Part shown: positions 1 through 62,214 of the stretch, piece by piece
How positions within the stretch are numbered: the stretch's first letter is position 1
Layout of the letters: each line of letters starts with the position of its first letter
IMG/VR virus record: IMGVR_UViG_3300009159_000076
Location: 1-62,214 of that record
Reading direction: 5' to 3' (one strand)
Length of the DNA: 62,214 bases
Source: a virus
Position numbers and translations under genes: made by a program
The notes under the pieces: model-generated
What the model was told of the DNA's origin: nothing
The model's input: only the letters and a program-made list of their open reading frames with translations
The model's database searches: none

Positions 1-954
1 CAAAGAGCAATTGCTATTGGAACACAAGGACTTGCTGACGTATTTTATTTGATGGATTATATTTTCACATCTGATGAAGCTCGTAAATTGAATAAAGAGA
101 TTTTTGAAACAATTTATTTCGCAGCAATCACTGAAAGTAACAGATTGTGTATGGATGGTAAGTATGAACCGTATGCTTACTTTAAAGGGTCTCCAATGTC
201 ACAAGGAGTATTTCAATTTGATATGTGGGGATTAAACGAAGATGAGTTATCAAAAAGATGGCCTTGGGGGATTCTTAAACAGAATGTTAGTAAGTACGGA
301 ATTTGTAACTCATTATTCACAGCTCAAATGCCTGTGGCATCTTCAGCTAAGATTACAGGTTCATATGAAATGACAGAACCCGCTCACTCAGCAATCTTTA
401 ATAGACGTGTAGTTGGTGGGGAGATTATGATTGTTAACAAGTATTTGATTAGTGATTTTGAAAAGATTGGGATTTGGTCTGAGGACTTAAAGAATGAAAT
501 TATCATGAACGAAGGGTCAATTCAAAACATTAATTTCAATAACTACCTTGACCAAGAAGATAAGAGATATAACTTCAAAGTTAAAAGAACTGAACACTTA
601 ATTAAGAAATACAAAACAATTTGGGAGATTTCACAAAGAGAATTGATTGAGATGGCCGCTGACAGAGCACCATTTATTGACCAATCACAATCAATGAATA
701 TCTACATGTCAAACCCAACATTGTCAAAAATTTCATCTTCACATTTCTACGGATGGGAAAAAGGATTGAAAACACTTTGTTATTACGTTAGAACAAGAGC
801 AATCTCAACGGGAGCTAAACACTTGGCTATGGACGTATCAAAAATTAACAAACCAAAACCAACACCTGAACCACCAAAGGTTGATTACAGTTATATGAAT
901 CTACCTGACAAACCTGAAAATAGTGAATTTGATTGTTTTGGGTGTTCTTCTTAA
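1..954 (+). CDS. nrdA: Ribonucleoside-diphosphate reductase class I, large (alpha) subunit, C-terminal part
   Basis: The reading frame is open from base 1, so the gene starts outside the window; only the last 317 or so residues are present. Class I RNR alpha reduces ribonucleoside diphosphates to deoxy forms for phage DNA synthesis, working with a beta subunit that is not in this window. Seen here: the RAIAIGTQGLADVF segment at the window edge, the SMNIYMSNPTLSKISSSHFY segment and the adjacent Tyr-Tyr of CYYVRTRA, which fits the radical-transfer tyrosine pair of the family, and a C-terminal CFGC that fits the redox-active Cys pair re-reduced by thioredoxin or glutaredoxin. The catalytic Cys/Asn/Glu loop lies upstream and cannot be checked. 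A strong terminator follows directly, separating this gene from the baseplate genes. Family identity is secure. Confidence 0.93.
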   Translation, partial: QRAIAIGTQGLADVFYLMDYIFTSDEARKLNKEIFETIYFAAITESNRLCMDGKYEPYAYFKGSPMSQGVFQFDMWGLNEDELSKRWPWGILKQNVSKYGICNSLFTAQMPVASSAKITGSYEMTEPAHSAIFNRRVVGGEIMIVNKYLISDFEKIGIWSEDLKNEIIMNEGSIQNINFNNYLDQEDKRYNFKVKRTEHLIKKYKTIWEISQRELIEMAADRAPFIDQSQSMNIYMSNPTLSKISSSHFYGWEKGLKTLCYYVRTRAISTGAKHLAMDVSKINKPKPTPEPPKVDYSYMNLPDKPENSEFDCFGCSS

Positions 955-970
955 AAAAATCCGATGTGTT

Positions 971-994
971 ATCCCGAGCTAGGTCGGGATTTTT
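971..994 (+). terminator. Rho-independent terminator after nrdA
   Basis: A perfect 7-bp stem ATCCCGA / TCGGGAT (971-977 with 984-990) with a 6-base loop is followed directly by TTTT and an AT-rich run. It lies 17 bases after the nrdA stop and ends shortly before the putative late promoter of the gp25-like gene. Confidence 0.85.
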
Positions 995-1004
995 AATTTC
1001 ATAG

Positions 1005-1011
1005 TATTTAT
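1005..1011 (+). promoter_or_regulatory. TATTTAT motif, putative phage late promoter (gp25-like gene)
   Basis: TATTTAT lies between the terminator and the next gene, exactly 5 bases before the ATG at 1017. The same motif recurs upstream of nine other transcription units in the window. A promoter this close to the start would give an almost leaderless mRNA. The role is inferred from position only. Confidence 0.5.
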
Positions 1012-1016
1012 GAAAT

Positions 1017-1475
1017 ATGGCTCAAGGTAAAACATACGGTATAACATTTCCATTTAGAGATTCTTTTGACGGTAAATATTTAGATTTAACTGACTTTGAT
1101 GAAGATGAGGTTAAAACAGATTTAGTTCATTTACTATTAACAAGAAAGGGAAGCAGATATTTTTTACCAAATTTTGGGACAAGATTATATGAATATATTT
1201 TTGAACCACTTGATGGTCCAACATTTAATGAGATTGAAACTGAAATAAAAGATTCTGTGACAGCGTATATTCCTAATCTTCAAATTACATCAGTTAAAGT
1301 TGAACCAATTATATCACCTGATGGACAATCGGATTTATCGACAACTTTTCCTGGAACAGGTGAAATAACTTTACCTGATTTAGCAATTAATGAACACACT
1401 GCAAAAGTGACAATAAATTATAATATTACGAGTGGAGTATTTAATACTTCTGACTTTATAATTATTAATATATAA
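1017..1475 (+). CDS. Baseplate wedge protein, T4 gp25-like (GPW/gp25 family)
   Basis: 152 residues, close to the 132 of T4 gp25. Family members are small conserved wedge components with a lysozyme-like fold related to sheath-initiator proteins of contractile tails. The diagnostic core is visible at about residues 35-65: DLVHLLLTRKGSRYFLPNFG followed by TRLYEYIFEPLD, then an acidic helix and a strand with NLQITSVKVEP, the usual gp25 ending. The C-terminus is slightly longer than in T4. It begins the baseplate operon, one base before the gp6-like gene, which matches the known functional pairing of gp25 and gp6 in the wedge. Start at ATG 1017 gives MAQGKTYG and sits 5 bases after a TATTTAT motif. 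Confidence 0.9.
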   Translation: MAQGKTYGITFPFRDSFDGKYLDLTDFDEDEVKTDLVHLLLTRKGSRYFLPNFGTRLYEYIFEPLDGPTFNEIETEIKDSVTAYIPNLQITSVKVEPIISPDGQSDLSTTFPGTGEITLPDLAINEHTAKVTINYNITSGVFNTSDFIIINI

Positions 1476-1476
1476 C

Positions 1477-3312
1477 ATGGCTCAACAAATATCATATACC
1501 ACAAGGGATTTCCAAGCAATAAGATTAGAACTAATAAATTATGTTCAGACTTATTATCCTGATTTAATTCAAAATGTTAATGATGCTTCGGTATTTTCAG
1601 TATTCTTGGATTTAAACGCTGCGGTTACTGATAACTTAAATTTTAATATTGATAGAGCGTTACAAGAAACTGTTCTACAATACGCTCAAAAAGATATATC
1701 TGTTTATAACATTGCAAGAACATACGGTTTGAAGATACCGGGATTAAGACCTTCGATTGCTCTTTGTGATTTTTCTATAATAGTTCCTGTTGATGGTGAC
1801 TCTGAAAATTTACAATATTGTGGGGTTTTACGTAGAGGTAGTCAAGTATTGGGAGCGGGTCAAACTTTTGAAAGTTTATATGACATTGATTTTTCTTCAG
1901 AATATAATTCAGAAGGTTTTCCAAATAGATTAAAAATTCCAAATTTTAATGCTAACGGAAGTTTAGTGAATTATACTATTTTAAAAAGAGAACCTGTGGT
2001 AAACGGTGTAACTAGAGTATTTAAAAAAGTTATATCACAAACAGACTCAAGACCATTTTTAGAAGTATTTTTACCTGAACAAAATGTCTTAGGTGTTACA
2101 AGTGTTCTTTTAAAGAACGGAAACAATTTTACAAATATTCCATCTGCTCAAGAATTTTTATCAACAGTTGATAGATGGTATGAAGTTCAAGCTTTAGCTG
2201 AGGATAGAATTTTTATACCTGACGTGACTAAAACATCAGATAATCCTGGTATTAAAGTTGGAAAATATTTACAAACAAATCAAAGATTTATTAGTGAATA
2301 TACACCACAGGGGTTTCTTAAATTAACTTTTGGTGGTGGTAATCAATCTACCGATGAATTATTACGACAATATGCTTTAAATGGAATTACTTTAGATATC
2401 TCAAAATATCAAAATAATTTCTCTTTAGGTTCTACTTTAAAACCAACTACAACATTGTTTATTCAATATCGTGTTGGTGGTGGATTACAAAGTAATATAG
2501 GCGTAGGAGTTATGAATCAAATTGGAACAATTAATTTTTCTGTAAATGGACCTAACTCTCAACAGAATTTAAATACCATTAACTCTCTTCAGGTGAATAA
2601 TGTTACTGCGGCAGTGGGAGGGGCGAATGCTCCAACAATCGAAGAAATTAGAAACTTAGTTGGATTTAACTTTGCTTCACAAAACAGAGCGGTAACTATT
2701 AATGATTACGAAGCAATTTTAAGAAAAATGCCTTCGATGTTCGGAGCTCCGGCAAAAGTTGCGATAACTGAAGAAGACAACAAAATCAAAATTAATATCT
2801 TATCTTACGACACCGAAGGTAATTTATCAAGTAATGTGTCAAATACATTACAAAGTAATATTGCTAATTACCTATCAAATTACAGAATGATAAATGATTA
2901 CATTTTTGTAAATTCTGCTAATGTAATTGATTTGGCGTTTGATGTCTCAGTAGTATTAGATGCTAGTCAAAATCAGGGAACAGTTATTACAAACTTGGTT
3001 GAAAAGGTTCAAAACTATATGAGTCCATTAACAAGAGAAATGGGTTCAAATGTCTACATATCAGAAATAAGAAGATTAGTACAAGAAGAAGTTGGTGTGA
3101 TAACTGTGACAGATATTAAAGTTTATAATAAAGTAGGGGGGCAATATTCATCATCTCAAACTTCACAAAGATATTCAAATAGTGATACTAAACAAATTGA
3201 ACTTATTGATGATACAATATTTGCAGAACCGACACAAATTTATGATGTAAGATATCCTAATAAAGATATTCGAATCATAGTAAAGAACTTAACTGCTGTT
3301 AACTTTAGCTAA
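1477..3312 (+). CDS. Baseplate wedge protein, T4 gp6-like (baseplate J family)
   Basis: 611 residues, near the length of T4 gp6 (660). In T4 gp6 dimers form the inner ring that joins wedges around the hub. Seen: N-terminal TTRDFQAIRLELINYVQTYY and a segment about fluid-phase wedge assembly length (NVNDASVFSVFLDLNAAVTD), typical of the gp6/J family; a middle beta-rich domain; the family signature at about 395-420 (FASQNRAVTINDYEAILRKM), and a C-terminal ferredoxin-like portion around EMGSNVYISEIRRLVQEEVG. The start is one base after the gp25-like stop, so the two are co-transcribed and probably co-translated. A 51-base gap with a TATTTAT motif follows. Confidence 0.88.
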   Translation: MAQQISYTTRDFQAIRLELINYVQTYYPDLIQNVNDASVFSVFLDLNAAVTDNLNFNIDRALQETVLQYAQKDISVYNIARTYGLKIPGLRPSIALCDFSIIVPVDGDSENLQYCGVLRRGSQVLGAGQTFESLYDIDFSSEYNSEGFPNRLKIPNFNANGSLVNYTILKREPVVNGVTRVFKKVISQTDSRPFLEVFLPEQNVLGVTSVLLKNGNNFTNIPSAQEFLSTVDRWYEVQALAEDRIFIPDVTKTSDNPGIKVGKYLQTNQRFISEYTPQGFLKLTFGGGNQSTDELLRQYALNGITLDISKYQNNFSLGSTLKPTTTLFIQYRVGGGLQSNIGVGVMNQIGTINFSVNGPNSQQNLNTINSLQVNNVTAAVGGANAPTIEEIRNLVGFNFASQNRAVTINDYEAILRKMPSMFGAPAKVAITEEDNKIKINILSYDTEGNLSSNVSNTLQSNIANYLSNYRMINDYIFVNSANVIDLAFDVSVVLDASQNQGTVITNLVEKVQNYMSPLTREMGSNVYISEIRRLVQEEVGVITVTDIKVYNKVGGQYSSSQTSQRYSNSDTKQIELIDDTIFAEPTQIYDVRYPNKDIRIIVKNLTAVNFS

Positions 3313-3344
3313 CATCCTTTATTTTTATAAAAGTGTGTTTAAAA

Positions 3345-3351
3345 TATTTAT
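3345..3351 (+). promoter_or_regulatory. TATTTAT motif, putative late promoter (large baseplate gene)
   Basis: TATTTAT in the 51-base gap, 12 bases before the ATG at 3364. One of ten gene-proximal copies of the motif. Confidence 0.45.
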
Positions 3352-3363
3352 TTAAAAACACAC

Positions 3364-6300
3364 ATGCCGTCAACATATAGAATTAGAACAGAGTTAGGGG
3401 TAAACAAGACCATTCAGGTTAAGTTAGAACAAAATTACGACACTTTAGAGTTATTGTCTTTAACAATTTCGCCAAATAATTTATATACTCGTGCTTGTGC
3501 GAATTATGGTGTTGTTTGTGGTAGAGTTTTTTGTAATAATGGTTTTGGATTACCAAACGCAAGATTATCTATTTTCATACCTATTGATGAATTAGATATT
3601 ACAAATCAAGATATTTCAGTTTTATATCCTTATCAGAGTATTAATGATATTAATGAGGATGGTTATAGATATAATTTATTACCTTATACACAATCTCATA
3701 GTGGACACGTTCCTGTTGGTACTTTCCCTGATAGGATTGACGCTCTAATTAACAAGACAGTAATTGAGGTTTATGATAAGTATTATCGATTCACAGTGAG
3801 TACAAACGACTCTGGTGACTTTATGATACTTGGAGTCCCGACAGGTCAACAGACGTTGTTTATGCAAGTCGACCTTTCTGATATTGGTGAGTTCTCAATG
3901 ACACCACAAGACCTGATAAGAATGGGTCTTGCTACTGAATCACAAGTTGACGGAACAAGATTTAAATTTTCAGAAAATTATAATGAGTTACCTCAAATTA
4001 TTAGTATTTCAAAAACAATACAAGTCTCACCATTTTACGGTGAACCTGAGATATGTGATTATTCAATCCAACAGGTTGATTTTGATTTAACCTCTGAAAA
4101 AAATGTAACGATATCACCTACTGCGGTTTTTATTGGTTCAATATTTTCAGCGAATGAAGGAACTAAAGTTACTAATACAAATAATAATGCTTGTAATGTT
4201 AAGAGGAACCTTGGTGAGATGTGTGATTTAATTCCTGGTTCAGGTCAAATATTAGCATTAAGACAGACAATTCGCTTAGATAATTTAGGTCTCCCAATTA
4301 TCGAACAATTTACATTAGAGAATGATGGTAAAATTATAGACCAAGACGGTACTTGGGTAACTGAGGTACCGATGAATTTAGATTATGTTTATACTGATGA
4401 GGAAGGTAATAGAAGAATAAGTGATAATCCTAATATCGGTATTCCTACCAAATCAAAATATCGATTTAAAATTAAATGGGACCAATCACCACAATTATCA
4501 GAATCAACTAAACGAGGATATTTTTTAGTTCCAAACATTAAAGAATATGGTTGGATTAACCCTACAAATGACCCGAATTTACAAGACTTAGTTGATAGTA
4601 TTTTCACCATTGAAATTCCTGCGGGGACAACAGAATCATTTATTTATAATTTGATAAATGAAAATGAAGCCACCGCATATGTTTTTAGACTTAATGAAAC
4701 GGTTAACGTTAATAATTTAAAAATAACTTATCCTGACGGAACGGTCTATAATAGTCAAAATTTTAGTAACAATTTTATAGGTGGTTTTCCAAACTTTAAT
4801 TTATTTTGGGAATCACCTGATTCCGAAACGGTAGCAACATTTATTTTTTACAAAATAAATTATACAAGATTTCAGTTAGAAGCGTCTTACGCTTTTAGTT
4901 TAGATTGGAATGATTACGCTAATGTCGATGATGCTTTGAGTTGTGAGGATACTTTTATGGAGTTGTATTTTAATAAGGTTTATACAATTAGTCAGATTAT
5001 TGACAGGTACTCAACAGGATTAAGACCTAGTAAAACTGTTCAAATTAAAAATATTCAAGACCCAAGTTGTGACGGTAGTATAAATAAATTTCCAATTAAT
5101 GATGTTTTTTTAAGAATTAATTTTAATTATATTTTTAATAATTTTTTACTTGATTTACTTAAATATATTTTAATTTCTTTAGTGCCGGCACTACATGTGT
5201 TAAGTTTTTTATGGTTAGTTTTAGCACCAATTATTGCGGTTATTCTATTAGTTGTTCAGTTAATAATTTTTATCATTTGTAATATAGTCAGAGGTATACA
5301 AAATATTTTTGGTAATTCTAATTTAGATTGTTCACCTCCTTCAGATTTCAGAAGTTTACTTCTTAATAATCCATTTAAAAATATAACATTATCTCTTTTA
5401 CTTTATACCGAAGATGGTTGTGAAAGATGTAATTGTAAATCTGGTGAAATAACTGCTGATACTGATTTAATTGGTCAATTTACTCAGGTTCAAGAAGAGC
5501 AAGTTTCTATTTTAATGGATACTACGGGATTCCAAACTTATACCAACAATTCAAACGATGTAATTTATGTGTCCAATTTGATTGCTGGAAATGCTGGTGA
5601 AGATGGTTTAAAAAGAAGAACTCCCATAATTAAAGACAAATTAACATTAGTCACTGACCCTGATGCTGTAACTAGAACAATTGACATTGGATATTATTCA
5701 CAATCTTTAACTTTTTCTGAAAGGTTAAATATGTTATCTTTTCCTGGTAGGTATTTTAAGGTTGGAGATAAACTAGACCCTTTGGGTATAAAAGTTTACA
5801 TAGAACCAGAATTAAATACTAGTATTGGTTCATTTCCAATATTCGACAGTACAACCCAAACCGTTCAACAACAAATCGTTGTTGGTACATCAAAGTTTCA
5901 TTGGGATAACGCGATGATAATCGCTTTGGACCCTGGAATTGATTTAACTGTTGGTGAAATCTTGAGTTTTCAAAACCCAAATCTTTCGAATGACCCAAAC
6001 TATAAAAGAAACGAATCTTATCCTGCGTCTTCAGGTCTTACCCAATCACCTCCAGTTTTTAATGGTGAAAGTATTGTTGGTGGTCAAATTACTGTTAATT
6101 GGACCCGAACGTATAATTTTACGACTTTAGCTAATGGTTATCAAAATCCGGCAGGACCAATTAATGGAGCAGCAGGCGGAGGAGTTGCGGAACAAACAAC
6201 TTATAATGTTTCAGCAATAACTGAAAACAATACTGTTACATCATTTGCTGCTGACATCGAATATTTTCAGGTGTTGAAAATTGGAAATTTAAACGATTTA

Positions 6301-8955
6301 AATCTAATTGCAGGTCTAAATGGTATAAATGGTGTATTAAATCAAAATCAATATTACCGTAGTCAAGGAAGTGATGATGATGGTGAAGTCAATTGTTTTT
6401 ATCTGAGGTTTAATTATTATAATCCGACATTTGGTAGTGTTGGAGTTATATCAAATCCTGATAGTTATAAATACGCGATTTTAATGAGAGGTGTTGATGT
6501 CCATTCGCCAAGAGTTAAACAAAAAATATGGTTAGGTAGTTTATTTTCTAATCAAGTCGATGAATCAAATATTCCCAACGATGTTAATGAATCGGATGTT
6601 TATGTTGAAGGTTATTTCAAACTGAATATCCCATACCAACCAAATACTTCAACTATTTTAAACGAAGAACAACAACAAGTTCAATGTCGACACAATCAGC
6701 TTCAAACTAATAATAGTGTTGACCAATTCGGTGGACGTATTTTCTACCCGAGTTATATGTTTCAGTATTACGACACTTCGTATATACCATTTCAAAGTGA
6801 CCTACATTTATATTACTCTGCTTACGACGCTAGAAATTTCCCAGGAAATATTTTAAATGTTGTTCCTGAATATGATGAACTCTACCTTACTACTGGTACT
6901 CAAACAACAACAGATTCGGGGTTTCTTAGAGTTGATTTTAGCAATTTTTTTACAGGTTCTCTTTCTATCTTAAAAAATTGTGGTCAAAGTGCTGCTGGTG
7001 GTAATAATAACGATTGTGATGATGATTTAGCACCTAATTTTCCACAAACACTCCAAAAAACATGGAATTTTTACGAGCAATTTGATAATTCCATATTTGG
7101 AGATTTTTTGGCGAATTATAGAATAGGACAAGTTGTTGAGGGAGGTTCTATGTATGCGTATAAGAACGGGAGAAATTTCTATGACAGTCCATGTCAAGGT
7201 GATACTGACGACCAAGATATGAAGATTCCGTCGAACATACCGACCATGAAATACCTTTCACCTTCATACCGAACAATAACATCACCTGGTACAACATATC
7301 CAACTGTAAACTTTAATAATAGACAAAGAATTGTTGTTAGGTCAAATAGAATGCCAACCTCAACAAACGAACAAATTTCAGGACCAAATAGTTTCCAATT
7401 ACATCAGAATTCAAGATTTGCTGTCTACAGATTATCAGATACTGGTGGTGTACAGGAATTAGAAAACATAACACAATACCCAACAAATTCGGATAATGAA
7501 TCGGCTTCCGCATTTGTTCCATTTACGAATGTTTTAGAATCTGTAAATAATTGTGAAAAAGCGGTTATGCTAAATTGTTATGGTACTGATGAAAATGGTA
7601 GTCCTATTATTAAAGACGACTGTCCGCAACTTATGGACCCTGACGGACCTAAAAAATTCTTTAACTATGGAACAGGATGTTATAATTTAATTTCGAGAGC
7701 TTTTGGTAGTTTACCAAAAGATTTGGAATTGATAAATGAATGGTCAAGTAGAAATAAAATTTCAAATGCAGTTTGTTTGGGGGTATTCTCACATAGTTTT
7801 TCCAACAATTGGATTAACGGAACTTTATTTGCCTATCCATTTGAAAATAAAAGATTTTTTGATTCTCAAAATCAACCTTATAGTATTTTTTGTAAAAGTT
7901 TAATTTATTTACATGAAACATCTCAGAATTTTTATTATAGAAGTTCTGCATGGGACGGGGATAGATTTTTAGGTAAACCATCGGTAGTTTATAATGAGAA
8001 ACAAGTCGGTAACGAAAGGTATTTAGGAAGTCCGACAACTATTATGGATTTAGGGCCTAAAGATACCTTTATACAGGAATTAGTTAATACTGATGAATAT
8101 GATGGGTATATTGTATCAAAAGTACCATCAACATCCTATAAAGATATTAGTGAAATATTTAATTTATTTGTTTTAAGTAGATTGGTAAATAATAGTTTTA
8201 TTGAAAATTTATTAATTTCTCTTTTACCTGAAATTGTAATGGCGACGTTCTTTACAAATAAAAGATGGGGAGCGTTTAATGCTCTACCGGCATATGTTGA
8301 TGGAGATTATTCACAGATGTTATCAATTAACTCTGAATTTGGAATAAGTGAATTTAACGTTTCAAATTACGCTCAACCATTAGACTCAGGATTTCAGTCG
8401 GTTTATTTTGGAGGGTCGGGAGCGTATCCTTTATTTGGAATATTCTTAACTGGTAACACACAAGATAGAGATTTTATCACACCGAGAAGAACTATATGGA
8501 ATCCAAACGCCTCTATTAACCAAAACCCTGATTATAACTTTAGTCAAATACCAGTGAAAACTCAAACAGTGCCATTTTATCAGTGGAAATTAGATAACCA
8601 AAACTACTCTAGTATTGGACAGTATACAATTTTTGGTAATCAAAATAACAATTGGGTTACGGATTCACAAGTAACACCACCTAATTTCTTTTCTTATGGA
8701 TATCAGAATATGGATAGACTTAATCCAGCTTCAAATTATTTTCAACCTGACGGTAATAACTCTAATTATTTTAGAGCAACATTAATTAATTTCTCAAGTG
8801 GTATACCGACAATTGCTCTTCCACAGACATTTAGTAATAATACAAGTTTTGTTGTTGGAGCTCCACAACACTTTTATTTTGGTTTGGTAAAAGGAGGAAG
8901 TGCTATTGATAAGTTTAGAATAAAATACGTTAATACAGAATTAATAATTGAATAA
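3364..8955 (+). CDS. Very large baseplate/tail structural protein in the T4 gp7 position
   Basis: 1,863 residues, far longer than T4 gp7 (1,032). I recognise no full-length family. It directly follows the gp6-like gene, where T4 encodes gp7, so a wedge role is inferred from order. N-terminal residues about 50-190 look like a carboxypeptidase-regulatory-like (transthyretin-type) beta sandwich: GRVFCNNGFGLPNARLSIF and later NDSGDFMILGVPTGQQTLFM. Residues about 595-643 form an unusually long hydrophobic stretch (LISLVPALHVLSFLWLVLAP, IIAVILLVVQLIIFIICNIV), followed by a Cys-rich patch CERCNC at about 685. The rest is Asn/Ser/Tyr-rich and beta-like. The last 8 bases overlap the next gene. Confidence 0.6.
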   Translation: MPSTYRIRTELGVNKTIQVKLEQNYDTLELLSLTISPNNLYTRACANYGVVCGRVFCNNGFGLPNARLSIFIPIDELDITNQDISVLYPYQSINDINEDGYRYNLLPYTQSHSGHVPVGTFPDRIDALINKTVIEVYDKYYRFTVSTNDSGDFMILGVPTGQQTLFMQVDLSDIGEFSMTPQDLIRMGLATESQVDGTRFKFSENYNELPQIISISKTIQVSPFYGEPEICDYSIQQVDFDLTSEKNVTISPTAVFIGSIFSANEGTKVTNTNNNACNVKRNLGEMCDLIPGSGQILALRQTIRLDNLGLPIIEQFTLENDGKIIDQDGTWVTEVPMNLDYVYTDEEGNRRISDNPNIGIPTKSKYRFKIKWDQSPQLSESTKRGYFLVPNIKEYGWINPTNDPNLQDLVDSIFTIEIPAGTTESFIYNLINENEATAYVFRLNETVNVNNLKITYPDGTVYNSQNFSNNFIGGFPNFNLFWESPDSETVATFIFYKINYTRFQLEASYAFSLDWNDYANVDDALSCEDTFMELYFNKVYTISQIIDRYSTGLRPSKTVQIKNIQDPSCDGSINKFPINDVFLRINFNYIFNNFLLDLLKYILISLVPALHVLSFLWLVLAPIIAVILLVVQLIIFIICNIVRGIQNIFGNSNLDCSPPSDFRSLLLNNPFKNITLSLLLYTEDGCERCNCKSGEITADTDLIGQFTQVQEEQVSILMDTTGFQTYTNNSNDVIYVSNLIAGNAGEDGLKRRTPIIKDKLTLVTDPDAVTRTIDIGYYSQSLTFSERLNMLSFPGRYFKVGDKLDPLGIKVYIEPELNTSIGSFPIFDSTTQTVQQQIVVGTSKFHWDNAMIIALDPGIDLTVGEILSFQNPNLSNDPNYKRNESYPASSGLTQSPPVFNGESIVGGQITVNWTRTYNFTTLANGYQNPAGPINGAAGGGVAEQTTYNVSAITENNTVTSFAADIEYFQVLKIGNLNDLNLIAGLNGINGVLNQNQYYRSQGSDDDGEVNCFYLRFNYYNPTFGSVGVISNPDSYKYAILMRGVDVHSPRVKQKIWLGSLFSNQVDESNIPNDVNESDVYVEGYFKLNIPYQPNTSTILNEEQQQVQCRHNQLQTNNSVDQFGGRIFYPSYMFQYYDTSYIPFQSDLHLYYSAYDARNFPGNILNVVPEYDELYLTTGTQTTTDSGFLRVDFSNFFTGSLSILKNCGQSAAGGNNNDCDDDLAPNFPQTLQKTWNFYEQFDNSIFGDFLANYRIGQVVEGGSMYAYKNGRNFYDSPCQGDTDDQDMKIPSNIPTMKYLSPSYRTITSPGTTYPTVNFNNRQRIVVRSNRMPTSTNEQISGPNSFQLHQNSRFAVYRLSDTGGVQELENITQYPTNSDNESASAFVPFTNVLESVNNCEKAVMLNCYGTDENGSPIIKDDCPQLMDPDGPKKFFNYGTGCYNLISRAFGSLPKDLELINEWSSRNKISNAVCLGVFSHSFSNNWINGTLFAYPFENKRFFDSQNQPYSIFCKSLIYLHETSQNFYYRSSAWDGDRFLGKPSVVYNEKQVGNERYLGSPTTIMDLGPKDTFIQELVNTDEYDGYIVSKVPSTSYKDISEIFNLFVLSRLVNNSFIENLLISLLPEIVMATFFTNKRWGAFNALPAYVDGDYSQMLSINSEFGISEFNVSNYAQPLDSGFQSVYFGGSGAYPLFGIFLTGNTQDRDFITPRRTIWNPNASINQNPDYNFSQIPVKTQTVPFYQWKLDNQNYSSIGQYTIFGNQNNNWVTDSQVTPPNFFSYGYQNMDRLNPASNYFQPDGNNSNYFRATLINFSSGIPTIALPQTFSNNTSFVVGAPQHFYFGLVKGGSAIDKFRIKYVNTELIIE

Positions 8956-10732
8956 ATCTAACGAAATAACTATAGTAAAAGGTTCTGCAAGATATGCGGG
9001 AGCACCCGATATTGATTCTAAAATATCAGTTGAATTAAACTCAACATTAAAGGAGATGACTGAATATGACAGAAATCTACTTGTTGATTTAGAAAATTTA
9101 TTTGATAGAGAAAGACAAGAGTGTGATACTTTTGTCCCGACATGTAAGTTTACATTTATATTTGAAAATTCATATAGTGGACTTACAGGGCCTAAAACTG
9201 GCCCTTACGACCCGATTAACAGAAATCTTTATTATGTTAATCCTTTATACTATCGTCTTTTACAAAATGACCAACAAGACCCAAGTAATGAGATTGCGTG
9301 GGGAGGATTTCCACAATATTATGAGTTTGATTTTATAAGAACAGATTCTAATGTGGTTGGATATACCCAACCACTTGTAGGTCAAACTCCTCAGTATCAT
9401 ATCTTATTTGACGCTAAAGAACAATCATACTATAATTGGTTTTTTCATTTAAGCTATCCGTCTGAAAAATATTTTAATCAATCGATGGAATATCAGTTTG
9501 AAGATGGTGAAATATTTACATGGACTGTTTCTCAGGGAATTCCTTTTGTCATTTCAAATGATAAATTTAATGGTCAGCCTGTTATTATCTTTAAATGTGC
9601 AATGGACCACGGATTAAGTGTTGGAGAAAGTGTTGAACTTTCTTTAAATTGTGATGGTGTTAATATTTTTGATGTTTATAGGTTAGGCGATGGATATACT
9701 AATTCTGAAACAAATGTTTTTATGATTTTTAATATTGGTTTCTTATGTGATATCTTTTTTGATGGACAAAAAGGAACTTTAAAAAGAATTACAAATAAAG
9801 AAAATTTAAATGAAAGTAAATCAGAATATTATGTTAGAAGACATAAAATTATTACAAATTATACTGACGCTATCTTAACTAACACCGCTTTTGAAAATAA
9901 CGCATTTAGAAAAACCACCAAATTTGAGACAAAGTCATTAACACCAAATTTAAGCGCTCGAACATCACTAAAAGAAGGAACACAAAGTTATAGTTTATCG
10001 TTTAAAAATACATTCTCAATAGATGGATTAAAAGATAATTTAAATAGACCTCTAACTGAATTATATGTTACATCTGTTAATCGAGGAAGATTTGGATTTT
10101 TTAATCCATTAAAAAAAGGATGGGGGTTTAATCTTGGTCCTGAATTAAATACATGGTGGGGTAATCCAAACAATGAAACAAATATAACTCAAACGAGTTT
10201 TAATAGACCTGGACCATTTATTACAGATTCATTCGGAAATCCTGCTGGAACATTAATAACATTTTATTATAATAATCCATTAGAAGTTGATGATTTAATT
10301 GATGGGGATTTATGTGAATGGAATGATACCACACAAGAAGAGCAAGTTTTAAGTTTACATTATCATAAAATAACATTTAATCCTAAAGTTTTTGATGTAA
10401 AACCAAATAGTTCTTTGGGCTATTATTATAATACACATTACAAGTTTCAGTTAAGAACATTTTCATCTTATATCGAAAATGTTGATAGAGATGTTTTGGT
10501 ATATAATCTACCAAGTTATAGTTATTACTCGGCCTATAACCAAAAGTTTTTTTGGAGAGATATTTACACGTATGGATATATTGATGTTGATGGTGTAGGT
10601 GTAGACAATCCATTTTTAAATAATAAACACTATTTGTTTGAAGATTTTATTTTCAGATTGATACCTGAAGGAAGTAGTATCAATGAAAATTCAACATTAG
10701 TTAATGACCCATTAATCGACGATTGTGAATAA
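8948..10732 (+). CDS. Putative baseplate structural protein
   Basis: 594 residues, not assigned to a family. The start is a TTG inside the end of the preceding gene (8-base overlap), a coupling pattern repeated at its own end, where the next gene starts with GTG 8 bases before the stop. N-terminus MNKSNEITIVKGSARYAGAP, then a helical stretch ELNSTLKEMTEYDRNLLVDL, then a mixed beta region rich in aromatic residues (FFHLSYPSEKYFNQSMEYQF). No signal peptide or membrane segment is visible. The position between the gp7-place protein and smaller tail proteins suggests a wedge or fibre-network component (T4 gp8/gp9/gp10 region), but that is context only. Confidence 0.55.
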   Translation: MNKSNEITIVKGSARYAGAPDIDSKISVELNSTLKEMTEYDRNLLVDLENLFDRERQECDTFVPTCKFTFIFENSYSGLTGPKTGPYDPINRNLYYVNPLYYRLLQNDQQDPSNEIAWGGFPQYYEFDFIRTDSNVVGYTQPLVGQTPQYHILFDAKEQSYYNWFFHLSYPSEKYFNQSMEYQFEDGEIFTWTVSQGIPFVISNDKFNGQPVIIFKCAMDHGLSVGESVELSLNCDGVNIFDVYRLGDGYTNSETNVFMIFNIGFLCDIFFDGQKGTLKRITNKENLNESKSEYYVRRHKIITNYTDAILTNTAFENNAFRKTTKFETKSLTPNLSARTSLKEGTQSYSLSFKNTFSIDGLKDNLNRPLTELYVTSVNRGRFGFFNPLKKGWGFNLGPELNTWWGNPNNETNITQTSFNRPGPFITDSFGNPAGTLITFYYNNPLEVDDLIDGDLCEWNDTTQEEQVLSLHYHKITFNPKVFDVKPNSSLGYYYNTHYKFQLRTFSSYIENVDRDVLVYNLPSYSYYSAYNQKFFWRDIYTYGYIDVDGVGVDNPFLNNKHYLFEDFIFRLIPEGSSINENSTLVNDPLIDDCE

Positions 10733-11498
10733 AATTAAATTAACAAATAAAGATATTAATAGAAATATTAATATCCCAATTAATATGAATTGGGATTTCT
10801 TGGATAGAGAAGATACTTTAATTAAGTATGAAGAAGAAGTTCTAAATAAAATTTTGGGATTTCCAAATGATTACGAGGTTAGAAGATTTGAAATGTTTCA
10901 AAATCCTAATAATGATATAACCTCATCATTAACATATAATTTTAATTTTAAATCAACAACTAATGATGATTGGGTTTTAAATTATTCTGATTCAGGTCGA
11001 TTTACTCAGAGAGAACTTTATAATAACACAAAAATATACGACAAATCTTTTTTTAAATTAGATTTTTACGATACAACAAATCCTCAAACAAAAAAAAATT
11101 ATTTAACAATAATTCTTAATAAAAGACCAAATAAAACAACATATACTTTTCCAAATCAAATCACTCCTGTTGAAATTGATTTACCATCATTTACTTTAAA
11201 TTACAATAAAAATCAAGAGGGATTTTTTATTTATTGGTTTGATGACCCATCAATCTTAAACATTAGTACTTTGTATATGACAGCAAAGTTCTTCGATGCG
11301 TCAAACGGACAATTTACTTCTTTTACAACAAAAAAACAAACAACATCAACAACACCATATCGTTTAGGAACTGATTTTTTTAATAGAAGAGTTAGTTTTA
11401 ATTATGTTGATAGCACATATAAAATAACACTTATGGACCAACCGGCAACACAAGAAAATGTTATCGAATGGTATGAGTATATAAACCCATCAATATAA
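10725..11498 (+). CDS. Hypothetical tail/baseplate protein
   Basis: 257 residues, GTG start overlapping the previous stop by 8 bases. No recognised family. N-terminal NMNWDFLDREDTLIKYEEEV is charged and helical, and the rest is beta-rich (PFxxNLxL-like strands such as FTLNYNKNQEGFFIYWFDDP). It lies inside a tight chain of co-directional structural genes and ends with a TAATG overlap with the next gene, implying translational coupling. Virion assignment is by context. Confidence 0.5.
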   Translation: MNKIKLTNKDINRNINIPINMNWDFLDREDTLIKYEEEVLNKILGFPNDYEVRRFEMFQNPNNDITSSLTYNFNFKSTTNDDWVLNYSDSGRFTQRELYNNTKIYDKSFFKLDFYDTTNPQTKKNYLTIILNKRPNKTTYTFPNQITPVEIDLPSFTLNYNKNQEGFFIYWFDDPSILNISTLYMTAKFFDASNGQFTSFTTKKQTTSTTPYRLGTDFFNRRVSFNYVDSTYKITLMDQPATQENVIEWYEYINPSI

Positions 11499-12580
11499 TG
11501 GAAATTTTTAAAGTTAAAATATCACCTGAAGTTTTAAAAGACGATATTGTTTATGAAACATATAGTGGTTATACATTTGGTGTTTACAGTGGATTAACAA
11601 ATATTCTTAAAGGAGGTCCTGATGGTTCTTCTTTATTGACAGGTCTTACCATACCAATTTTATTAAAACAAAAATATCAAGATATTGGATACTATGATGG
11701 TTTTGATGGTAAGATAAAACAAGAAAATATGTCTGCAAATTTTTTGTTTTATTCTACAATAGAAAATCCATATACTTTTAAAATACTTAATACTTCAGAT
11801 AATGAAAATGTTTATTTGTTTAACTCGACCTACCAAGTTGATTGGGGGGACGGAACAACACAAACAATTACCACATTTTATCCTGAGGAAATTACACATA
11901 ACTATTCAGGACCTTTACCTGAACCGACAGGTTATACAATTACATTAACACAAACAAACTTATGGGGTGTAATTCAAGTCAAAAAGAATATTGTTGTTCC
12001 ATACTCAGTCGCTCAAAATACTGACCAATATGGAACCGTAACATTTGCTAACACTAATGGAAGTTGGAGTGCAACTCCGTCATCATATAATTTTATTTTT
12101 ACAGGAGATGCTTATAATCAGTTAGCATATCAAGTAAGTTCTTTCTATACTGAGGTTCCATTTTTCGTAACAGGATATACTACATCAAGATTAAATGATT
12201 TGGGAACTTATGGACCAAGTCAATTTGTTGTTGGACAAACAGTTCCATTACCACAAAGAGAATATGGTATGGTTGAATCCATGAGTAGTGCTTATACTGC
12301 GTATACTATAAACGGAACAACCTACCAAGATTATCCTGACGGAACAACAATTTTTGTATTACCATCTTCAGGTATGACTTCAGATATGTTTTCAGTTAGT
12401 GCAATTACTAAAAATGAAGCGTTAATGAATGTTATTGACCAACCTCAGTTATATAATTCAATTTTTGTTGAACGTGGTAAAAATTCAGGGGTTGAAAACT
12501 TTTTGAGATTAGGTGAAGTTTCTAATTTAAGCGATTTGTTAAATTATGGATATAACTATTTCATTATAAAACAGGGATAA
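11498..12580 (+). CDS. Tail protein with a PKD-like beta-sandwich domain
   Basis: 360 residues. The middle part (about residues 105-170) contains YQVDWGDGTTQTITTFYPEE followed by HNYSGP and TYTITLTQTN-like strands, the WGDGT...H.Y pattern of PKD/Ig-like folds used in surface adhesion. The N-terminal 80 residues contain a short glycine-rich piece (KGGPDGSSLLTGL). No enzyme motif is visible. Start overlaps the previous stop by one base (TAATG). A 51-base gap with a TATTTATA motif follows. It is probably a peripheral baseplate or fibre-attachment protein; this is inference. Confidence 0.55.
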   Translation: MEIFKVKISPEVLKDDIVYETYSGYTFGVYSGLTNILKGGPDGSSLLTGLTIPILLKQKYQDIGYYDGFDGKIKQENMSANFLFYSTIENPYTFKILNTSDNENVYLFNSTYQVDWGDGTTQTITTFYPEEITHNYSGPLPEPTGYTITLTQTNLWGVIQVKKNIVVPYSVAQNTDQYGTVTFANTNGSWSATPSSYNFIFTGDAYNQLAYQVSSFYTEVPFFVTGYTTSRLNDLGTYGPSQFVVGQTVPLPQREYGMVESMSSAYTAYTINGTTYQDYPDGTTIFVLPSSGMTSDMFSVSAITKNEALMNVIDQPQLYNSIFVERGKNSGVENFLRLGEVSNLSDLLNYGYNYFIIKQG

Positions 12581-12596
12581 GAAATTTAAATTTAAC

Positions 12597-12604
12597 TATT
12601 TATA
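12597..12604 (+). promoter_or_regulatory. TATTTATA motif, putative late promoter
   Basis: AACTATTTATAA in the gap before the TTG start at 12632, 28 bases from the end of TATTTAT to the start codon. The longer form AACTATTTAT recurs at 18675 and 61921. Confidence 0.45.
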
Positions 12605-12631
12605 AAAATAAACTACTAAAGCAATAAGAAC

Positions 12632-13537
12632 TTGGCAACTGGTAATTACGGAACTATAAGATTGGCAGACGTTAGTCCTGCTGATGTTGAAATAATATTA
12701 AATTATACACCATCAAGAGATGACACCCAAGGGTTTGTTTTGAAAAAATTAAACTCACTTGAGTTATTGCGTCCTTACTTTAGTAATTCAAGTGTTGGTG
12801 GGACTACTACGGAGATATTAGGAGGATTGTATAATCTTACATTACCATCAACTGAGTTTAACAATTTGGGGATTTACACTTTGATGTTACGTCCATCTCA
12901 AATCAGAACATCAATTACTGATTGTGGAGTTTTATCTGCGTTACCAAATGTGAGAGGTATTATTATTGACTTAAATAATGTTCCATCAGAGTATCTAAAC
13001 AAGTTTGTTAATCAAGGATTAGTTGGATATAGGATTGAATACCTTAATAATGACGGTTCTAAAGTTACTAATTTTTTTAGAATAATAACTTCATCTTTTT
13101 ATTGTGAGGCAATTTTAGCAAACACTAATAATACAAGTGATAAGGCGGTAAGATATAGATACACAGATAGTGAAACTAATCTAATGTTCTGCACAGTATC
13201 ACCAAGTTCATCACCATCAAATAAACCAAACGTTACACCATTCATTGGTTCACCAGGACAAAATGTTATTATTACTAATACATTTTTTGACCCTACAGTA
13301 ATTGAGGTTGAGATTGTAGAATATGACACATCAAGTTTAGCGATTGCTCTTTATGGTAATCAAACTAAATCTATTGAAGATGGTATATACACAATCTATG
13401 ATAGTGATAATAACATTTATAAGCAATATAACTTGTACGAAATTAGAGACCAATTTAATGAACTTCTATATGAAGTTAGACAAGATAGAAATAATAATAT
13501 TGATTTCACTAAAAACTTTGACAATATCATTGCTTAA
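12632..13537 (+). CDS. Hypothetical virion structural protein
   Basis: 301 residues beginning at a TTG (MATGNYGTIRLADVSPADVE); no in-frame ATG or GTG lies between the promoter-like motif and this codon. No family recognised. The N-terminal half is mixed alpha/beta, followed by a Ser/Pro patch (SPSSSPSNKPNVTPF) and a strand-rich end with a charged C-terminal helix. It is coupled to the next gene by TAATG. It sits where T4-like phages encode wedge or neck components, but nothing here supports a specific equivalent. Confidence 0.5.
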   Translation: MATGNYGTIRLADVSPADVEIILNYTPSRDDTQGFVLKKLNSLELLRPYFSNSSVGGTTTEILGGLYNLTLPSTEFNNLGIYTLMLRPSQIRTSITDCGVLSALPNVRGIIIDLNNVPSEYLNKFVNQGLVGYRIEYLNNDGSKVTNFFRIITSSFYCEAILANTNNTSDKAVRYRYTDSETNLMFCTVSPSSSPSNKPNVTPFIGSPGQNVIITNTFFDPTVIEVEIVEYDTSSLAIALYGNQTKSIEDGIYTIYDSDNNIYKQYNLYEIRDQFNELLYEVRQDRNNNIDFTKNFDNIIA

Positions 13538-16503
13538 TGGCTAATTACACTTGTCCACCGCAAAGACCATCAGGTTCGGGAACATTTTCGAATAACTTAG
13601 TCGGTTTACAAATAACCGATGGTGGTGGACTAACGCAAGGTAATTTTACATTTACAAGTGTTATAACTGAAAAAACTAATAGGAACTTTTCGGTTGGGGT
13701 ATTTTCAGAACCAATTTCATTAGAAACTCTTGGGTTTGAAGATACGGTACAAGCAAGGTCAATATTTGATAATAATTTTAAATTATATCCAAACTTTGAC
13801 GAAACAGATGTTACAAATTTTGTTGGTTATGGTTCATTATCAAAAAGGTTTGAGTCTGCGGTTACAAATATTATAAATTATTTTCCGGCGTCTATTGATG
13901 TGTCAAAATATCGACCAAATTTTACAACAGGTGCTACGGCAACAGGTATAACATACAACGTTAATGAAAATGAAACAAAACTCATTATTCCGTTAGAAAC
14001 AGTTAGAAATCCTTTTTCAGTAAATTATACAACAACTTCAACACAAACAATTAATAGTTTAGAATTTAGTGTTTCAAAGTATAGAGATATGTCTAAAACA
14101 TTTTTAAGTTATGTTTTAGTTTTAAATTCAAATTATTATCCTCTTACATTTATGGACCCAAGTACTTCTATAAGTGCTGGTACATTAACAATTTATGTTC
14201 AGGGTAATCCTTTTTCGGGATTGTCGACGTATAGTGAATTCTTTTTAATTAGACCAAACGATACAATTGTCAATGAAGTTTTTAATTTAGAATTAGGTGA
14301 AGTTGAAGAAATTTTATTGAATAGAATGGTTACACCTATCTATACTTATGTAGCGACAGTCCCATCAATTTCTGATTCTGGATTAATTTATAACGCAACA
14401 CAAACAGTTACTTTTCCATTAGACGGTCCTTGGAATTTAGATATTAGAACAAATGCATTTATTACTTATATTGAAAGTTTACAATCATTAGGTTTAGATT
14501 TTGATAACTACAGGACAAATATCATATCTAGATTTTATACAACAAATGCGTTTAAAGATTTTGATACATCAGACCAAAAGGTTGACAAGGTATTAAAAAT
14601 ATTTGGAAGAAGTTTTGATGAAACAAAAAAATATGCTGACGCTATTCAACATGTTACATCTGTAAATTACAATGTTGGTAATGATATTCATTCAGGACTT
14701 CTTACAAAATTTGCGGAAACTTTAGGGTGGAAAACAAACATATCACCAATAGCTGATTCGGCTTTTTTGGAATCGGTTTATGGAACTACTGAAAATGCGT
14801 TTCCGGCTTATTCGACAAGTGAAACTAAATTAGATTTAAATTACCAATATTATAGAAATTTAATATTAAATTCGGCATATTTGTTTAAATCCAAAGGAAC
14901 TAGAAAGGCGATAGAATTTCTTTTAAATTTTATCGGAACACCACAAGCGTTACTTGAATTTAATGAAAATGTTTATTTGGTTGATTCCAAAATAAACATG
15001 GATAGATTTAATCAATTATATCGAAGTATTTCAGGTGGAACTTACGCTCCACAATTTCCGGCTTTAGACTCAACGAATGTTTATGGGTTCTTAGGTAATA
15101 CATACACTGGTTATACTACACAACAAGTTGTTGAAGAAGTAACTACATCTAGAAACGACTACCCTGTGGATAATGAAGGATATCCAGCCAAACCAACATA
15201 TAGTAATGATTACTTTTTTCAAAAAGGGGAAGGTTGGATACAATCAACACCACAACATAGAAGCCCACAAATTGTTTCTATAAATACAAATACATTTACT
15301 GGGCAAAATCTTAGTATACAAACAAGTTTAGAACCTTTTACTTATGGTGAAAAATATTTGGAAAGATTTAGAGATTTTCCATTTATGGAACTTGGGTTTT
15401 CAATTAAGAAAGAAAGTGATAACAAAAAAAGTTGGTATGACCAAACAAGTGATTTACGAAAAAACACGGATAACTTATTTGACGCTTATTATACTGTTAG
15501 TGATGATAGATATGTTTTAAATGTTAAGAATACTGATATATTTTTAAATCCTGCACAAGCGTTGGCTTATGATGTTTGGTATATGTCTAACACACAAAAT
15601 TACCCAATACCATTTACAGGGTTATCTTCACCATATCCACAAATAGGTGGTACGGACTGGACGTTTATTAATCCTCAACCACAAATAGAAAACTTCTTTG
15701 AGTTTTACAAGACGTTTTGGATGAACATGATTAATGTTAGAAATAGACAAATTTCATCTGACGGTAAAACAAGTGGATATCCAACTTTACAATCTTTATT
15801 TTGGAAATACTTAACGATGTATCAAGATGTTGGAATTCAAAACAATAATTTCACATACCAAAATATGATAAACTATATTAATGGTTTAGGTTCATTTTGG
15901 ATTAATTTGATAGAACAATTTGTCCCGGCTACTACAATATGGAACACAGGAACAAAATTTGAAAATTCTATTTTCCATAGACAAAAGTTTATTTATAGGA
16001 TGCAAAAAGGATGTCAAATTGTTTTACAGGAAATTGTTGGACCAGTATCAACAGGAACTATTAGCACTAACAATTGTAATAGTGTAACATTCCCACTTCC
16101 AATACCGACAATAAATGATTTAGGTTCGGCACTTAGTAACGCTTCCGAAGATTTAGCAATTCAAGAAGGGTTTCAGGATGGTTATACAACGGTATCTGCT
16201 TTGTATGGTTTTGAATTTACAATAAGTAATTTTAATGGGACAAACTCATATACGTTTACTTACAACGATTCCGCTTATTATTACACCCCTAATTTATTAC
16301 CTACTAACGCACAATGGACTAATATTATAAATCAAGGTATATTGTATTTTGCAAGTTCAGGACAACTAAATGACGCAGGAATTCAAATTATTCTTGATTC
16401 AAATGATAATGTTATTAACATAGTAACACTATCGTGTGAATTCAGTGATTGGGAAATATCTGATTTCTCGATATTAACACAAGTATCAATTCAAGGACCA
16501 TAA
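13537..16503 (+). CDS. Large baseplate/tail protein with a P2 gpI-like segment
   Basis: 988 residues. The most informative stretch is about residues 440-485: LNSAYLFKSKGTRKAIEFLL then NFIGTP, which resembles the tail protein I / baseplate segment found in many contractile-tail phages (an R/K-KGT-x-xAIxFLL helix). Upstream, FGRSFDETKKYADAIQHVTS and FAETLGWKTN also fit that class. The C-terminal 250 residues contain SFWINLIEQFVPATTIWNTG, resembling the end of such baseplate proteins, and a small beta domain follows. A periphery-of-baseplate role linking fibres is likely. It is coupled by TAATG overlaps to both neighbours. Confidence 0.6.
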   Translation: MANYTCPPQRPSGSGTFSNNLVGLQITDGGGLTQGNFTFTSVITEKTNRNFSVGVFSEPISLETLGFEDTVQARSIFDNNFKLYPNFDETDVTNFVGYGSLSKRFESAVTNIINYFPASIDVSKYRPNFTTGATATGITYNVNENETKLIIPLETVRNPFSVNYTTTSTQTINSLEFSVSKYRDMSKTFLSYVLVLNSNYYPLTFMDPSTSISAGTLTIYVQGNPFSGLSTYSEFFLIRPNDTIVNEVFNLELGEVEEILLNRMVTPIYTYVATVPSISDSGLIYNATQTVTFPLDGPWNLDIRTNAFITYIESLQSLGLDFDNYRTNIISRFYTTNAFKDFDTSDQKVDKVLKIFGRSFDETKKYADAIQHVTSVNYNVGNDIHSGLLTKFAETLGWKTNISPIADSAFLESVYGTTENAFPAYSTSETKLDLNYQYYRNLILNSAYLFKSKGTRKAIEFLLNFIGTPQALLEFNENVYLVDSKINMDRFNQLYRSISGGTYAPQFPALDSTNVYGFLGNTYTGYTTQQVVEEVTTSRNDYPVDNEGYPAKPTYSNDYFFQKGEGWIQSTPQHRSPQIVSINTNTFTGQNLSIQTSLEPFTYGEKYLERFRDFPFMELGFSIKKESDNKKSWYDQTSDLRKNTDNLFDAYYTVSDDRYVLNVKNTDIFLNPAQALAYDVWYMSNTQNYPIPFTGLSSPYPQIGGTDWTFINPQPQIENFFEFYKTFWMNMINVRNRQISSDGKTSGYPTLQSLFWKYLTMYQDVGIQNNNFTYQNMINYINGLGSFWINLIEQFVPATTIWNTGTKFENSIFHRQKFIYRMQKGCQIVLQEIVGPVSTGTISTNNCNSVTFPLPIPTINDLGSALSNASEDLAIQEGFQDGYTTVSALYGFEFTISNFNGTNSYTFTYNDSAYYYTPNLLPTNAQWTNIINQGILYFASSGQLNDAGIQIILDSNDNVINIVTLSCEFSDWEISDFSILTQVSIQGP

Positions 16504-18665
16504 TGAGTTATAGTATTACACTTACAGGAGATTGTTCAAATAACAATAATGGAGCGGTAAATATACAATTTTTTACCCCACCACCAACTATTATTAGTTG
16601 GACTGATAATAAATTACCTACTCAGACATTTACGGGTAATAGTATTACGTATAGTGGATTAAGTGCTGACACATATTCTTTTTCATTTACATCTTCTACT
16701 GTTCCAGTAAATAATATTTACGGACCAATAAGTTTTATAGTTCTTTCATCAACTACCGCTAATATTACCACAGGGTATCAATCAAGTTGTTCTCCAAGTA
16801 ATGGTTATTTAACTGTTGATGTTAACTTGGATATTTTTGATACTGAATTATATCCGACATCTGTTAATATTAATTTATATAAAGATTATCAATTTTACGA
16901 GACCATAATTGGTAGTGGTAGTCTAACGTCTTTCTTTAATTTAGGTGAAGGTATGTATTACGCATCTATTTCAGGAAATGGTTTTTGTAATTGTGAGACT
17001 GAATCAGTTGTTATACATCCAAATACGGAGTCTTTAGACTTTAATTTTTATGTTGTTAATAACCCTGCTTGTTCAGGTGTTGATGGTAAGATATATGTAA
17101 CAGGTATAACTGGTACACCTCCATATACATACATTTGGTCTCAAAATATTGGATATACCGGAGCAACTACATTAGTTACAGGTGTAACTCAAGGAACGTA
17201 TACTTTAACAATAATTGACGGGGCAGGTTGTGAATTGTCAAAAACTGCAGCAGTTGGTTCAGCACCATTTATTGGGTTGATTAGTTATGAAGTTACACAA
17301 CCAACTTGTTTTACTTCTGATGGTGTTTTAGACATTTATTTGTCAGGTGGGACAGGACCTTATTTTTATTTATTAAGTAATGGTGATTCTGTTACCACGT
17401 ATAGTTCTTCAGTTTCTTTCTCAGGGTTAAGTGCTGGTTTATATAGTCTGAGTGTTACCGATGTTGCTCTTTGTACTTTTACATCATTCTTTACGTTATC
17501 AACACCTAAAGTTTTCACATTTATTTCTGCGGATGTTATTAATTCACAATGTCAATATAACGGTGGTTCAATTGATATTACTCTTTTAGGTGGAACTCCA
17601 CCATATTATTACACTTTAGATAATAATAGTGGAACAACTAATAATGTCTCAAGTTTAATTACAACAAATACTTTTTCAGATTTATCATCAGGAACCTATA
17701 CTCTTACAATATCTGACTCAAGTAGTGCGTGTACTTACTCACAAAATTATAATGTTCTTAATGAAACCTCGTTTAATTTTTCATTAAGTGCTCGAAGTAA
17801 TTATTGCACTTACAATAGTGGGGCAATTCAGGTTGATGTTACACCAAATACTACTGCAGATACATTCTATACTTATTCTATTTCAAGTGGGTTTAGTTCC
17901 GCTCCGACAACGGCAACAACATATGTATTTAACAATTTACCACCTGATACATATGATATAACAATTTCAGATTCTACAGGATGTACTCAAAATAGTTCAG
18001 TGGTGGTTGATTATCTTGCTCCTTATAATTTGGTTCTTTACGGTACTGATTGTGGGACAGGTAGTGGGGGAACAATAAGCGCGATGATTAATGAAACGGA
18101 TGGTCCATTTGATTTGACATGGAGTGATAATGTTAATGGTCAGACAGGGGTTTATATTACAGGTTTAACTGCCGGGACTTATTCTTTGGCGGTTAGTGGA
18201 GTGAATAATTGTGAGACAACAAAATACTTTACAATTAGTTGTAATCCTCCGAGAACGGCTAGTTCAACTTACTCCTATTCAATGGGAACTAAATCTTACA
18301 TACCATCTTCATTCTTGAATTTCTCAAATATGTTATCGAAAGGTTATTTGAGTTTAATCGACGGACATACAAGTTGTAAACTAAATTATGCTAGATTTTT
18401 CTGTGATGTTGAATTAAACAACATAACTTATTCTGGTTCATTTTACACTTCTAAAACACTTACAAGTGTTCCCACATTAAGTGCGTTTACAAATGGTATA
18501 GGTTATTTATTTGACACAATTCCTGATTTAAAATCATATGAGATTAACCTTGATACTAACACAATAAATGTTGAATCAGATGTTGTTGGTGGTGTTGAAG
18601 TTTATAAGGATGAAGTATTAACAATTACTGTAAGAATAGTTTATAAAATTTCATGTCTAACATAA
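16503..18665 (+). CDS. Tail surface protein with tandem SprB-type repeats
   Basis: 720 residues made of about seven 70-90 residue beta-sandwich repeats (about 1-585) plus a unique C-terminal domain. The best repeats are at about 185-265, 266-345, 346-425, 426-510 and 511-585; each has Cys-x-x-x-x-Gly at the start, a GGTPPY-type turn (GITGTPPYTYIWS, LSGGTGPYFYLLS, LLGGTPPYYYTLD), a GLSAGTYSLSVTD-type strand pair and a second Cys. This is the pattern of SprB repeats from flavobacterial gliding adhesins. The first two repeats are degenerate. The C-terminal 135 residues lack repeats. No signal peptide is present, as expected for a virion protein. Coupled upstream by TAATG. Probably an extended tail appendage. 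Confidence 0.72.
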   Translation: MSYSITLTGDCSNNNNGAVNIQFFTPPPTIISWTDNKLPTQTFTGNSITYSGLSADTYSFSFTSSTVPVNNIYGPISFIVLSSTTANITTGYQSSCSPSNGYLTVDVNLDIFDTELYPTSVNINLYKDYQFYETIIGSGSLTSFFNLGEGMYYASISGNGFCNCETESVVIHPNTESLDFNFYVVNNPACSGVDGKIYVTGITGTPPYTYIWSQNIGYTGATTLVTGVTQGTYTLTIIDGAGCELSKTAAVGSAPFIGLISYEVTQPTCFTSDGVLDIYLSGGTGPYFYLLSNGDSVTTYSSSVSFSGLSAGLYSLSVTDVALCTFTSFFTLSTPKVFTFISADVINSQCQYNGGSIDITLLGGTPPYYYTLDNNSGTTNNVSSLITTNTFSDLSSGTYTLTISDSSSACTYSQNYNVLNETSFNFSLSARSNYCTYNSGAIQVDVTPNTTADTFYTYSISSGFSSAPTTATTYVFNNLPPDTYDITISDSTGCTQNSSVVVDYLAPYNLVLYGTDCGTGSGGTISAMINETDGPFDLTWSDNVNGQTGVYITGLTAGTYSLAVSGVNNCETTKYFTISCNPPRTASSTYSYSMGTKSYIPSSFLNFSNMLSKGYLSLIDGHTSCKLNYARFFCDVELNNITYSGSFYTSKTLTSVPTLSAFTNGIGYLFDTIPDLKSYEINLDTNTINVESDVVGGVEVYKDEVLTITVRIVYKISCLT

Positions 18666-18677
18666 TCTAACAAAAAC

Positions 18678-18684
18678 TATTTAT
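18678..18684 (+). promoter_or_regulatory. TATTTAT motif, putative late promoter (fibre cassette A)
   Basis: AACTATTTATG in the 24-base gap, exactly 5 bases before the ATG at 18690, the same spacing as at 1005, 46444 and (minus strand) 54153. Confidence 0.52.
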
Positions 18685-18689
18685 GTTAG

Positions 18690-19694
18690 ATGAGTTTAGT
18701 AACAATTAGCAATTTATCGGGTATTCCTCCTTACCAAGTTTCTGTCTGTGATATCTTTCAGTTTTCTTGTGTTACGGTAACAACAATTTACGATTATATT
18801 CCTCCGGCATATTCTTTTTATTTACCAAGTGGTTTTAATAATGCTCCGAAAGTATTAATTAAGATTGTCGATTCTACGGGGTGTATTTTTACAAGTGAGT
18901 ATGAATGTTTAACACCAACTCCAACACCGAGTATTACTCCGTCAATTACACCTACGATTTCACTTACACCTTCTAATACTCCGACACCAAGTATTACTCC
19001 ATCAGTTACTCCAACATTATCGATTACTCCGACAATTACTCCGACACCAAGTATTACTCCGTCGATTACACCTACTAATACTTTAACACCAACACCTACT
19101 GTGACACCTACTTTAACTCAAACTCCTGAAGTTGGAAGATATGCTTATTTATTTATTGAACCTTATTCTGGTTCGTCATCTATTGGAAGTTATATGAATT
19201 CTATAGGTTCATCATTCTATGGATTTACAAATGCTACAAGACCAAGTACTTCGGCATCTACGTTCCAAACGGATATGCAAAACTATGTTAATTTCTCGGG
19301 ATGGTCAACAGGTTTATTCCCACAAGTAATAAGACAAACGATACCTCAAACAACGGGAGGACTTGATAGTTATGGTAATCCAAGAATTGCATACAATTTC
19401 TTAACAACACTTGTTCCTGAAAATTATACCCAAAGTAAGGCTTGGTATACTTGGATAATACCAACTAATCTTACAAATAACAAATACCAAATGGAAATTG
19501 ATTTGGGGATTGTTAATCCGAATGTGTTTACGAGTTATAAAATGGAACCAACCATTTATCAAAATACGTTTACATATGTTGGTCCAACCATTGCAAATAC
19601 AACATATAGGGTTTATACAACATACCCATCAACTTCGTTTGAGATAGATAATACTTACGACCTTTATTTTAGAGGAAGTAAGGTTGATATATAA
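18690..19694 (+). CDS. Fibre protein: SprB-like head, Pro/Thr linker, YAY-EP C-terminal domain
   Basis: 334 residues in three parts. Residues 1-72 ([20 protein letters not shown]) are a small disulfide-type beta module also found as a stand-alone gene at 46137 and on the minus strand at 53920. Residues about 73-146 are a Pro/Thr/Ser linker of PTPSITPS-type units. Residues 147-334 ([20 protein letters not shown] ... [12 protein letters not shown]) are homologous to the C-terminal domain of the protein at 27266. It is the first gene of a two-gene fibre cassette whose second gene shares its head with the giant fibre. Likely a tail-fibre or fibre-connector protein; the Thr/Ser linker is a candidate glycosylation site. 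Confidence 0.62.
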
Positions 19695-19703
19695 TTATAG
19701 TAA

Positions 19704-20693
19704 ATGAGTTTCCCATATAAAAATCCAATATCGTCTATCCAACTAAATGGGACACAAAGTGTACCAAGAAACAATACGTATGGCACTACTTTCAGTGTTA
19801 ACAATACGGGTGGTTACATGGAGGTTTTTAGTTTATCTGACCTTTATTATACAATACCAACAGGAACAACGGGAAGTATTGAATATTCGGGTAATACCAT
19901 TCCTATTGAGTTTACAAAGGGAACGGGTGCCGCTTGGTCTCCTGATGTAATTACATTAGCTTCAGATAATATTTCATCAGGTAGAAGACGACTTGGTATG
20001 TTGGCTTATGTTTATGAGGTTGACCAAGTTTATCAATATCATATTAATAATTACGAGACGTTATTTAATGCTGCTACGGCTAGTACAGGATGTGCTCAGG
20101 TATCTGATTTTGGAACAACGATAAATAATAAAACTGCTGCGGGTCAGTCGTTTATTAATTCTTGGACTGCAAATACTATTGAAGATGTAAGTGGTACGAC
20201 ATATAGCACTGCGGTATGGAGAAAGTTTCCAGCACGTACTGTTAGAGCTTGGGGTTCATTTATTTCTACCGTTAGTCAATACGTAACAAGTACAACGACC
20301 GCATATTCAATGAGTGCCGCAACACAAACATCAGGAAATGGTGTTAGCGTTTCCGCAAATACAAGATTTATTGTTGCAAGTGCGGGGACATACAATTTAC
20401 AATTTTCTTCTCAATTAGAGTCAACAGGTGGAGGCGCTGCTCAAACTATGAACATATGGTTGGCAATAAATGGTTTTAATGTTGATAATTCAAACACAGC
20501 TATTGTTGGAAATTCTAATAATGGAAGAAGTGTTGCGGCATGGAATTTTGTAGAACCATTAAACGCTGGTGATTACATGGAATTAAAGTTTTGGGTTAGT
20601 GATATCAGATTAGGATTTGCATATGATGTAGCACAATCTACTCCGACCAGACCGGCAATTCCATCAGTAATAGTAACGGTAACACAAGTGTAA
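19704..20693 (+). CDS. Tail fibre with C1q/TNF-like trimeric tip
   Basis: 329 residues. The N-terminal about 175 residues (MSFPYKNPISSIQLNGTQSV ... SSGRRRLGMLAYVYEVDQVY) are paralogous to the head of the giant fibre at 28504 and probably attach to the same virion site. The C-terminal about 150 residues (AWGSFISTVSQYVTSTTTAY, VSANTRFIVASAGTYNLQFS, NIWLAINGFNVDNSNTAIVG, ending PAIPSVIVTVTQV) show the jelly-roll pattern of the C1q/TNF-like tip domain common in phage and giant-virus fibres, which trimerises and binds receptors. Start is 9 bases after the previous stop. This gene shows what the ancestral, short version of the giant fibre may have looked like. Confidence 0.7.
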   Translation: MSFPYKNPISSIQLNGTQSVPRNNTYGTTFSVNNTGGYMEVFSLSDLYYTIPTGTTGSIEYSGNTIPIEFTKGTGAAWSPDVITLASDNISSGRRRLGMLAYVYEVDQVYQYHINNYETLFNAATASTGCAQVSDFGTTINNKTAAGQSFINSWTANTIEDVSGTTYSTAVWRKFPARTVRAWGSFISTVSQYVTSTTTAYSMSAATQTSGNGVSVSANTRFIVASAGTYNLQFSSQLESTGGGAAQTMNIWLAINGFNVDNSNTAIVGNSNNGRSVAAWNFVEPLNAGDYMELKFWVSDIRLGFAYDVAQSTPTRPAIPSVIVTVTQV

Positions 20694-20698
20694 AGATA

Positions 20699-20705
20699 TA
20701 TTTAT
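20699..20705 (+). promoter_or_regulatory. TATTTAT motif, putative late promoter (LamG adhesin)
   Basis: ATATTTATAAT, 8 bases before the ATG at 20714, in a 20-base gap. Confidence 0.45.
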
Positions 20706-20713
20706 AATATAAC

Positions 20714-21760
20714 ATGGCAACATCAAGACCCTTCGCATATAACACAGGTTCAACAATTACAGGAACAGAACAACTTGGAAGTATTGCTATTGGTACGCCA
20801 ACAAGTGGTTTCACATCCACAGGTTTAAGATGGTGGAGTGGACCTGACGAAGATTTAGGTTATGTTATTGCCCATACAGTACCTTCAGGAACACAACCAA
20901 ATCCTGTAGGAGTTCCGGCTTACATCGGTTTTTGGAGAACACCAAGTAAGACAGATAATAACTTTATTAGTTTATCACAGTATGTTTCAAGTTTTACAGG
21001 GACAGCGCAAACATTTGCAAGTACTTCAGCGGCTAAAACATGGTTAAACTCAGCTGGATATTGGACATCTTACTCATCTTCTATCGTTACCTCAGGACTC
21101 ATATTAAACTATGATATTAGTAATACATCAAGTTATCCTGGAACAGGAACCACAATTACGGATTTAACAGGTAGTAGTAATGCGACACTATACAACTCTC
21201 CGACATACACATCATCAGGTGGAGGTTATCTAACCTTCAATGGTAGTAATCAATATATAGGAACTAATACCGCATTAGGTTCAAAATTAAACCCGGCTAA
21301 CTCATCTACCGTTATCTCAATCTTTGTATGGGTTTATCCTATGGATAATGGTGTTATTGTACAGGAAATTGGACAAACAACACCAAATACAGGATGGCAT
21401 GATTCACAGATAGAAATGGTTGGGGGAACACTTAGGTTTTCTGTATGGCAGAACCAACCTGGTTTTGCGTCAACTATATCTACACCTTTAAACAATTGGT
21501 ATTATGTTGGATTTACATATAACGGAACAAATTTAATTGGTTATGTTAATGGAGTTTCTGCAGTAACTAGTGGGACCATATCAAGAGCCACACCAGGCGC
21601 TAATTTATATTATGCGATTGCACATGATGACGCAACAAATTTAGGTGACGGAACTTTTTCTAATATGAGATTTGGTGGAATGCAAATTTATAACACAGCA
21701 TTGTCTAATGAAAATGTATTAACAAATTATAATGCTCAAAAATCAAGATTTGGATTATAA
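20714..21760 (+). CDS. Tail adhesin with C-terminal LamG/concanavalin A-like domain
   Basis: 348 residues. The N-terminal about 125 residues (MATSRPFAYNTGSTITGTEQ, STGLRWWSGPDEDLGYVIAH, ASTSAAKTWLNSAGYWTSYS) look like an attachment domain that I have the impression recurs in fibre-like proteins of phages of this host group. Residues about 130-345 form a LamG-type jelly roll: GLILNYDISNTSSYPGTGTT, SVWVYP-like strand (FVWVYPMDNGVIVQEIG), NNWYYVGFTYNGTNLIGYVN and FGGMQIYNTALSNENVLTNY, the standard carbohydrate-binding LamG signature. Probably binds host surface glycans. It ends the first fibre block; glycosyltransferase genes follow after 86 bases. Confidence 0.75.
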   Translation: MATSRPFAYNTGSTITGTEQLGSIAIGTPTSGFTSTGLRWWSGPDEDLGYVIAHTVPSGTQPNPVGVPAYIGFWRTPSKTDNNFISLSQYVSSFTGTAQTFASTSAAKTWLNSAGYWTSYSSSIVTSGLILNYDISNTSSYPGTGTTITDLTGSSNATLYNSPTYTSSGGGYLTFNGSNQYIGTNTALGSKLNPANSSTVISIFVWVYPMDNGVIVQEIGQTTPNTGWHDSQIEMVGGTLRFSVWQNQPGFASTISTPLNNWYYVGFTYNGTNLIGYVNGVSAVTSGTISRATPGANLYYAIAHDDATNLGDGTFSNMRFGGMQIYNTALSNENVLTNYNAQKSRFGL

Positions 21761-21823
21761 AATACAAAACGTATTATTATTTAAACTTATTAATTTATTT
21801 CTTTAATTTTTATTTAAAATTAA

Positions 21824-21832
21824 TACTTTTTG
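21824..21832 (+). promoter_or_regulatory. Possible host-type -7 element before the glycosyltransferase cassette
   Basis: TACTTTTTG, close to the Bacteroidota -7 box TANNTTTG but one T too long, lies 14 bases before the ATG at 21847 in an 86-base AT-rich gap (21761-21846). No TTTG is visible at the -33 position and no TATTTAT motif is present, so this is weak. It may mean the cassette is timed differently from the virion genes. Confidence 0.25.
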
Positions 21833-21846
21833 TGTAAAACATTTAC

Positions 21847-23091
21847 ATGAAAATTTTTATACAAGTTGCTTCTTACAGAGACCCCCAACTAATCCCAACT
21901 ATACAGTCAGCATTAGAAAATGCTAAACGACCTGAAAACTTAGTTTTCGGTATTGCTCGTCAGTATCATCCTGATGATAGTTTTGATAATTTGGACGAAT
22001 ACCGAAACGATGAAAGGTTTAGAATAATTGATATTCCTTATACAGAATCCAAAGGAGCTTGTTGGGCAAGAAATAAGATACAACAAGTATATCAAAAGGA
22101 GTCATATACTCTTCAAATTGACTCACATATGAGGTTTGCTCAAAATTGGGATGACGAGATGATTAAGATGATTAAACAACTTCAAAAGAAAGGATATAAG
22201 AAACCATTATTAACAGGTTATGTTTCATCCTTTGACCCTGACAATGACCCTAACCTACGTGTGAACGAACCTTGGAGAATGGCGTTTGATAGATTTATTC
22301 CTGAAGGTGCGGTTTTCTTTTTACCTGAGACAATTCCTGGTTGGCAAAATTTAACTGAACCTGTTACCGCAAGGTTCTACTCGGCTCACTTTTGTTTTAC
22401 TCTTGGTAAATTTGCTAAAGAAGTTCAACACGACCCTGAGTTCTATTTTCATGGTGAAGAGATTTCAATTGCTGCAAGAGCTTACACTCATGGATATGAT
22501 TTATTTCACCCACATAAAGTTTTGATTTGGCATGAATATACAAGAAAGGGAAGAACCAAACAATGGGATGACGATAAAGAATGGGTTGATAAGAATAATT
22601 TTGCTCACAAAAAAAATCGTTCTCTATTCGGTATGGATGATGAGGAAGATATGAAACACGGAAAGTATGGTTTTGGTAAAGTTAGAAGTTTAAGAGACTA
22701 TGAAAAATATTCAGGACTTTTATTTTCAAAGAGAGCTGTTCAACAATACACATTAGATAAGGGTTATCCACCAAATCCAAATAACTTCAATTCAGAAGAA
22801 GAATGGTTAAAATCATTTACATCAGTATTCAAACATTGTATTGATATTGGGTTTACTCAAGTACCTGAAAAAGATTATGACTTTTGGGTTGTTGCATTCC
22901 ATAATGAATTAGATGAAACCATTTACAGACAAGATGCTGATAAAGGTGAAGTTGATAGAATGTTAAGAGACCCTGATGGTTATTGTAAAGTTTGGAGAGA
23001 GTTCTTAACTGATTCAAAACCTAAATATTGGGTGGTTTGGCCTCACTCGGAATCTAAAGGATGGTGTGATAGAATAACAGGAAATTTATAA
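21847..23091 (+). CDS. GlcNAc-transferase-like glycosyltransferase (GT60-type, PF11397 family)
   Basis: 414 residues. The start MKIFIQVASYRDPQLIPTIQ is the characteristic IFVxIASYRDP opening of the family that includes Dictyostelium Skp1 polypeptide GlcNAc-transferase. Further landmarks: ESKGACWARNKIQQVYQ (about 72-88), LQIDSHMRFAQNWDDEM (about 89-105; DSH replaces the usual DxD metal site), FHGEEISIAARAYTHGYDLF (about 201-220) and a following HEYTRKGR. These residues are arranged as in family members that transfer GlcNAc to Ser/Thr/Hyp of proteins. No membrane segment is visible, so it should act in the cytoplasm. First gene of a five-gene cassette. The acceptor is unknown. Confidence 0.72.
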   Translation: MKIFIQVASYRDPQLIPTIQSALENAKRPENLVFGIARQYHPDDSFDNLDEYRNDERFRIIDIPYTESKGACWARNKIQQVYQKESYTLQIDSHMRFAQNWDDEMIKMIKQLQKKGYKKPLLTGYVSSFDPDNDPNLRVNEPWRMAFDRFIPEGAVFFLPETIPGWQNLTEPVTARFYSAHFCFTLGKFAKEVQHDPEFYFHGEEISIAARAYTHGYDLFHPHKVLIWHEYTRKGRTKQWDDDKEWVDKNNFAHKKNRSLFGMDDEEDMKHGKYGFGKVRSLRDYEKYSGLLFSKRAVQQYTLDKGYPPNPNNFNSEEEWLKSFTSVFKHCIDIGFTQVPEKDYDFWVVAFHNELDETIYRQDADKGEVDRMLRDPDGYCKVWREFLTDSKPKYWVVWPHSESKGWCDRITGNL

Positions 23092-23094
23092 GAT

Positions 23095-23805
23095 ATGAAA
23101 TTTACATTTACTACTTTTTGTTTTGGTGAAAGATATTATAACCAAGTTAATAGATTTATTGGTGATATCGTAGAATCAGATTATAAAACAAATTTGGTTG
23201 TCATTACCGATGACCCAAGTAAGATTAATAATCAAGAATTTGTTCACGCCTTCAACATTAATGATTTTAATCCAAATTATTTGGAGTATGCTAAAAACTA
23301 CTATGACTTTGATTTTTCAGTTAAAAGATATTCGTTAAGAGCAGCTTTAAGTATTGGTTTTACTAAAATCATATTAGTTGATTGTGATATGAGAGTTAAC
23401 CCATCTTTCTTTAATGAAGAAAAGATTTTGGGGGCGTTTGATGAGAATTGTTTATCAGGGCCAGTTACCTATAATTTTCACGAACAAGTTCATACTAATA
23501 GTGAATTAGGTAGACGATTACTTGAGTATGAGAAATACTTTAATCATGAGGTTGATAAAGATAAGTTGGAGGTTATGCCTGAAGATTGTATTCAATACTT
23601 GAGTATTGATGAAGATAAGTTTAATGGTTTTTTAGATACTTGGGACAAGTGTATTGAATATAAAAAAGAAAAAGGTTTGAGAAACATACCCGCTGGTAAC
23701 ATAGATGAGATGTGTTTTTCAGCATTATTTAATGGAATTGAAATAAAAAATAACGCTTATAAAGCATCAAATATAATATACGCAGAACATGACAAATGGT
23801 ACTAA
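23095..23805 (+). CDS. GT-A-fold glycosyltransferase-like protein
   Basis: 236 residues, starting 3 bases after the preceding stop. N-terminal strand KFTFTTFCFGERYYNQVNRF, then NLVVITDDPSK, then TKIILVDCDMRVNPSFFNEE at about 92-110, where DCD is a typical DxD metal/sugar-nucleotide motif. The C-terminal region (GNIDEMCFSALFNGIE, about 203-218) fits the acidic acceptor helix of such folds. The overall length is that of a minimal GT-A domain. No closer family is recognised. The last 17 bases overlap the next gene. Confidence 0.6.
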   Translation: MKFTFTTFCFGERYYNQVNRFIGDIVESDYKTNLVVITDDPSKINNQEFVHAFNINDFNPNYLEYAKNYYDFDFSVKRYSLRAALSIGFTKIILVDCDMRVNPSFFNEEKILGAFDENCLSGPVTYNFHEQVHTNSELGRRLLEYEKYFNHEVDKDKLEVMPEDCIQYLSIDEDKFNGFLDTWDKCIEYKKEKGLRNIPAGNIDEMCFSALFNGIEIKNNAYKASNIIYAEHDKWY

Positions 23806-24643
23806 AATAATTTCGGCAATTTATGAATTAAAATATGTTGAAGGGATTAATAGTGAGAGATATAAAAATTTTCCATTATTGGTCGCGACGATTAAAAATA
23901 TAATTTATCCTGAATATCGTTACGTAATTTATACTGACCAAAATTCATATGATAAATTTAATTTAAAGTATGAATTTAATTTTCCAAATGTTGAATTCAA
24001 GTTTAAAGAATTAAATACATCTGAAACTTGTGAATTAATTGATAGAATTAGAACTCAAGAATTATCAGGTGGAATTAACTATGATAGAATTTATTGTGTA
24101 AACAATTATTTGGAAGTTGTTTTAAATAAACTTAAATTCTTAATTGATGAGTCACATGATTGTGATAATATCTTTTGGATTGATGCCGGATTGATTGGAA
24201 CATCTTGTCACGATGGGTGGAGAGATTACATGGCTCCGTTAATTAATTCAAAAAACTTTTTGGATAAGGTGGTTGATAAGATAAACCAACATGGGTTTAT
24301 TCATTTAAAAGGTAATTCAATTGTTATGAATTATGAAACAGTTGCTAAGTTTAATGACCTATTTGGTGTTGAATTAAAGGTTGTTCCTGGATGTCTATTT
24401 GGTGGAACATCAGAAAAAGTTAGACATATTTTAGACGAATATTTAGACATTTTTAATCAATACTTAACTACACATAACCAACTTATTAGTGAACAAGAGG
24501 TTCTTACTGCTATTACAGGTAAACATTCTGATAAATGTTATGCTTTTGAGTTTGGAGATTGGTTAGACTTACAAAGAGCATTTTTAGACATTTTAGACAT
24601 TTATGATGAAACAAAATATGTAAGGGAGAAATGTTATGTTTAG
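23789..24643 (+). CDS. HtrL/YibB-like putative glycosyltransferase
   Basis: 284 residues. It shows the motifs of the HtrL/YibB family (PF09612): ISAIYELKYVEGIN at the start, NIFWIDAGLIGTS at about 127-139 and VPGCLFGGTSEKVRHILDEY at about 196-215, followed by SEQEVLTAI. The WIDAG and FGG motifs recur in the N-terminal half of the gene at 25196, so the two are paralogues. The family has a GT-A-like fold and is associated with surface polysaccharide loci; its exact reaction is not known. It overlaps both neighbours (17 bases upstream, 8 bases downstream), indicating a tight operon. Confidence 0.62.
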   Translation: MTNGTKIISAIYELKYVEGINSERYKNFPLLVATIKNIIYPEYRYVIYTDQNSYDKFNLKYEFNFPNVEFKFKELNTSETCELIDRIRTQELSGGINYDRIYCVNNYLEVVLNKLKFLIDESHDCDNIFWIDAGLIGTSCHDGWRDYMAPLINSKNFLDKVVDKINQHGFIHLKGNSIVMNYETVAKFNDLFGVELKVVPGCLFGGTSEKVRHILDEYLDIFNQYLTTHNQLISEQEVLTAITGKHSDKCYAFEFGDWLDLQRAFLDILDIYDETKYVREKCYV

Positions 24644-25199
24644 TCTTAATATTGTTTGTACTTCTATTGGAAGGGAAACCCTACCAAGATTGATTGAGTC
24701 ATTCAAAGACCAATTAGATACAACTGATATTTTTACAATAATATCTGATATTAATCACGAATTTGTTTCAGAAGTATTATCAAGATATGAGTTTAAATTC
24801 AAAGTTAATCACATATTAAATCAAGGGGAACAAAAGTGGAAATACGGACATCCATTAATTAATGAAAACATTAATTCATTAGAAGGTGATTTTATAATGT
24901 TTGCCGATGATGATGATAGATACACTGAAGAAGCATTTAAAGTAATCAAAGAAACTATTAAAGATAAAAACAAATTATACATATTCAAACACAATTGGTT
25001 AGGTGATATTAATTGGAGATTAAAAGATTTTACAAGAGGTAATGTAGGTAAATGTATGGGAGTGATTCCAAATACACATAATTTACCGATGTTCCAAGAA
25101 GATGTTTTTGGAGATGTTATTTTTTATGAAGAGATAGGTAAAGTGTTTGAAAGTGAATTTGTTGATTACATAATCTATAAAGTTAGACATACGGAATGA
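24636..25199 (+). CDS. Small GT2-like glycosyltransferase
   Basis: 187 residues. N-terminal LNIVCTSIGRETLPRLIESF is the GT2-type opening strand and helix. KWKYGHPLINENINSLEGDF leads into IMFADDDDRYTEEAFKV at about 86-102, whose Asp cluster is the DxD motif. The length is short for a GT2 enzyme (no C-terminal acceptor or membrane domain). Start overlaps the previous gene by 8 bases; the stop overlaps the next start (ATGA). Confidence 0.62.
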   Translation: MFSLNIVCTSIGRETLPRLIESFKDQLDTTDIFTIISDINHEFVSEVLSRYEFKFKVNHILNQGEQKWKYGHPLINENINSLEGDFIMFADDDDRYTEEAFKVIKETIKDKNKLYIFKHNWLGDINWRLKDFTRGNVGKCMGVIPNTHNLPMFQEDVFGDVIFYEEIGKVFESEFVDYIIYKVRHTE

Positions 25200-26866
25200 G
25201 TAATATTACATTAGTTACAGGATTGTGGAATATTGGAAGGGAAAATCTTGAAGAAGGTTGGTCTCGTTCTTTTTCACATTATTTAGAAAAATTTGAACAA
25301 CTATTAAAAGTTGAAGAAAACTTAATAATTTTTGGTGAAAAGGAATTGGAGGAATTTGTTTGGGAAAGAAGAGACCAAAGTAATACCCAATTTATTTTAA
25401 GAGATAAGAGTTGGTTTGTTGAAAATGACTTTTACAATAAAATACAAGAAATTAGAAATAATCCTGAATGGTATAATCAATCAGGGTGGTTAAAAGAATC
25501 AACACAAGGTAGATTGGAAATATACAATCCACTTGTTATGTCAAAAATGTTTATATTAAATGATGCAAGGATTTTTGATAAGTTTAATTCAGAGTTTTTA
25601 TTTTGGATTGACGCTGGACTTACAAATACTGTTCATCCTGGATATTTTACACATGATAAGGTTTTAAATAATTTAAGTAAGTATATTGATAAGTTTACAT
25701 TTGTTTGTTTTCCATACGATGCAAGTAATGAGATACATGGATTTTCATACCCAAAGATTAATCAGTGGGCTGAAGATGATGTAAAGAAAGTTGCTCGTGG
25801 TGGGTTCTTTGGTGGGCCGAAAGAAACCATATCACAGATGAATGGTGAATACTATAACCTATTGAATGATACACTATCAAGTGGGTACATGGGAACGGAA
25901 GAGTCAATATTTTCAATAATGGTTTATAAGTTAAGTGAATACATAAATTATTTTGAAATTGAATATAATGGTTTATTTGGGAAATTCTTTGAGGATTTAA
26001 AAGATGATGTTTTAGTTAAAAAGACAGAGTTTGTTAAAATTCAAAATGATTTAGATATAGATAAAGTTGCGTTGTATGTAATAACATTCAATTCACCAAA
26101 ACAATTTGAAACATTAATTAAATCTATGATTGAATATGATAGGGATTTCTTGGACAAACCAAAGAAATTTTTATTGGATAACTCTACAGATTTATCAACA
26201 ACTGAAGAATACTTAAGACTTTGTAAAGAATATGACTTTGAACATATTAAAAAAGATAACATAGGCATTACAGGTGGAAGACAATGGACTGCTGAACACT
26301 TTGATGAAACAGGGTTGGACTATATGTTATTCTTTGAAGATGATATGTTTTTTTATTCAAAAAAAAATGAAGTATGTAGAAATGGGTTCAACAGATATGT
26401 GAGTAATCTATATCAAAAAAGTTTAGAGATAGTTAACAAAGAAAACTTTGATTTTTTAAAATTAAATTTTTCAGAGTTTTATGGTGATAATAGTACTCAG
26501 TGGAGTTGGTATAATGTTCCACAAAATTTCAGAGAACAACATTGGCCAAAAAACCCAAGATTACCTCAACATGGTTTAGACCCGAACGCTCCAAAAACAA
26601 AATTTAACGAGATAAAAACACATAAGGGTTTACCATATGCTTCAGGTGAAATTTATTTGTGTAACTGGCCTATAATCCTTTCAAAAAGTGGGAGTTATAA
26701 ATGTTATTTGGAGACAAAATATCAACACCCATATGAGCAAACTTTAATGTCTCACAACTTCCAAAACACAATTAAAGGTAAGTTAAAACCAGGTATTTTA
26801 TTACTCACTCCTACCGAACATGATAGATTTGAACATTATGATAGTAATTTAAGAAAAGAATGTTGA
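25196..26866 (+). CDS. Two-domain glycosyltransferase: HtrL/YibB-like plus GT2-like
   Basis: 556 residues, an apparent fusion. Residues 1-270 are HtrL/YibB-like (TLVTGLWNIGRENLEEGW; FWIDAGLTNTVHPGYF at about 136-151; RGGFFGGPKETIS at about 200-212; GTEESIFSIM). From about residue 288 a second domain begins (KVALYVITFNSPKQFETLIK), with NIGITGGRQWTAEHF and MLFFEDDMFFYSKK (EDD at about 380) matching GT2 donor-site motifs, and a C-terminal ASGEIYLCNWPIILSKSGSY segment. The HtrL half is paralogous to the gene at 23789. It is the last gene of the cassette. Two active sites on one chain suggest sequential sugar additions, which is inference. Confidence 0.65.
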   Translation: MSNITLVTGLWNIGRENLEEGWSRSFSHYLEKFEQLLKVEENLIIFGEKELEEFVWERRDQSNTQFILRDKSWFVENDFYNKIQEIRNNPEWYNQSGWLKESTQGRLEIYNPLVMSKMFILNDARIFDKFNSEFLFWIDAGLTNTVHPGYFTHDKVLNNLSKYIDKFTFVCFPYDASNEIHGFSYPKINQWAEDDVKKVARGGFFGGPKETISQMNGEYYNLLNDTLSSGYMGTEESIFSIMVYKLSEYINYFEIEYNGLFGKFFEDLKDDVLVKKTEFVKIQNDLDIDKVALYVITFNSPKQFETLIKSMIEYDRDFLDKPKKFLLDNSTDLSTTEEYLRLCKEYDFEHIKKDNIGITGGRQWTAEHFDETGLDYMLFFEDDMFFYSKKNEVCRNGFNRYVSNLYQKSLEIVNKENFDFLKLNFSEFYGDNSTQWSWYNVPQNFREQHWPKNPRLPQHGLDPNAPKTKFNEIKTHKGLPYASGEIYLCNWPIILSKSGSYKCYLETKYQHPYEQTLMSHNFQNTIKGKLKPGILLLTPTEHDRFEHYDSNLRKEC

Positions 26867-26874
26867 TTTTTTGA

Positions 26875-26881
26875 TATTTAT
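26875..26881 (+). promoter_or_regulatory. TATTTAT motif, putative late promoter (fibre cassette B)
   Basis: GATATTTATTT in the 29-base gap, 14 bases before the ATG at 26896. It would restart late transcription after the glycosyltransferase genes. Confidence 0.45.
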
Positions 26882-26895
26882 TTAAAAAACTATTA

Positions 26896-27264
26896 ATGGA
26901 ATTTTTTATTAACAAAGGTGCAACACTGCCTGTTCTTAAAATGCAAGTGGTTAAAGATGGTATTGCTGACATAACAGAGTTTATGTCACTGATAGAAACC
27001 TCGTTGATTTATTTTTCCATGATAGATGTTAAAACGGGAGGTTACAAGATTCTGAATAAGAAAGGAGGGTTTGTTGAAAAGACATTTATTGACCCAAACG
27101 CTGAGACAGAATACTATGTTTATTATAAATTCACTTCAAGCGATACAAGTAGAGAGGGACTTTATGAAGGAGAGTTTGTTTTTATCACTGATACAGGAAC
27201 TTATATTTTACCAATCAGAGAAAAACTTACGATAAAAATTGGTAATAGTTACGTATCTATTTAA
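26896..27264 (+). CDS. Small BppU-N-like baseplate/fibre protein
   Basis: 122 residues: MEFFINKGATLPVLKMQVVK ... YYVYYKFTSSDTSREGLYEG ... IREKLTIKIGNSYVSI. The pattern of a short N-terminal strand, a central Ig-like sandwich and a GxYxGEFxF strand is like the N-terminal domain of lactococcal phage BppU (upper baseplate protein). The same domain forms the first 120 residues of the next protein, so this is a tandem duplicate without linker and tip. It probably packs against or caps the neighbour's attachment site. Confidence 0.55.
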   Translation: MEFFINKGATLPVLKMQVVKDGIADITEFMSLIETSLIYFSMIDVKTGGYKILNKKGGFVEKTFIDPNAETEYYVYYKFTSSDTSREGLYEGEFVFITDTGTYILPIREKLTIKIGNSYVSI

Positions 27265-27265
27265 T

Positions 27266-28474
27266 ATGGAATGGTTTATTAAGAAAAATTCAACGTTACC
27301 AGTTTTCCAAGTTGAGATATCAAAAGACGGAAGAAGTGATTTTGGTTTAGATGAAAATATTTCGGGTAATACAATTTTAATTTCGGTATATGACGAAATT
27401 AATAAGAAATATGTTGTAGCGTCTAAAGAATGTTATATTACAACAAGTGCGTCTACTGTTAATCCTTTAGATATTACTTATTATGTAAACTATCAATTCA
27501 CAAGTAGAGAAACAAAAAATGAAGGTAAGTTTTTAGTTCAGTTTTTAAAACAATCATCTCAGGGTATTGTTATTATACCATTACCTCAAAAAATTTATGT
27601 AAGTGTTCTTAGTAGTTTTAGTTTAAACTCTTACTCTTATCCAACTAATAATCCTTACATTATTGATAGACCTTGTTGTAACGCACCTGCTCTACCTGCA
27701 ACACCTACTCCGACTCCAAGTATTACTCCAAGTGTTACACCAACAATGTCTTTAACACCTACGAGAACCCCAACTCTCACCCCAACAACGACAACAACCC
27801 CAACATTTACTCCGACACCATCTATAACAAAACCTTTGTACTACGCTTATGTATTCGCAGAACCACAAGATTCTTCGGCAAGTGGTTCGTTGTATGGATT
27901 AGGAAGTTATATGTATTACTTGGCGGATGGTGTTACAGTTGATACTAATGTTAATTGGTACGGATGGGGTAATTCGGGAGCTCTTCCATTACCGACAAGT
28001 CCAAACTACAGTTATATGATGAACAAATACTCATCATACTCAGGATTTACGGGTGGAACAGGAAACTTTGTTAAACCTACAGACTTAAAAGGTGTGTTAA
28101 ACCAATTCTCAAATACTATTAACGATAGTTTCGGATGTTTAATTAACCAATACACATTTGAGACAATTGAGGTTAATAATAGTGATATTAACACTAGCTT
28201 ACAGTACATGTATACGATTTGGATACCACTTGCTGGTGTGGGGGGAAGTTTAAATAACATGACAGTAAATGTTGGTTATCAATCACAACCTTGTGACTTT
28301 GATATTTTAGCAACTCCTGACCCTAAAATTTCGGTTGGGAATATTACAATAACTTCAGGTGGAGCGATACCTGCGGGGACTTATAGAGTATTATACTTGT
28401 CTAACGATGGATTGTTACCTCCAAAACTTCCTGATAAAAATAATTATTATTTCAAAGGGGTGTATAAAACCTAA
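27266..28474 (+). CDS. Fibre protein: BppU-N-like head, Pro/Thr linker, YAY-EP C-terminal domain
   Basis: 402 residues. I chose ATG 27266, one base after the previous stop, because MEWFIKKNSTLPVFQVEISK then aligns with the start of the preceding protein (MEFFINKGATLPVLKMQVVK); an upstream TTG at 27239 would add 9 unrelated residues. Residues about 1-120 are BppU-N-like; about 143-190 is a Pro/Thr linker ([20 protein letters not shown]); about 191-402 (YYAYVFAEPQDSSASGSLYG ... YYFKGVYKT) is homologous to the C-terminal domain of the protein at 18690. It precedes the giant fibre in the same way that 18690 precedes the C1q-tipped fibre, forming the second copy of a two-gene cassette. Confidence 0.62.
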   Translation: MEWFIKKNSTLPVFQVEISKDGRSDFGLDENISGNTILISVYDEINKKYVVASKECYITTSASTVNPLDITYYVNYQFTSRETKNEGKFLVQFLKQSSQGIVIIPLPQKIYVSVLSSFSLNSYSYPTNNPYIIDRPCCNAPALPATPTPTPSITPSVTPTMSLTPTRTPTLTPTTTTTPTFTPTPSITKPLYYAYVFAEPQDSSASGSLYGLGSYMYYLADGVTVDTNVNWYGWGNSGALPLPTSPNYSYMMNKYSSYSGFTGGTGNFVKPTDLKGVLNQFSNTINDSFGCLINQYTFETIEVNNSDINTSLQYMYTIWIPLAGVGGSLNNMTVNVGYQSQPCDFDILATPDPKISVGNITITSGGAIPAGTYRVLYLSNDGLLPPKLPDKNNYYFKGVYKT

Positions 28475-28476
28475 AA

Positions 28477-28489
28477 AAAAGATAATTAT
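28477..28489 (+). promoter_or_regulatory. AAAAGATAATTAT element upstream of the giant fibre
   Basis: This 13-base sequence, 14 bases before the ATG at 28504, is identical to 48549-48561, just before the tail-fibre-like gene at 48567. Neither gene has a TATTTAT motif. It could be a translation enhancer or an alternative promoter; it could also be coincidence in AT-rich DNA. Confidence 0.25.
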
Positions 28490-28503
28490 TAGTAAGTAAA
28501 AAA

Positions 28504-31500
28504 ATGGCAATACCGTATCAAAATCCAATAAGTGCGTCCCAAATTACAGGACCTTTCAGTGTAGCGAGAACAAGCCCATACGGAACCAATTTTAATGTTT
28601 TAAATGTTGGTGGATGGCAAGAGGCGGCATACCTTACTAATTTAGGTTTAATATTTAGTGGGCAAGGACAACAACAATTAAGTGTTAATAATATACCTAT
28701 TAATATTAACATTGGTAACGGTACATTTTCTCCAACATATTTAACTTTAAATTCTGACAATTTCTCTTCGGGTAGAAGAAGATTGGGTATGATTGTTTGG
28801 GTTAATGAAACTGAAACAGCATATCAATATCAAATAGACAATTACAATGATTTATGGGATGCGGCGGTAAGTGCTAATTCTGTAACTCAATTATCTTACG
28901 AAACTATTGTAAAGAACAATACACCTGAAGGTCAGGCATTTATTAATGCTTGGACAGGTTCAACTATTGAAGGTGTTAGTGGCGTAACAAGAGCAAATGC
29001 TCGTTGGAGAGTTTTTGCACAAGGTACTGAATTAACGGGTGGTACTTATTTTTCAGGTACAAGTACATTAGAATTATATAATAGTGATGGAACTGTTATT
29101 TCTGTAACAGGTATTACGGCATCTGGTTCTAATGGTAGTTCTGGAACATCAGGTTCAAGTGGTTCATCAGGTAGTTCAGGTTCAAGTGGGTCTTCGGGAA
29201 CTTCAGGTAGTAATGGTTCGTCAGGTAGTAGTGGAACAAGCGGAACAAGTGGAACATCGGGTAGTACAGGAACTAGTGGTTCATCAGGAAGTGTAGGTAC
29301 AAGTGGTAGTTCGGGATTAAGTGGTGTTGACGGTACAAATGGTACTAGTGGTTCATCTGGAAGTGTAGGTACATCAGGAACTTCAGGGTCATCAGGAAGT
29401 TCAGGTACAGGTGGAACATCAGGAACTTCAGGTACATCAGGAAGTACTGGAACTTCAGGTTCAAGTGGTAGTGTTGGGACTAGTGGTACATCAGGTTCAA
29501 GTGGTTCTTCAGGAAGTGTTGGTACGTCTGGTTCATCTGGAAGTGCAGGTACATCAGGAACTTCAGGGTCATCAGGAAGTTCAGGTACAAGCGGAACATC
29601 AGGAACTGGAGGAACTTCAGGTTCAAGTGGTAGTGTTGGGACTAGTGGTACATCAGGAACAAGTGGTTCTTCAGGTACATCAGGTAGTTCAGGTTCAAGT
29701 GGTTCATCGGGAAGTTCAGGTTCAAGTGGTTCATCGGGTACATCAGGTAGTACTGGTACTAGTGGTAGTAGTGGAACAAGCGGAACGTCGGGTTCATCAG
29801 GTTCTGCGGGAAGTAGTGGTTCATCAGGTAGTGTTGGAACATCTGGTTCAAGTGGTAGTTCAGGTAGTTCTGGTTCATCAGGTACATCTGGCTCAAGTGG
29901 TAGCTCTGGTTCAACAGGTTCGTCAGGTAGTAGTGGTATAACTGGGTCTTCAGGTACGAGTGGTAGTTCTGGCACATCAGGTTCATCTGGTAGTTCAGGT
30001 TCTTCAGGTTCATCTGGTAGTTCAGGTTCTTCAGGTAGTACTGGTTCATCAGGAACTAGCGGAACATCAGGAACATCAGGTACAAGTGGTAGTTCAGGTT
30101 CTACAGGAACATCGGGTTCTACAGGAACATCGGGTTCTACAGGAACATCGGGTTCATCAGGTAGTAGTGGCTCAAGTGGAAGTTCAGGATTGACAGGTTC
30201 ATCAGGAACATCGGGTTCATCAGGGACATCGGGTTCATCAGGTAGTTCTGGTTCAAGTGGTAGTAGCGGAAGTACAGGGTCTTCGGGCACAAGTGGTAGT
30301 TCTGGTACATCAGGTTCATCAGGAAGTTCAGGTTCATCAGGTTCTAGCGGTAGTGTTGGAACTTCGGGAACAAGTGGTTCAAGTGGAAGTTCAGGTTCTT
30401 CAGGAAGTGTAGGAACATCAGGTACAAGTGGTAGTTCAGGTTCGTCTGGCTCAAGTGGAAATACAGGTTCAAGTGGAACGAGTGGTTCATCAGGTACATC
30501 TGGCTCAAGTGGTAGTTCAGGTTCGTCTGGCTCAAGTGGTTCAAGTGGAAGTTCAGGTTCTTCAGGAAGTGTAGGAACATCAGGTACAAGTGGTAGTTCA
30601 GGTTCTTCAGGTAGTTCAGGTGTTAATGGTTCTTCAGGGACTAGTGGTAGTTCGGGAACATCTGGTTCTTCAGGAAGTTCGGGTTCATCAGGTTCTAGTG
30701 GTAGTTCAGGAACATCTGGCTCAAGCGGGTCTTCTGGTTCAAGTGGAAGTACTGGTTCTTCAGGAAGTGCAGGTACATCGGGTAGTGTAGGAACTAGCGG
30801 TAGTTCTGGTTCATCTGGTTCTTCAGGTAGTACTGGCTCAAGTGGTACTTCAGGTTCATCAGGTAGTGTAGGTACTAGTGGTTCATCAGGTAGTGTAGGT
30901 ACTAGTGGTTCATCAGGTAGCACTGGTTCAAGTGGTAGTAGCGGAAGTACAGGGTCTTCTGGTACAAGTGGGAGCTCAGGAACATCTGGTACTAGCGGTA
31001 GTTCTGGGTCATCTGGTTCAGTTGGTACAAGCGGTTCATCAGGTAGTGTTGGAACATCTGGTTCATCAGGTTCTGTTGGTACTTCAGGAACATCGGGTTC
31101 ATCAGGTAGTACTGGTTCAAGTGGAAGTTCAGGAAGTAGTGGTAGTGTAGGAACAAGTGGTTCTTCAGGGACATCTGGCTCAACAGGTACTTCAGGAACA
31201 TCAGGTTCAAGTGGGTCTTCAGGTAGTTCGGGTTCATCAGGAAGTTCAGGTACAAGCGGAACATCAGGTTCAGTAGGAACAAGTGGTTCATCGGGAAGTT
31301 CAGGGTCAACAGGAACTTCAGGTTCAAGTGGGTCTTCAGGTAGTTCAGGAAGTAGCGGAACATCTGGTTCTAGTGGAAGTGTTGGAACTTCTGGCACATC
31401 AGGAACAAGTGGTTCATCGGGAAGTTCTGGTTCTGCCGGTACAAGTGGAAGTGTAGGAACAAGTGGTACTTCAGGTTCATCTGGCTCAAGTGGAAGTTCA

Positions 31501-34500
31501 GGTTCAACAGGTAGTTCAGGTACTAGCGGAACATCTGGAACAAGTGGTTCATCAGGTTCTAGCGGTAGCGCTGGAAGCTCAGGAACGTCAGGTTCTAGCG
31601 GTAGCACAGGTTCAAGTGGTTCTACTGGCACGTCAGGTTCTTCAGGAACAAGTGGTTCTGTAGGTACAAGCGGAACATCTGGTTCCTCAGGAAGTGTAGG
31701 TACTTCAGGTACTAGTGGAAGCTCAGGAAGTGTAGGAACATCTGGTTCAAGTGGTACTACTGGTACCTCAGGAACATCAGGTAGTTCAGGTTCATCTGGT
31801 AGTGTTGGTACATCAGGAACTTCGGGTACTAGCGGAACATCAGGTTCTAGCGGTTCGTCAGGAAATAGTGGAAGTTCAGGTACAAGTGGAACATCGGGTT
31901 CAACTGGGTCTTCAGGCTCAAGTGGTAGTTCGGGAAGTGTTGGTACATCAGGAAGTAGTGGTTCTTCAGGTTCTAGTGGTAGTAATGGAAGCTCAGGAAG
32001 TACAGGTACATCGGGTTCAAGTGGAACTTCAGGTTCTTCAGGTACTAGCGGAACATCGGGAACTAGTGGAAGTTCAGGAAGTGTAGGTACTTCAGGTACA
32101 TCAGGAAGTTCTGGTTCAGTAGGAACATCGGGTACTAGTGGTAGTTCTGGTTCAGTAGGAACATCGGGAACTAGTGGTAGTTCTGGTTCGTCTGGTTCAG
32201 TTGGTACTAGCGGTTCTTCAGGAAGTGTTGGAACTAGTGGAACATCAGGTAGTTCAGGTTCAAGTGGTTCTAGCGGAGTATCAGGTTCATCGGGTTCTAG
32301 TGGTATTAGTGGAAGTTCAGGTACTTCAGGTACTAGTGGAACTTCAGGTTCAAGTGGTTCTACTGGTACGTCAGGTTCTAGCGGAAGTGCTGGAAGCTCA
32401 GGAAATAGTGGGACATCAGGTTCTTCAGGTAGTGTTGGAACATCTGGTACTAGCGGTTCGTCAGGTAGTGTAGGGACTAGCGGAACATCTGGTTCAAGTG
32501 GTAGTTCAGGAAATAGTGGAACATCAGGAACTAGTGGCTCATCGGGTAGTGTAGGAACATCAGGAACAAGTGGTACGTCAGGTAGTTCTGGTTCAAGTGG
32601 TAGTTCAGGAAGTGTAGGTACTTCAGGTACTAGTGGTAGTTCAGGAAGTGTAGGAACATCTGGTTCAAGTGGCTCTACTGGTACGTCAGGTTCTAGCGGA
32701 AGTGCTGGAAGCTCAGGAAATAGTGGAACATCTGGAACAAGTGGCAGTTCAGGTTCTTCTGGTTCAAGTGGTAGTACTGGTACGTCAGGTAGTTCGGGAA
32801 GTACAGGAACATCTGGCTCTTCAGGAAGTGTTGGTACATCAGGAACTAGTGGAACTAGTGGAACTTCAGGTAGTTCTGGTTCAGTAGGAACTTCAGGTAC
32901 TAGTGGTAGCGTAGGAACATCGGGTACATCAGGTAGTTCTGGTTCATCGGGAAGCAGTGGTTCTTCAGGTTCTAGCGGTAGTGCTGGAAGTTCAGGAACT
33001 AGTGGGTCTACAGGTTCAAGTGGAAGTAGTGGTTCTTCAGGAAGTGTTGGAACAAGTGGTTCTAGCGGAAGTACTGGTACATCAGGTAGTTCAGGAAGTG
33101 TTGGTACAAGTGGTTCTTCAGGAAGTACTGGAACATCAGGAACAAGTGGTAGTTCAGGTTCTGTGGGTACATCAGGTACTAGCGGTACGAGCGGAAGTTC
33201 TGGTTCAAGTGGAACTTCTGGTTCTTCGGGAAGTACTGGTACATCTGGTTCATCGGGTAGTGTAGGTACTTCAGGAACAAGTGGTTCATCTGGAAGTACG
33301 GGTACATCAGGTAGTGCTGGTTCTTCTGGCTCAAGTGGTAGTTCAGGTTCTTCAGGAAGTTCTGGAAGCGTTGGTACATCTGGAACTAGTGGTTCTTCAG
33401 GAAGTACAGGCACAAGTGGTACATCAGGTAGTTCAGGGTCAAGTGGAACTGGAGGTTCGTCAGGTTCAAGTGGAAGCACCGGAACCTCAGGAACATCAGG
33501 AAGTGTTGGAACATCAGGAACGTCTGGTTCTTCAGGAAGTGTTGGTACGAGTGGAACATCGGGTTCATCAGGTAGTGTTGGAACATCTGGTTCTTCAGGT
33601 TCATCAGGAACAAGTGGAACATCAGGTAGTTCTGGCTCTGTAGGTACTAGTGGTACATCAGGGTCTTCAGGAAGTGTGGGAACAAGTGGGACTAGCGGTA
33701 CATCAGGAACTTCTGGTTCATCAGGAAGTGTGGGAACTAGCGGTAGTTCGGGTAGTGTAGGTACTTCAGGAACTAGCGGTACATCAGGTTCTAGTGGAAG
33801 CGTTGGTACATCAGGTACGAGCGGTTCTTCAGGAAGTTATGGTTCAAGTGGTAGTTCAGGAAGCACAGGTACAAGTGGAACATCTGGTTCTTCAGGTACG
33901 ACAGGTAGTTCGGGGAGTAGTGGTAGTTCAGGTTCTTCGGGTAGTGTTGGTACTTCAGGAAGTAGTGGTTCAAGTGGAACATCAGGGTATAGCGGAAGTA
34001 GTGGTAGTTCTGGCTCATCAGGAAGTGCTGGTACTTCAGGGGTTAACGGAAGTTCTGGAACATCAGGAAGTAGTGGTTCATCTGGGTCTTCAGGTTCTAG
34101 CGGTTCATCAGGAACGTCTGGCTCAAGCGGAAGTACTGGTTCATCTGGTTCATCTGGTTCATCTGGAAGTACGGGAACATCAGGGTCTAGCGGTTCAACA
34201 GGTACAAGTGGTACATCGGGTAGTGTAGGTACATCAGGTTCATCGGGAAGTTCTGGCTCATCAGGTTCTAGTGGAAGTGTTGGTACTTCTGGAACAAGTG
34301 GTTCTTCGGGAAGTACTGGTTCATCAGGTAGTTCAGGAACATCAGGAAGTACAGGTACATCAGGAACAAGTGGTAGTTCAGGTTCTGTGGGTACATCAGG
34401 TACCAGCGGTACGAGTGGAAGTTCTGGTTCTTCGGGAAGTAGTGGAACATCAGGAAGTTCTGGAAGCGTTGGTACATCAGGTACGAGCGGTTCTTCAGGA

Positions 34501-37500
34501 AGTTCTGGTTCATCAGGGATATCTGGTTCAAGTGGTAGTTCAGGAAGCACAGGTACAAGTGGAACATCAGGTTCTTCAGGTAGTGTAGGAACTTCTGGTT
34601 CTTCAGGTAGTTCTGGTTCAGTAGGAACTTCAGGTACTAGTGGTACATCAGGAACATCGGGTTCATCGGGTAGCTCTGGCTCAACAGGCTCGTCAGGTAG
34701 TAGTGGAACTTCTGGTTCATCAGGTTCAAGTGGTAGTGCTGGCTCATCTGGTAGTTCTGGAAGTACAGGAACATCAGGCACTAGCGGTAGTACTGGTTCA
34801 AGTGGTAGTAGTGGTACATCAGGAAGTTCAGGTTCTTCGGGTTCTGTAGGTACATCAGGGACTGCGGGTACATCAGGAAGTACAGGTTCTAGTGGTAGTA
34901 GTGGTTCATCAGGTAGTGTGGGTACTTCAGGAACTAGTGGTTCGTCAGGTTCTAGCGGAAGCGCTGGAAGCTCAGGGACATCAGGTTCTTCAGGTACAAG
35001 TGGTACTTCGGGTTCTAGTGGTAGTACTGGAAGTTCAGGAACATCTGGCTCGTCAGGAAGTGTTGGTACATCAGGTTCTTCAGGAAGTACTGGAACTAGT
35101 GGCTCAAGTGGTAGTTCAGGAACCTCAGGTTCTTCTGGCTCAACAGGTTCAAGTGGTTCTTCAGGAAGTGCTGGTTCTAGTGGTAGTACAGGTTCATCAG
35201 GAACATCAGGGTCAAGTGGTTCGGTAGGTACTTCGGGGACTAGTGGAAGTTCAGGTAGTGTAGGAACATCTGGTTCAAGTGGGTCTTCAGGCTCTAGCGG
35301 AAGTGTTGGAACATCAGGTTCTAGCGGTTCTTCAGGAAGTTCTGGGTCATCAGGGTCTAGTGGAAGTGTTGGTACATCAGGTTCTTCGGGAAGTACTGGT
35401 ACGTCAGGTTCAAGTGGTTCTACAGGAAGCTCTGGCTCAAGTGGTTCTACAGGAACTAGTGGAACTTCAGGTTCTTCAGGTAGTACAGGAACATCTGGTA
35501 CGTCAGGTTCAAGCGGTAGTGTAGGTACATCAGGAACTAGTGGTAGTTCTGGTTCAGTTGGTACAAGTGGTACATCTGGCTCAAGTGGTAGTGTTGGTAC
35601 ATCTGGAACTTCGGGGTCATCTGGAAGTGTTGGTACAAGCGGTTCTTCAGGAACTAGTGGGTCAAGTGGAAGTAGTGGTTCATCAGGTTCTACAGGAACT
35701 TCTGGTTCATCAGGAACAAGTGGTTCTTCAGGTAGTACAGGAACATCAGGTAGTGCTGGTTCTTCTGGCTCAAGTGGTAGTTCAGGTTCAAGTGGAAGTA
35801 CTGGAACATCAGGTTCCTCAGGTTCAAGTGGTAGTACAGGTTCTTCAGGAAGTTCTGGAACGAGTGGTAGTTCAGGAACTAGTGGGTCTTCTGGTAATTC
35901 TGGTTCTTCAGGAACTAGCGGAACATCTGGAACAAGTGGTTCATCAGGTTCTAGCGGTAGCGCTGGAAGCTCAGGAACGTCAGGTTCTGTAGGTACGAGC
36001 GGAACATCAGGTTCTAGCGGTAGTACTGGTTCAAGTGGTTCGTCAGGTACTAGCGGAACTTCAGGTTCAAGTGGTTCATCTGGAAGTTCAGGGTCATCAG
36101 GAACATCTGGTTCTTCAGGTAGTACAGGTTCAAGTGGAACTAGTGGTTCTTCAGGAACATCTGGTACTAGCGGTAGTTCAGGAAGTTCTGGTTCATCGGG
36201 TAGTACAGGTACTTCAGGAAGCTCAGGCTCAAGCGGAACAAGTGGTTCTTCAGGGTCTAGCGGTTCATCGGGTTCTAGTGGAAGTTCAGGGTCATCTGGT
36301 AGTACAGGTTCAAGAGGGACTAGCGGAACATCTGGAACAAGTGGTAGTTCAGGAACATCTGGTTCAAACGGTACATCAGGAAGTTCTGGTTCATCGGGTA
36401 GTAGTGGGAGTTCAGGTTCTGGTGGTACTTCAGGTTCATCAGGATTAAGTGGGGTTGATGGTACAAACGGTACTAGTGGTAGTTCAGGGACTAGTGGAAC
36501 ATCTGGTTCAAGTGGTTCAAGTGGTTCTTCAGGGTCTAGTGGTAGTGTAGGAACAAGCGGAACTTCTGGTTCTTCAGGAAGTAGTGGAAGTGCTGGGTCA
36601 TCTGGTTCAAGTGGTTCGTCGGGTACATCAGGTGCTAATGGAAGCTCTGGTAGTTCAGGTTCAAGTGGTAGTTCAGGGACAAGTGGTTCGTCAGGTTCTA
36701 GCGGAAGTGCTGGAAGCTCAGGAAGTTCTGGTTCTGTTGGGACATCAGGTTCGTCAGGTACTTCAGGTTCAAGCGGTTCTTCAGGTAGTAGTGGCTCAAG
36801 TGGTAGTTCAGGAAGTTCTGGTTCTGCGGGTACTTCAGGTTCAAGTGGAAGTGCTGGAACTAGTGGTTCATCTGGTAGTTCAGGGTCTGCTGGTAGTTCA
36901 GGGTCAAGTGGAGTAACTGGTTCTTCAGGTACTAGCGGGTCTTCAGGAAGTTCTGGTAGTTCAGGTTCTAGTGGAAGTGTTGGAACTAGCGGTTCATCAG
37001 GTACAAGTGGTTCATCCGGCTCAAGTGGAAGTTCTGGTTCATCAGGAAGTTCTGGTTCAACAGGTTCATCAGGAAGTTCTGGTTCAACAGGTTCATCAGG
37101 AACAAGTGGTACGTCAGGTAGTAGCGGTTCTAGTGGTAGTACAGGGACTAGTGGTTCGTCAGGAAGTTCTGGCTCAGCTGGTACAAGCGGAAGTTCAGGT
37201 TCTACAGGTAGTAGTGGGTCTAGCGGAAGTGCGGGTTCTTCAGGAAGTGTAGGGACTAGTGGAACATCTGGTTCTAGTGGTAGTTCTGGTTCTAGTGGAA
37301 GTACGGGTAGTTCAGGTACTAGCGGTAGTAGTGGTTCATCAGGAAGTTCTGGTTCCACAGGTTCTTCGGGAAGTAGTGGAACATCAGGTTCTGTAGGTTC
37401 ATCAGGTACTAGTGGTTCTTCAGGTTCTAGTGGAAGTGCTGGAAGTTCAGGTTCAACTGGTACATCTGGTTCTTCAGGTTCAGTAGGAACAAGTGGAACT

Positions 37501-40500
37501 TCTGGTTCAAGTGGTAGTTCAGGTTCTTCAGGTTCAGTAGGAACAAGTGGAACTTCTGGTTCAAGTGGTAGTTCAGGTTCTTCTGGAACTAGTGGAAGTG
37601 TTGGTACAAGTGGTTCATCTGGAACATCAGGTTCTAGTGGTAGTTCAGGAAGTTCTGGTTCATCAGGAAGTTCGGGTTCCACAGGTTCTTCGGGAACATC
37701 AGGAAGTACTGGAAGTTCAGGGTCTAGTGGAAGTACTGGTAGTTCAGGGACTAGTGGTTCGTCAGGGTCTAGCGGAAGTTCAGGTACATCAGGTACTTCT
37801 GGTTCAAGTGGGTCTTCAGGTTCTAGTGGAAGTGTTGGAACATCAGGTACGAGCGGTTCGTCAGGTTCTAGTGGTAGCACTGGAAGCTCAGGAAGTGCGG
37901 GTACATCAGGTAGTTCAGGTTCTGTAGGTACAAGTGGTAGTTCTGGAAGCTCAGGAAGTTCTGGTTCATCAGGTTCTGCGGGAAGTGCTGGTACATCAGG
38001 AACATCAGGTTCATCGGGAAGTAGTGGTAGTTCAGGGTCATCTGGTTCAGCAGGTACATCAGGTGCTAATGGAAGTTCTGGTACTTCAGGAACATCTGGT
38101 TCTTCAGGTTCAAGTGGAAGTAGTGGTTCATCAGGAAGTGTGGGTACATCTGGTTCATCTGGTACATCTGGTACATCAGGAACATCTGGTTCAAGTGGCT
38201 CAGCAGGTTCTAGCGGAAGTGCTGGAAGCTCAGGAAGTAGCGGTTCATCTGGTACATCAGGAGCTAATGGAAGTAGTGGAACATCTGGTTCTTCAGGTTC
38301 AAGTGGAAGTAGTGGTAGTTCAGGTTCAGCTGGTTCTTCAGGAACATCAGGTTCTAGCGGAAGCTCAGGAAGTACTGGTTCATCTGGTTCTTCTGGTACT
38401 TCAGGAAGTAGTGGAAGTTCTGGAACATCAGGTTCAAGCGGTTCATCAGGTAGTTCAGGAAGTGTTGGAACAAGTGGAAGTTCTGGAACTTCAGGTTCAA
38501 GTGGTTCGTCAGGTTCTAGTGGTAGTGCTGGAAGCTCTGGTACGTCAGGTACTAGTGGTTCATCAGGAACTTCAGGTTCAAGTGGTTCGTCAGGTTCTAG
38601 TGGTAGTACTGGAAGCTCAGGAAGTACTGGTACAAGTGGAAGTTCTGGTTCATCAGGTAGTTCAGGAAGTGTTGGTACAAGTGGAAGTTCAGGTTCTGCC
38701 GGAACGTCTGGTTCATCAGGAAGTTCGGGTTCAAGCGGTAGTAGTGGAAGTTCAGGTTCTACTGGTTCAAGAGGAACATCAGGAACATCAGGTAGTAGTG
38801 GTACAAGTGGAACATCAGGTACTTCTGGTTCATCAGGTTCTAGCGGAAGTGCTGGTTCATCAGGTACATCGGGAGCTAACGGAAGTTCAGGTACAAGTGG
38901 TACTTCAGGAAGTAGTGGAAGTTCAGGGTCTAGCGGTAGTGCTGGAAGTTCAGGTTCTACTGGTACAAGTGGCTCTTCAGGAAGTTCTGGTACAAGTGGC
39001 TCTTCAGGAAGTTCTGGTTCATCGGGTAGTAGTGGAAGTGCGGGGTCATCTGGTTCATCAGGTACATCAGGTGCTAATGGAAGTTATGGTACTTCAGGTA
39101 CTAGTGGAAGTTCAGGGTCTAGCGGTAGTGCTGGAAGTTCTGGTTCTGTAGGTACAAGTGGCTCATCAGGTTCTAGCGGAAGCGCTGGAAGTTCAGGAAG
39201 TACTGGCTCAAGTGGTAGTTCTGGTTCGTCAGGAACAAGTGGTGCTAATGGTAGTTCAGGAACGTCTGGTTCAAGTGGCTCATCTGGTTCTTCAGGAAGT
39301 AGTGGTAGTTCTGGTTCTGTTGGAACATCAGGTTCTAGCGGTTCATCAGGAAGTTCTGGTTCTTCAGGAAGTACAGGTTCAAGTGGAACATCAGGTACTT
39401 CTGGTTCGTCAGGTTCTAGCGGTTCATCAGGAAGTAGTGGTAGTGCAGGTTCTTCAGGAACATCAGGGGCTAACGGTTCTTCAGGTACAAGTGGTTCGTC
39501 AGGTTCTAGCGGTAGTACTGGAAGCTCAGGAAGTAGTGGTACATCGGGTGCTAATGGAAGCAGCGGAACATCAGGAAGTTCAGGGTCTAGTGGTTCTTCA
39601 GGAACTGCTGGCTCAAGTGGATTATCAGGAAACGACTCTTCTAACTCAGGTAGATGGAGATATAATGGAACAGGTACTACACCTGCAGCAACATTCTTTC
39701 AGACAGATAGTACAACAATATCTTCAATTACTAATGTCTATATAAACATTGATGATATAAATTCCACATCTTATGCTTCGTGGTTTTCTGGAATAGATAC
39801 CATACAGGCTCTTGGTAATACTGTTTATTTACAAATCACACAAGTAGGTTCTAACAATATTATTGGTATATGGGATGTTGCAGGAATTACAGTAACCGGT
39901 AGTGTTTATAGATGGATATTCAAAGGTAATATTGTTGCAAATGGAACTTTATCCAGTACAGAATATACAATATCATGGGTATTTAATGGTCTTAATGGTT
40001 CATCTGGTACGAGCGGAAGTTCTGGAACATCAGGTTCAAGCGGAAGTTCGGGCAGTTCAGGTTCGTCAGGTAATACTGGAAGTTCAGGAACATCAGGTTC
40101 ATCAGGAACTAGCGGTTCATCAGGTAGTGCTGGCTCAAGTGGAAGTTCAGGTAATACAGGTTCTTCGGGTACAAGTGGTAGTTCAGGGTCTTCAGGTAGT
40201 GTAGGTACATCTGGAACGAGTGGAACATCGGGTACTAGTGGAAGTTCAGGTTCATCAGGAAGTGCTGGTACGAGTGGAAGTTCAGGAACATCGGGTTCAA
40301 GTGGTAGTTCAGGTTCGTCAGGTAATACTGGAAGTTCAGGTTCTTCAGGAACATCAGGGTCCAGTGGTAGTTCAGGAAGTACAGGTTCTTCAGGTTCAAG
40401 TGGAACATCAGGAAGTTCAGGGTCTAGTGGTTCTTCAGGTTCTAGTGGTAGTGCTGGAAGTTCTGGTACATCAGGTGCTAATGGTAGTTCAGGAACATCT

Positions 40501-42804
40501 GGCTCAAGCGGTTCATCTGGCTCAAGTGGAAGTAGTGGTAGTTCTGGTTCAGTTGGAACATCAGGTTCTAGTGGAAGTAGTGGTAGTTCAGGGTCTTCAG
40601 GAAGTACTGGTTCAAGAGGAACAAGCGGTTCTTCAGGAACATCGGGAAGCTCAGGTTCAAGTGGTTCATCAGGTACTTCAGGTTCTAACGGAAGTTCAGG
40701 AACATCAGGAAGTGCTGGTTCAAGTGGTAGTTCAGGTTCATCAGGTTCAAGTGGAACATCAGGTTCTAATGGTAGCTCTGGTACATCAGGTAGTTCTGGT
40801 TCAAGTGGTAGTAGTGGTTCTAGCGGTAGTGCTGGTACTTCAGGTTCAGTAGGGACAAGTGGCTCTTCAGGAAGTGCGGGTAGTTCAGGGTCAAGTGGAA
40901 ATACAGGCTCTTCGGGTACTAGCGGTTCATCAGGAACATCAGGTTCTTCTGGCTCAAGTGGCTCGTCAGGGTCTGGTGGAAGCTCAGGTACATCGGGTAG
41001 TAGTGGAACATCAGGGTCTTCAGGCTCAAGTGGAAGTTCAGGTAGTACAGGTTCATCGGGTTCATCTGGTATTACAGGTTCTTCAGGAACTAGTGGTAGT
41101 TCAGGTACATCAGGAAGTTCGGGTTCATCAGGTAGTAGTGGAAGCACTGGCTCAAGTGGTACTGGAGGTTCTTCAGGAACATCAGGTTCTTCTGGTTCAA
41201 GTGGAAGCTCAGGTTCTTCGGGTAATAGCGGTTCATCGGGAACTTCTGGGTCAAGTGGAACATCAGGTTCTTCTGGCTCTTCAGGTAGTTCTGGGTCTAG
41301 CGGAAGTGCTGGCTCAAGTGGTAGTTCAGGTTCATCGGGTATTACTGGAAGTAGTGGAACAAGTGGTTCTTCTGGCTCAAGCGGAAGTTCAGGAACATCG
41401 GGTTCTTCGGGTACTTCAGGGTCAAGTGGTTCTTCAGGAAGTAGCGGAAGTTCGGGTAATACAGGTTCTTCTGGAACTAGCGGTTCATCAGGTAGTGCTG
41501 GTTCAAGCGGAAGTTCGGGTAATACAGGTTCTTCTGGAACTAGCGGTTCATCAGGTAGTGCTGGTTCAAGCGGAAGTTCGGGTAATACAGGTTCTTCGGG
41601 TACAAGTGGTAGTTCTGGAACATCGGGGTCAACAGGTTCTTCAGGAAGTTCTGGGATTACTGGTTCCTCAGGTACTTCTGGTTCAGGTTCTGCTGGTTCA
41701 TCAGGTTCTAGCGGAAGTGGGTCATCAGGAACAAGTGGATTAGATGGTATAAGTGGAACATCTGGCTCAAGTGGTATTACTGGTTCATCAGGTACTTCAG
41801 GTTCTGGCTCATCAGGAAGTTCAGGGTCTAGTGGAAGTACGGGTTCGTCAGGAACATCAGGTTCGTCAGGAACATCAGGAAGTTCAGGTTCTAGTGGTAG
41901 TTCTGGTTCAAGTGGGAGTACTGGTTCAAGAGGAACTTCTGGAAGTCAAGGTAACAAAGGAGGTCTTCAGTATATCTATGGTAATGGAGCCGGTACAGCA
42001 CCTTCTTCAGGTCAATTTAGTTATAATGGTGCAGGTTCTTCAGTTTATGATTTGAAATTTAATGTAACAACCGCGGATTCTGCAAATATTAGTGATTATT
42101 TTTTCAATTTAGTTGGAAAAAGTGGGATTGTATATTTGATTTTCAATTTAAATGGTTCAAACAAAATTGATATTTATAGCTTTAATAACGTTTCGGTAAG
42201 TGGTAGTGATTATCTTTTTACAGGAGCTTTAGATACAAATGCTGGAGATACAACACTTACAACTAGTGATTTATGTGCAATTACCATAATTGTTAATGGA
42301 GCATCAGGTGCTAATGGTAGTTCAGGAACTTCAGGTTCAAGTGGTAGTAGTGGAAGTACTGGTTCAAGAGGAACATCGGGTTCTTCAGGTTCAAGCGGAA
42401 GTTCTGGTTCATCAGGGACTAGCGGTTCATCAGGAACTTCAGGTTCTAGTGGAAGTTCAGGTTCTAGTGGAAGTTCTGGTTCAAGTGGTTCTTCAGGAAC
42501 TTCAGGTTCAAGTGGAAGTACAGGTTCAAGAGGAACATCTGGAAGCTCAGGAACTAGTGGTACTTCAGGTTCATCGGGTTCTTCGGGTACTTCAGGTTCA
42601 AATGGTTCATCTGGTACAAGTGGTAGTTCAGGTTCATCGGGTAGTTCAGGTTCATCAGGGACTAGCGGTTCATCAGGAAGTTCTGGAATTACTGGCTCTT
42701 CAGGAACATCAGGTTCAGGTTCATCAGGAACTAGTGGAGCTGCGGGCGGAACATTCACATTAGGAATTGTTTACACAACCGCAAACAATTTTAACTTTAT
42801 ATAA
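28504..42804 (+). CDS. Giant Gly-X-Y (Ser/Thr) repeat tail fibre
   Basis: 4,766 residues. Residues 1-207 are a head domain paralogous to the C1q-tipped fibre at 19704 (MAIPYQNPISASQITGPFSV, FSSGRRRLGMIVWVNETETA). Residues 208-3709, 3829-4486 and 4599-4749 are Gly-X-Y triplets in which X and Y are nearly always Ser or Thr with occasional Val, Ala, Asn and rare Arg. Two globular islands (3710-3828 and 4487-4598) interrupt them and are paralogous to each other. The chain ends with a 17-residue tail (TFTLGIVYTTANNFNFI). Gly-X-Y stretches occur in many phage fibres, where they form collagen-like trimeric rods, but here Pro is absent. The frame is intact over 14.3 kb. Codons for the same triplet vary, so selection is at protein level. 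The glycosyltransferases upstream could act on the Ser/Thr surface (inference). Confidence 0.85.
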   Translation: MAIPYQNPISASQITGPFSVARTSPYGTNFNVLNVGGWQEAAYLTNLGLIFSGQGQQQLSVNNIPININIGNGTFSPTYLTLNSDNFSSGRRRLGMIVWVNETETAYQYQIDNYNDLWDAAVSANSVTQLSYETIVKNNTPEGQAFINAWTGSTIEGVSGVTRANARWRVFAQGTELTGGTYFSGTSTLELYNSDGTVISVTGITASGSNGSSGTSGSSGSSGSSGSSGSSGTSGSNGSSGSSGTSGTSGTSGSTGTSGSSGSVGTSGSSGLSGVDGTNGTSGSSGSVGTSGTSGSSGSSGTGGTSGTSGTSGSTGTSGSSGSVGTSGTSGSSGSSGSVGTSGSSGSAGTSGTSGSSGSSGTSGTSGTGGTSGSSGSVGTSGTSGTSGSSGTSGSSGSSGSSGSSGSSGSSGTSGSTGTSGSSGTSGTSGSSGSAGSSGSSGSVGTSGSSGSSGSSGSSGTSGSSGSSGSTGSSGSSGITGSSGTSGSSGTSGSSGSSGSSGSSGSSGSSGSTGSSGTSGTSGTSGTSGSSGSTGTSGSTGTSGSTGTSGSSGSSGSSGSSGLTGSSGTSGSSGTSGSSGSSGSSGSSGSTGSSGTSGSSGTSGSSGSSGSSGSSGSVGTSGTSGSSGSSGSSGSVGTSGTSGSSGSSGSSGNTGSSGTSGSSGTSGSSGSSGSSGSSGSSGSSGSSGSVGTSGTSGSSGSSGSSGVNGSSGTSGSSGTSGSSGSSGSSGSSGSSGTSGSSGSSGSSGSTGSSGSAGTSGSVGTSGSSGSSGSSGSTGSSGTSGSSGSVGTSGSSGSVGTSGSSGSTGSSGSSGSTGSSGTSGSSGTSGTSGSSGSSGSVGTSGSSGSVGTSGSSGSVGTSGTSGSSGSTGSSGSSGSSGSVGTSGSSGTSGSTGTSGTSGSSGSSGSSGSSGSSGTSGTSGSVGTSGSSGSSGSTGTSGSSGSSGSSGSSGTSGSSGSVGTSGTSGTSGSSGSSGSAGTSGSVGTSGTSGSSGSSGSSGSTGSSGTSGTSGTSGSSGSSGSAGSSGTSGSSGSTGSSGSTGTSGSSGTSGSVGTSGTSGSSGSVGTSGTSGSSGSVGTSGSSGTTGTSGTSGSSGSSGSVGTSGTSGTSGTSGSSGSSGNSGSSGTSGTSGSTGSSGSSGSSGSVGTSGSSGSSGSSGSNGSSGSTGTSGSSGTSGSSGTSGTSGTSGSSGSVGTSGTSGSSGSVGTSGTSGSSGSVGTSGTSGSSGSSGSVGTSGSSGSVGTSGTSGSSGSSGSSGVSGSSGSSGISGSSGTSGTSGTSGSSGSTGTSGSSGSAGSSGNSGTSGSSGSVGTSGTSGSSGSVGTSGTSGSSGSSGNSGTSGTSGSSGSVGTSGTSGTSGSSGSSGSSGSVGTSGTSGSSGSVGTSGSSGSTGTSGSSGSAGSSGNSGTSGTSGSSGSSGSSGSTGTSGSSGSTGTSGSSGSVGTSGTSGTSGTSGSSGSVGTSGTSGSVGTSGTSGSSGSSGSSGSSGSSGSAGSSGTSGSTGSSGSSGSSGSVGTSGSSGSTGTSGSSGSVGTSGSSGSTGTSGTSGSSGSVGTSGTSGTSGSSGSSGTSGSSGSTGTSGSSGSVGTSGTSGSSGSTGTSGSAGSSGSSGSSGSSGSSGSVGTSGTSGSSGSTGTSGTSGSSGSSGTGGSSGSSGSTGTSGTSGSVGTSGTSGSSGSVGTSGTSGSSGSVGTSGSSGSSGTSGTSGSSGSVGTSGTSGSSGSVGTSGTSGTSGTSGSSGSVGTSGSSGSVGTSGTSGTSGSSGSVGTSGTSGSSGSYGSSGSSGSTGTSGTSGSSGTTGSSGSSGSSGSSGSVGTSGSSGSSGTSGYSGSSGSSGSSGSAGTSGVNGSSGTSGSSGSSGSSGSSGSSGTSGSSGSTGSSGSSGSSGSTGTSGSSGSTGTSGTSGSVGTSGSSGSSGSSGSSGSVGTSGTSGSSGSTGSSGSSGTSGSTGTSGTSGSSGSVGTSGTSGTSGSSGSSGSSGTSGSSGSVGTSGTSGSSGSSGSSGISGSSGSSGSTGTSGTSGSSGSVGTSGSSGSSGSVGTSGTSGTSGTSGSSGSSGSTGSSGSSGTSGSSGSSGSAGSSGSSGSTGTSGTSGSTGSSGSSGTSGSSGSSGSVGTSGTAGTSGSTGSSGSSGSSGSVGTSGTSGSSGSSGSAGSSGTSGSSGTSGTSGSSGSTGSSGTSGSSGSVGTSGSSGSTGTSGSSGSSGTSGSSGSTGSSGSSGSAGSSGSTGSSGTSGSSGSVGTSGTSGSSGSVGTSGSSGSSGSSGSVGTSGSSGSSGSSGSSGSSGSVGTSGSSGSTGTSGSSGSTGSSGSSGSTGTSGTSGSSGSTGTSGTSGSSGSVGTSGTSGSSGSVGTSGTSGSSGSVGTSGTSGSSGSVGTSGSSGTSGSSGSSGSSGSTGTSGSSGTSGSSGSTGTSGSAGSSGSSGSSGSSGSTGTSGSSGSSGSTGSSGSSGTSGSSGTSGSSGNSGSSGTSGTSGTSGSSGSSGSAGSSGTSGSVGTSGTSGSSGSTGSSGSSGTSGTSGSSGSSGSSGSSGTSGSSGSTGSSGTSGSSGTSGTSGSSGSSGSSGSTGTSGSSGSSGTSGSSGSSGSSGSSGSSGSSGSTGSRGTSGTSGTSGSSGTSGSNGTSGSSGSSGSSGSSGSGGTSGSSGLSGVDGTNGTSGSSGTSGTSGSSGSSGSSGSSGSVGTSGTSGSSGSSGSAGSSGSSGSSGTSGANGSSGSSGSSGSSGTSGSSGSSGSAGSSGSSGSVGTSGSSGTSGSSGSSGSSGSSGSSGSSGSAGTSGSSGSAGTSGSSGSSGSAGSSGSSGVTGSSGTSGSSGSSGSSGSSGSVGTSGSSGTSGSSGSSGSSGSSGSSGSTGSSGSSGSTGSSGTSGTSGSSGSSGSTGTSGSSGSSGSAGTSGSSGSTGSSGSSGSAGSSGSVGTSGTSGSSGSSGSSGSTGSSGTSGSSGSSGSSGSTGSSGSSGTSGSVGSSGTSGSSGSSGSAGSSGSTGTSGSSGSVGTSGTSGSSGSSGSSGSVGTSGTSGSSGSSGSSGTSGSVGTSGSSGTSGSSGSSGSSGSSGSSGSTGSSGTSGSTGSSGSSGSTGSSGTSGSSGSSGSSGTSGTSGSSGSSGSSGSVGTSGTSGSSGSSGSTGSSGSAGTSGSSGSVGTSGSSGSSGSSGSSGSAGSAGTSGTSGSSGSSGSSGSSGSAGTSGANGSSGTSGTSGSSGSSGSSGSSGSVGTSGSSGTSGTSGTSGSSGSAGSSGSAGSSGSSGSSGTSGANGSSGTSGSSGSSGSSGSSGSAGSSGTSGSSGSSGSTGSSGSSGTSGSSGSSGTSGSSGSSGSSGSVGTSGSSGTSGSSGSSGSSGSAGSSGTSGTSGSSGTSGSSGSSGSSGSTGSSGSTGTSGSSGSSGSSGSVGTSGSSGSAGTSGSSGSSGSSGSSGSSGSTGSRGTSGTSGSSGTSGTSGTSGSSGSSGSAGSSGTSGANGSSGTSGTSGSSGSSGSSGSAGSSGSTGTSGSSGSSGTSGSSGSSGSSGSSGSAGSSGSSGTSGANGSYGTSGTSGSSGSSGSAGSSGSVGTSGSSGSSGSAGSSGSTGSSGSSGSSGTSGANGSSGTSGSSGSSGSSGSSGSSGSVGTSGSSGSSGSSGSSGSTGSSGTSGTSGSSGSSGSSGSSGSAGSSGTSGANGSSGTSGSSGSSGSTGSSGSSGTSGANGSSGTSGSSGSSGSSGTAGSSGLSGNDSSNSGRWRYNGTGTTPAATFFQTDSTTISSITNVYINIDDINSTSYASWFSGIDTIQALGNTVYLQITQVGSNNIIGIWDVAGITVTGSVYRWIFKGNIVANGTLSSTEYTISWVFNGLNGSSGTSGSSGTSGSSGSSGSSGSSGNTGSSGTSGSSGTSGSSGSAGSSGSSGNTGSSGTSGSSGSSGSVGTSGTSGTSGTSGSSGSSGSAGTSGSSGTSGSSGSSGSSGNTGSSGSSGTSGSSGSSGSTGSSGSSGTSGSSGSSGSSGSSGSAGSSGTSGANGSSGTSGSSGSSGSSGSSGSSGSVGTSGSSGSSGSSGSSGSTGSRGTSGSSGTSGSSGSSGSSGTSGSNGSSGTSGSAGSSGSSGSSGSSGTSGSNGSSGTSGSSGSSGSSGSSGSAGTSGSVGTSGSSGSAGSSGSSGNTGSSGTSGSSGTSGSSGSSGSSGSGGSSGTSGSSGTSGSSGSSGSSGSTGSSGSSGITGSSGTSGSSGTSGSSGSSGSSGSTGSSGTGGSSGTSGSSGSSGSSGSSGNSGSSGTSGSSGTSGSSGSSGSSGSSGSAGSSGSSGSSGITGSSGTSGSSGSSGSSGTSGSSGTSGSSGSSGSSGSSGNTGSSGTSGSSGSAGSSGSSGNTGSSGTSGSSGSAGSSGSSGNTGSSGTSGSSGTSGSTGSSGSSGITGSSGTSGSGSAGSSGSSGSGSSGTSGLDGISGTSGSSGITGSSGTSGSGSSGSSGSSGSTGSSGTSGSSGTSGSSGSSGSSGSSGSTGSRGTSGSQGNKGGLQYIYGNGAGTAPSSGQFSYNGAGSSVYDLKFNVTTADSANISDYFFNLVGKSGIVYLIFNLNGSNKIDIYSFNNVSVSGSDYLFTGALDTNAGDTTLTTSDLCAITIIVNGASGANGSSGTSGSSGSSGSTGSRGTSGSSGSSGSSGSSGTSGSSGTSGSSGSSGSSGSSGSSGSSGTSGSSGSTGSRGTSGSSGTSGTSGSSGSSGTSGSNGSSGTSGSSGSSGSSGSSGTSGSSGSSGITGSSGTSGSGSSGTSGAAGGTFTLGIVYTTANNFNFI
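30097..30150 (+). repeat. Three tandem 18-bp units in the fibre gene
   Basis: GGTTCTACAGGAACATCG is repeated three times without change (30097-30114, 30115-30132, 30133-30150). Synonymous identity shows a recent slippage-type expansion. Confidence 0.9.
31522..31596 (+). repeat. 75-bp exact dispersed repeat, copy 1
   Basis: Identical base for base to 35914-35988, 4.4 kb downstream, while the flanking codons differ. Indicates recombination or segmental duplication inside the fibre gene. Confidence 0.85.
35914..35988 (+). repeat. 75-bp exact dispersed repeat, copy 2
   Basis: Exact copy of 31522-31596; begins ACTAGCGGAACATCTGG and ends GGAACGTCAGGTTCT in both places. Confidence 0.85.
37468..37575 (+). 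repeat. Two tandem exact 54-bp units in the fibre gene
   Basis: 37468-37521 and 37522-37575 are identical, encoding 18 residues each (GSSGSVGTSGTSGSSGSS). A recent in-frame tandem duplication. Confidence 0.9.
39631..39987 (+). other. Globular island domain 1 of the giant fibre
   Basis: 119 residues (3710-3828) of ordinary composition (GRWRYNGTGTTPAATFFQ, VYINIDDINSTSYASWFSGI, VYLQITQVGSNNIIGIWDVA, YTISWVFNG). A beta-rich domain paralogous to island 2; both end in a VNG/FNG-type turn that leads back into Gly-X-Y repeats. Likely a trimerisation or bending module within the rod. Confidence 0.7.
39988..41961 (+). repeat. Gly-X-Y coding repeat, block 2
   Basis: About 219 triplets between the two islands. 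Richer in GNT, GIT, GSG and GSR triplets than block 1, and carries three Gly-Ser-Gly interruptions (a missing Y residue) at 41680, 41713 and 41800. Confidence 0.93.
41455..41580 (+). repeat. Two tandem exact 63-bp units in the fibre gene
   Basis: 41455-41517 and 41518-41580 are identical (21 codons each, starting GGTAATACAGGTTCTTCTGG), and a third partial copy begins at 41581. A recent in-frame duplication. Confidence 0.92.
41962..42297 (+). other. Globular island domain 2 of the giant fibre
   Basis: 112 residues (4487-4598): GLQYIYGNGAGTAPSSGQFS, VYDLKFNVTTADSANISDYF, VYLIFNLNGSNKIDIYSFNN, SGSDYLFTGALDTNAGDTTL. It aligns with island 1 over its full length (aromatic start, VYL-strand, SGSxY turn, final VNG), so the islands are duplicates. 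Confidence 0.7.
42298..42750 (+). repeat. Gly-X-Y coding repeat, block 3
   Basis: About 50 triplets after island 2, with two GSRG sites (near 42366 and 42530) and one Gly-Ser-Gly interruption at 42712, followed by the 17-residue C-terminal tail. Confidence 0.92.
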
Positions 42805-42811
42805 TATTTAT
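42805..42811 (+). promoter_or_regulatory. TATTTAT motif, putative late promoter (minor virion genes)
   Basis: AATATTTATAAT directly after the giant fibre stop, 29 bases before the ATG at 42841. Confidence 0.45.
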
Positions 42812-42840
42812 AATAAACTAAATTAAACTAATATAATAAT

Positions 42841-43260
42841 ATGCCAGCGAATACAGCTCCAATCTTTACACTATTACCTGAGATTATGTGGGATAATACT
42901 ATCACAACTGCTAATAATACTGGTGATTTAACTTCAGGTACAGTTTATCCTGTATTTACCGCAGGTACCAATGGTAGTTATGTGCAAAAAATAAGATTTA
43001 GACATACAGGTGCCAATTCGGCGGCAACTGTTGCTCGTGTTTGGATTAATAATGGTTCTGCGACTACTAGTGCAATTAATAACACTTTATTTGATGAAAT
43101 AACAATTGCTGCAAACGCCACATTTACAACGAATGCCGCCTCAACCAACTATGAATTACCACTTATGTTTGGTTTACCTCCTAATTATAGACTTTATGTA
43201 ACAATCGGTGCGGCTGCTGCAGGTGGTATTGATGCAACGGTTATAGGAGGAGACTACTAA
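42841..43260 (+). CDS. Small virion protein, beta-sandwich type
   Basis: 139 residues: MPANTAPIFTLLPEIMWDNT, VYPVFTAGTNGSYVQKIRFR, ARVWINNGSATTSAINNTLF, PLMFGLPPNYRLYVTIGAAA. I recognise this as a type common next to tail-fibre genes in many phages, apparently a single jelly-roll or Ig-like domain; its role is not established. No signal peptide or membrane segment. Coupled to the next gene by TAATG. Confidence 0.6.
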   Translation: MPANTAPIFTLLPEIMWDNTITTANNTGDLTSGTVYPVFTAGTNGSYVQKIRFRHTGANSAATVARVWINNGSATTSAINNTLFDEITIAANATFTTNAASTNYELPLMFGLPPNYRLYVTIGAAAAGGIDATVIGGDY

Positions 43261-43445
43261 TGTTAATATACCAATTAATACAATTTGACTATGGTTCGCC
43301 AGTATCTATGGGATATATGGAAATAGATTGGATGGCAGGACAATGTTTAAGATTAACCGATTTAGACGGTAATACTTTAGATTTGACAATAAATTTCGGA
43401 TACCGAGTTGTTGATTCAAACCCTCCAAGACCATCATGGGCTTAA
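43260..43445 (+). CDS. Small conserved protein paired with the preceding virion gene
   Basis: 61 residues, MLIYQLIQFDYGSPVSMGYM ... GYRVVDSNPPRPSWA. Start overlaps the previous stop by one base (TAATG). The GYRVVDSNPPRPSW ending is distinctive. It may be a companion or assembly factor for its neighbour; the function is unknown. Confidence 0.55.
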   Translation: MLIYQLIQFDYGSPVSMGYMEIDWMAGQCLRLTDLDGNTLDLTINFGYRVVDSNPPRPSWA

Positions 43446-43451
43446 AAAATT

Positions 43452-44348
43452 ATGATTGACTATTACAATTTAGCTGACAATCAATATAAAAATCAAGTAT
43501 ATACCGGGTCTATAGGTACTAATACTACTTTCATGGTTTATTATTGGATTAAACCAAGAGGTGTTACTATGGTACATATTACTGCTATTGGTGCTGGAGG
43601 TGGTGGAGGTGGTGGTAATTCTTCTGCGAGTACTGCGGCTTCAGGTGGTTCTGGTGGTGGTTCAGGAGCTATTACAAGATTAACAATCCCCGCTATTTTT
43701 TTACCCGACCAACTTAGAATAATTGTTGCCGCTGGTGGTTCTGGAGGAACTACAGGTGGAGGTAATACTGCAGCTAATACTTTTGTTGAAGTTGCTAGAG
43801 GTTCTGCGGTTGCGGCTACCTATGTGTTACAAGCTAACGGTGGTGGTGGAGGTAACGTAGGTGCTGCGGGAGCAGCTTCTGCGGGTGGTGGAGCCGGAGC
43901 TATAGGTGTTCAAACTAATGCAGTATATCAGGCTTTAGGTACGTTTTCAGTTATTGCAGGTCAAGCGGGTGCTGCAGGTGCAAATGGTGCCGTAGGGGGT
44001 ACAATAACAATTAACGGTAATGCTACAACAGTATCAGGAGGTGCCGCTGGAGGTGGGAAAAGTGCAGCTAATACCTCATTTGGTGGTGGTAATATCAATC
44101 CTATTGGGCAAATACCTACAGGTAATGGAGGAAGCGCGGGTGGAACTAATAATGGTGATACAGGAACTTATACGTTTAATGGATTTTATAGTGCAGGAGG
44201 TGCTGGTGGAGGTGCTTTTGCAACAGGTACTGCGGGCAGAGGAGGTGATGGTGGACCTGGCAGCGGTGGAGGTGGTGGTGGTTCAGGAGTAACTGGAGGT
44301 AATGGAGGTAATGGTGGACCCGGTATGGTAATAATAACATGTTGGTAA
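43452..44348 (+). CDS. Glycine-rich tail/adhesin protein, copy 1
   Basis: 298 residues, first of three tandem paralogues. N-terminal 35 residues (MIDYYNLADNQYKNQVYTGS, YYWIKPRGVTMVHITAIGAG) are followed by poly-Gly stretches alternating with short hydrophobic strands (ITRLTIPAIFLPDQLRIIVA). The C-terminal third has FYSAGGAGGGA, GRGGDGGPGSGGGGGGSGVT and the end GGPGMVIITCW. Glycine-rich domains like this occur in phage fibre tips, where Gly-rich strands can form polyglycine-II-type bundles. All three copies end in CW. Probably a receptor-binding or fibre-tip component. Confidence 0.65.
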   Translation: MIDYYNLADNQYKNQVYTGSIGTNTTFMVYYWIKPRGVTMVHITAIGAGGGGGGGNSSASTAASGGSGGGSGAITRLTIPAIFLPDQLRIIVAAGGSGGTTGGGNTAANTFVEVARGSAVAATYVLQANGGGGGNVGAAGAASAGGGAGAIGVQTNAVYQALGTFSVIAGQAGAAGANGAVGGTITINGNATTVSGGAAGGGKSAANTSFGGGNINPIGQIPTGNGGSAGGTNNGDTGTYTFNGFYSAGGAGGGAFATGTAGRGGDGGPGSGGGGGGSGVTGGNGGNGGPGMVIITCW

Positions 44349-44360
44349 TAAGTATAAAAT

Positions 44361-45239
44361 ATGAGTTTTGTATATGATTTAGCGGACACAAGTTATAAGA
44401 CCGCAGTGTTTTATCAGTCAGGTAGTTGGATAAAACCACAAGGTATAACCATGATATCTATCACGGCTATTGGTGCTGGTGGTGGAGGTAGTGGAGGGGC
44501 TACTAATACATCTGCTAACGCAAGGTCAGGAGGTGGTGGAGGTGGTTCAGGTAGTATTACAAGATTGACTATTCCTGAAATGTTTATAACTGATTCATTA
44601 ATTATAAATATTGGTACGGGTGGTAACGGAGGTGCTGCTGGTTTAGGAAATGGAGGTAGTGGAGGGTCAACAATTGTTGACATGCCTGTTCCGGGTAATG
44701 GTGACATATATACAAGAGTAATAGTTGCTACTGGAGGGTCAGGAGCAGTTGGTGCTACAGGAGGAGTGGCCGCAGGTGCAACTGACGTAGCCGCGGCATT
44801 ATATTCGACATTAGGTATTTGGATGGCTATTGGAGGACAAGGAGGTGGTAACGGATTAACTGCCGCAGGTACTTCGGTAACATATGGAGCGACTATTGGA
44901 CTACCAATTACCTCAGGTGCGGGAGGTGGTGGTATGGCCGCGGCAGGTACCACACCAACAAATGGTGGAGAAATTACAGGCGCAGGGTTTGTGTCTACAA
45001 ACCCTGGTGGTATTTCAGGAGCTACAGGGAATAGAGGGGTTTATTCATTAACACCTTTTTATTCTACAGGAGGAAGTGGAGGTGGAGGTGGAGGGACAAC
45101 TCCAGTTTCAGGTGGTGCAGGAGGTGATGGAAATATTGGATGTGGTGGTGGCGGTGGTGGAGGTGGTACTTCACCCACAGGTGTTGGTGGCATTGGAGGA
45201 AAAGGTGGAGACGGTTTAGTAATAATACAATGTTGGTAA
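44361..45239 (+). CDS. Glycine-rich tail/adhesin protein, copy 2
   Basis: 292 residues, 12 bases after copy 1. Same plan: MSFVYDLADTSYKTAVFYQS, WIKPQGITMISITAIGAGGG, SITRLTIPEMFITDSLIINI, then VYSLTPFYSTGGSGGGGGG and the end GLVIIQCW. Compared with copy 1 the start and end are conserved and the central Gly-rich segments differ, as expected if the middle contacts the receptor. Confidence 0.65.
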   Translation: MSFVYDLADTSYKTAVFYQSGSWIKPQGITMISITAIGAGGGGSGGATNTSANARSGGGGGGSGSITRLTIPEMFITDSLIINIGTGGNGGAAGLGNGGSGGSTIVDMPVPGNGDIYTRVIVATGGSGAVGATGGVAAGATDVAAALYSTLGIWMAIGGQGGGNGLTAAGTSVTYGATIGLPITSGAGGGGMAAAGTTPTNGGEITGAGFVSTNPGGISGATGNRGVYSLTPFYSTGGSGGGGGGTTPVSGGAGGDGNIGCGGGGGGGGTSPTGVGGIGGKGGDGLVIIQCW

Positions 45240-45248
45240 TATAATAAT

Positions 45249-46127
45249 ATGGATTTTCAATATAATTTAACAAACAACTCTCATAAGGTTTTCATTTACA
45301 ACAGTGATGGTACTCACACATGTCAATTACCTAAAGGTGTGTCTATGGTATATGTTATTACAATAAGTGCTGGTGGAGGTGGTGGTGGAGGATTTACATC
45401 CGCCAGTGGAGCCGCTGGAGGAGGAGGTGGTGGAGGTACAGGAGCAGTCAACCGTATCATCATTCCAAAAATATTTTTGACAGATAGTTTAACAGTTGTA
45501 GTTGGTGCCGGAGGTGCCGGAGGTGCTGCAAATACTATTGGTTCTAACGGAGGGGCAACATCTGTAGGATTAAATGTGACAACTGGTGGAGGTGCTCAAT
45601 CATTTTTATTAAGTATTACTGCTGGTGGTGGAGGAGGAAACCCCGGAACTGTGGGGGCTGGTGGTACGGGAGGTGCTGCTGGAGCTACGTCATCGGTAAA
45701 CAATATGGCTATGACAGCTTTAGGTGAGTTTGTATTAAGAGCTGGTATTGCGGGTGGTGATGGTAATGCGACTGGAGCTCCATTGGCTGGTATATACGGG
45801 TCAGGTATTGTTCCTTTATCCGCTGGTAGAGGTGGTGCGGGTCGTACAGCAGGTAACGTTCCAGCCGCTGGTGGTTCTATTTCAGGTAGAGGATTTGTAC
45901 AAGATGTTCCAGGAGGTACTTCAGGTGGTGGTACAGGTGTTGATGGTATGTTTATGCGGAAACCTTTTGTATCACTCGGTGGTACAGGTGGTGGTTCATC
46001 AACAGGTGTGGGTGGTAACGGTGGTAATGGAGGACCTGGTAGCGGTGGAGGCGGTGGTGGTGCTGGAACAACAGGAGGAACAGGAGGACGTGGTGGTAAT
46101 GGCTTAGTAATTATAACTTGTTGGTAA
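45249..46127 (+). CDS. Glycine-rich tail/adhesin protein, copy 3
   Basis: 292 residues, 9 bases after copy 2. MDFQYNLTNNSHKVFIYNSD, LPKGVSMVYVITISAGGGGG, VNRIIIPKIFLTDSLTVVVG, MFMRKPFVSLGGTGGGSSTG, end GNGLVIITCW. Same plan as copies 1 and 2. The lineage-wide conservation of the final CW suggests a structural role, possibly a disulfide or stacking contact. Confidence 0.65.
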   Translation: MDFQYNLTNNSHKVFIYNSDGTHTCQLPKGVSMVYVITISAGGGGGGGFTSASGAAGGGGGGGTGAVNRIIIPKIFLTDSLTVVVGAGGAGGAANTIGSNGGATSVGLNVTTGGGAQSFLLSITAGGGGGNPGTVGAGGTGGAAGATSSVNNMAMTALGEFVLRAGIAGGDGNATGAPLAGIYGSGIVPLSAGRGGAGRTAGNVPAAGGSISGRGFVQDVPGGTSGGGTGVDGMFMRKPFVSLGGTGGGSSTGVGGNGGNGGPGSGGGGGGAGTTGGTGGRGGNGLVIITCW

Positions 46128-46136
46128 TTATATAAT

Positions 46137-46403
46137 ATGACATACGTTGAAATATCAAATATAAACGGAACACCACCTTTTCAAATTTACTTATGTGATT
46201 TTGCGGGTAATAATTGTTCTTTGGTTCAAACTGAATACGACCCCGTTTATTGGCCAGTTATTGTTTATCTTCCATCGTCTTTGATTGGGTCAAGTCAGGT
46301 GATGTGTAAAGTTATTGATGGAAATTCTTGTGAGACTTTTAATATTTTAGTTTGTCCAAGTCCTACACCAACACCGACACCTACCCCAACACCCACTCCT
46401 TAA
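46137..46403 (+). CDS. Stand-alone SprB-like module ending in a Pro/Thr stub
   Basis: 88 residues. Residues 1-72 (MTYVEISNINGTPPFQIYLC ... VMCKVIDGNSCETFNILVCP) are paralogous to the head of the fibre protein at 18690. The protein then stops after a 16-residue PTPTPT run, exactly where that paralogue continues into its linker and C-terminal domain. It is either a truncated fibre gene or a functional single-module protein. The spacing (9 bases after the previous stop) and intact start favour expression. Confidence 0.6.
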   Translation: MTYVEISNINGTPPFQIYLCDFAGNNCSLVQTEYDPVYWPVIVYLPSSLIGSSQVMCKVIDGNSCETFNILVCPSPTPTPTPTPTPTP

Positions 46404-46443
46404 TATATTTCATTTTTAATATTCATAAAAATAAATTTCTTGT

Positions 46444-46450
46444 TATTTAT
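46444..46450 (+). promoter_or_regulatory. TATTTAT motif, putative late promoter
   Basis: TTATTTATAT, exactly 5 bases before the ATG at 46456. Confidence 0.52.
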
Positions 46451-46455
46451 ATGTA

Positions 46456-48540
46456 ATGGCACTTGGATTTCAAAATTGTTGTGATGTAGAAGATTATTTT
46501 TATGTAACTGGTATACCTGGTTCGGTTTCTGAATTTGAAATATATTATATTCAAACTGTTGAAGGTGAAAAACTATGTGGTACATATGTTGAATTACCTA
46601 CATTAGATTATCAACCAATTACCTATGATTTAATAGGTATGACAGCACAGACAAGTTGTACAAATTGTATTTTATTAAATCCTTGTCCAACAGGAATTAC
46701 TATAGATTTCGGAACTCAAAGTACTGGAATTTTCACACCTGTTAATGAGTGTAATGTTAAAACTATCTTTCCTTTTGATGTTGAATGTAGAACTGTGGTA
46801 CCTGTAATTGGTGAAGGTAACGTAAACGGTTCGGTAAGTTTATTTGTTACAGGTGGTACTCCACCTTATAATTTTTATAGTGCGGGAACACAAACTCAAA
46901 TAGGTGTGGGTATTTTACCGACTAATAATGAGTATTTGTTATATGAAAATGTCCCGGCAGGTGATTACTCAATTTTAGTTCATGACTTTTGGGGAGATAA
47001 TGTTCAGGTTGTTACTTGTAATATACCTCTTGTTCCTGACCCGTTATATGTTGAATGTCAACCTAACTCACCTGAGTTTGGTTTACCATCAAGTGGTTCT
47101 TTAGATTTGTTAATAACAGGAGGGACTGAACCATATTCGATTTATTTGAGTGGTAATCCTGTTAGTTTACCTATATTTAATCTAACGGCAGGAACATATA
47201 CATTAGTTATTGAGGATAATGGTGTTGAAGATTATTTTCAAACTGAAACAATTACTTGTACTTTATTAAATCCTGAGGATTTAGTTTATCCTGATAAGTT
47301 ATGTATGAACTTCCAATACTGTGGGGTTAACTTCTATTTAGATTTTGTAAGTGCGTCAACACTTAATTCAAGACCTGTATATAACTTATCGACACCAAGT
47401 GAAATAAGTGTTACAGGAATGACAATATATTATGATGAATATTGGTTAAGTTCAATTGAAACTCATAACTCTCCATTACCTATCCCAACAGATTGTGAAC
47501 AATCAAATGTGGTATCGTTTAAAATTGGAAATACATTTTCAGACCAACCTAATGGTTCTAACTGGATTGGTGGTGGTACATTTGCAAATACTAATCCAAT
47601 AGTTGTTACTTCAGGACAATGTTCGCAGATAACACCAACAGTTATTACTAATGCTCAAGGAGGGTGTGGTTTAACAGATAATATTGGTAGTGTTATATTA
47701 TTACCAAATCCATCGTCAGGTCAACCATATACATATTATGTTGATGGTATTGAGTATAACACTCCTGTAGTTAGTAATTTAGGTAATGGTGGACATACTG
47801 CTCAAGTCTTAGATGTTAACGGTAATTTGAGTAATGTTGTATCATTTACAATTAATAATTCTCCGTTATCACAAACCTATTGGGATTATTGCTCATATGT
47901 AAATACATTTACAAATACAATAAATGGAGGGATAAAAAAGGATAATTTTAAAGCGAGATTTCTAAATACAACCTCAAATTGTTCAATTAAAGCTAAACTA
48001 AGAATTATTTATGAATATGCGGAATGGTCGCCCAATAATGAAAATACAACTCAAAATATCAGTCCATATACAGGTACACAATTACTTGTATATCTAAATA
48101 ATGTTGTACAACAAACAGCAACTTTTCAGTTAATAAGTTCACAAAATACTACTTTTATAATTCCAAGTTGTTCACCTACAAATACGTTTCAACCGTTTAC
48201 AAAAACTGTTCAGGTATACGAAACTACAAATTTTGTAAATTTTATAACATTAAATTCACTTGTTGAGGTGAAAGGTGTTGGATTTGCTTGGGTTTGGAAT
48301 ACTACAACACCTCTTCTTGATTACCCACAATGCTTCCCCGCAGTGTCAGGAACCTCAACCGTGCAAATTTTTAATGCTACACTATCGTTTCCCCCAAATT
48401 GTCAGTGTATTTTACCGCCACAAGATGTAACAATTGGTGTTTCGCAAATTAATGTGAATCGAAGAAATACAACGTTAGTTGGTAATGTTATATTAAATAC
48501 ACCGGCAAATATACCAGCAAATATGAATTGTACAGTATAA
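46456..48540 (+). CDS. Tail surface protein: CC module plus SprB-type repeats
   Basis: 694 residues. Residues 1-80 (FQNCCDVEDYFYVTG ... TSCTNCILLNPCPTG) form a Cys-rich module that also starts the minus-strand beta-propeller protein at 53915 (FSGCC ... [15 protein letters not shown]). Then come two clear SprB-type repeats at about 110-195 and 196-275 (LFVTGGTPPYNFYSAG, AGDYSILVHD; LLITGGTEPYSIYLSG, AGTYTLVIED) and a weaker one at about 395-465 (GGCGLTDNIGSVILLPNPSS). The C-terminal 220 residues are a unique domain. A long tail appendage is likely. Confidence 0.6.
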   Translation: MALGFQNCCDVEDYFYVTGIPGSVSEFEIYYIQTVEGEKLCGTYVELPTLDYQPITYDLIGMTAQTSCTNCILLNPCPTGITIDFGTQSTGIFTPVNECNVKTIFPFDVECRTVVPVIGEGNVNGSVSLFVTGGTPPYNFYSAGTQTQIGVGILPTNNEYLLYENVPAGDYSILVHDFWGDNVQVVTCNIPLVPDPLYVECQPNSPEFGLPSSGSLDLLITGGTEPYSIYLSGNPVSLPIFNLTAGTYTLVIEDNGVEDYFQTETITCTLLNPEDLVYPDKLCMNFQYCGVNFYLDFVSASTLNSRPVYNLSTPSEISVTGMTIYYDEYWLSSIETHNSPLPIPTDCEQSNVVSFKIGNTFSDQPNGSNWIGGGTFANTNPIVVTSGQCSQITPTVITNAQGGCGLTDNIGSVILLPNPSSGQPYTYYVDGIEYNTPVVSNLGNGGHTAQVLDVNGNLSNVVSFTINNSPLSQTYWDYCSYVNTFTNTINGGIKKDNFKARFLNTTSNCSIKAKLRIIYEYAEWSPNNENTTQNISPYTGTQLLVYLNNVVQQTATFQLISSQNTTFIIPSCSPTNTFQPFTKTVQVYETTNFVNFITLNSLVEVKGVGFAWVWNTTTPLLDYPQCFPAVSGTSTVQIFNATLSFPPNCQCILPPQDVTIGVSQINVNRRNTTLVGNVILNTPANIPANMNCTV

Positions 48541-48548
48541 AAACTATT

Positions 48549-48561
48549 AAAAGATAATTAT
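48549..48561 (+). promoter_or_regulatory. AAAAGATAATTAT element, second copy
   Basis: Identical to 28477-28489; here it ends 5 bases before the ATG at 48567. Role unknown. Confidence 0.25.
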
Positions 48562-48566
48562 AATAA

Positions 48567-50768
48567 ATGGGATACGTAATAAAAGAAAATCAAGGGTTAC
48601 TGATAACAAGACTAACCGATGTCGGTAGAAGAAAAATATCAGAAGGAAACTTTAATATAAGTTATTTCCAAATCGGAGATAGTGAAGTTAATTATAGTGC
48701 AATACCTGATTATAATATTTCAAATTTTCAAATTTTAGAACCATCATTTAACGCACATAATAATGTGGGAGTTCCTCAATCAAATAAAAATGATGTAAAA
48801 TATCCATATTATTTACAAGGAACTACAGGAATCACTTATGGTCTTCCATTTATGGCATCTGCTGATGATTCTGTTTACAATACTGCGGCACCTAGTGGAT
48901 TTTTTAGTGCTAGTACCGCAACCACATGTTACGCACCATATCATACATCAGCATATACTTATAATTCACAATATACTGTAAATTTAGCTTCATCATCATT
49001 TAATGGTAATTCATCGATTATGACTTTAACGTCTAATCCATGTTCTGACTCAGCATCGGGAACTACAATATCTGCGGGAACACTTGTTACCATTTATATG
49101 AGTGGTGGTTCATCATGTGGTTGTATTAGGTCATGTTATCCGGTATTGACATATCAAGTGACGGCATGGAATTCAGGAACATTACAATTGACAGTCGATA
49201 GACTTTTACCAGATTTAAATGGGTTAGGATATACAGGAACTGCTAGATTATTCTTTTATCCTTCAGGAATGACTGGATACGATTTACCAACTCCTATGAA
49301 CTATTGGAGTGATAGTGTTATTAATTATGAATCAGTTTGTACTCCTGAAGATGGTTTAGTTAAGATTTGGAATATGAATATTCCTTGGAGTGAGAATCCT
49401 GCAGGTTTATTAACAACACAAGATAAGAGTTTTGAAAATTTTGGTTCAGTTGATTATATTAGCACAAAAGAATATTACGGTTATATGTCATCAAGTGGAC
49501 AAACAGATACTTCAGGAACTTCTTACTATAATTCTTTTTATGAAGAAATTATTGTTACACCTGAAGAACAAAAGGCTATTGCAATTGTTCACTATACTAA
49601 TAACACCATAATTAATTTTTATGGTGAAAAATTTGCTTGTGAAGCGTATGACAATACTGACCCTGGTGCAACAGGACAAGCGAGAAACTTCTCAATAAAT
49701 CTACCTTGGTTGATGTGGCATAAAAACCCAACATCATGTTGTAGTGGTGAAACATTTTACATTGACCCAGCAGGATTCGATAATTACGATTTATTAACAC
49801 CTTATTACATACAATCAACTAAAAATGTTGATATGAATAATCCAGGTATTAGATATTATCATTTATATGATACTCATGCTAATCCCGTTACAGGTAAACC
49901 AAATAGAGTAGGTAAAGTTTTCCCTGATGATAAAGTTATTATTTTTGATGATGATGAAATCATCGCGGCTATGTCATATATCTCAAATAGAAATTTCACA
50001 TTGCCAGCACCAAAATTAGGTTTAATTGTTCCAGGTTCTTGTGGTGATACTTCTACTGACGGATTATTAGATAATGACCAACAAGTTTGTTGGGTAACTT
50101 ACGGATTTGAAGGTGATTGGCAGGGGATGCATTGTAACTATTATCAAAAAATTATTGGACCAACATCAGGTTGTAATTTAACAGAACAAAACATAACAGT
50201 TAGTTTTGGTAATGAGTTTAAATGTATGACAACAGGAACTACAAGTGGGTTTGGGGCTAACGGATTTTTTATTTTAGCTCAAACTGGTACAACATCACAA
50301 TTAAGACCTGACCCTGAAGAATGGGTAAAAATTGATTATACATCTGATTTATCAAATTATATATTACCTAACTCTTACATCAATCCTGTAGGGTTAAGTG
50401 CTTTAACATTCACAATAACACCATCAGCATATACGGGAGGTGACTCTTATTTACTTAACGAACAAATTATCATCCCAAGTAATTCTGAATCTGATTTAGG
50501 TTTGTTAGGATTTGGTGATGAGTATTCATTCTATGGTAATGTTAATACTGATATTCAGGCAACAATCTATGAAATGAGATATTTGATTAATTTACCTAAT
50601 AATCAATTTGTTAGTTCTACAAATCCAACATGGACTAGTGGAACCCCAGCTTACATGTCTGAAATTGGATTATATGATACAAATAAAAATTTATTAGTGT
50701 TAGCTAAATTCCAATCACCACAATTAAGACAAGGTATTCAACAGGCAGTAGTTAAGTTAGATTTCTAA
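48567..50768 (+). CDS. Tail-fibre-like / baseplate appendage protein
   Basis: 733 residues. The N-terminus (GLLITRLTDVGRRKISEGNF then NISYFQIGDSEVNY) matches the pattern of phage tail-fibre N-termini (LTxxGRxxIxxG ... IGDG), a baseplate-attachment domain. The middle contains a Cys-containing region (CGCIRSCYPVLTYQV) and, at about residues 455-480, KVIIFDDDEIIAAMSYISNR followed by NFTLPAPKLGLI. The C-terminal domain (TDIQATIYEMRYLINLPNNQ, AYMSEIGLYDTNKNLLVLAK) resembles the end of tail-fibre or collar proteins. No membrane segment. Last gene of the rightward virion block. Confidence 0.55.
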   Translation: MGYVIKENQGLLITRLTDVGRRKISEGNFNISYFQIGDSEVNYSAIPDYNISNFQILEPSFNAHNNVGVPQSNKNDVKYPYYLQGTTGITYGLPFMASADDSVYNTAAPSGFFSASTATTCYAPYHTSAYTYNSQYTVNLASSSFNGNSSIMTLTSNPCSDSASGTTISAGTLVTIYMSGGSSCGCIRSCYPVLTYQVTAWNSGTLQLTVDRLLPDLNGLGYTGTARLFFYPSGMTGYDLPTPMNYWSDSVINYESVCTPEDGLVKIWNMNIPWSENPAGLLTTQDKSFENFGSVDYISTKEYYGYMSSSGQTDTSGTSYYNSFYEEIIVTPEEQKAIAIVHYTNNTIINFYGEKFACEAYDNTDPGATGQARNFSINLPWLMWHKNPTSCCSGETFYIDPAGFDNYDLLTPYYIQSTKNVDMNNPGIRYYHLYDTHANPVTGKPNRVGKVFPDDKVIIFDDDEIIAAMSYISNRNFTLPAPKLGLIVPGSCGDTSTDGLLDNDQQVCWVTYGFEGDWQGMHCNYYQKIIGPTSGCNLTEQNITVSFGNEFKCMTTGTTSGFGANGFFILAQTGTTSQLRPDPEEWVKIDYTSDLSNYILPNSYINPVGLSALTFTITPSAYTGGDSYLLNEQIIIPSNSESDLGLLGFGDEYSFYGNVNTDIQATIYEMRYLINLPNNQFVSSTNPTWTSGTPAYMSEIGLYDTNKNLLVLAKFQSPQLRQGIQQAVVKLDF

Positions 50769-50815
50769 ATTATTTACTATTAAGTTAATTACTTTAATAT
50801 TAAATCTAATAAGTA

Positions 50816-51418
50816 ATGTTAGATATGGCAAAAAGTATTAAAAATTCTCCTAAAATTTTGGGATTGGATGTTTCCACTAAAACTATTGGTGTGGCATTGT
50901 TTGATTTATCTTCAAGAGATTTATTGGAGTTAACTCATGTTTCACCGCAACCAAAACCGACACCTGAAACAAAGATTGAGGAGATGTTATTAAAATCTGC
51001 AACATTCAGAAAAAAGTTGGAAGAATATAAAGGCGTTGGTGTTGTTAGATGTGTGATTGAAGAACCTTTATTAAATAGTAATAATGCTTACACCATCGGA
51101 ACCTTATTAAGATATAATACATTAATTACTAAAGAAGTTTATGATGTATTAGGTATCGTTCCTGAATACGTATCAACTTATAACTCAAGAAAAGAAGCTT
51201 GGCCTGAATTAGTTAAGAAAAACGAAAAAGGTAAGTTTGTTTTATTTGGTGGTTATCCTAAAGATTGTGATAAGAAGATGATTATATGGGAACTTGTCGC
51301 AAAAAGAGAACCACAAATTAATTGGTTATACACAAGAAATAATACATTAAAGAAAGAGAATTTTGATATGACAGATGCTTATACGGTTGTATTAAGTTAT
51401 CTAAATTCAAAAAATTAA
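50816..51418 (+). CDS. RuvC-like Holliday-junction resolvase/nuclease
   Basis: 200 residues with an RNase H-type fold. Motifs: KILGLDVSTKTIGVALFDLS (first catalytic Asp in GLDVSTKTxGVA, about 14-33), VRCVIEEPLL (second acidic site, about 80-89) and ENFDMTDAYTVVLSYL (third, Asp pair, about 181-196). Such enzymes resolve branched DNA before packaging, the role endonuclease VII (gp49) has in T4. ATG 50816 is used; a second in-frame ATG at 50825 (MAKSIKNS) is equally possible. It lies between the virion genes and the leftward island; its stop is 21 bases before the shared terminator. Confidence 0.75.
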   Translation: MLDMAKSIKNSPKILGLDVSTKTIGVALFDLSSRDLLELTHVSPQPKPTPETKIEEMLLKSATFRKKLEEYKGVGVVRCVIEEPLLNSNNAYTIGTLLRYNTLITKEVYDVLGIVPEYVSTYNSRKEAWPELVKKNEKGKFVLFGGYPKDCDKKMIIWELVAKREPQINWLYTRNNTLKKENFDMTDAYTVVLSYLNSKN

Positions 51419-51439
51419 TAAGATTTTTATTTAAAATTT

Positions 51440-51463
51440 AAGGTGTCATTTGACACCTTTTTT
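51440..51463. terminator. Bidirectional terminator between convergent genes
   Basis: AAGGTGTC-ATTT-GACACCTT (51440-51459) followed by TTTT on the plus strand; on the minus strand the flanking AAATTTTAAAT region supplies T-rich sequence as well. It separates the rightward RuvC-like gene from the leftward propeller gene, whose stop codon is immediately beside it at 51465. Confidence 0.85.
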
Positions 51464-51464
51464 G

Positions 51465-53915
51465 TTATGTACACAATACTGATATATTGTTGTCTAAACT
51501 ATTTTCAACATAGATTCTATCATATTTACTATCGTAAGCAACACCTCTTGGTAAATTACCAACTGGAATTGTTTTAATAACGGTATTAGTTAATACATCT
51601 ATAACACTAACATTATCTGTTGTAGCATTACTTACATACAGTGTGTTACTGTTAGTGTCAAATGCCATATCTATTGGATTTGTACCAACAGTTATTGTTG
51701 TTCCTGTTGTGTTAGTTATTGGGTTAATTGTTATGACTTTATCAGTACCATTTAAAAGTGTGTATACAGTATTATTTATTGGTACATATAAACAGTATCT
51801 AGGTAAAGAACCTGAAGGCATGTTAATTGTTGATGCGGTTATTCCTTTTATAGTATCTATTGTTACCACAGTACTGCTTATTGAGTTTGGTACATATACT
51901 TGTAAATTATTTTCATTAAATGCTGGTTGAATTGGTCTAGTTCCTGTTGTATAAGTATTTACAATAGTACTTACCGGTATTGAACTTACTGTTCCTCCAT
52001 CATATTCAGCAACATATAATACTTCGTTTATAGTATCATACGTTAATCCAAAAGGTCTTAATCCTGTTGGAATTGTAGAAATTACCGATAGGGTAAGAGG
52101 ATTTATAACTGATATGGTATTCGCTGAGAAATTACTAACGTATAATAATTTACTATCGTTACTTAATACCCCACCTCTAGGTTGAATACCAACTGGGATT
52201 GTTGATACAATAGAATAATCATTAATATCAATTACTGAAACATTATTACTTGTTTCGTTAATTACATACATATATTCGTTTACACTATCAAATACTATAA
52301 AGAATGGGCCTGTTCCCACTGATATTGTTTGTATTATGTTTGGACATGATTGTGTTGGTGTTGGTGTTGGACTGAATGTTGGTGTTGGTGTTGAGGTTGG
52401 AACTGGTGAACAGAACTTGCAATCAAATAAATTACCACTTTCAATAGACTCTAAAATATTTGTAGGAGAACCTAAAATATCTGAGACATAAGTAACACAC
52501 GATGATTTACCATCAATTATAACACTAAATGTTGCACCTGTTGAAAATGGTATATCTCCTGAAACCACATAAGTTGTTCTACCATTACAGTCTTGTAAAA
52601 ACTTGGAATATAAACTTGTAAATTTAGATGAGAAAGTATCATATGATACTGTACCACTAACTATAACACCTTTAATTGCGTTTGTTGGTGTAACACTTGG
52701 AGTTGGACTTGGACCAGGATATGAATAACTTACCCCACTAAAAATAAGTGATTTACCATTACACAGAGGTGTAGGTGTTGGAGTTGTTGTAGGTGTTGTT
52801 GTTGGTGTTAATGTCGGTGTTGGAGTTGGAGTTGCTCCTGATGTAATATTACAATCAAATACTGCGGTGAAATCAAATGTATCACAAGCATCTGTTAATG
52901 TTGGTGTTGGTGTTGGACATGATGTGTTAAAATATGTTTCGTCTAAATCAGGACAAACAGTATTACTACCTGTCGGTCCAAATAATTGACATTCACCGTT
53001 TACACAACTTGATAAACACCATCTTGTTTCTCCTGTGTTATAATATATGTAATACGGATTAGTGTTATCTGGTTTGTAGAATACGTTTCGTTGACCAAAA
53101 ACACCATAGTTGTAATAAGTTCCGTCGTAATTTGTATAAGCACTTAAATTTGTAAACACACAATAACTTGACTGAGGACATGCAGTATAAACTGGACTTG
53201 GAGTAACAGTAGGTGTTGGTGTCGTTGATAAAGTTGGTGTTGGTGTATTACAAAATGTTGGTAGAGGTGTTTTTGTAACAGTAGGTGTTGGGGTTTTTGT
53301 CGGTGTAATTGATAGTGTTGGGGTTGGAGAACTTGTTACGGTAGGTGTTGGAGTCTTTGTTGGCGTGATACTTGGAGTTGGTGTAACAGTTCTTGTTGGG
53401 GTATGTGTTGGAGTTATACTTGGTGTTGGAGTATTAGTTGGGGTTTTTGTTACTGTAGGTGTATTAGTCGGGGTTTTTGTTACTGTAGGTGTATTAGTTG
53501 GTGTTTTTGTTGGTGTAACAGTTTTTGTTGGAGTATTTGTTGGTGTTTTTGTTGGAGTTTTTGTTGGAGTTGCACTTGGTGTGACAGTTTTTGTTGGAGT
53601 GTTTGTCGGCGTTTTTGTAGGGGTGGCACTCGGAGCGGGTGTAGATGTCGGAGTAGGTGTAGGACCTGGTACACAAGGATAGACCGTGGTACATGCAGAA
53701 CAAGTTAAATAACTTGTTGTATTTGCTGAAATTAAATTATATTCTGTTCTACCACTAACAAATCCTGAAGTTAAATACTGTGAACAACCTGTATACTTAT
53801 CTGTTATTAAATAATAAGATGTGTTAGCAGAGAAGGTTCCCCCAGAATAATTCGACTGAATTTGGAATGTAGTACCACTACAACAACCTGAAAATGAATA
53901 CCAATTTAATGCCAA
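51465..53915 (-). CDS. Beta-propeller adhesin with CC module and Pro/Thr linkers
   Basis: 816 residues on the minus strand. Residues 1-80 are the CC module shared with the protein at 46456. About 85-245 is a long Pro/Thr linker ([10 protein letters not shown]-type units). Cys-rich modules and shorter Pro/Thr linkers follow to about 520. Residues 522-816 are seven blades of a YVTN-type beta propeller, each about 42 residues with the pattern VGxxPxxxxxDxxNxxLYVxN followed by VSVIDxxTxxVxxTIP; the last blade is short ([14 protein letters not shown]). YVTN propellers occur in bacterial and archaeal surface proteins; in a phage virion this would be an adhesion tip. No signal peptide. Transcribed leftward with the small gene upstream. 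Confidence 0.72.
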
Positions 53916-53919
53916 TTTT

Positions 53920-54141
53920 TTAAATACTTGTTGTTCCCGTTATTATACAACCAACTGAATCAGTTACCCTTAAATCATATCCATTCAATTCTTGGATAGG
54001 AGTTGGGACACTAAAACTATACGGTAAATCACCACTATCTATACTAGATATAAAATAACAAGGTGTACCACCTGAAAGACATAAATAAATGTCAAATGGT
54101 GTTGAACCTGTAATACTACTAACCGTAATCGTTGTTGGCAT
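53920..54141 (-). CDS. Small SprB-like module protein (leftward)
   Basis: 73 residues: [20 protein letters not shown] ... [19 protein letters not shown]. Paralogous to the stand-alone module at 46137 and the head of 18690, here with no linker. The stop is 4 bases before the propeller gene start, so the pair forms a two-gene leftward operon with a TATTTATA motif 5 bases before this start. Possibly an attachment partner of the propeller protein. Confidence 0.6.
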
Positions 54142-54146
54142 ATGAT

Positions 54147-54153
54147 ATAAATA
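54147..54153 (-). promoter_or_regulatory. TATTTAT motif on the minus strand, putative late promoter of the propeller operon
   Basis: Reads TATAAATA on the plus strand; in the direction of the leftward gene it reads TATTTAT and ends 5 bases before the ATG (54141). Its orientation follows the gene, which is the best single argument that the motif is a directional promoter. Confidence 0.55.
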
Positions 54154-54179
54154 TAAAAGGGATTAAAACTTTGTGAAGT

Positions 54180-54210
54180 TTGACAACAATAAGTTTTTAT
54201 CTTATTATTA
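54180..54210 (+). promoter_or_regulatory. Possible early promoter before the primase
   Basis: TTGACAACAA at 54180-54189 is identical to the -33 side of the promoter at 55967. A weak -7 box (TATTATTA, 54203-54210) lies at the same distance (23 bases). The -7 match to TANNTTTG is only partial. Confidence 0.35.
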
Positions 54211-54215
54211 AGGTA

Positions 54216-55112
54216 ATGGATGAAGATGAAATTTTACTTGAAATTATTAGGGACTTATTTGGTAAAGAGAAACATTATTATGCTTCCAAAGGTCAGATTT
54301 CAATAAATTGTCCGTATTGTGATGAGGGTAGAAACAAGGGAAACCTTGAAATTAACATCAACGAACACGTATATAAATGTTGGTCATGTTCGGATTCAAA
54401 TGGAACACACGGAGTTTTAGGTAAGTTAATTGATATTTTTGGAACCAAAAACCAAAAGAAAACTTACGACATATTCAAACCCGAAGAACATAAGTCAAAA
54501 CATGTTGAACTAAAAAAGTTAAAACTTCCCAAAGAATTTATTTCAATTAAGGACGCTAACCCCCTTCACATTCCGCACAGAGAAGTTTTAAAGTACATTA
54601 AGACTCGTGGTATTACTGATGAAATGATTGAAAAGTTTAATATTGGTTTTGCTACCGATGGTGACTACGGAGGGAGGATTATTATACCTTCATATGGTAT
54701 GGACAATGAGATTAACTACTTCATATCAAGGGCTTGGTTTAATACGAAGAATAAGTATAAAAATCCTGAATACCCAAAGGAGACAATTATATTTAACGAG
54801 AAGTTAATTGATTGGAATAAACCAATTTATCTGTGTGAAGGTGCGATTGACGGATTCTTTACACCCAACCCAGTTGTTCTACTAGGAAAAATATTACACG
54901 ATTTATTATTTGAAACAATATATACCAAAGCTAAGTCAGATATTATCATATGTTTAGATGCCGATGCTTGGAAAGATGCTCAAAAACTTTATAACCAATT
55001 AAATGGTGGAAAGTTAAGAGGGAGAGTGAAGATTCTAAAACTACCAAAAGACTCTGATATTGCAGATTTGAAAGGTATGATAGATGATTATTATTATGAA
55101 ATGAGTTATTAA
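54216..55112 (+). CDS. DNA primase (DnaG/T4 gp61-type)
   Basis: 298 residues from ATG 54216 (MDEDEILLEIIRDLFG), preceded by AAGG; a TTG at 54180 would lie inside the promoter-like sequence. The N-terminal zinc finger shows CPYC (about 32-35) and CWSC (about 55-58). The middle has the RNAP-core pattern GGRIIIPSYGMDNEINYFIS. TOPRIM motifs: IYLCEGAIDGFF (about 204-215, catalytic Glu) and IICLDADAWKDA (about 243-254, DxD). It makes RNA primers at the fork with a helicase that is not in this window. It is shorter than DnaG and has no C-terminal helicase-binding domain, as in T4 gp61. Three bases before the next gene. Confidence 0.85.
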   Translation: MDEDEILLEIIRDLFGKEKHYYASKGQISINCPYCDEGRNKGNLEININEHVYKCWSCSDSNGTHGVLGKLIDIFGTKNQKKTYDIFKPEEHKSKHVELKKLKLPKEFISIKDANPLHIPHREVLKYIKTRGITDEMIEKFNIGFATDGDYGGRIIIPSYGMDNEINYFISRAWFNTKNKYKNPEYPKETIIFNEKLIDWNKPIYLCEGAIDGFFTPNPVVLLGKILHDLLFETIYTKAKSDIIICLDADAWKDAQKLYNQLNGGKLRGRVKILKLPKDSDIADLKGMIDDYYYEMSY

Positions 55113-55115
55113 AAT

Positions 55116-55970
55116 ATGGATTTATATAAAATAAGAGAAGAAATTATAGAAATAATTTCACAAAAACAAAAAGAACTTCAATTAACTTTTGAAGAAGAAA
55201 GTCATACGTATACAATGGCTGATAAAGATGGTAACTTACGAAGTGATTGGCCCTCAGTATCTAAAATACTAAAATTGTTTTATCCTGAGTTCCCAACTGA
55301 TGAAGCGGCTCAAAAGAAATCTAAAGGTGACCCAGTTCTCAAACAACAATTAATTGAAGAATGGGCAGCTGCCGGTGATTACTCAACCAATATGGGTAGT
55401 AGAGTCCATTACATTTTAGAACAAGCTTCACATAAAATGTTTGGAATAGATAAAGAGATTAGAAAACCTGAATTTGAATGTGATATCACCCAAATACTGA
55501 AAGGTGATAGTATGGTTACTGCAGGTAAAAAGTTTCTTAAATTAATGGAAGGAAGAGAAACAGTTTTGTTGGATACCGAAATTGTTTTGGGTTCAAATGA
55601 ATTACAATACGTGGGGCAACCCGATAAGGTGTGGTTGGTGATAAATAAGAAGAAAGATGGGTTTGGTATTTTAGTTACTGACTATAAAACAAACAAACCT
55701 AAAAACTTTGAAAGTAACAACTTTACAAAACCTATGTTTAAACCATTCCAAAATCTACCAAATACCGCTCTTGGACACTACTATGTTCAACTACCTTTAT
55801 ACGGTAAATTAATCCTAAAAATGTTGGAAGGAACAAAATACGAAAACATGAAATTATATGGATGTATTGTCGTATTATTGCAAGAGGATTCAGAGTTCAA
55901 AGAGTTCAGAGTACCACAAGATGTGATAGATACTGTGATGACTATGAATGTAAAGGACTATCTGAATTGA
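55116..55970 (+). CDS. PD-(D/E)XK nuclease (RecB/Cas4-like)
   Basis: 284 residues. Order of motifs: GSRVHYILEQASH (about 94-106), LLDTEIVLG (about 151-159), YVGQPDKVWLV (about 166-176, catalytic Asp), ILVTDYKTNKP (about 185-195, the D-x-K lysine) and HYYVQLPLYGKLI (about 222-234, the QxxxY-type motif). This is the RecB-family PD-(D/E)XK arrangement used by exonucleases. No Cys cluster for an iron-sulfur site is visible, so it is not a typical Cas4. It lies between primase and the gp47/gp46 genes, so a replication or recombination role is likely. Confidence 0.75.
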   Translation: MDLYKIREEIIEIISQKQKELQLTFEEESHTYTMADKDGNLRSDWPSVSKILKLFYPEFPTDEAAQKKSKGDPVLKQQLIEEWAAAGDYSTNMGSRVHYILEQASHKMFGIDKEIRKPEFECDITQILKGDSMVTAGKKFLKLMEGRETVLLDTEIVLGSNELQYVGQPDKVWLVINKKKDGFGILVTDYKTNKPKNFESNNFTKPMFKPFQNLPNTALGHYYVQLPLYGKLILKMLEGTKYENMKLYGCIVVLLQEDSEFKEFRVPQDVIDTVMTMNVKDYLN

Positions 55971-55997
55971 CAACAAACAAAAAAAATACTATATTTG
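55967..55997 (+). promoter_or_regulatory. Bacteroidota-type promoter before the recombination operon
   Basis: TTG at 55967 and TATATTTG (a perfect TANNTTTG) at 55990-55997, with 20 bases between the two. The -33 side overlaps the previous stop codon. The ATG at 56002 follows 4 bases later, so the transcript may be nearly leaderless or the true leader-bearing target may be further downstream. Confidence 0.6.
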
Positions 55998-56001
55998 AAC
56001 T

Positions 56002-56199
56002 ATGATAAAACTAACATTTAACACAACAGACAAAACAGTAAGCGTTGATTTAGGTCAACTTCATTTTGAGGATTACTTAAACGTATCAACAGTACAAATT
56101 AGAGAAGGTTACTACGAAGTAATGATTAAGTCTGATGAGAAATCTAAACCAGTACTTAGAGTACCGATTAGTAATACAATAATGTTTATACAAGAATAA
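56002..56199 (+). CDS. Hypothetical small protein
   Basis: 65 residues: MIKLTFNTTDKTVSVDLGQL, then YEVMIKSDEKSKPVLRVPIS and a hydrophobic end. Small beta-type protein, no family recognised. First gene after the host-type promoter, one base before the next gene. Confidence 0.5.
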   Translation: MIKLTFNTTDKTVSVDLGQLHFEDYLNVSTVQIREGYYEVMIKSDEKSKPVLRVPISNTIMFIQE

Positions 56200-56200
56200 T

Positions 56201-56434
56201 ATGAATTTAGAAAAACCAAAAATTAATTTAAGAGACATGGACTTCATTGTCTGTGACAAATGTGAACATAACGAGTTCAAAGAAATTACTTACCTAAAAC
56301 GAGTACCAAAGTTATTAACTGGCTCACCCGATGATACAGTCGTACCTTTCCCAACATACGCTTGTTTGGCTTGTGGTAATGTGAATGAAGAATTAAACCC
56401 ATTTCACACTGAATCTCCGAAATTAGAACTATGA
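56201..56434 (+). CDS. Small zinc-ribbon protein
   Basis: 77 residues with two Cys pairs, CDKC (about 18-21) and CLAC (about 52-55), in the order and spacing of a zinc ribbon (KRVPKLLTGSPDDTVVPFPT between them). May be a DNA- or protein-binding accessory to the recombination nuclease, since its last 4 bases overlap (ATGA) the gp47-like start. Function unknown. Confidence 0.6.
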   Translation: MNLEKPKINLRDMDFIVCDKCEHNEFKEITYLKRVPKLLTGSPDDTVVPFPTYACLACGNVNEELNPFHTESPKLEL

Positions 56435-57210
56435 TAAAAAAGTTAGTTCATTTTTCTGATTTACACGTTAGGTTGTTTAAAGACCACCAACTGTATAAGT
56501 CAATTTTAGAAGAAGCGTTTAAACAATGGAAAGATATTGCTCCTGATAGAATTGTGTTTACAGGGGATTTAGTTCACTCTAAAAACCAAATGACACCTGA
56601 ACTTGTTGAGTTCATCGCTTGGGTATTGACGGAGTGTTCAAAGATTGCTAAGACGGTATTAATACCTGGTAACCACGACTTCCTTGAAAACAATATGGAA
56701 CGATTGGATGCTCTAACACCTGTGGTTGATTCACTTAAAAATGAAATGGTGGTTTACTACAAGAATAGAGGTGTGTATCAGGATGAAAATATTGATTGGT
56801 GTGTGTATTCACTTATGGACCATAACATCCCACCTACGATTGAAAAGTCTGATAGAGTTAAGATTGGATTATTTCACGGACCAGTTCAAGGACTTACCAC
56901 CAACTTAGGATTTAAGTTTGAAGATGGGTTTGAAACATCAAAGTTTGATGGGTGTGACTTGGTACTATGTGGTGATATTCACAAGAGACAAATCTTTGAT
57001 ATACCAAATGGTAAGAAGGCTTATATGATTGGTTCAACCGTTGGACAGAACTATGGTGAAACGGTAACCAAACACGGATATGGAATTTATGATGTGGAAA
57101 AAGATGAGTATACGACAGTAGATTTATTCAACCCAAAACCTTTCATATCATTTAGAATAAACTCATATGAAGATATTGAAAATGGAACAGAAAAATTCGT
57201 TAACTATTGA
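56431..57210 (+). CDS. Recombination endonuclease subunit, T4 gp47 / SbcD / Mre11 family
   Basis: 259 residues. All five phosphoesterase motifs are visible: HFSDLHV (about 7-13), TGDLVHS (about 44-50), PGNHD (about 79-83), LFHG (about 147-150) and CGDIHKRQ (about 180-187). With the gp46-like ATPase it forms the nuclease that resects double-strand ends for recombination-dependent replication. It is shorter than T4 gp47 (339), with most of the C-terminal capping region missing. Its start overlaps the zinc-ribbon gene by 4 bases. Three small genes lie between it and gp46, as in T4. Confidence 0.88.
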   Translation: MIKKLVHFSDLHVRLFKDHQLYKSILEEAFKQWKDIAPDRIVFTGDLVHSKNQMTPELVEFIAWVLTECSKIAKTVLIPGNHDFLENNMERLDALTPVVDSLKNEMVVYYKNRGVYQDENIDWCVYSLMDHNIPPTIEKSDRVKIGLFHGPVQGLTTNLGFKFEDGFETSKFDGCDLVLCGDIHKRQIFDIPNGKKAYMIGSTVGQNYGETVTKHGYGIYDVEKDEYTTVDLFNPKPFISFRINSYEDIENGTEKFVNY

Positions 57211-57634
57211 GTTAACCAAACAAGACGTTGAAGACTTCAATTCATTCTGTACGATTAATGAAATAACCGACCCTAATGGTTTTGTTAAATTATGTTTTAG
57301 AAAGGGTTATTATATTGAAAAATATGGGTTATTAAATCAGGGTAATCTTCCTGAGGTTATTGACAGAGAATTTGAGAAGGAAGTTATTGTTGAAGATAAC
57401 TCAAAAATTGAAGAACTACAAAATGAAATTTACATTCTTAAAGGTAAATTGGAAGATAAAAAGGAAGTAGAATGTGGTAAACTACAGGAAACCCTTTTTG
57501 AACTAAACAGACAATTAAGCGATAAAAATAACACAATAAAAGAATTAACAAGAAAGGTAAATGAGCTTGAAGATATGACAAAAACTTCTTATGCTTTCTA
57601 CCTACAGAATTCAAACTTAAAAAATAGAATATGA
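57182..57634 (+). CDS. Hypothetical coiled-coil protein
   Basis: 150 residues from ATG 57182 (MEQKNSLTIELTKQDVEDFN), overlapping the gp47-like gene by 29 bases; an ATG at 57167 is also possible. The N-terminal about 55 residues (TIELTKQDVEDFNSFCTINE, FVKLCFRKGYYIEKYG) resemble a small ribbon-helix-helix or DNA-binding unit, but I cannot confirm that. From about 75 to 140 there is a heptad-like coiled coil (KIEELQNEIYILKGKLEDKK, IKELTRKVNELEDM). Ends with ATGA overlap into the membrane protein. Possibly a structural partner of the gp46/47 complex. Confidence 0.55.
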   Translation: MEQKNSLTIELTKQDVEDFNSFCTINEITDPNGFVKLCFRKGYYIEKYGLLNQGNLPEVIDREFEKEVIVEDNSKIEELQNEIYILKGKLEDKKEVECGKLQETLFELNRQLSDKNNTIKELTRKVNELEDMTKTSYAFYLQNSNLKNRI

Positions 57635-57981
57635 CACAGTTAGTATTATTTATGATTTTAGCCTACGGGTTCTCAACAATTATGGTTTACGGAACCATAT
57701 TTAAAGGGATAAGAGATTTCATCAAAGCTTATGGAAACTCTGATTTAATGTTATCAAACACATTCAACTTTATTTCAGGTATTATATCCTGTATGATGTG
57801 TTGTTCCACTTGGGTAGGTTTCTTTTTGGGAACATTTTTATTCTCACCGACTTATCAGTTCTTCGGAACAAGTCCATACATTTCATGGTTCTTTGATGGT
57901 TTATTTGCATCAGGGGCAGTATGGGCAATCAACGCTTTCATTGAATGGTTTGAAGTAAACCGACCAGCTAAAATAGATTAA
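57631..57981 (+). CDS. Small membrane protein
   Basis: 116 residues with three hydrophobic segments: LVLFMILAYGFSTIMVYGTI (about 4-23), FISGIISCMMCCSTWVGFFL (about 47-66, with a CC pair) and a third around WFFDGLFASGAVWAINAFIE (about 85-104). Likely an inner-membrane protein of unknown role, unusual within a recombination operon. The start overlaps the previous stop by 4 bases (ATGA). Confidence 0.6.
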   Translation: MTQLVLFMILAYGFSTIMVYGTIFKGIRDFIKAYGNSDLMLSNTFNFISGIISCMMCCSTWVGFFLGTFLFSPTYQFFGTSPYISWFFDGLFASGAVWAINAFIEWFEVNRPAKID

Positions 57982-58000
57982 TTTAAAACCCAAATAATAT

Positions 58001-58183
58001 ATGCCAACGTCAAGATTAAGACCAAACCACAAGCAGAAGGTTGCTGCGTGGAAATTAAAAAACGCTCATGCTGAAAGACGCTACCAAAGAACAATGTCAG
58101 ATTTGTTTGAAAAAATGAAACAAACCGTTTCTGAAAAACCAGAAGGTGAAGAAGCAAATGGACCTGTTCAGCAAGACAATTAA
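58001..58183 (+). CDS. Small basic hypothetical protein
   Basis: 60 residues, MPTSRLRPNHKQKVAAWKLK ... EKPEGEEANGPVQQDN: a strongly basic N-terminal half and acidic end. No family recognised. Its end may overlap the start of the gp46-like gene, depending on which start codon that gene uses. Confidence 0.45.
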   Translation: MPTSRLRPNHKQKVAAWKLKNAHAERRYQRTMSDLFEKMKQTVSEKPEGEEANGPVQQDN

Positions 58184-58199
58184 TTTCACAAAAGTTAGA

Positions 58200-60527
58200 A
58201 TGATAAAAGATTTAGATTTTTCAAAACTTGAAAATCCTTACGTCCAAGTAGTATGGGAAGACACACCCGAGAATTTTACACAAGAAAAGTTAAAAAGTGT
58301 GAAAGCGTACTTTCAAAAAAAGTATTCAACTACAAGCGTAAATGTTATTACCAAGTTAAAGAAAACAGAAGAGGTACAAGACAATGTTGATGTAACTATC
58401 AACATTATGGACGAGAACTATCAACACGATTTGATTAAGTCCATCCTTCAATCTAAATCCCAAGAAAACCTTTACGAAGATATACTGAAGATTGACTCGG
58501 CGGTGAACAATAAGATGATTGCCGAACAAGACGAGATTGCTTCATTTAAGAAGTGGTATATTAAGAAGATTGAGTTTTCTAACTTTCTATCTTATGGTGA
58601 AAACCAACATATAAACTTCGAAAAGTTGGGTGGGATTACCGTAATTGAATCGGACCCACCTAACTTTGGAGGTAAGACTGTGTTGTCGGTGGATTTGTTG
58701 ATGTTCTTGTTTTTCAATACGACAACAAAAACAAACAAAGCTGAGGAGATATTCAACAGATATTCTGATAAAGATAAAGTATCTGTTAGAGGGGAGATTG
58801 TTATTGATGGTGAAGATTACATTATTGTTCGTGAACTTGAACGTAAGAAATCTAAATCAGGTGAATGGAATGTTAAGACAGAGTTAGACTTCTTTAAGAA
58901 GTTTCCTGATGGTTCATTGGTTAAATTCACGGGTGAACAACGACGTGAAACTGAAAAGTTTATTAAGACATCCATTGGAAGTTATGAAGACTTCCTGATG
59001 ACTATATTGACCACTGGTACTAACCTTGAAGACTTGTTAGATGCAAAACCAACGGCTCGTGGACAAGTTCTATCAAGATTTTTAGGTTTAGATTTCCTTA
59101 AAAGAAAGGAAGAGACTGGTAAAGAAATCTATTCGGAGTTCTCCAAGTCAATGATTTCAAACATATACAATACTGAAACATTGAAGAATGAGAACGAAGA
59201 ACTATTGGTTAAAAACCAAGAGTTTGATAAGAATATTGTAGAAAGTGAAGTTAAGATTGAAGATGTTAAAGGTAGGATTGTTAAAGGACAAGAGTATCGT
59301 GATAACCTTTTGAAATCAAAGGTTGTTGTTGATAGAGAAATTTCATTACTTAACCCTGAAAACACAAAGAAAGAAGTTGAAACCTTTGAATATCAAATCA
59401 AACAGAATGTTCAGTTAAGAGATGGTGTTAAGATTGTTGAACCTTCAAAGTTTTATTATGAGAATGAACATGATAAGGTTAAGGAGGAGTATCAGAAAAC
59501 CTACAAACAAAAGGTTGAGTTAGATACTAATATATCATCAATTCAAAAGTTAAAAAGTTCGGTAAGTGGTGGTATCAAGTGTGAACACTGTGGTATTGAA
59601 CTTATGAACGCAGCAATTACACAATCAAGAATTGCTGAACTTGACGGACTTATCGGGCAAAAAACCAAGATTGAGGGTTTAATACAAGAATTATCGGACA
59701 AAGAACAAGGTTTTGTTAAACTTAAAAAAGACTTTGATGAGTACGAAAGAAACAAACTTGTCTATGAAAAATACCAAGCAACAATTGAAAACTTTGAGTT
59801 AAAGAAAGAAAGTTTGTTAGATAAGTTGAAAAGATATGATGATGTACAAGATGTTATTAAATCTAACGAACAGATTGAAAGTCAAATCATTAAGGCTAAC
59901 TTACGATTGGAAGATTTAAAACGAGAGGAACAACTTGTTCAACAGGAAGTTTCAAGTTCACGTTTTAAAATTACCAACAATCTTGAAAAGATTAATACTA
60001 ACAACAACTTAATCATTAAGATTTCTGAGGAACAACAAAAGGAAGTTAAGTATAAAGTTTATTTGGAATTGTTTGGTAAGAACGGTATATCAAAAAGAAT
60101 TATGAAGAACATGATGCCTTTGATTAACTCTGAACTTCAACGACTATTACAGGACTCATGTTACTTCAGATTGGAAATTCGTATTAGTGAAAAGAATGAG
60201 GTTGAATTTTGTATGATAGACAATAATACTCAAATTGAAAAGTTAATGACTTCAGGTTCGGGATATGAGAAGACAATTGCTTCACTGGCGTTAAGAGCGG
60301 TGATGGCTAAAGTATGTTCTTTACCTAAACCAAACATTACGGTATTTGATGAAGTCTTCGGTAAGATATCTAACGACAACTTGGAAATGGTTTATGAGTT
60401 CTTTATTAAGATTAAAGAATACTTTGAAAACATACTTGTTATTACTCACAACCCTATGATTTCAAACTGGGCCGATAACATCATCAAGATTACGAAAACT
60501 GACAATATTTCTAAAGTTTCACATTAA
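58200..60527 (+). CDS. Recombination nuclease ATPase subunit, T4 gp46 / SbcC / Rad50 family
   Basis: 775 residues from ATG 58200, which clears the preceding gene; ATG 58158 or GTG 58146 would add 14 or 18 residues. Family parts: N-terminal ATPase lobe starting near 120 (WYIKKIEFSNFLSYGENQHI), a Walker A that is degenerate (SDPPNFGGKT, Lys about 159, instead of GxNGxGKS), long coiled coils, a zinc hook KCEHCG (Cys about 461 and 464), a signature SGSGYEKTIASL (about 685), Walker B ITVFDEVFGK (Asp/Glu 717-718) and H-loop ITHNP (His about 750). The first about 115 residues are an extra domain not expected in T4 gp46 (560 aa). It works with the gp47-like protein at DNA ends. Confidence 0.87.
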   Translation: MIKDLDFSKLENPYVQVVWEDTPENFTQEKLKSVKAYFQKKYSTTSVNVITKLKKTEEVQDNVDVTINIMDENYQHDLIKSILQSKSQENLYEDILKIDSAVNNKMIAEQDEIASFKKWYIKKIEFSNFLSYGENQHINFEKLGGITVIESDPPNFGGKTVLSVDLLMFLFFNTTTKTNKAEEIFNRYSDKDKVSVRGEIVIDGEDYIIVRELERKKSKSGEWNVKTELDFFKKFPDGSLVKFTGEQRRETEKFIKTSIGSYEDFLMTILTTGTNLEDLLDAKPTARGQVLSRFLGLDFLKRKEETGKEIYSEFSKSMISNIYNTETLKNENEELLVKNQEFDKNIVESEVKIEDVKGRIVKGQEYRDNLLKSKVVVDREISLLNPENTKKEVETFEYQIKQNVQLRDGVKIVEPSKFYYENEHDKVKEEYQKTYKQKVELDTNISSIQKLKSSVSGGIKCEHCGIELMNAAITQSRIAELDGLIGQKTKIEGLIQELSDKEQGFVKLKKDFDEYERNKLVYEKYQATIENFELKKESLLDKLKRYDDVQDVIKSNEQIESQIIKANLRLEDLKREEQLVQQEVSSSRFKITNNLEKINTNNNLIIKISEEQQKEVKYKVYLELFGKNGISKRIMKNMMPLINSELQRLLQDSCYFRLEIRISEKNEVEFCMIDNNTQIEKLMTSGSGYEKTIASLALRAVMAKVCSLPKPNITVFDEVFGKISNDNLEMVYEFFIKIKEYFENILVITHNPMISNWADNIIKITKTDNISKVSH

Positions 60528-60528
60528 G

Positions 60529-60559
60529 TTTGGTAAATTAAAAAATTGTATTATCTTTG
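60529..60559 (+). promoter_or_regulatory. Perfect Bacteroidota sigma-A promoter before the sigma-factor operon
   Basis: TTTG at 60529-60532, exactly 19 bases, then TATCTTTG at 60552-60559, matching the known TTTG-N19-TANNTTTG consensus. It lies in the gap between the gp46-like gene and the next gene and would be read by host RNA polymerase. Confidence 0.8.
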
Positions 60560-60566
60560 TAAGACT

Positions 60567-61121
60567 ATGATTATGAATTATATATTATTTGCATTCGGGG
60601 AATATAAAGAAAACCCACAGGCCTTAAACCTTTTAACTGAAACGGTATCACAAATATCAAAAGGTGAGATAAAATTCCAACATGGAGACAGTGGTGTCAT
60701 AATAACATTTGGCACGAAGTTGGATTGGGAAGATATAGACGACTATATGAAGAAAAATATTGTTAAATTAACAGCAATGTATTTTGTTTTCCCTATTGAA
60801 TCTGACATGATATATTCTATGGACGAAGATATTAAAAAACATTTGTTTGAAAACACTGACATTTTGACAGAAAATGAAGAATTAAATCAGACTAGATACG
60901 TAAGTGATAATACAGGAGTTCCTGAATTTTTTAGGGGTATCCATATTCACAAGGGTAGTCCTTTTGATGATATTCTTAAAATCCTTAATGAAGAAGTTAT
61001 TCAAGATGTACCAGTTATGACACTTAATGATTTATTGGATAAGATAAAAGAAAAAGGTATAGATAGTTTGTCAGAAATTCAATTAAAACAATTAGAAATT
61101 TACTCAAAACAAATAATATGA
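60567..61121 (+). CDS. Hypothetical protein co-transcribed with the phage sigma factor
   Basis: 184 residues. ATG 60567 is chosen; ATG 60573 (MNYILFAFGEYKENPQALNL) is possible, and the TTG at 60546 is excluded because it lies inside the promoter. No family recognised. N-terminal KIKFQHGDSGVIITFGT-type alpha/beta region, then YFVFPIESDMIYSMDEDI, and a C-terminal helix pair MTLNDLLDKIKEKGIDSLSE. The stop overlaps the sigma start (ATGA), so the two proteins are translationally coupled; a regulator or anti-sigma-like partner is conceivable but unproven. Confidence 0.55.
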   Translation: MIMNYILFAFGEYKENPQALNLLTETVSQISKGEIKFQHGDSGVIITFGTKLDWEDIDDYMKKNIVKLTAMYFVFPIESDMIYSMDEDIKKHLFENTDILTENEELNQTRYVSDNTGVPEFFRGIHIHKGSPFDDILKILNEEVIQDVPVMTLNDLLDKIKEKGIDSLSEIQLKQLEIYSKQII

Positions 61122-61918
61122 TGGAAAAAAACCAAGTTATCCCGATTAATCAAGACGAAGTACAAATCTACCTTAAAGAACTCAGACGTATTAAGGTAAT
61201 GACTCCTGAAAGAGAAAGGGAACTGTCGGCTAAGATGCAAACCCCCGAAACGACTGATAGTGAAAAGGCACGTATCTGTAAAGAATTGTTAGAGGGTAAC
61301 CTACGATTTGTTATCACTGTTGCTAAACAGTATCAGGGACAAGGTGTTGATTTCAGTGATTTAGTTGCTGAAGGGAATATCGGACTTATGAAGGCGATTA
61401 ATAGTTTTGATTGGACAAAGAACCTTCGTTTCATATCGTATGCGGTGTGGTGGATTAGACAATCCATTCTACAGTCTTTGAATGAACACTCAAGAACAAT
61501 CCGTATCCCTGTTAACGTTATCCAAGACCTATATAAAGAGAAGAAACGTACAGACAAGACGGGTGAAAGAATTGACGATAGATTTGCTAATCTCCCATCA
61601 ACAATTAACCTACAAACTCAGATTAATGAAGATGGTGATACGTTGATTGATTTAATTGTTAATAAGAATAGTGATATGCCTGATGAGGCATTTAATAATG
61701 GTGACCAACTTAAAGACGGATTGTTTGGTATTATGAATATACTAGATGAACGTGAAAGACAGATTATTGAAGACTATTATGGTATCTCAGGTACCCCAAG
61801 AACACTTGAAGATATTGGTTCAGATTTCAGTTTAACTAAGGAAAGAGTAAGACAAATTAAGGAAAAAGCTCTTCGTAAGTTACGAAATGAAAGTGTTACC
61901 TTGTTCGATTATATGTAA
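61118..61918 (+). CDS. Phage sigma-70-family factor (RpoD-like), putative late sigma
   Basis: 266 residues, slightly shorter than Bacteroidota RpoD (about 287). Region 1.2-like DEVQIYLKELRRIKVMTPER (about 14-33); region 2 NLRFVITVAKQYQGQGVDFS, DLVAEGNIGLMKAINSFD and FISYAVWWIRQSILQSL (about 60-120), which binds core enzyme and the -10 element; a shortened region 3 (RTIRIPVNVIQDLYKEKKRT); region 4 with ERERQIIEDYYGI and a helix-turn-helix LEDIGSDFSLTKERVRQIKE (about 210-255). Neighbouring gp46/gp47 genes match the T4 position of late sigma gp55. Region 2.4/4.2 divergence from host RpoD may give it a different promoter preference; TATTTAT is a candidate. Coupled to the gene before it by ATGA. 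Confidence 0.85.
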   Translation: MMEKNQVIPINQDEVQIYLKELRRIKVMTPERERELSAKMQTPETTDSEKARICKELLEGNLRFVITVAKQYQGQGVDFSDLVAEGNIGLMKAINSFDWTKNLRFISYAVWWIRQSILQSLNEHSRTIRIPVNVIQDLYKEKKRTDKTGERIDDRFANLPSTINLQTQINEDGDTLIDLIVNKNSDMPDEAFNNGDQLKDGLFGIMNILDERERQIIEDYYGISGTPRTLEDIGSDFSLTKERVRQIKEKALRKLRNESVTLFDYM

Positions 61919-61923
61919 TCAAC

Positions 61924-61930
61924 TATTTAT
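61924..61930 (+). promoter_or_regulatory. TATTTAT motif, putative late promoter (last gene)
   Basis: AACTATTTATTG, 6 bases after the sigma stop and 38 bases before the ATG at 61969, in a 50-base AT-rich gap. Confidence 0.42.
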
Positions 61931-61968
61931 TGTTATAAATTTAATTTTAAATTAGATAAAAAAACATT

Positions 61969-62214
61969 ATGGAAAAATTACAGAAATACTTTATCCCCGC
62001 GATTTTGGTAATCGTATTATTATCCTTCTTTAAAGGATGTGGAACCTCAACCCAAGTTAAAACAACTGAAAAACAGGTTGAGTTATTAACTAAGAAAGTT
62101 GACTCTTTAAGTACTATCGTAGTATCTCAGGATAAACTAATTACTATCATTAAAGAAACTCCAAGTTGGAAGACTTTAGAAATTGAAGAATTGTCGGATA
62201 AGAACCATATGCCC
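61969..62214 (+). CDS. Membrane-anchored or lipoprotein-like protein, N-terminal part
   Basis: Only the first 82 residues are present; the gene continues past the window. Residues 1-24 (MEKLQKYFIPAILVIVLLSF then FKGCG) are a basic start, a hydrophobic stretch and a Cys that could be a lipobox (LSFFKGC) or a plain membrane anchor. Residues about 32-60 (TTEKQVELLTKKVDSLSTIV) form a coiled coil. A host-envelope role such as lysis (spanin-like) or superinfection exclusion would fit this layout, but the sequence is too short to say. Confidence 0.6.
   Translation, partial: MEKLQKYFIPAILVIVLLSFFKGCGTSTQVKTTEKQVELLTKKVDSLSTIVVSQDKLITIIKETPSWKTLEIEELSDKNHMP

Follow-up and report, generated by a model that had tools for sequence, protein, structure and literature searches.

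A 4,766-residue, proline-free Gly-X-Y fibre gene in an uncultured T4-type phage

The DNA analysed here (the window) is the whole 62,214-base virus record IMGVR_UViG_3300009159_000076. As an earlier sequence-only reading had claimed, one frame stays open for 14.3 kb on the plus strand (28504-42804), from an ATG start through 4,766 codons to a single stop at its end, and encodes a giant Gly-Ser/Thr fibre protein. The protein begins with a conserved head domain (residues 1-207, 28504-29124; 19 invariant columns in alignment A1), which is followed by Gly-X-Y block 1 of 1,168 triplets (29125-39636), a predicted folded beta domain termed island 1 (39646-39984), block 2 (39988-41967), a second non-repeat domain termed island 2 (41968-42297), block 3 of 47 triplets (42298-42720) and a short C-terminal tail beyond the last strict run (42721-42804). 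Of the three blocks first described, block 3 is slightly shorter, and block 2 contains two small register breaks near its end, which divide it into strict runs of 189, 10 and 17 triplets (39988-41688, 41719-41808 and 41815-41967). Strict Gly-X-Y triplets make up 4,293 of the 4,766 residues (1,431 triplets, 90.1%), in agreement with the previous estimate of about 90% and a little below the previous count of about 4,311 residues.

The array contains no proline, and charged residues occupy 11 of its 2,862 X/Y positions (0.4%). Position X is filled by Ser (66.6%) and Thr (29.9%), position Y by Ser (79.9%), Thr (7.3%), Val (6.1%) and Ala (3.4%), with 2,630 Ser/Thr residues overall. All four Gly codons are used while Gly is kept at every third residue. 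When the residues of the fibre were shuffled (n=200), the longest run with Gly at every third position was 12 triplets, which excludes a chance origin of the Gly-X-Y runs. Four array pieces matched the Collagen domain PF01391 with 80.3 to 287.8 bits, all above the cut-off of 27.2 (E 5e-86 and 1.4e-87 for two 600-aa pieces of block 1, 5e-82 for 39988-41688 and 8.5e-23 for block 3). Large antisense frames also occur within the fibre region; we think that they are a product of the repetitive codons and do not count as evidence of genes.

Two baseplate wedge genes (1017-3312, plus strand; phrog_261 E 8.4e-19 and phrog_219 E 3.9e-18) lie upstream of the fibre gene on the same strand, and the T4-type (Gp23-type) major capsid protein PF07068 is encoded on contig G001, which carries the same fibre gene (E 5.9e-65), and on contig G007 (E 2.1e-64). 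The fibre is thus encoded among the tail genes of a tailed phage, namely an uncultured T4-type phage. Together with the tail fibre and tail annotations among relatives of island 1 (see below), this bears out its initial description as a phage structural fibre. The baseplate protein at 1477-3312 matched, at about 26%, six records of named phages (Flavobacterium phage vB_FspM_immuto in four cases, an uncultured phage in one and a Microcystis phage in one), and SprB repeats, which we take to be typical of Bacteroidota, were identified at 16503-18665 (E 7e-11). The vB_FspM_immuto matches and the SprB repeats make a Bacteroidota host plausible. Proteins with SprB repeats are found among the structural genes at 16503-18665 and at 46456-48540, the latter below the Pfam cut-off. 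The window further encodes a concanavalin/laminin-G-like structural protein (20714-21760, plus strand; PF13385 E 7.5e-9) and, amid plus-strand genes but itself on the minus strand, a Lactonase/YNCE-like beta-propeller protein of 816 aa (51465-53915). On G001, ARAGORN predicted a tmRNA (L408:10464-10856) and a tRNA-Arg (L408:7205-7279).

A profile scan of viral contigs with the head domain revealed 391 stretches encoding a relative, and the best 80 of these 391 were combined with a first scan into a set of 84 loci. In 76 of the 84 the head continues into a Gly-Ser/Thr array. The other eight, six of which (L354-L359) represent one near-identical fibre, encode a head without an array, so the array does not appear to be essential to the fibre. 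Since many entries are near-duplicates, independent cases are fewer than these counts. The impression of a lone oddity beyond ordinary fibres did not survive this comparison, and the window fibre is instead a long member of a length-variable family. Closed array-bearing relatives comprise 2,796, 2,733, 2,435, 2,429, 1,998, 1,792 and 1,290 aa, among others, and the frame of L022 was still open at 3,337 aa. The window fibre is the longest seen in the head family, in a sample censored by contig ends: at 59 of the 84 loci the contig breaks off within the array. Database entries for the host-recognition fibres of this phage group are therefore often truncated, so that fibre length and tip identity, and hence host range, are missed.

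A pattern scan for arrays gave at least 120 matches in viral contigs; of the 120 listed, 116 were real, the largest being 785 triplets long and lying in a frame truncated on both sides. Bacterial genomes gave at least 119 matches; among the matches listed, 89 were real arrays, with 707, 366 and 292 triplets in the top three and at most 106 in the rest. Locus L262, filed under a Rhodobacteraceae MAG, encodes an array protein whose start closely resembles those of viral contigs L220 and L229, and is probably a phage contig binned by mistake. Contig G036 (294,914 bp) carries the array motif at each end in the same orientation, which would be expected of a circular map opened at the array. The window head had no tblastn match in 50,697 phage records, and head and islands had no Pfam match at E up to 0.05. 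A structure model of the head (pLDDT 65.5) matched no PDB structure at E <= 0.001, and its one match in BFVD at this threshold is an uncharacterised uncultured-phage protein with 47% identity, a sequence relative. PDB sequence searches with the head profile, the island, and the second-fibre cap and one glycine-rich protein described below returned nothing useful.

Directly upstream of the fibre gene lies a partner gene (27239-28474, plus strand) encoding an N-terminal domain, a Thr/Pro-rich linker and a conserved C-terminal domain, which we propose to be an adaptor. In 80 of the 84 loci, tblastn placed a partner relative just before the head gene, ending at most 108 nt away (median 33). The Thr/Pro-rich linker was present in 23 of 26 extracted partner relatives, for each of which 150 residues were examined; those of L025 and L402 showed none within this length. 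In a set of 21 loci, every adjacent upstream gene encoded a stretch of 40 residues of which at least 30 were Thr, Pro or Ser, and 19 of these genes encoded the opening motif of the partner's C-terminal domain. The N-termini of the partners differ among relatives, and the window partner had no tblastn match in 50,697 phage records. A paralogue of its N-terminal domain is encoded at 26896-27264 (plus strand; blastp 30%, E 2e-12).

The pair of partner and fibre occurs twice in the window. A second partner gene (18690-19694, plus strand; profile E 1.2e-42 among window frames), again with a Thr/Pro-rich linker and the same C-terminal domain, precedes a second, short fibre (19704-20693, plus strand) that has the same head (42%, E 4e-40), no array and a C-terminal globular cap. 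We infer that the C-terminal domain of the partner holds the fibre head. In a tblastn search of 50,697 phage records the second fibre matched 11, and the 10 of 11 listed matched in the cap only. The cap gave a weak BclA_C match below the Pfam curated cut-off. BclA of Bacillus spores is a collagen-like glycoprotein with a Gly-X-Thr-rich shaft of proline-containing GPT repeats and a globular cap; it is not a phage protein, and the giant fibre has no such match.

Island 1 belongs to a family that interrupts arrays. Among 7,460 non-array pieces searched, we found 25 distinct sequences of this family in 22 loci (including the window copy and a cut copy on G001), and all lie beside Gly-X-Y runs, 17 with runs on both sides and 8 on one side, in loci partly chosen for their arrays. 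AlphaFold2 modelled the window copy from 20 sequences at a pLDDT of 96.9. The model had no PDB match at E <= 0.001, and its best VIA-align Z of 5.8 may mean a common arrangement only. Within the loci collected for comparison, island 2 was otherwise found only in relatives with 98-100% identical heads. Window island 1 had no tblastn match in 50,697 phage records, and its relative from L111 matched 13 of them. These include the putative tail fiber of Pelagibacter phage HTVC010P, a spring-water record (tail fibre or tail protein), a collagen repeat protein of Actinomycetia phage DSL-LC01, a hypothetical protein of a Caulobacter phage, two uncultured-phage records and, weakly (E 3e-4 to 5e-4), minor tail and 'baseplate wedge tail fiber connector' proteins of Synechococcus phages. 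In the tail fibre of HTVC010P (AGE60292.1) and the 'collagen triple helix repeat protein' of DSL-LC01 (WJZ48563.1), both much smaller than the window fibre, the island relative adjoins Gly-X-Y repeats, which are very short in the former. In the latter it sits between long proline-containing GPT repeats, so that ordinary collagen repeats there take the place that Pro-free arrays have here. Because a folded domain recurs between triplet blocks with or without proline, the island is best read as a clamp that would nucleate or re-register the chains. It offers an easy experimental entry, given its high-confidence prediction and its kin in named phages.

Comparison of the window with L003 (98% head identity) revealed 132 synonymous and 3 non-synonymous changes in Gly codons vs 220 and 166 in X/Y codons. 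Internal gaps in 19 pairs were multiples of 9 nt in 55 of 56 cases, the exception being a single-nucleotide gap in L010, close to the end of that contig. Of 455 gaps in eight further comparisons, 383 had lengths divisible by 9, another 48 by 3 alone and the remaining 24 by neither number. These comparisons show the Gly phase to be conserved in the array, with the qualification that gap and codon counts on repeats lean to the Gly phase because the aligner anchors on Gly. The use of all four Gly codons within a single gene that keeps the spacing points the same way. Statistics on the X/Y register depend on how arrays are clustered. Clustering by shared 25-mers (22 clusters) had Thr favouring X in 19 of 21 clusters with enough Thr, and clustering by homology of the non-array parts (14 clusters, one with 167 of 180 arrays and certainly over-merged) in 12 of 13. 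Thr in X and Ser in Y are the only clear biases under both clusterings; Asp and Asn lean to Y in 6/6 and 8/9 clusters by 25-mers and in 3/3 and 4/4 by homology, which are few clusters. As other arrays share the bias, Thr in X is a rule of this repeat type.

The array resembles collagen in its Gly at every third residue, with a longest run of 1,168 triplets, but not in the residues that stabilise collagen. Table 4 of PMC3368898 lists six collagen groups, all of them with Pro in X (22.1-48.1%), charged residues at both positions and Thr higher in Y than in X, and bacterial collagens are described in PMC8968730 with Pro most frequent in X and Thr in Y. The window array offers neither Pro nor, with 11 of 2,862 X/Y residues, much charge, and its Thr is placed in X (29.9% vs 7.3% in Y). 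For these reasons a classical triple helix is uncertain, and the earlier assumption of one seems doubtful on composition. The length of about 1 micrometre calculated from it for block 1 is arithmetically correct (3,504 residues x 0.29 nm = 1,016 nm) but would require a fully extended triple helix. The shaft might be a weak triple helix with clamps, it might be stabilised by an unseen modification, or it might adopt another fold.

Among known systems, the collagen-like EPclA/EPclB side-tail fibres of E. coli prophages likewise combine an N-terminal attachment domain, a PF01391-type Gly-X-Y shaft and a variable C-terminal domain, and a dumbbell-shaped trimer is reported for a collagen fibre protein of an E. 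coli prophage (PMC3368898). The longest Col domain of EPclA/EPclB is given in the same source as 322 aa, with 48% Pro in X, abundant charge and Thr in Y, whereas the window fibre has 4,293 triplet residues with Thr mainly in X and, in place of the PfN and PfC domains, head and island families of its own. The long tail fibre of Salmonella phage S16 also belongs to a T4-type phage and has glycine-rich extended helices and a separate glycine-rich tip, but the distal part of its gp37 is a trimeric beta-helix and the glycine helices of its gp38 are short and sandwich-packed (PMC6851490). A search of the open-licence literature for the letters GTSGSSG, GSSGTSG and GTSGTSG found no phage-fibre paper, as judged by title and start of abstract. 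Among phage collagen-like fibres, the window fibre is an extreme variant with an unusual composition.

Downstream of the fibre gene, on the plus strand, follow a small protein that may be a tip or decoration (42841-43260; phrog_20100, of unknown function, E 1e-4) and three tandem glycine-rich proteins of 292-298 aa (43452-46127; PF21722 E 1.6e-5 to 1.2e-10; phrog_863/phrog_754) with similar starts and 'CW' C-terminal ends. In a comparison with S16-type adhesins, the three glycine-rich proteins match PF21722, and the one of them that was tried had no PDB sequence match. The glycine-rich proteins are 66-76% identical where the heads are 98% identical, and thus diverge faster than the head, and the C-terminal ends of the fibre differ between phages with 93% identical heads. 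Structural neighbours, variable C-terminal ends and diverging glycine-rich proteins give the region the look of a host-recognition cluster, in which the glycine-rich proteins are candidate distal or host-range adhesins.

We favour, with a probability of roughly 0.6, the reading that the protein is a fibre in the virion of a T4-type phage, most likely a tail fibre of unusual length, built as a trimeric Gly-X-Y rod that is clamped by islands, docked on the partner and used to capture distant receptors. The head domain would dock on the partner encoded just upstream, and the partner's Thr/Pro-rich stalk and variable N-terminus would tie the fibre to the tail. Three chains would run in register as an extended rod, in which the islands would serve as folded clamps, either keeping the chains in register or restoring it, and the variable C-terminal end together with the downstream glycine-rich proteins would make the tip. 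Such a rod could widen the capture radius to at most about 1 micrometre and find receptors through capsule, slime or distance. Long-reach receptor capture is the most likely function. The uses suggested earlier, a tether through slime, adhesion to mucus or a net, are conjectural, and reaching a host receptor past surface polymers is, we think, the simplest. Several points speak against this reading. With zero proline, 0.4% charge and Thr in an unusual position, the array lacks what is said to stabilise the collagens of phages and bacteria; the head model is poor and its one significant match is itself uncharacterised; the trimer is putative, and the BclA_C match of the second fibre's cap is weak and below the cut-off; and the window island and head have no match in named phages. 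The giant fibre is known here from metagenome contigs alone.

A more far-reaching version, which we put forward tentatively, is that a group of uncultured T4-type phages uses proline- and charge-free Gly-(Ser/Thr)-Ser rods with an inverted Thr register, as island-clamped trimers on a Thr/Pro-rich adaptor, for micrometre-scale, length-tunable receptor tethers, which would be a fibrous material distinct from classical collagen and one that assemblies tend to hide. If the rod is stable, it shows that proline, hydroxyproline and salt bridges are all dispensable for a collagen-like helix of great length, which would be useful for materials and for the understanding of the triple helix. If it is not, phages have another route to very long tethers.

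The strict Gly phase and the lack of Pro would also suit polyglycine-II packing, in which parallel left-handed helices pack laterally as in S16 gp38 and still form a rod or ribbon. The S16 gp38 tip uses such glycine-rich PGII helices, and the downstream Gly_rich_2 proteins of the window are glycine-rich as well. However, the S16 sandwich is described as short helices joined by loops (PMC6851490), whereas the 1,168-triplet run has no turn-like break. Ser/Thr at both X and Y would in addition have to be packed, and we regard this fold as unlikely.

Between the two fibre modules, on the plus strand, lie a gene for a GlcNAc-transferase family protein (21847-23091; PF11397 E 1.1e-68, 232.7 bits, cut-off 21), presumably of the CAZy GT60 type, and two genes with weaker glycosyltransferase signals (24636-26866; GT2 below cut-off; HtrL_YibB, of unknown function, E 8.7e-13), the second of which matched phrog_842 glucosyltransferase (E 1e-4). 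The fibre might accordingly be a mucin-like tether, a single flexible or stiffened chain whose Ser/Thr are O-glycosylated by these genes into a hydrated brush. The position of the genes and an array rich in Ser/Thr and missing the collagen stabilisers would agree with this. GT60 includes the polypeptide alpha-GlcNAc-transferase of Trypanosoma cruzi, which is implicated in starting mucin-type O-glycosylation (PMC6939170). PF11397 was detected on all 5 head-family contigs that were tested first and on 9 of another 22. Yet a relative of the window GT60 gene lies within flanks of about 10 kb of only 13 of the 84 head loci, and 12 of the best 80 of 486 GT60 loci have a same-strand array within 10 kb (L094 has one on the opposite strand). 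Of 17 long GT60 contigs without a nearby array, seven carry the array motif elsewhere. Capsid-gene contigs of at least 35 kb (17 of 80) encode PF11397 in six cases, the head domain in two and a collagen array in one, and contigs with array-less fibres (G024, G025) carry PF11397 too. These counts cover the PF11397/GT60 type and are lower bounds for co-occurrence with arrays, since the contigs are incomplete and arrays are where they tend to break. Glycosyltransferases beside the fibres of pelagimyophages are read in PMC7029224 as host-surface alteration, and a mucin has no need of a strict Gly at every third residue. Genomic linkage thus hints weakly at fibre glycosylation by the neighbouring GT60-type gene; as an explanation of the Ser/Thr wealth it was set aside for this weak linkage and kept as an improbable rival to the clamped Gly-X-Y rod.

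The length of the fibre gene was compared with two further IMG/VR contigs, G001 (240,759 bp) and G002 (57,449 bp), in both of which the gene is likewise 14,301 bp long and differs by substitutions only, 3 in G001 and 4 in G002, the three contigs possibly coming from related samples. G001 and the window differ at 12 positions over the full length of the window. One array only occurs in the scanned 240,000 bases of G001, inside by far the longest frame. The longest exact direct repeat in the array is 92 bp and no 99-mer is repeated. Exact repeats of 21-63 bases are commoner than in codon shuffles, with varied codons, which would fit old internal duplication as a route of growth. The motif GATC is absent from the fibre gene, whereas synonymous shuffles of it (n=200) contain 196 on average and never fewer than 167. 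Assemblers do fail in arrays, as seen from the 59 of 84 contigs ending there, and the 1-nt frameshift of L010 lies close to a contig end, but it is very improbable that assembly or sequencing errors lengthened the array of the window, and this explanation was rejected, given equal gene lengths in three contigs separated by few substitutions, no repeated 99-mer, a frame open throughout and a fibre gene as free of GATC as the 240 kb of G001. The length is hence taken as real, as initially claimed.

GATC is likewise missing from the whole window (expected 173) and from the 240 kb of G001 (L406-L417; expected 706). Among loci with an expectation of at least 8, GATC-free ones numbered 77/84 in the head family, 72/80 with GT60 genes, 41/56 with capsid genes and 22/107 with other arrays, in groups that share some contigs, and 1/6 in named-phage stretches (Xanthomonas phage XacN1) and 0/116 in bacterial ones. 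This looks like restriction avoidance across the phage group. Within the array (29125-42720) GGA never stands before a TCN serine codon (0 of 458 GGA codons preceding Ser or Thr), and the codon choice of the array therefore appears to be shaped by the avoidance of GATC.
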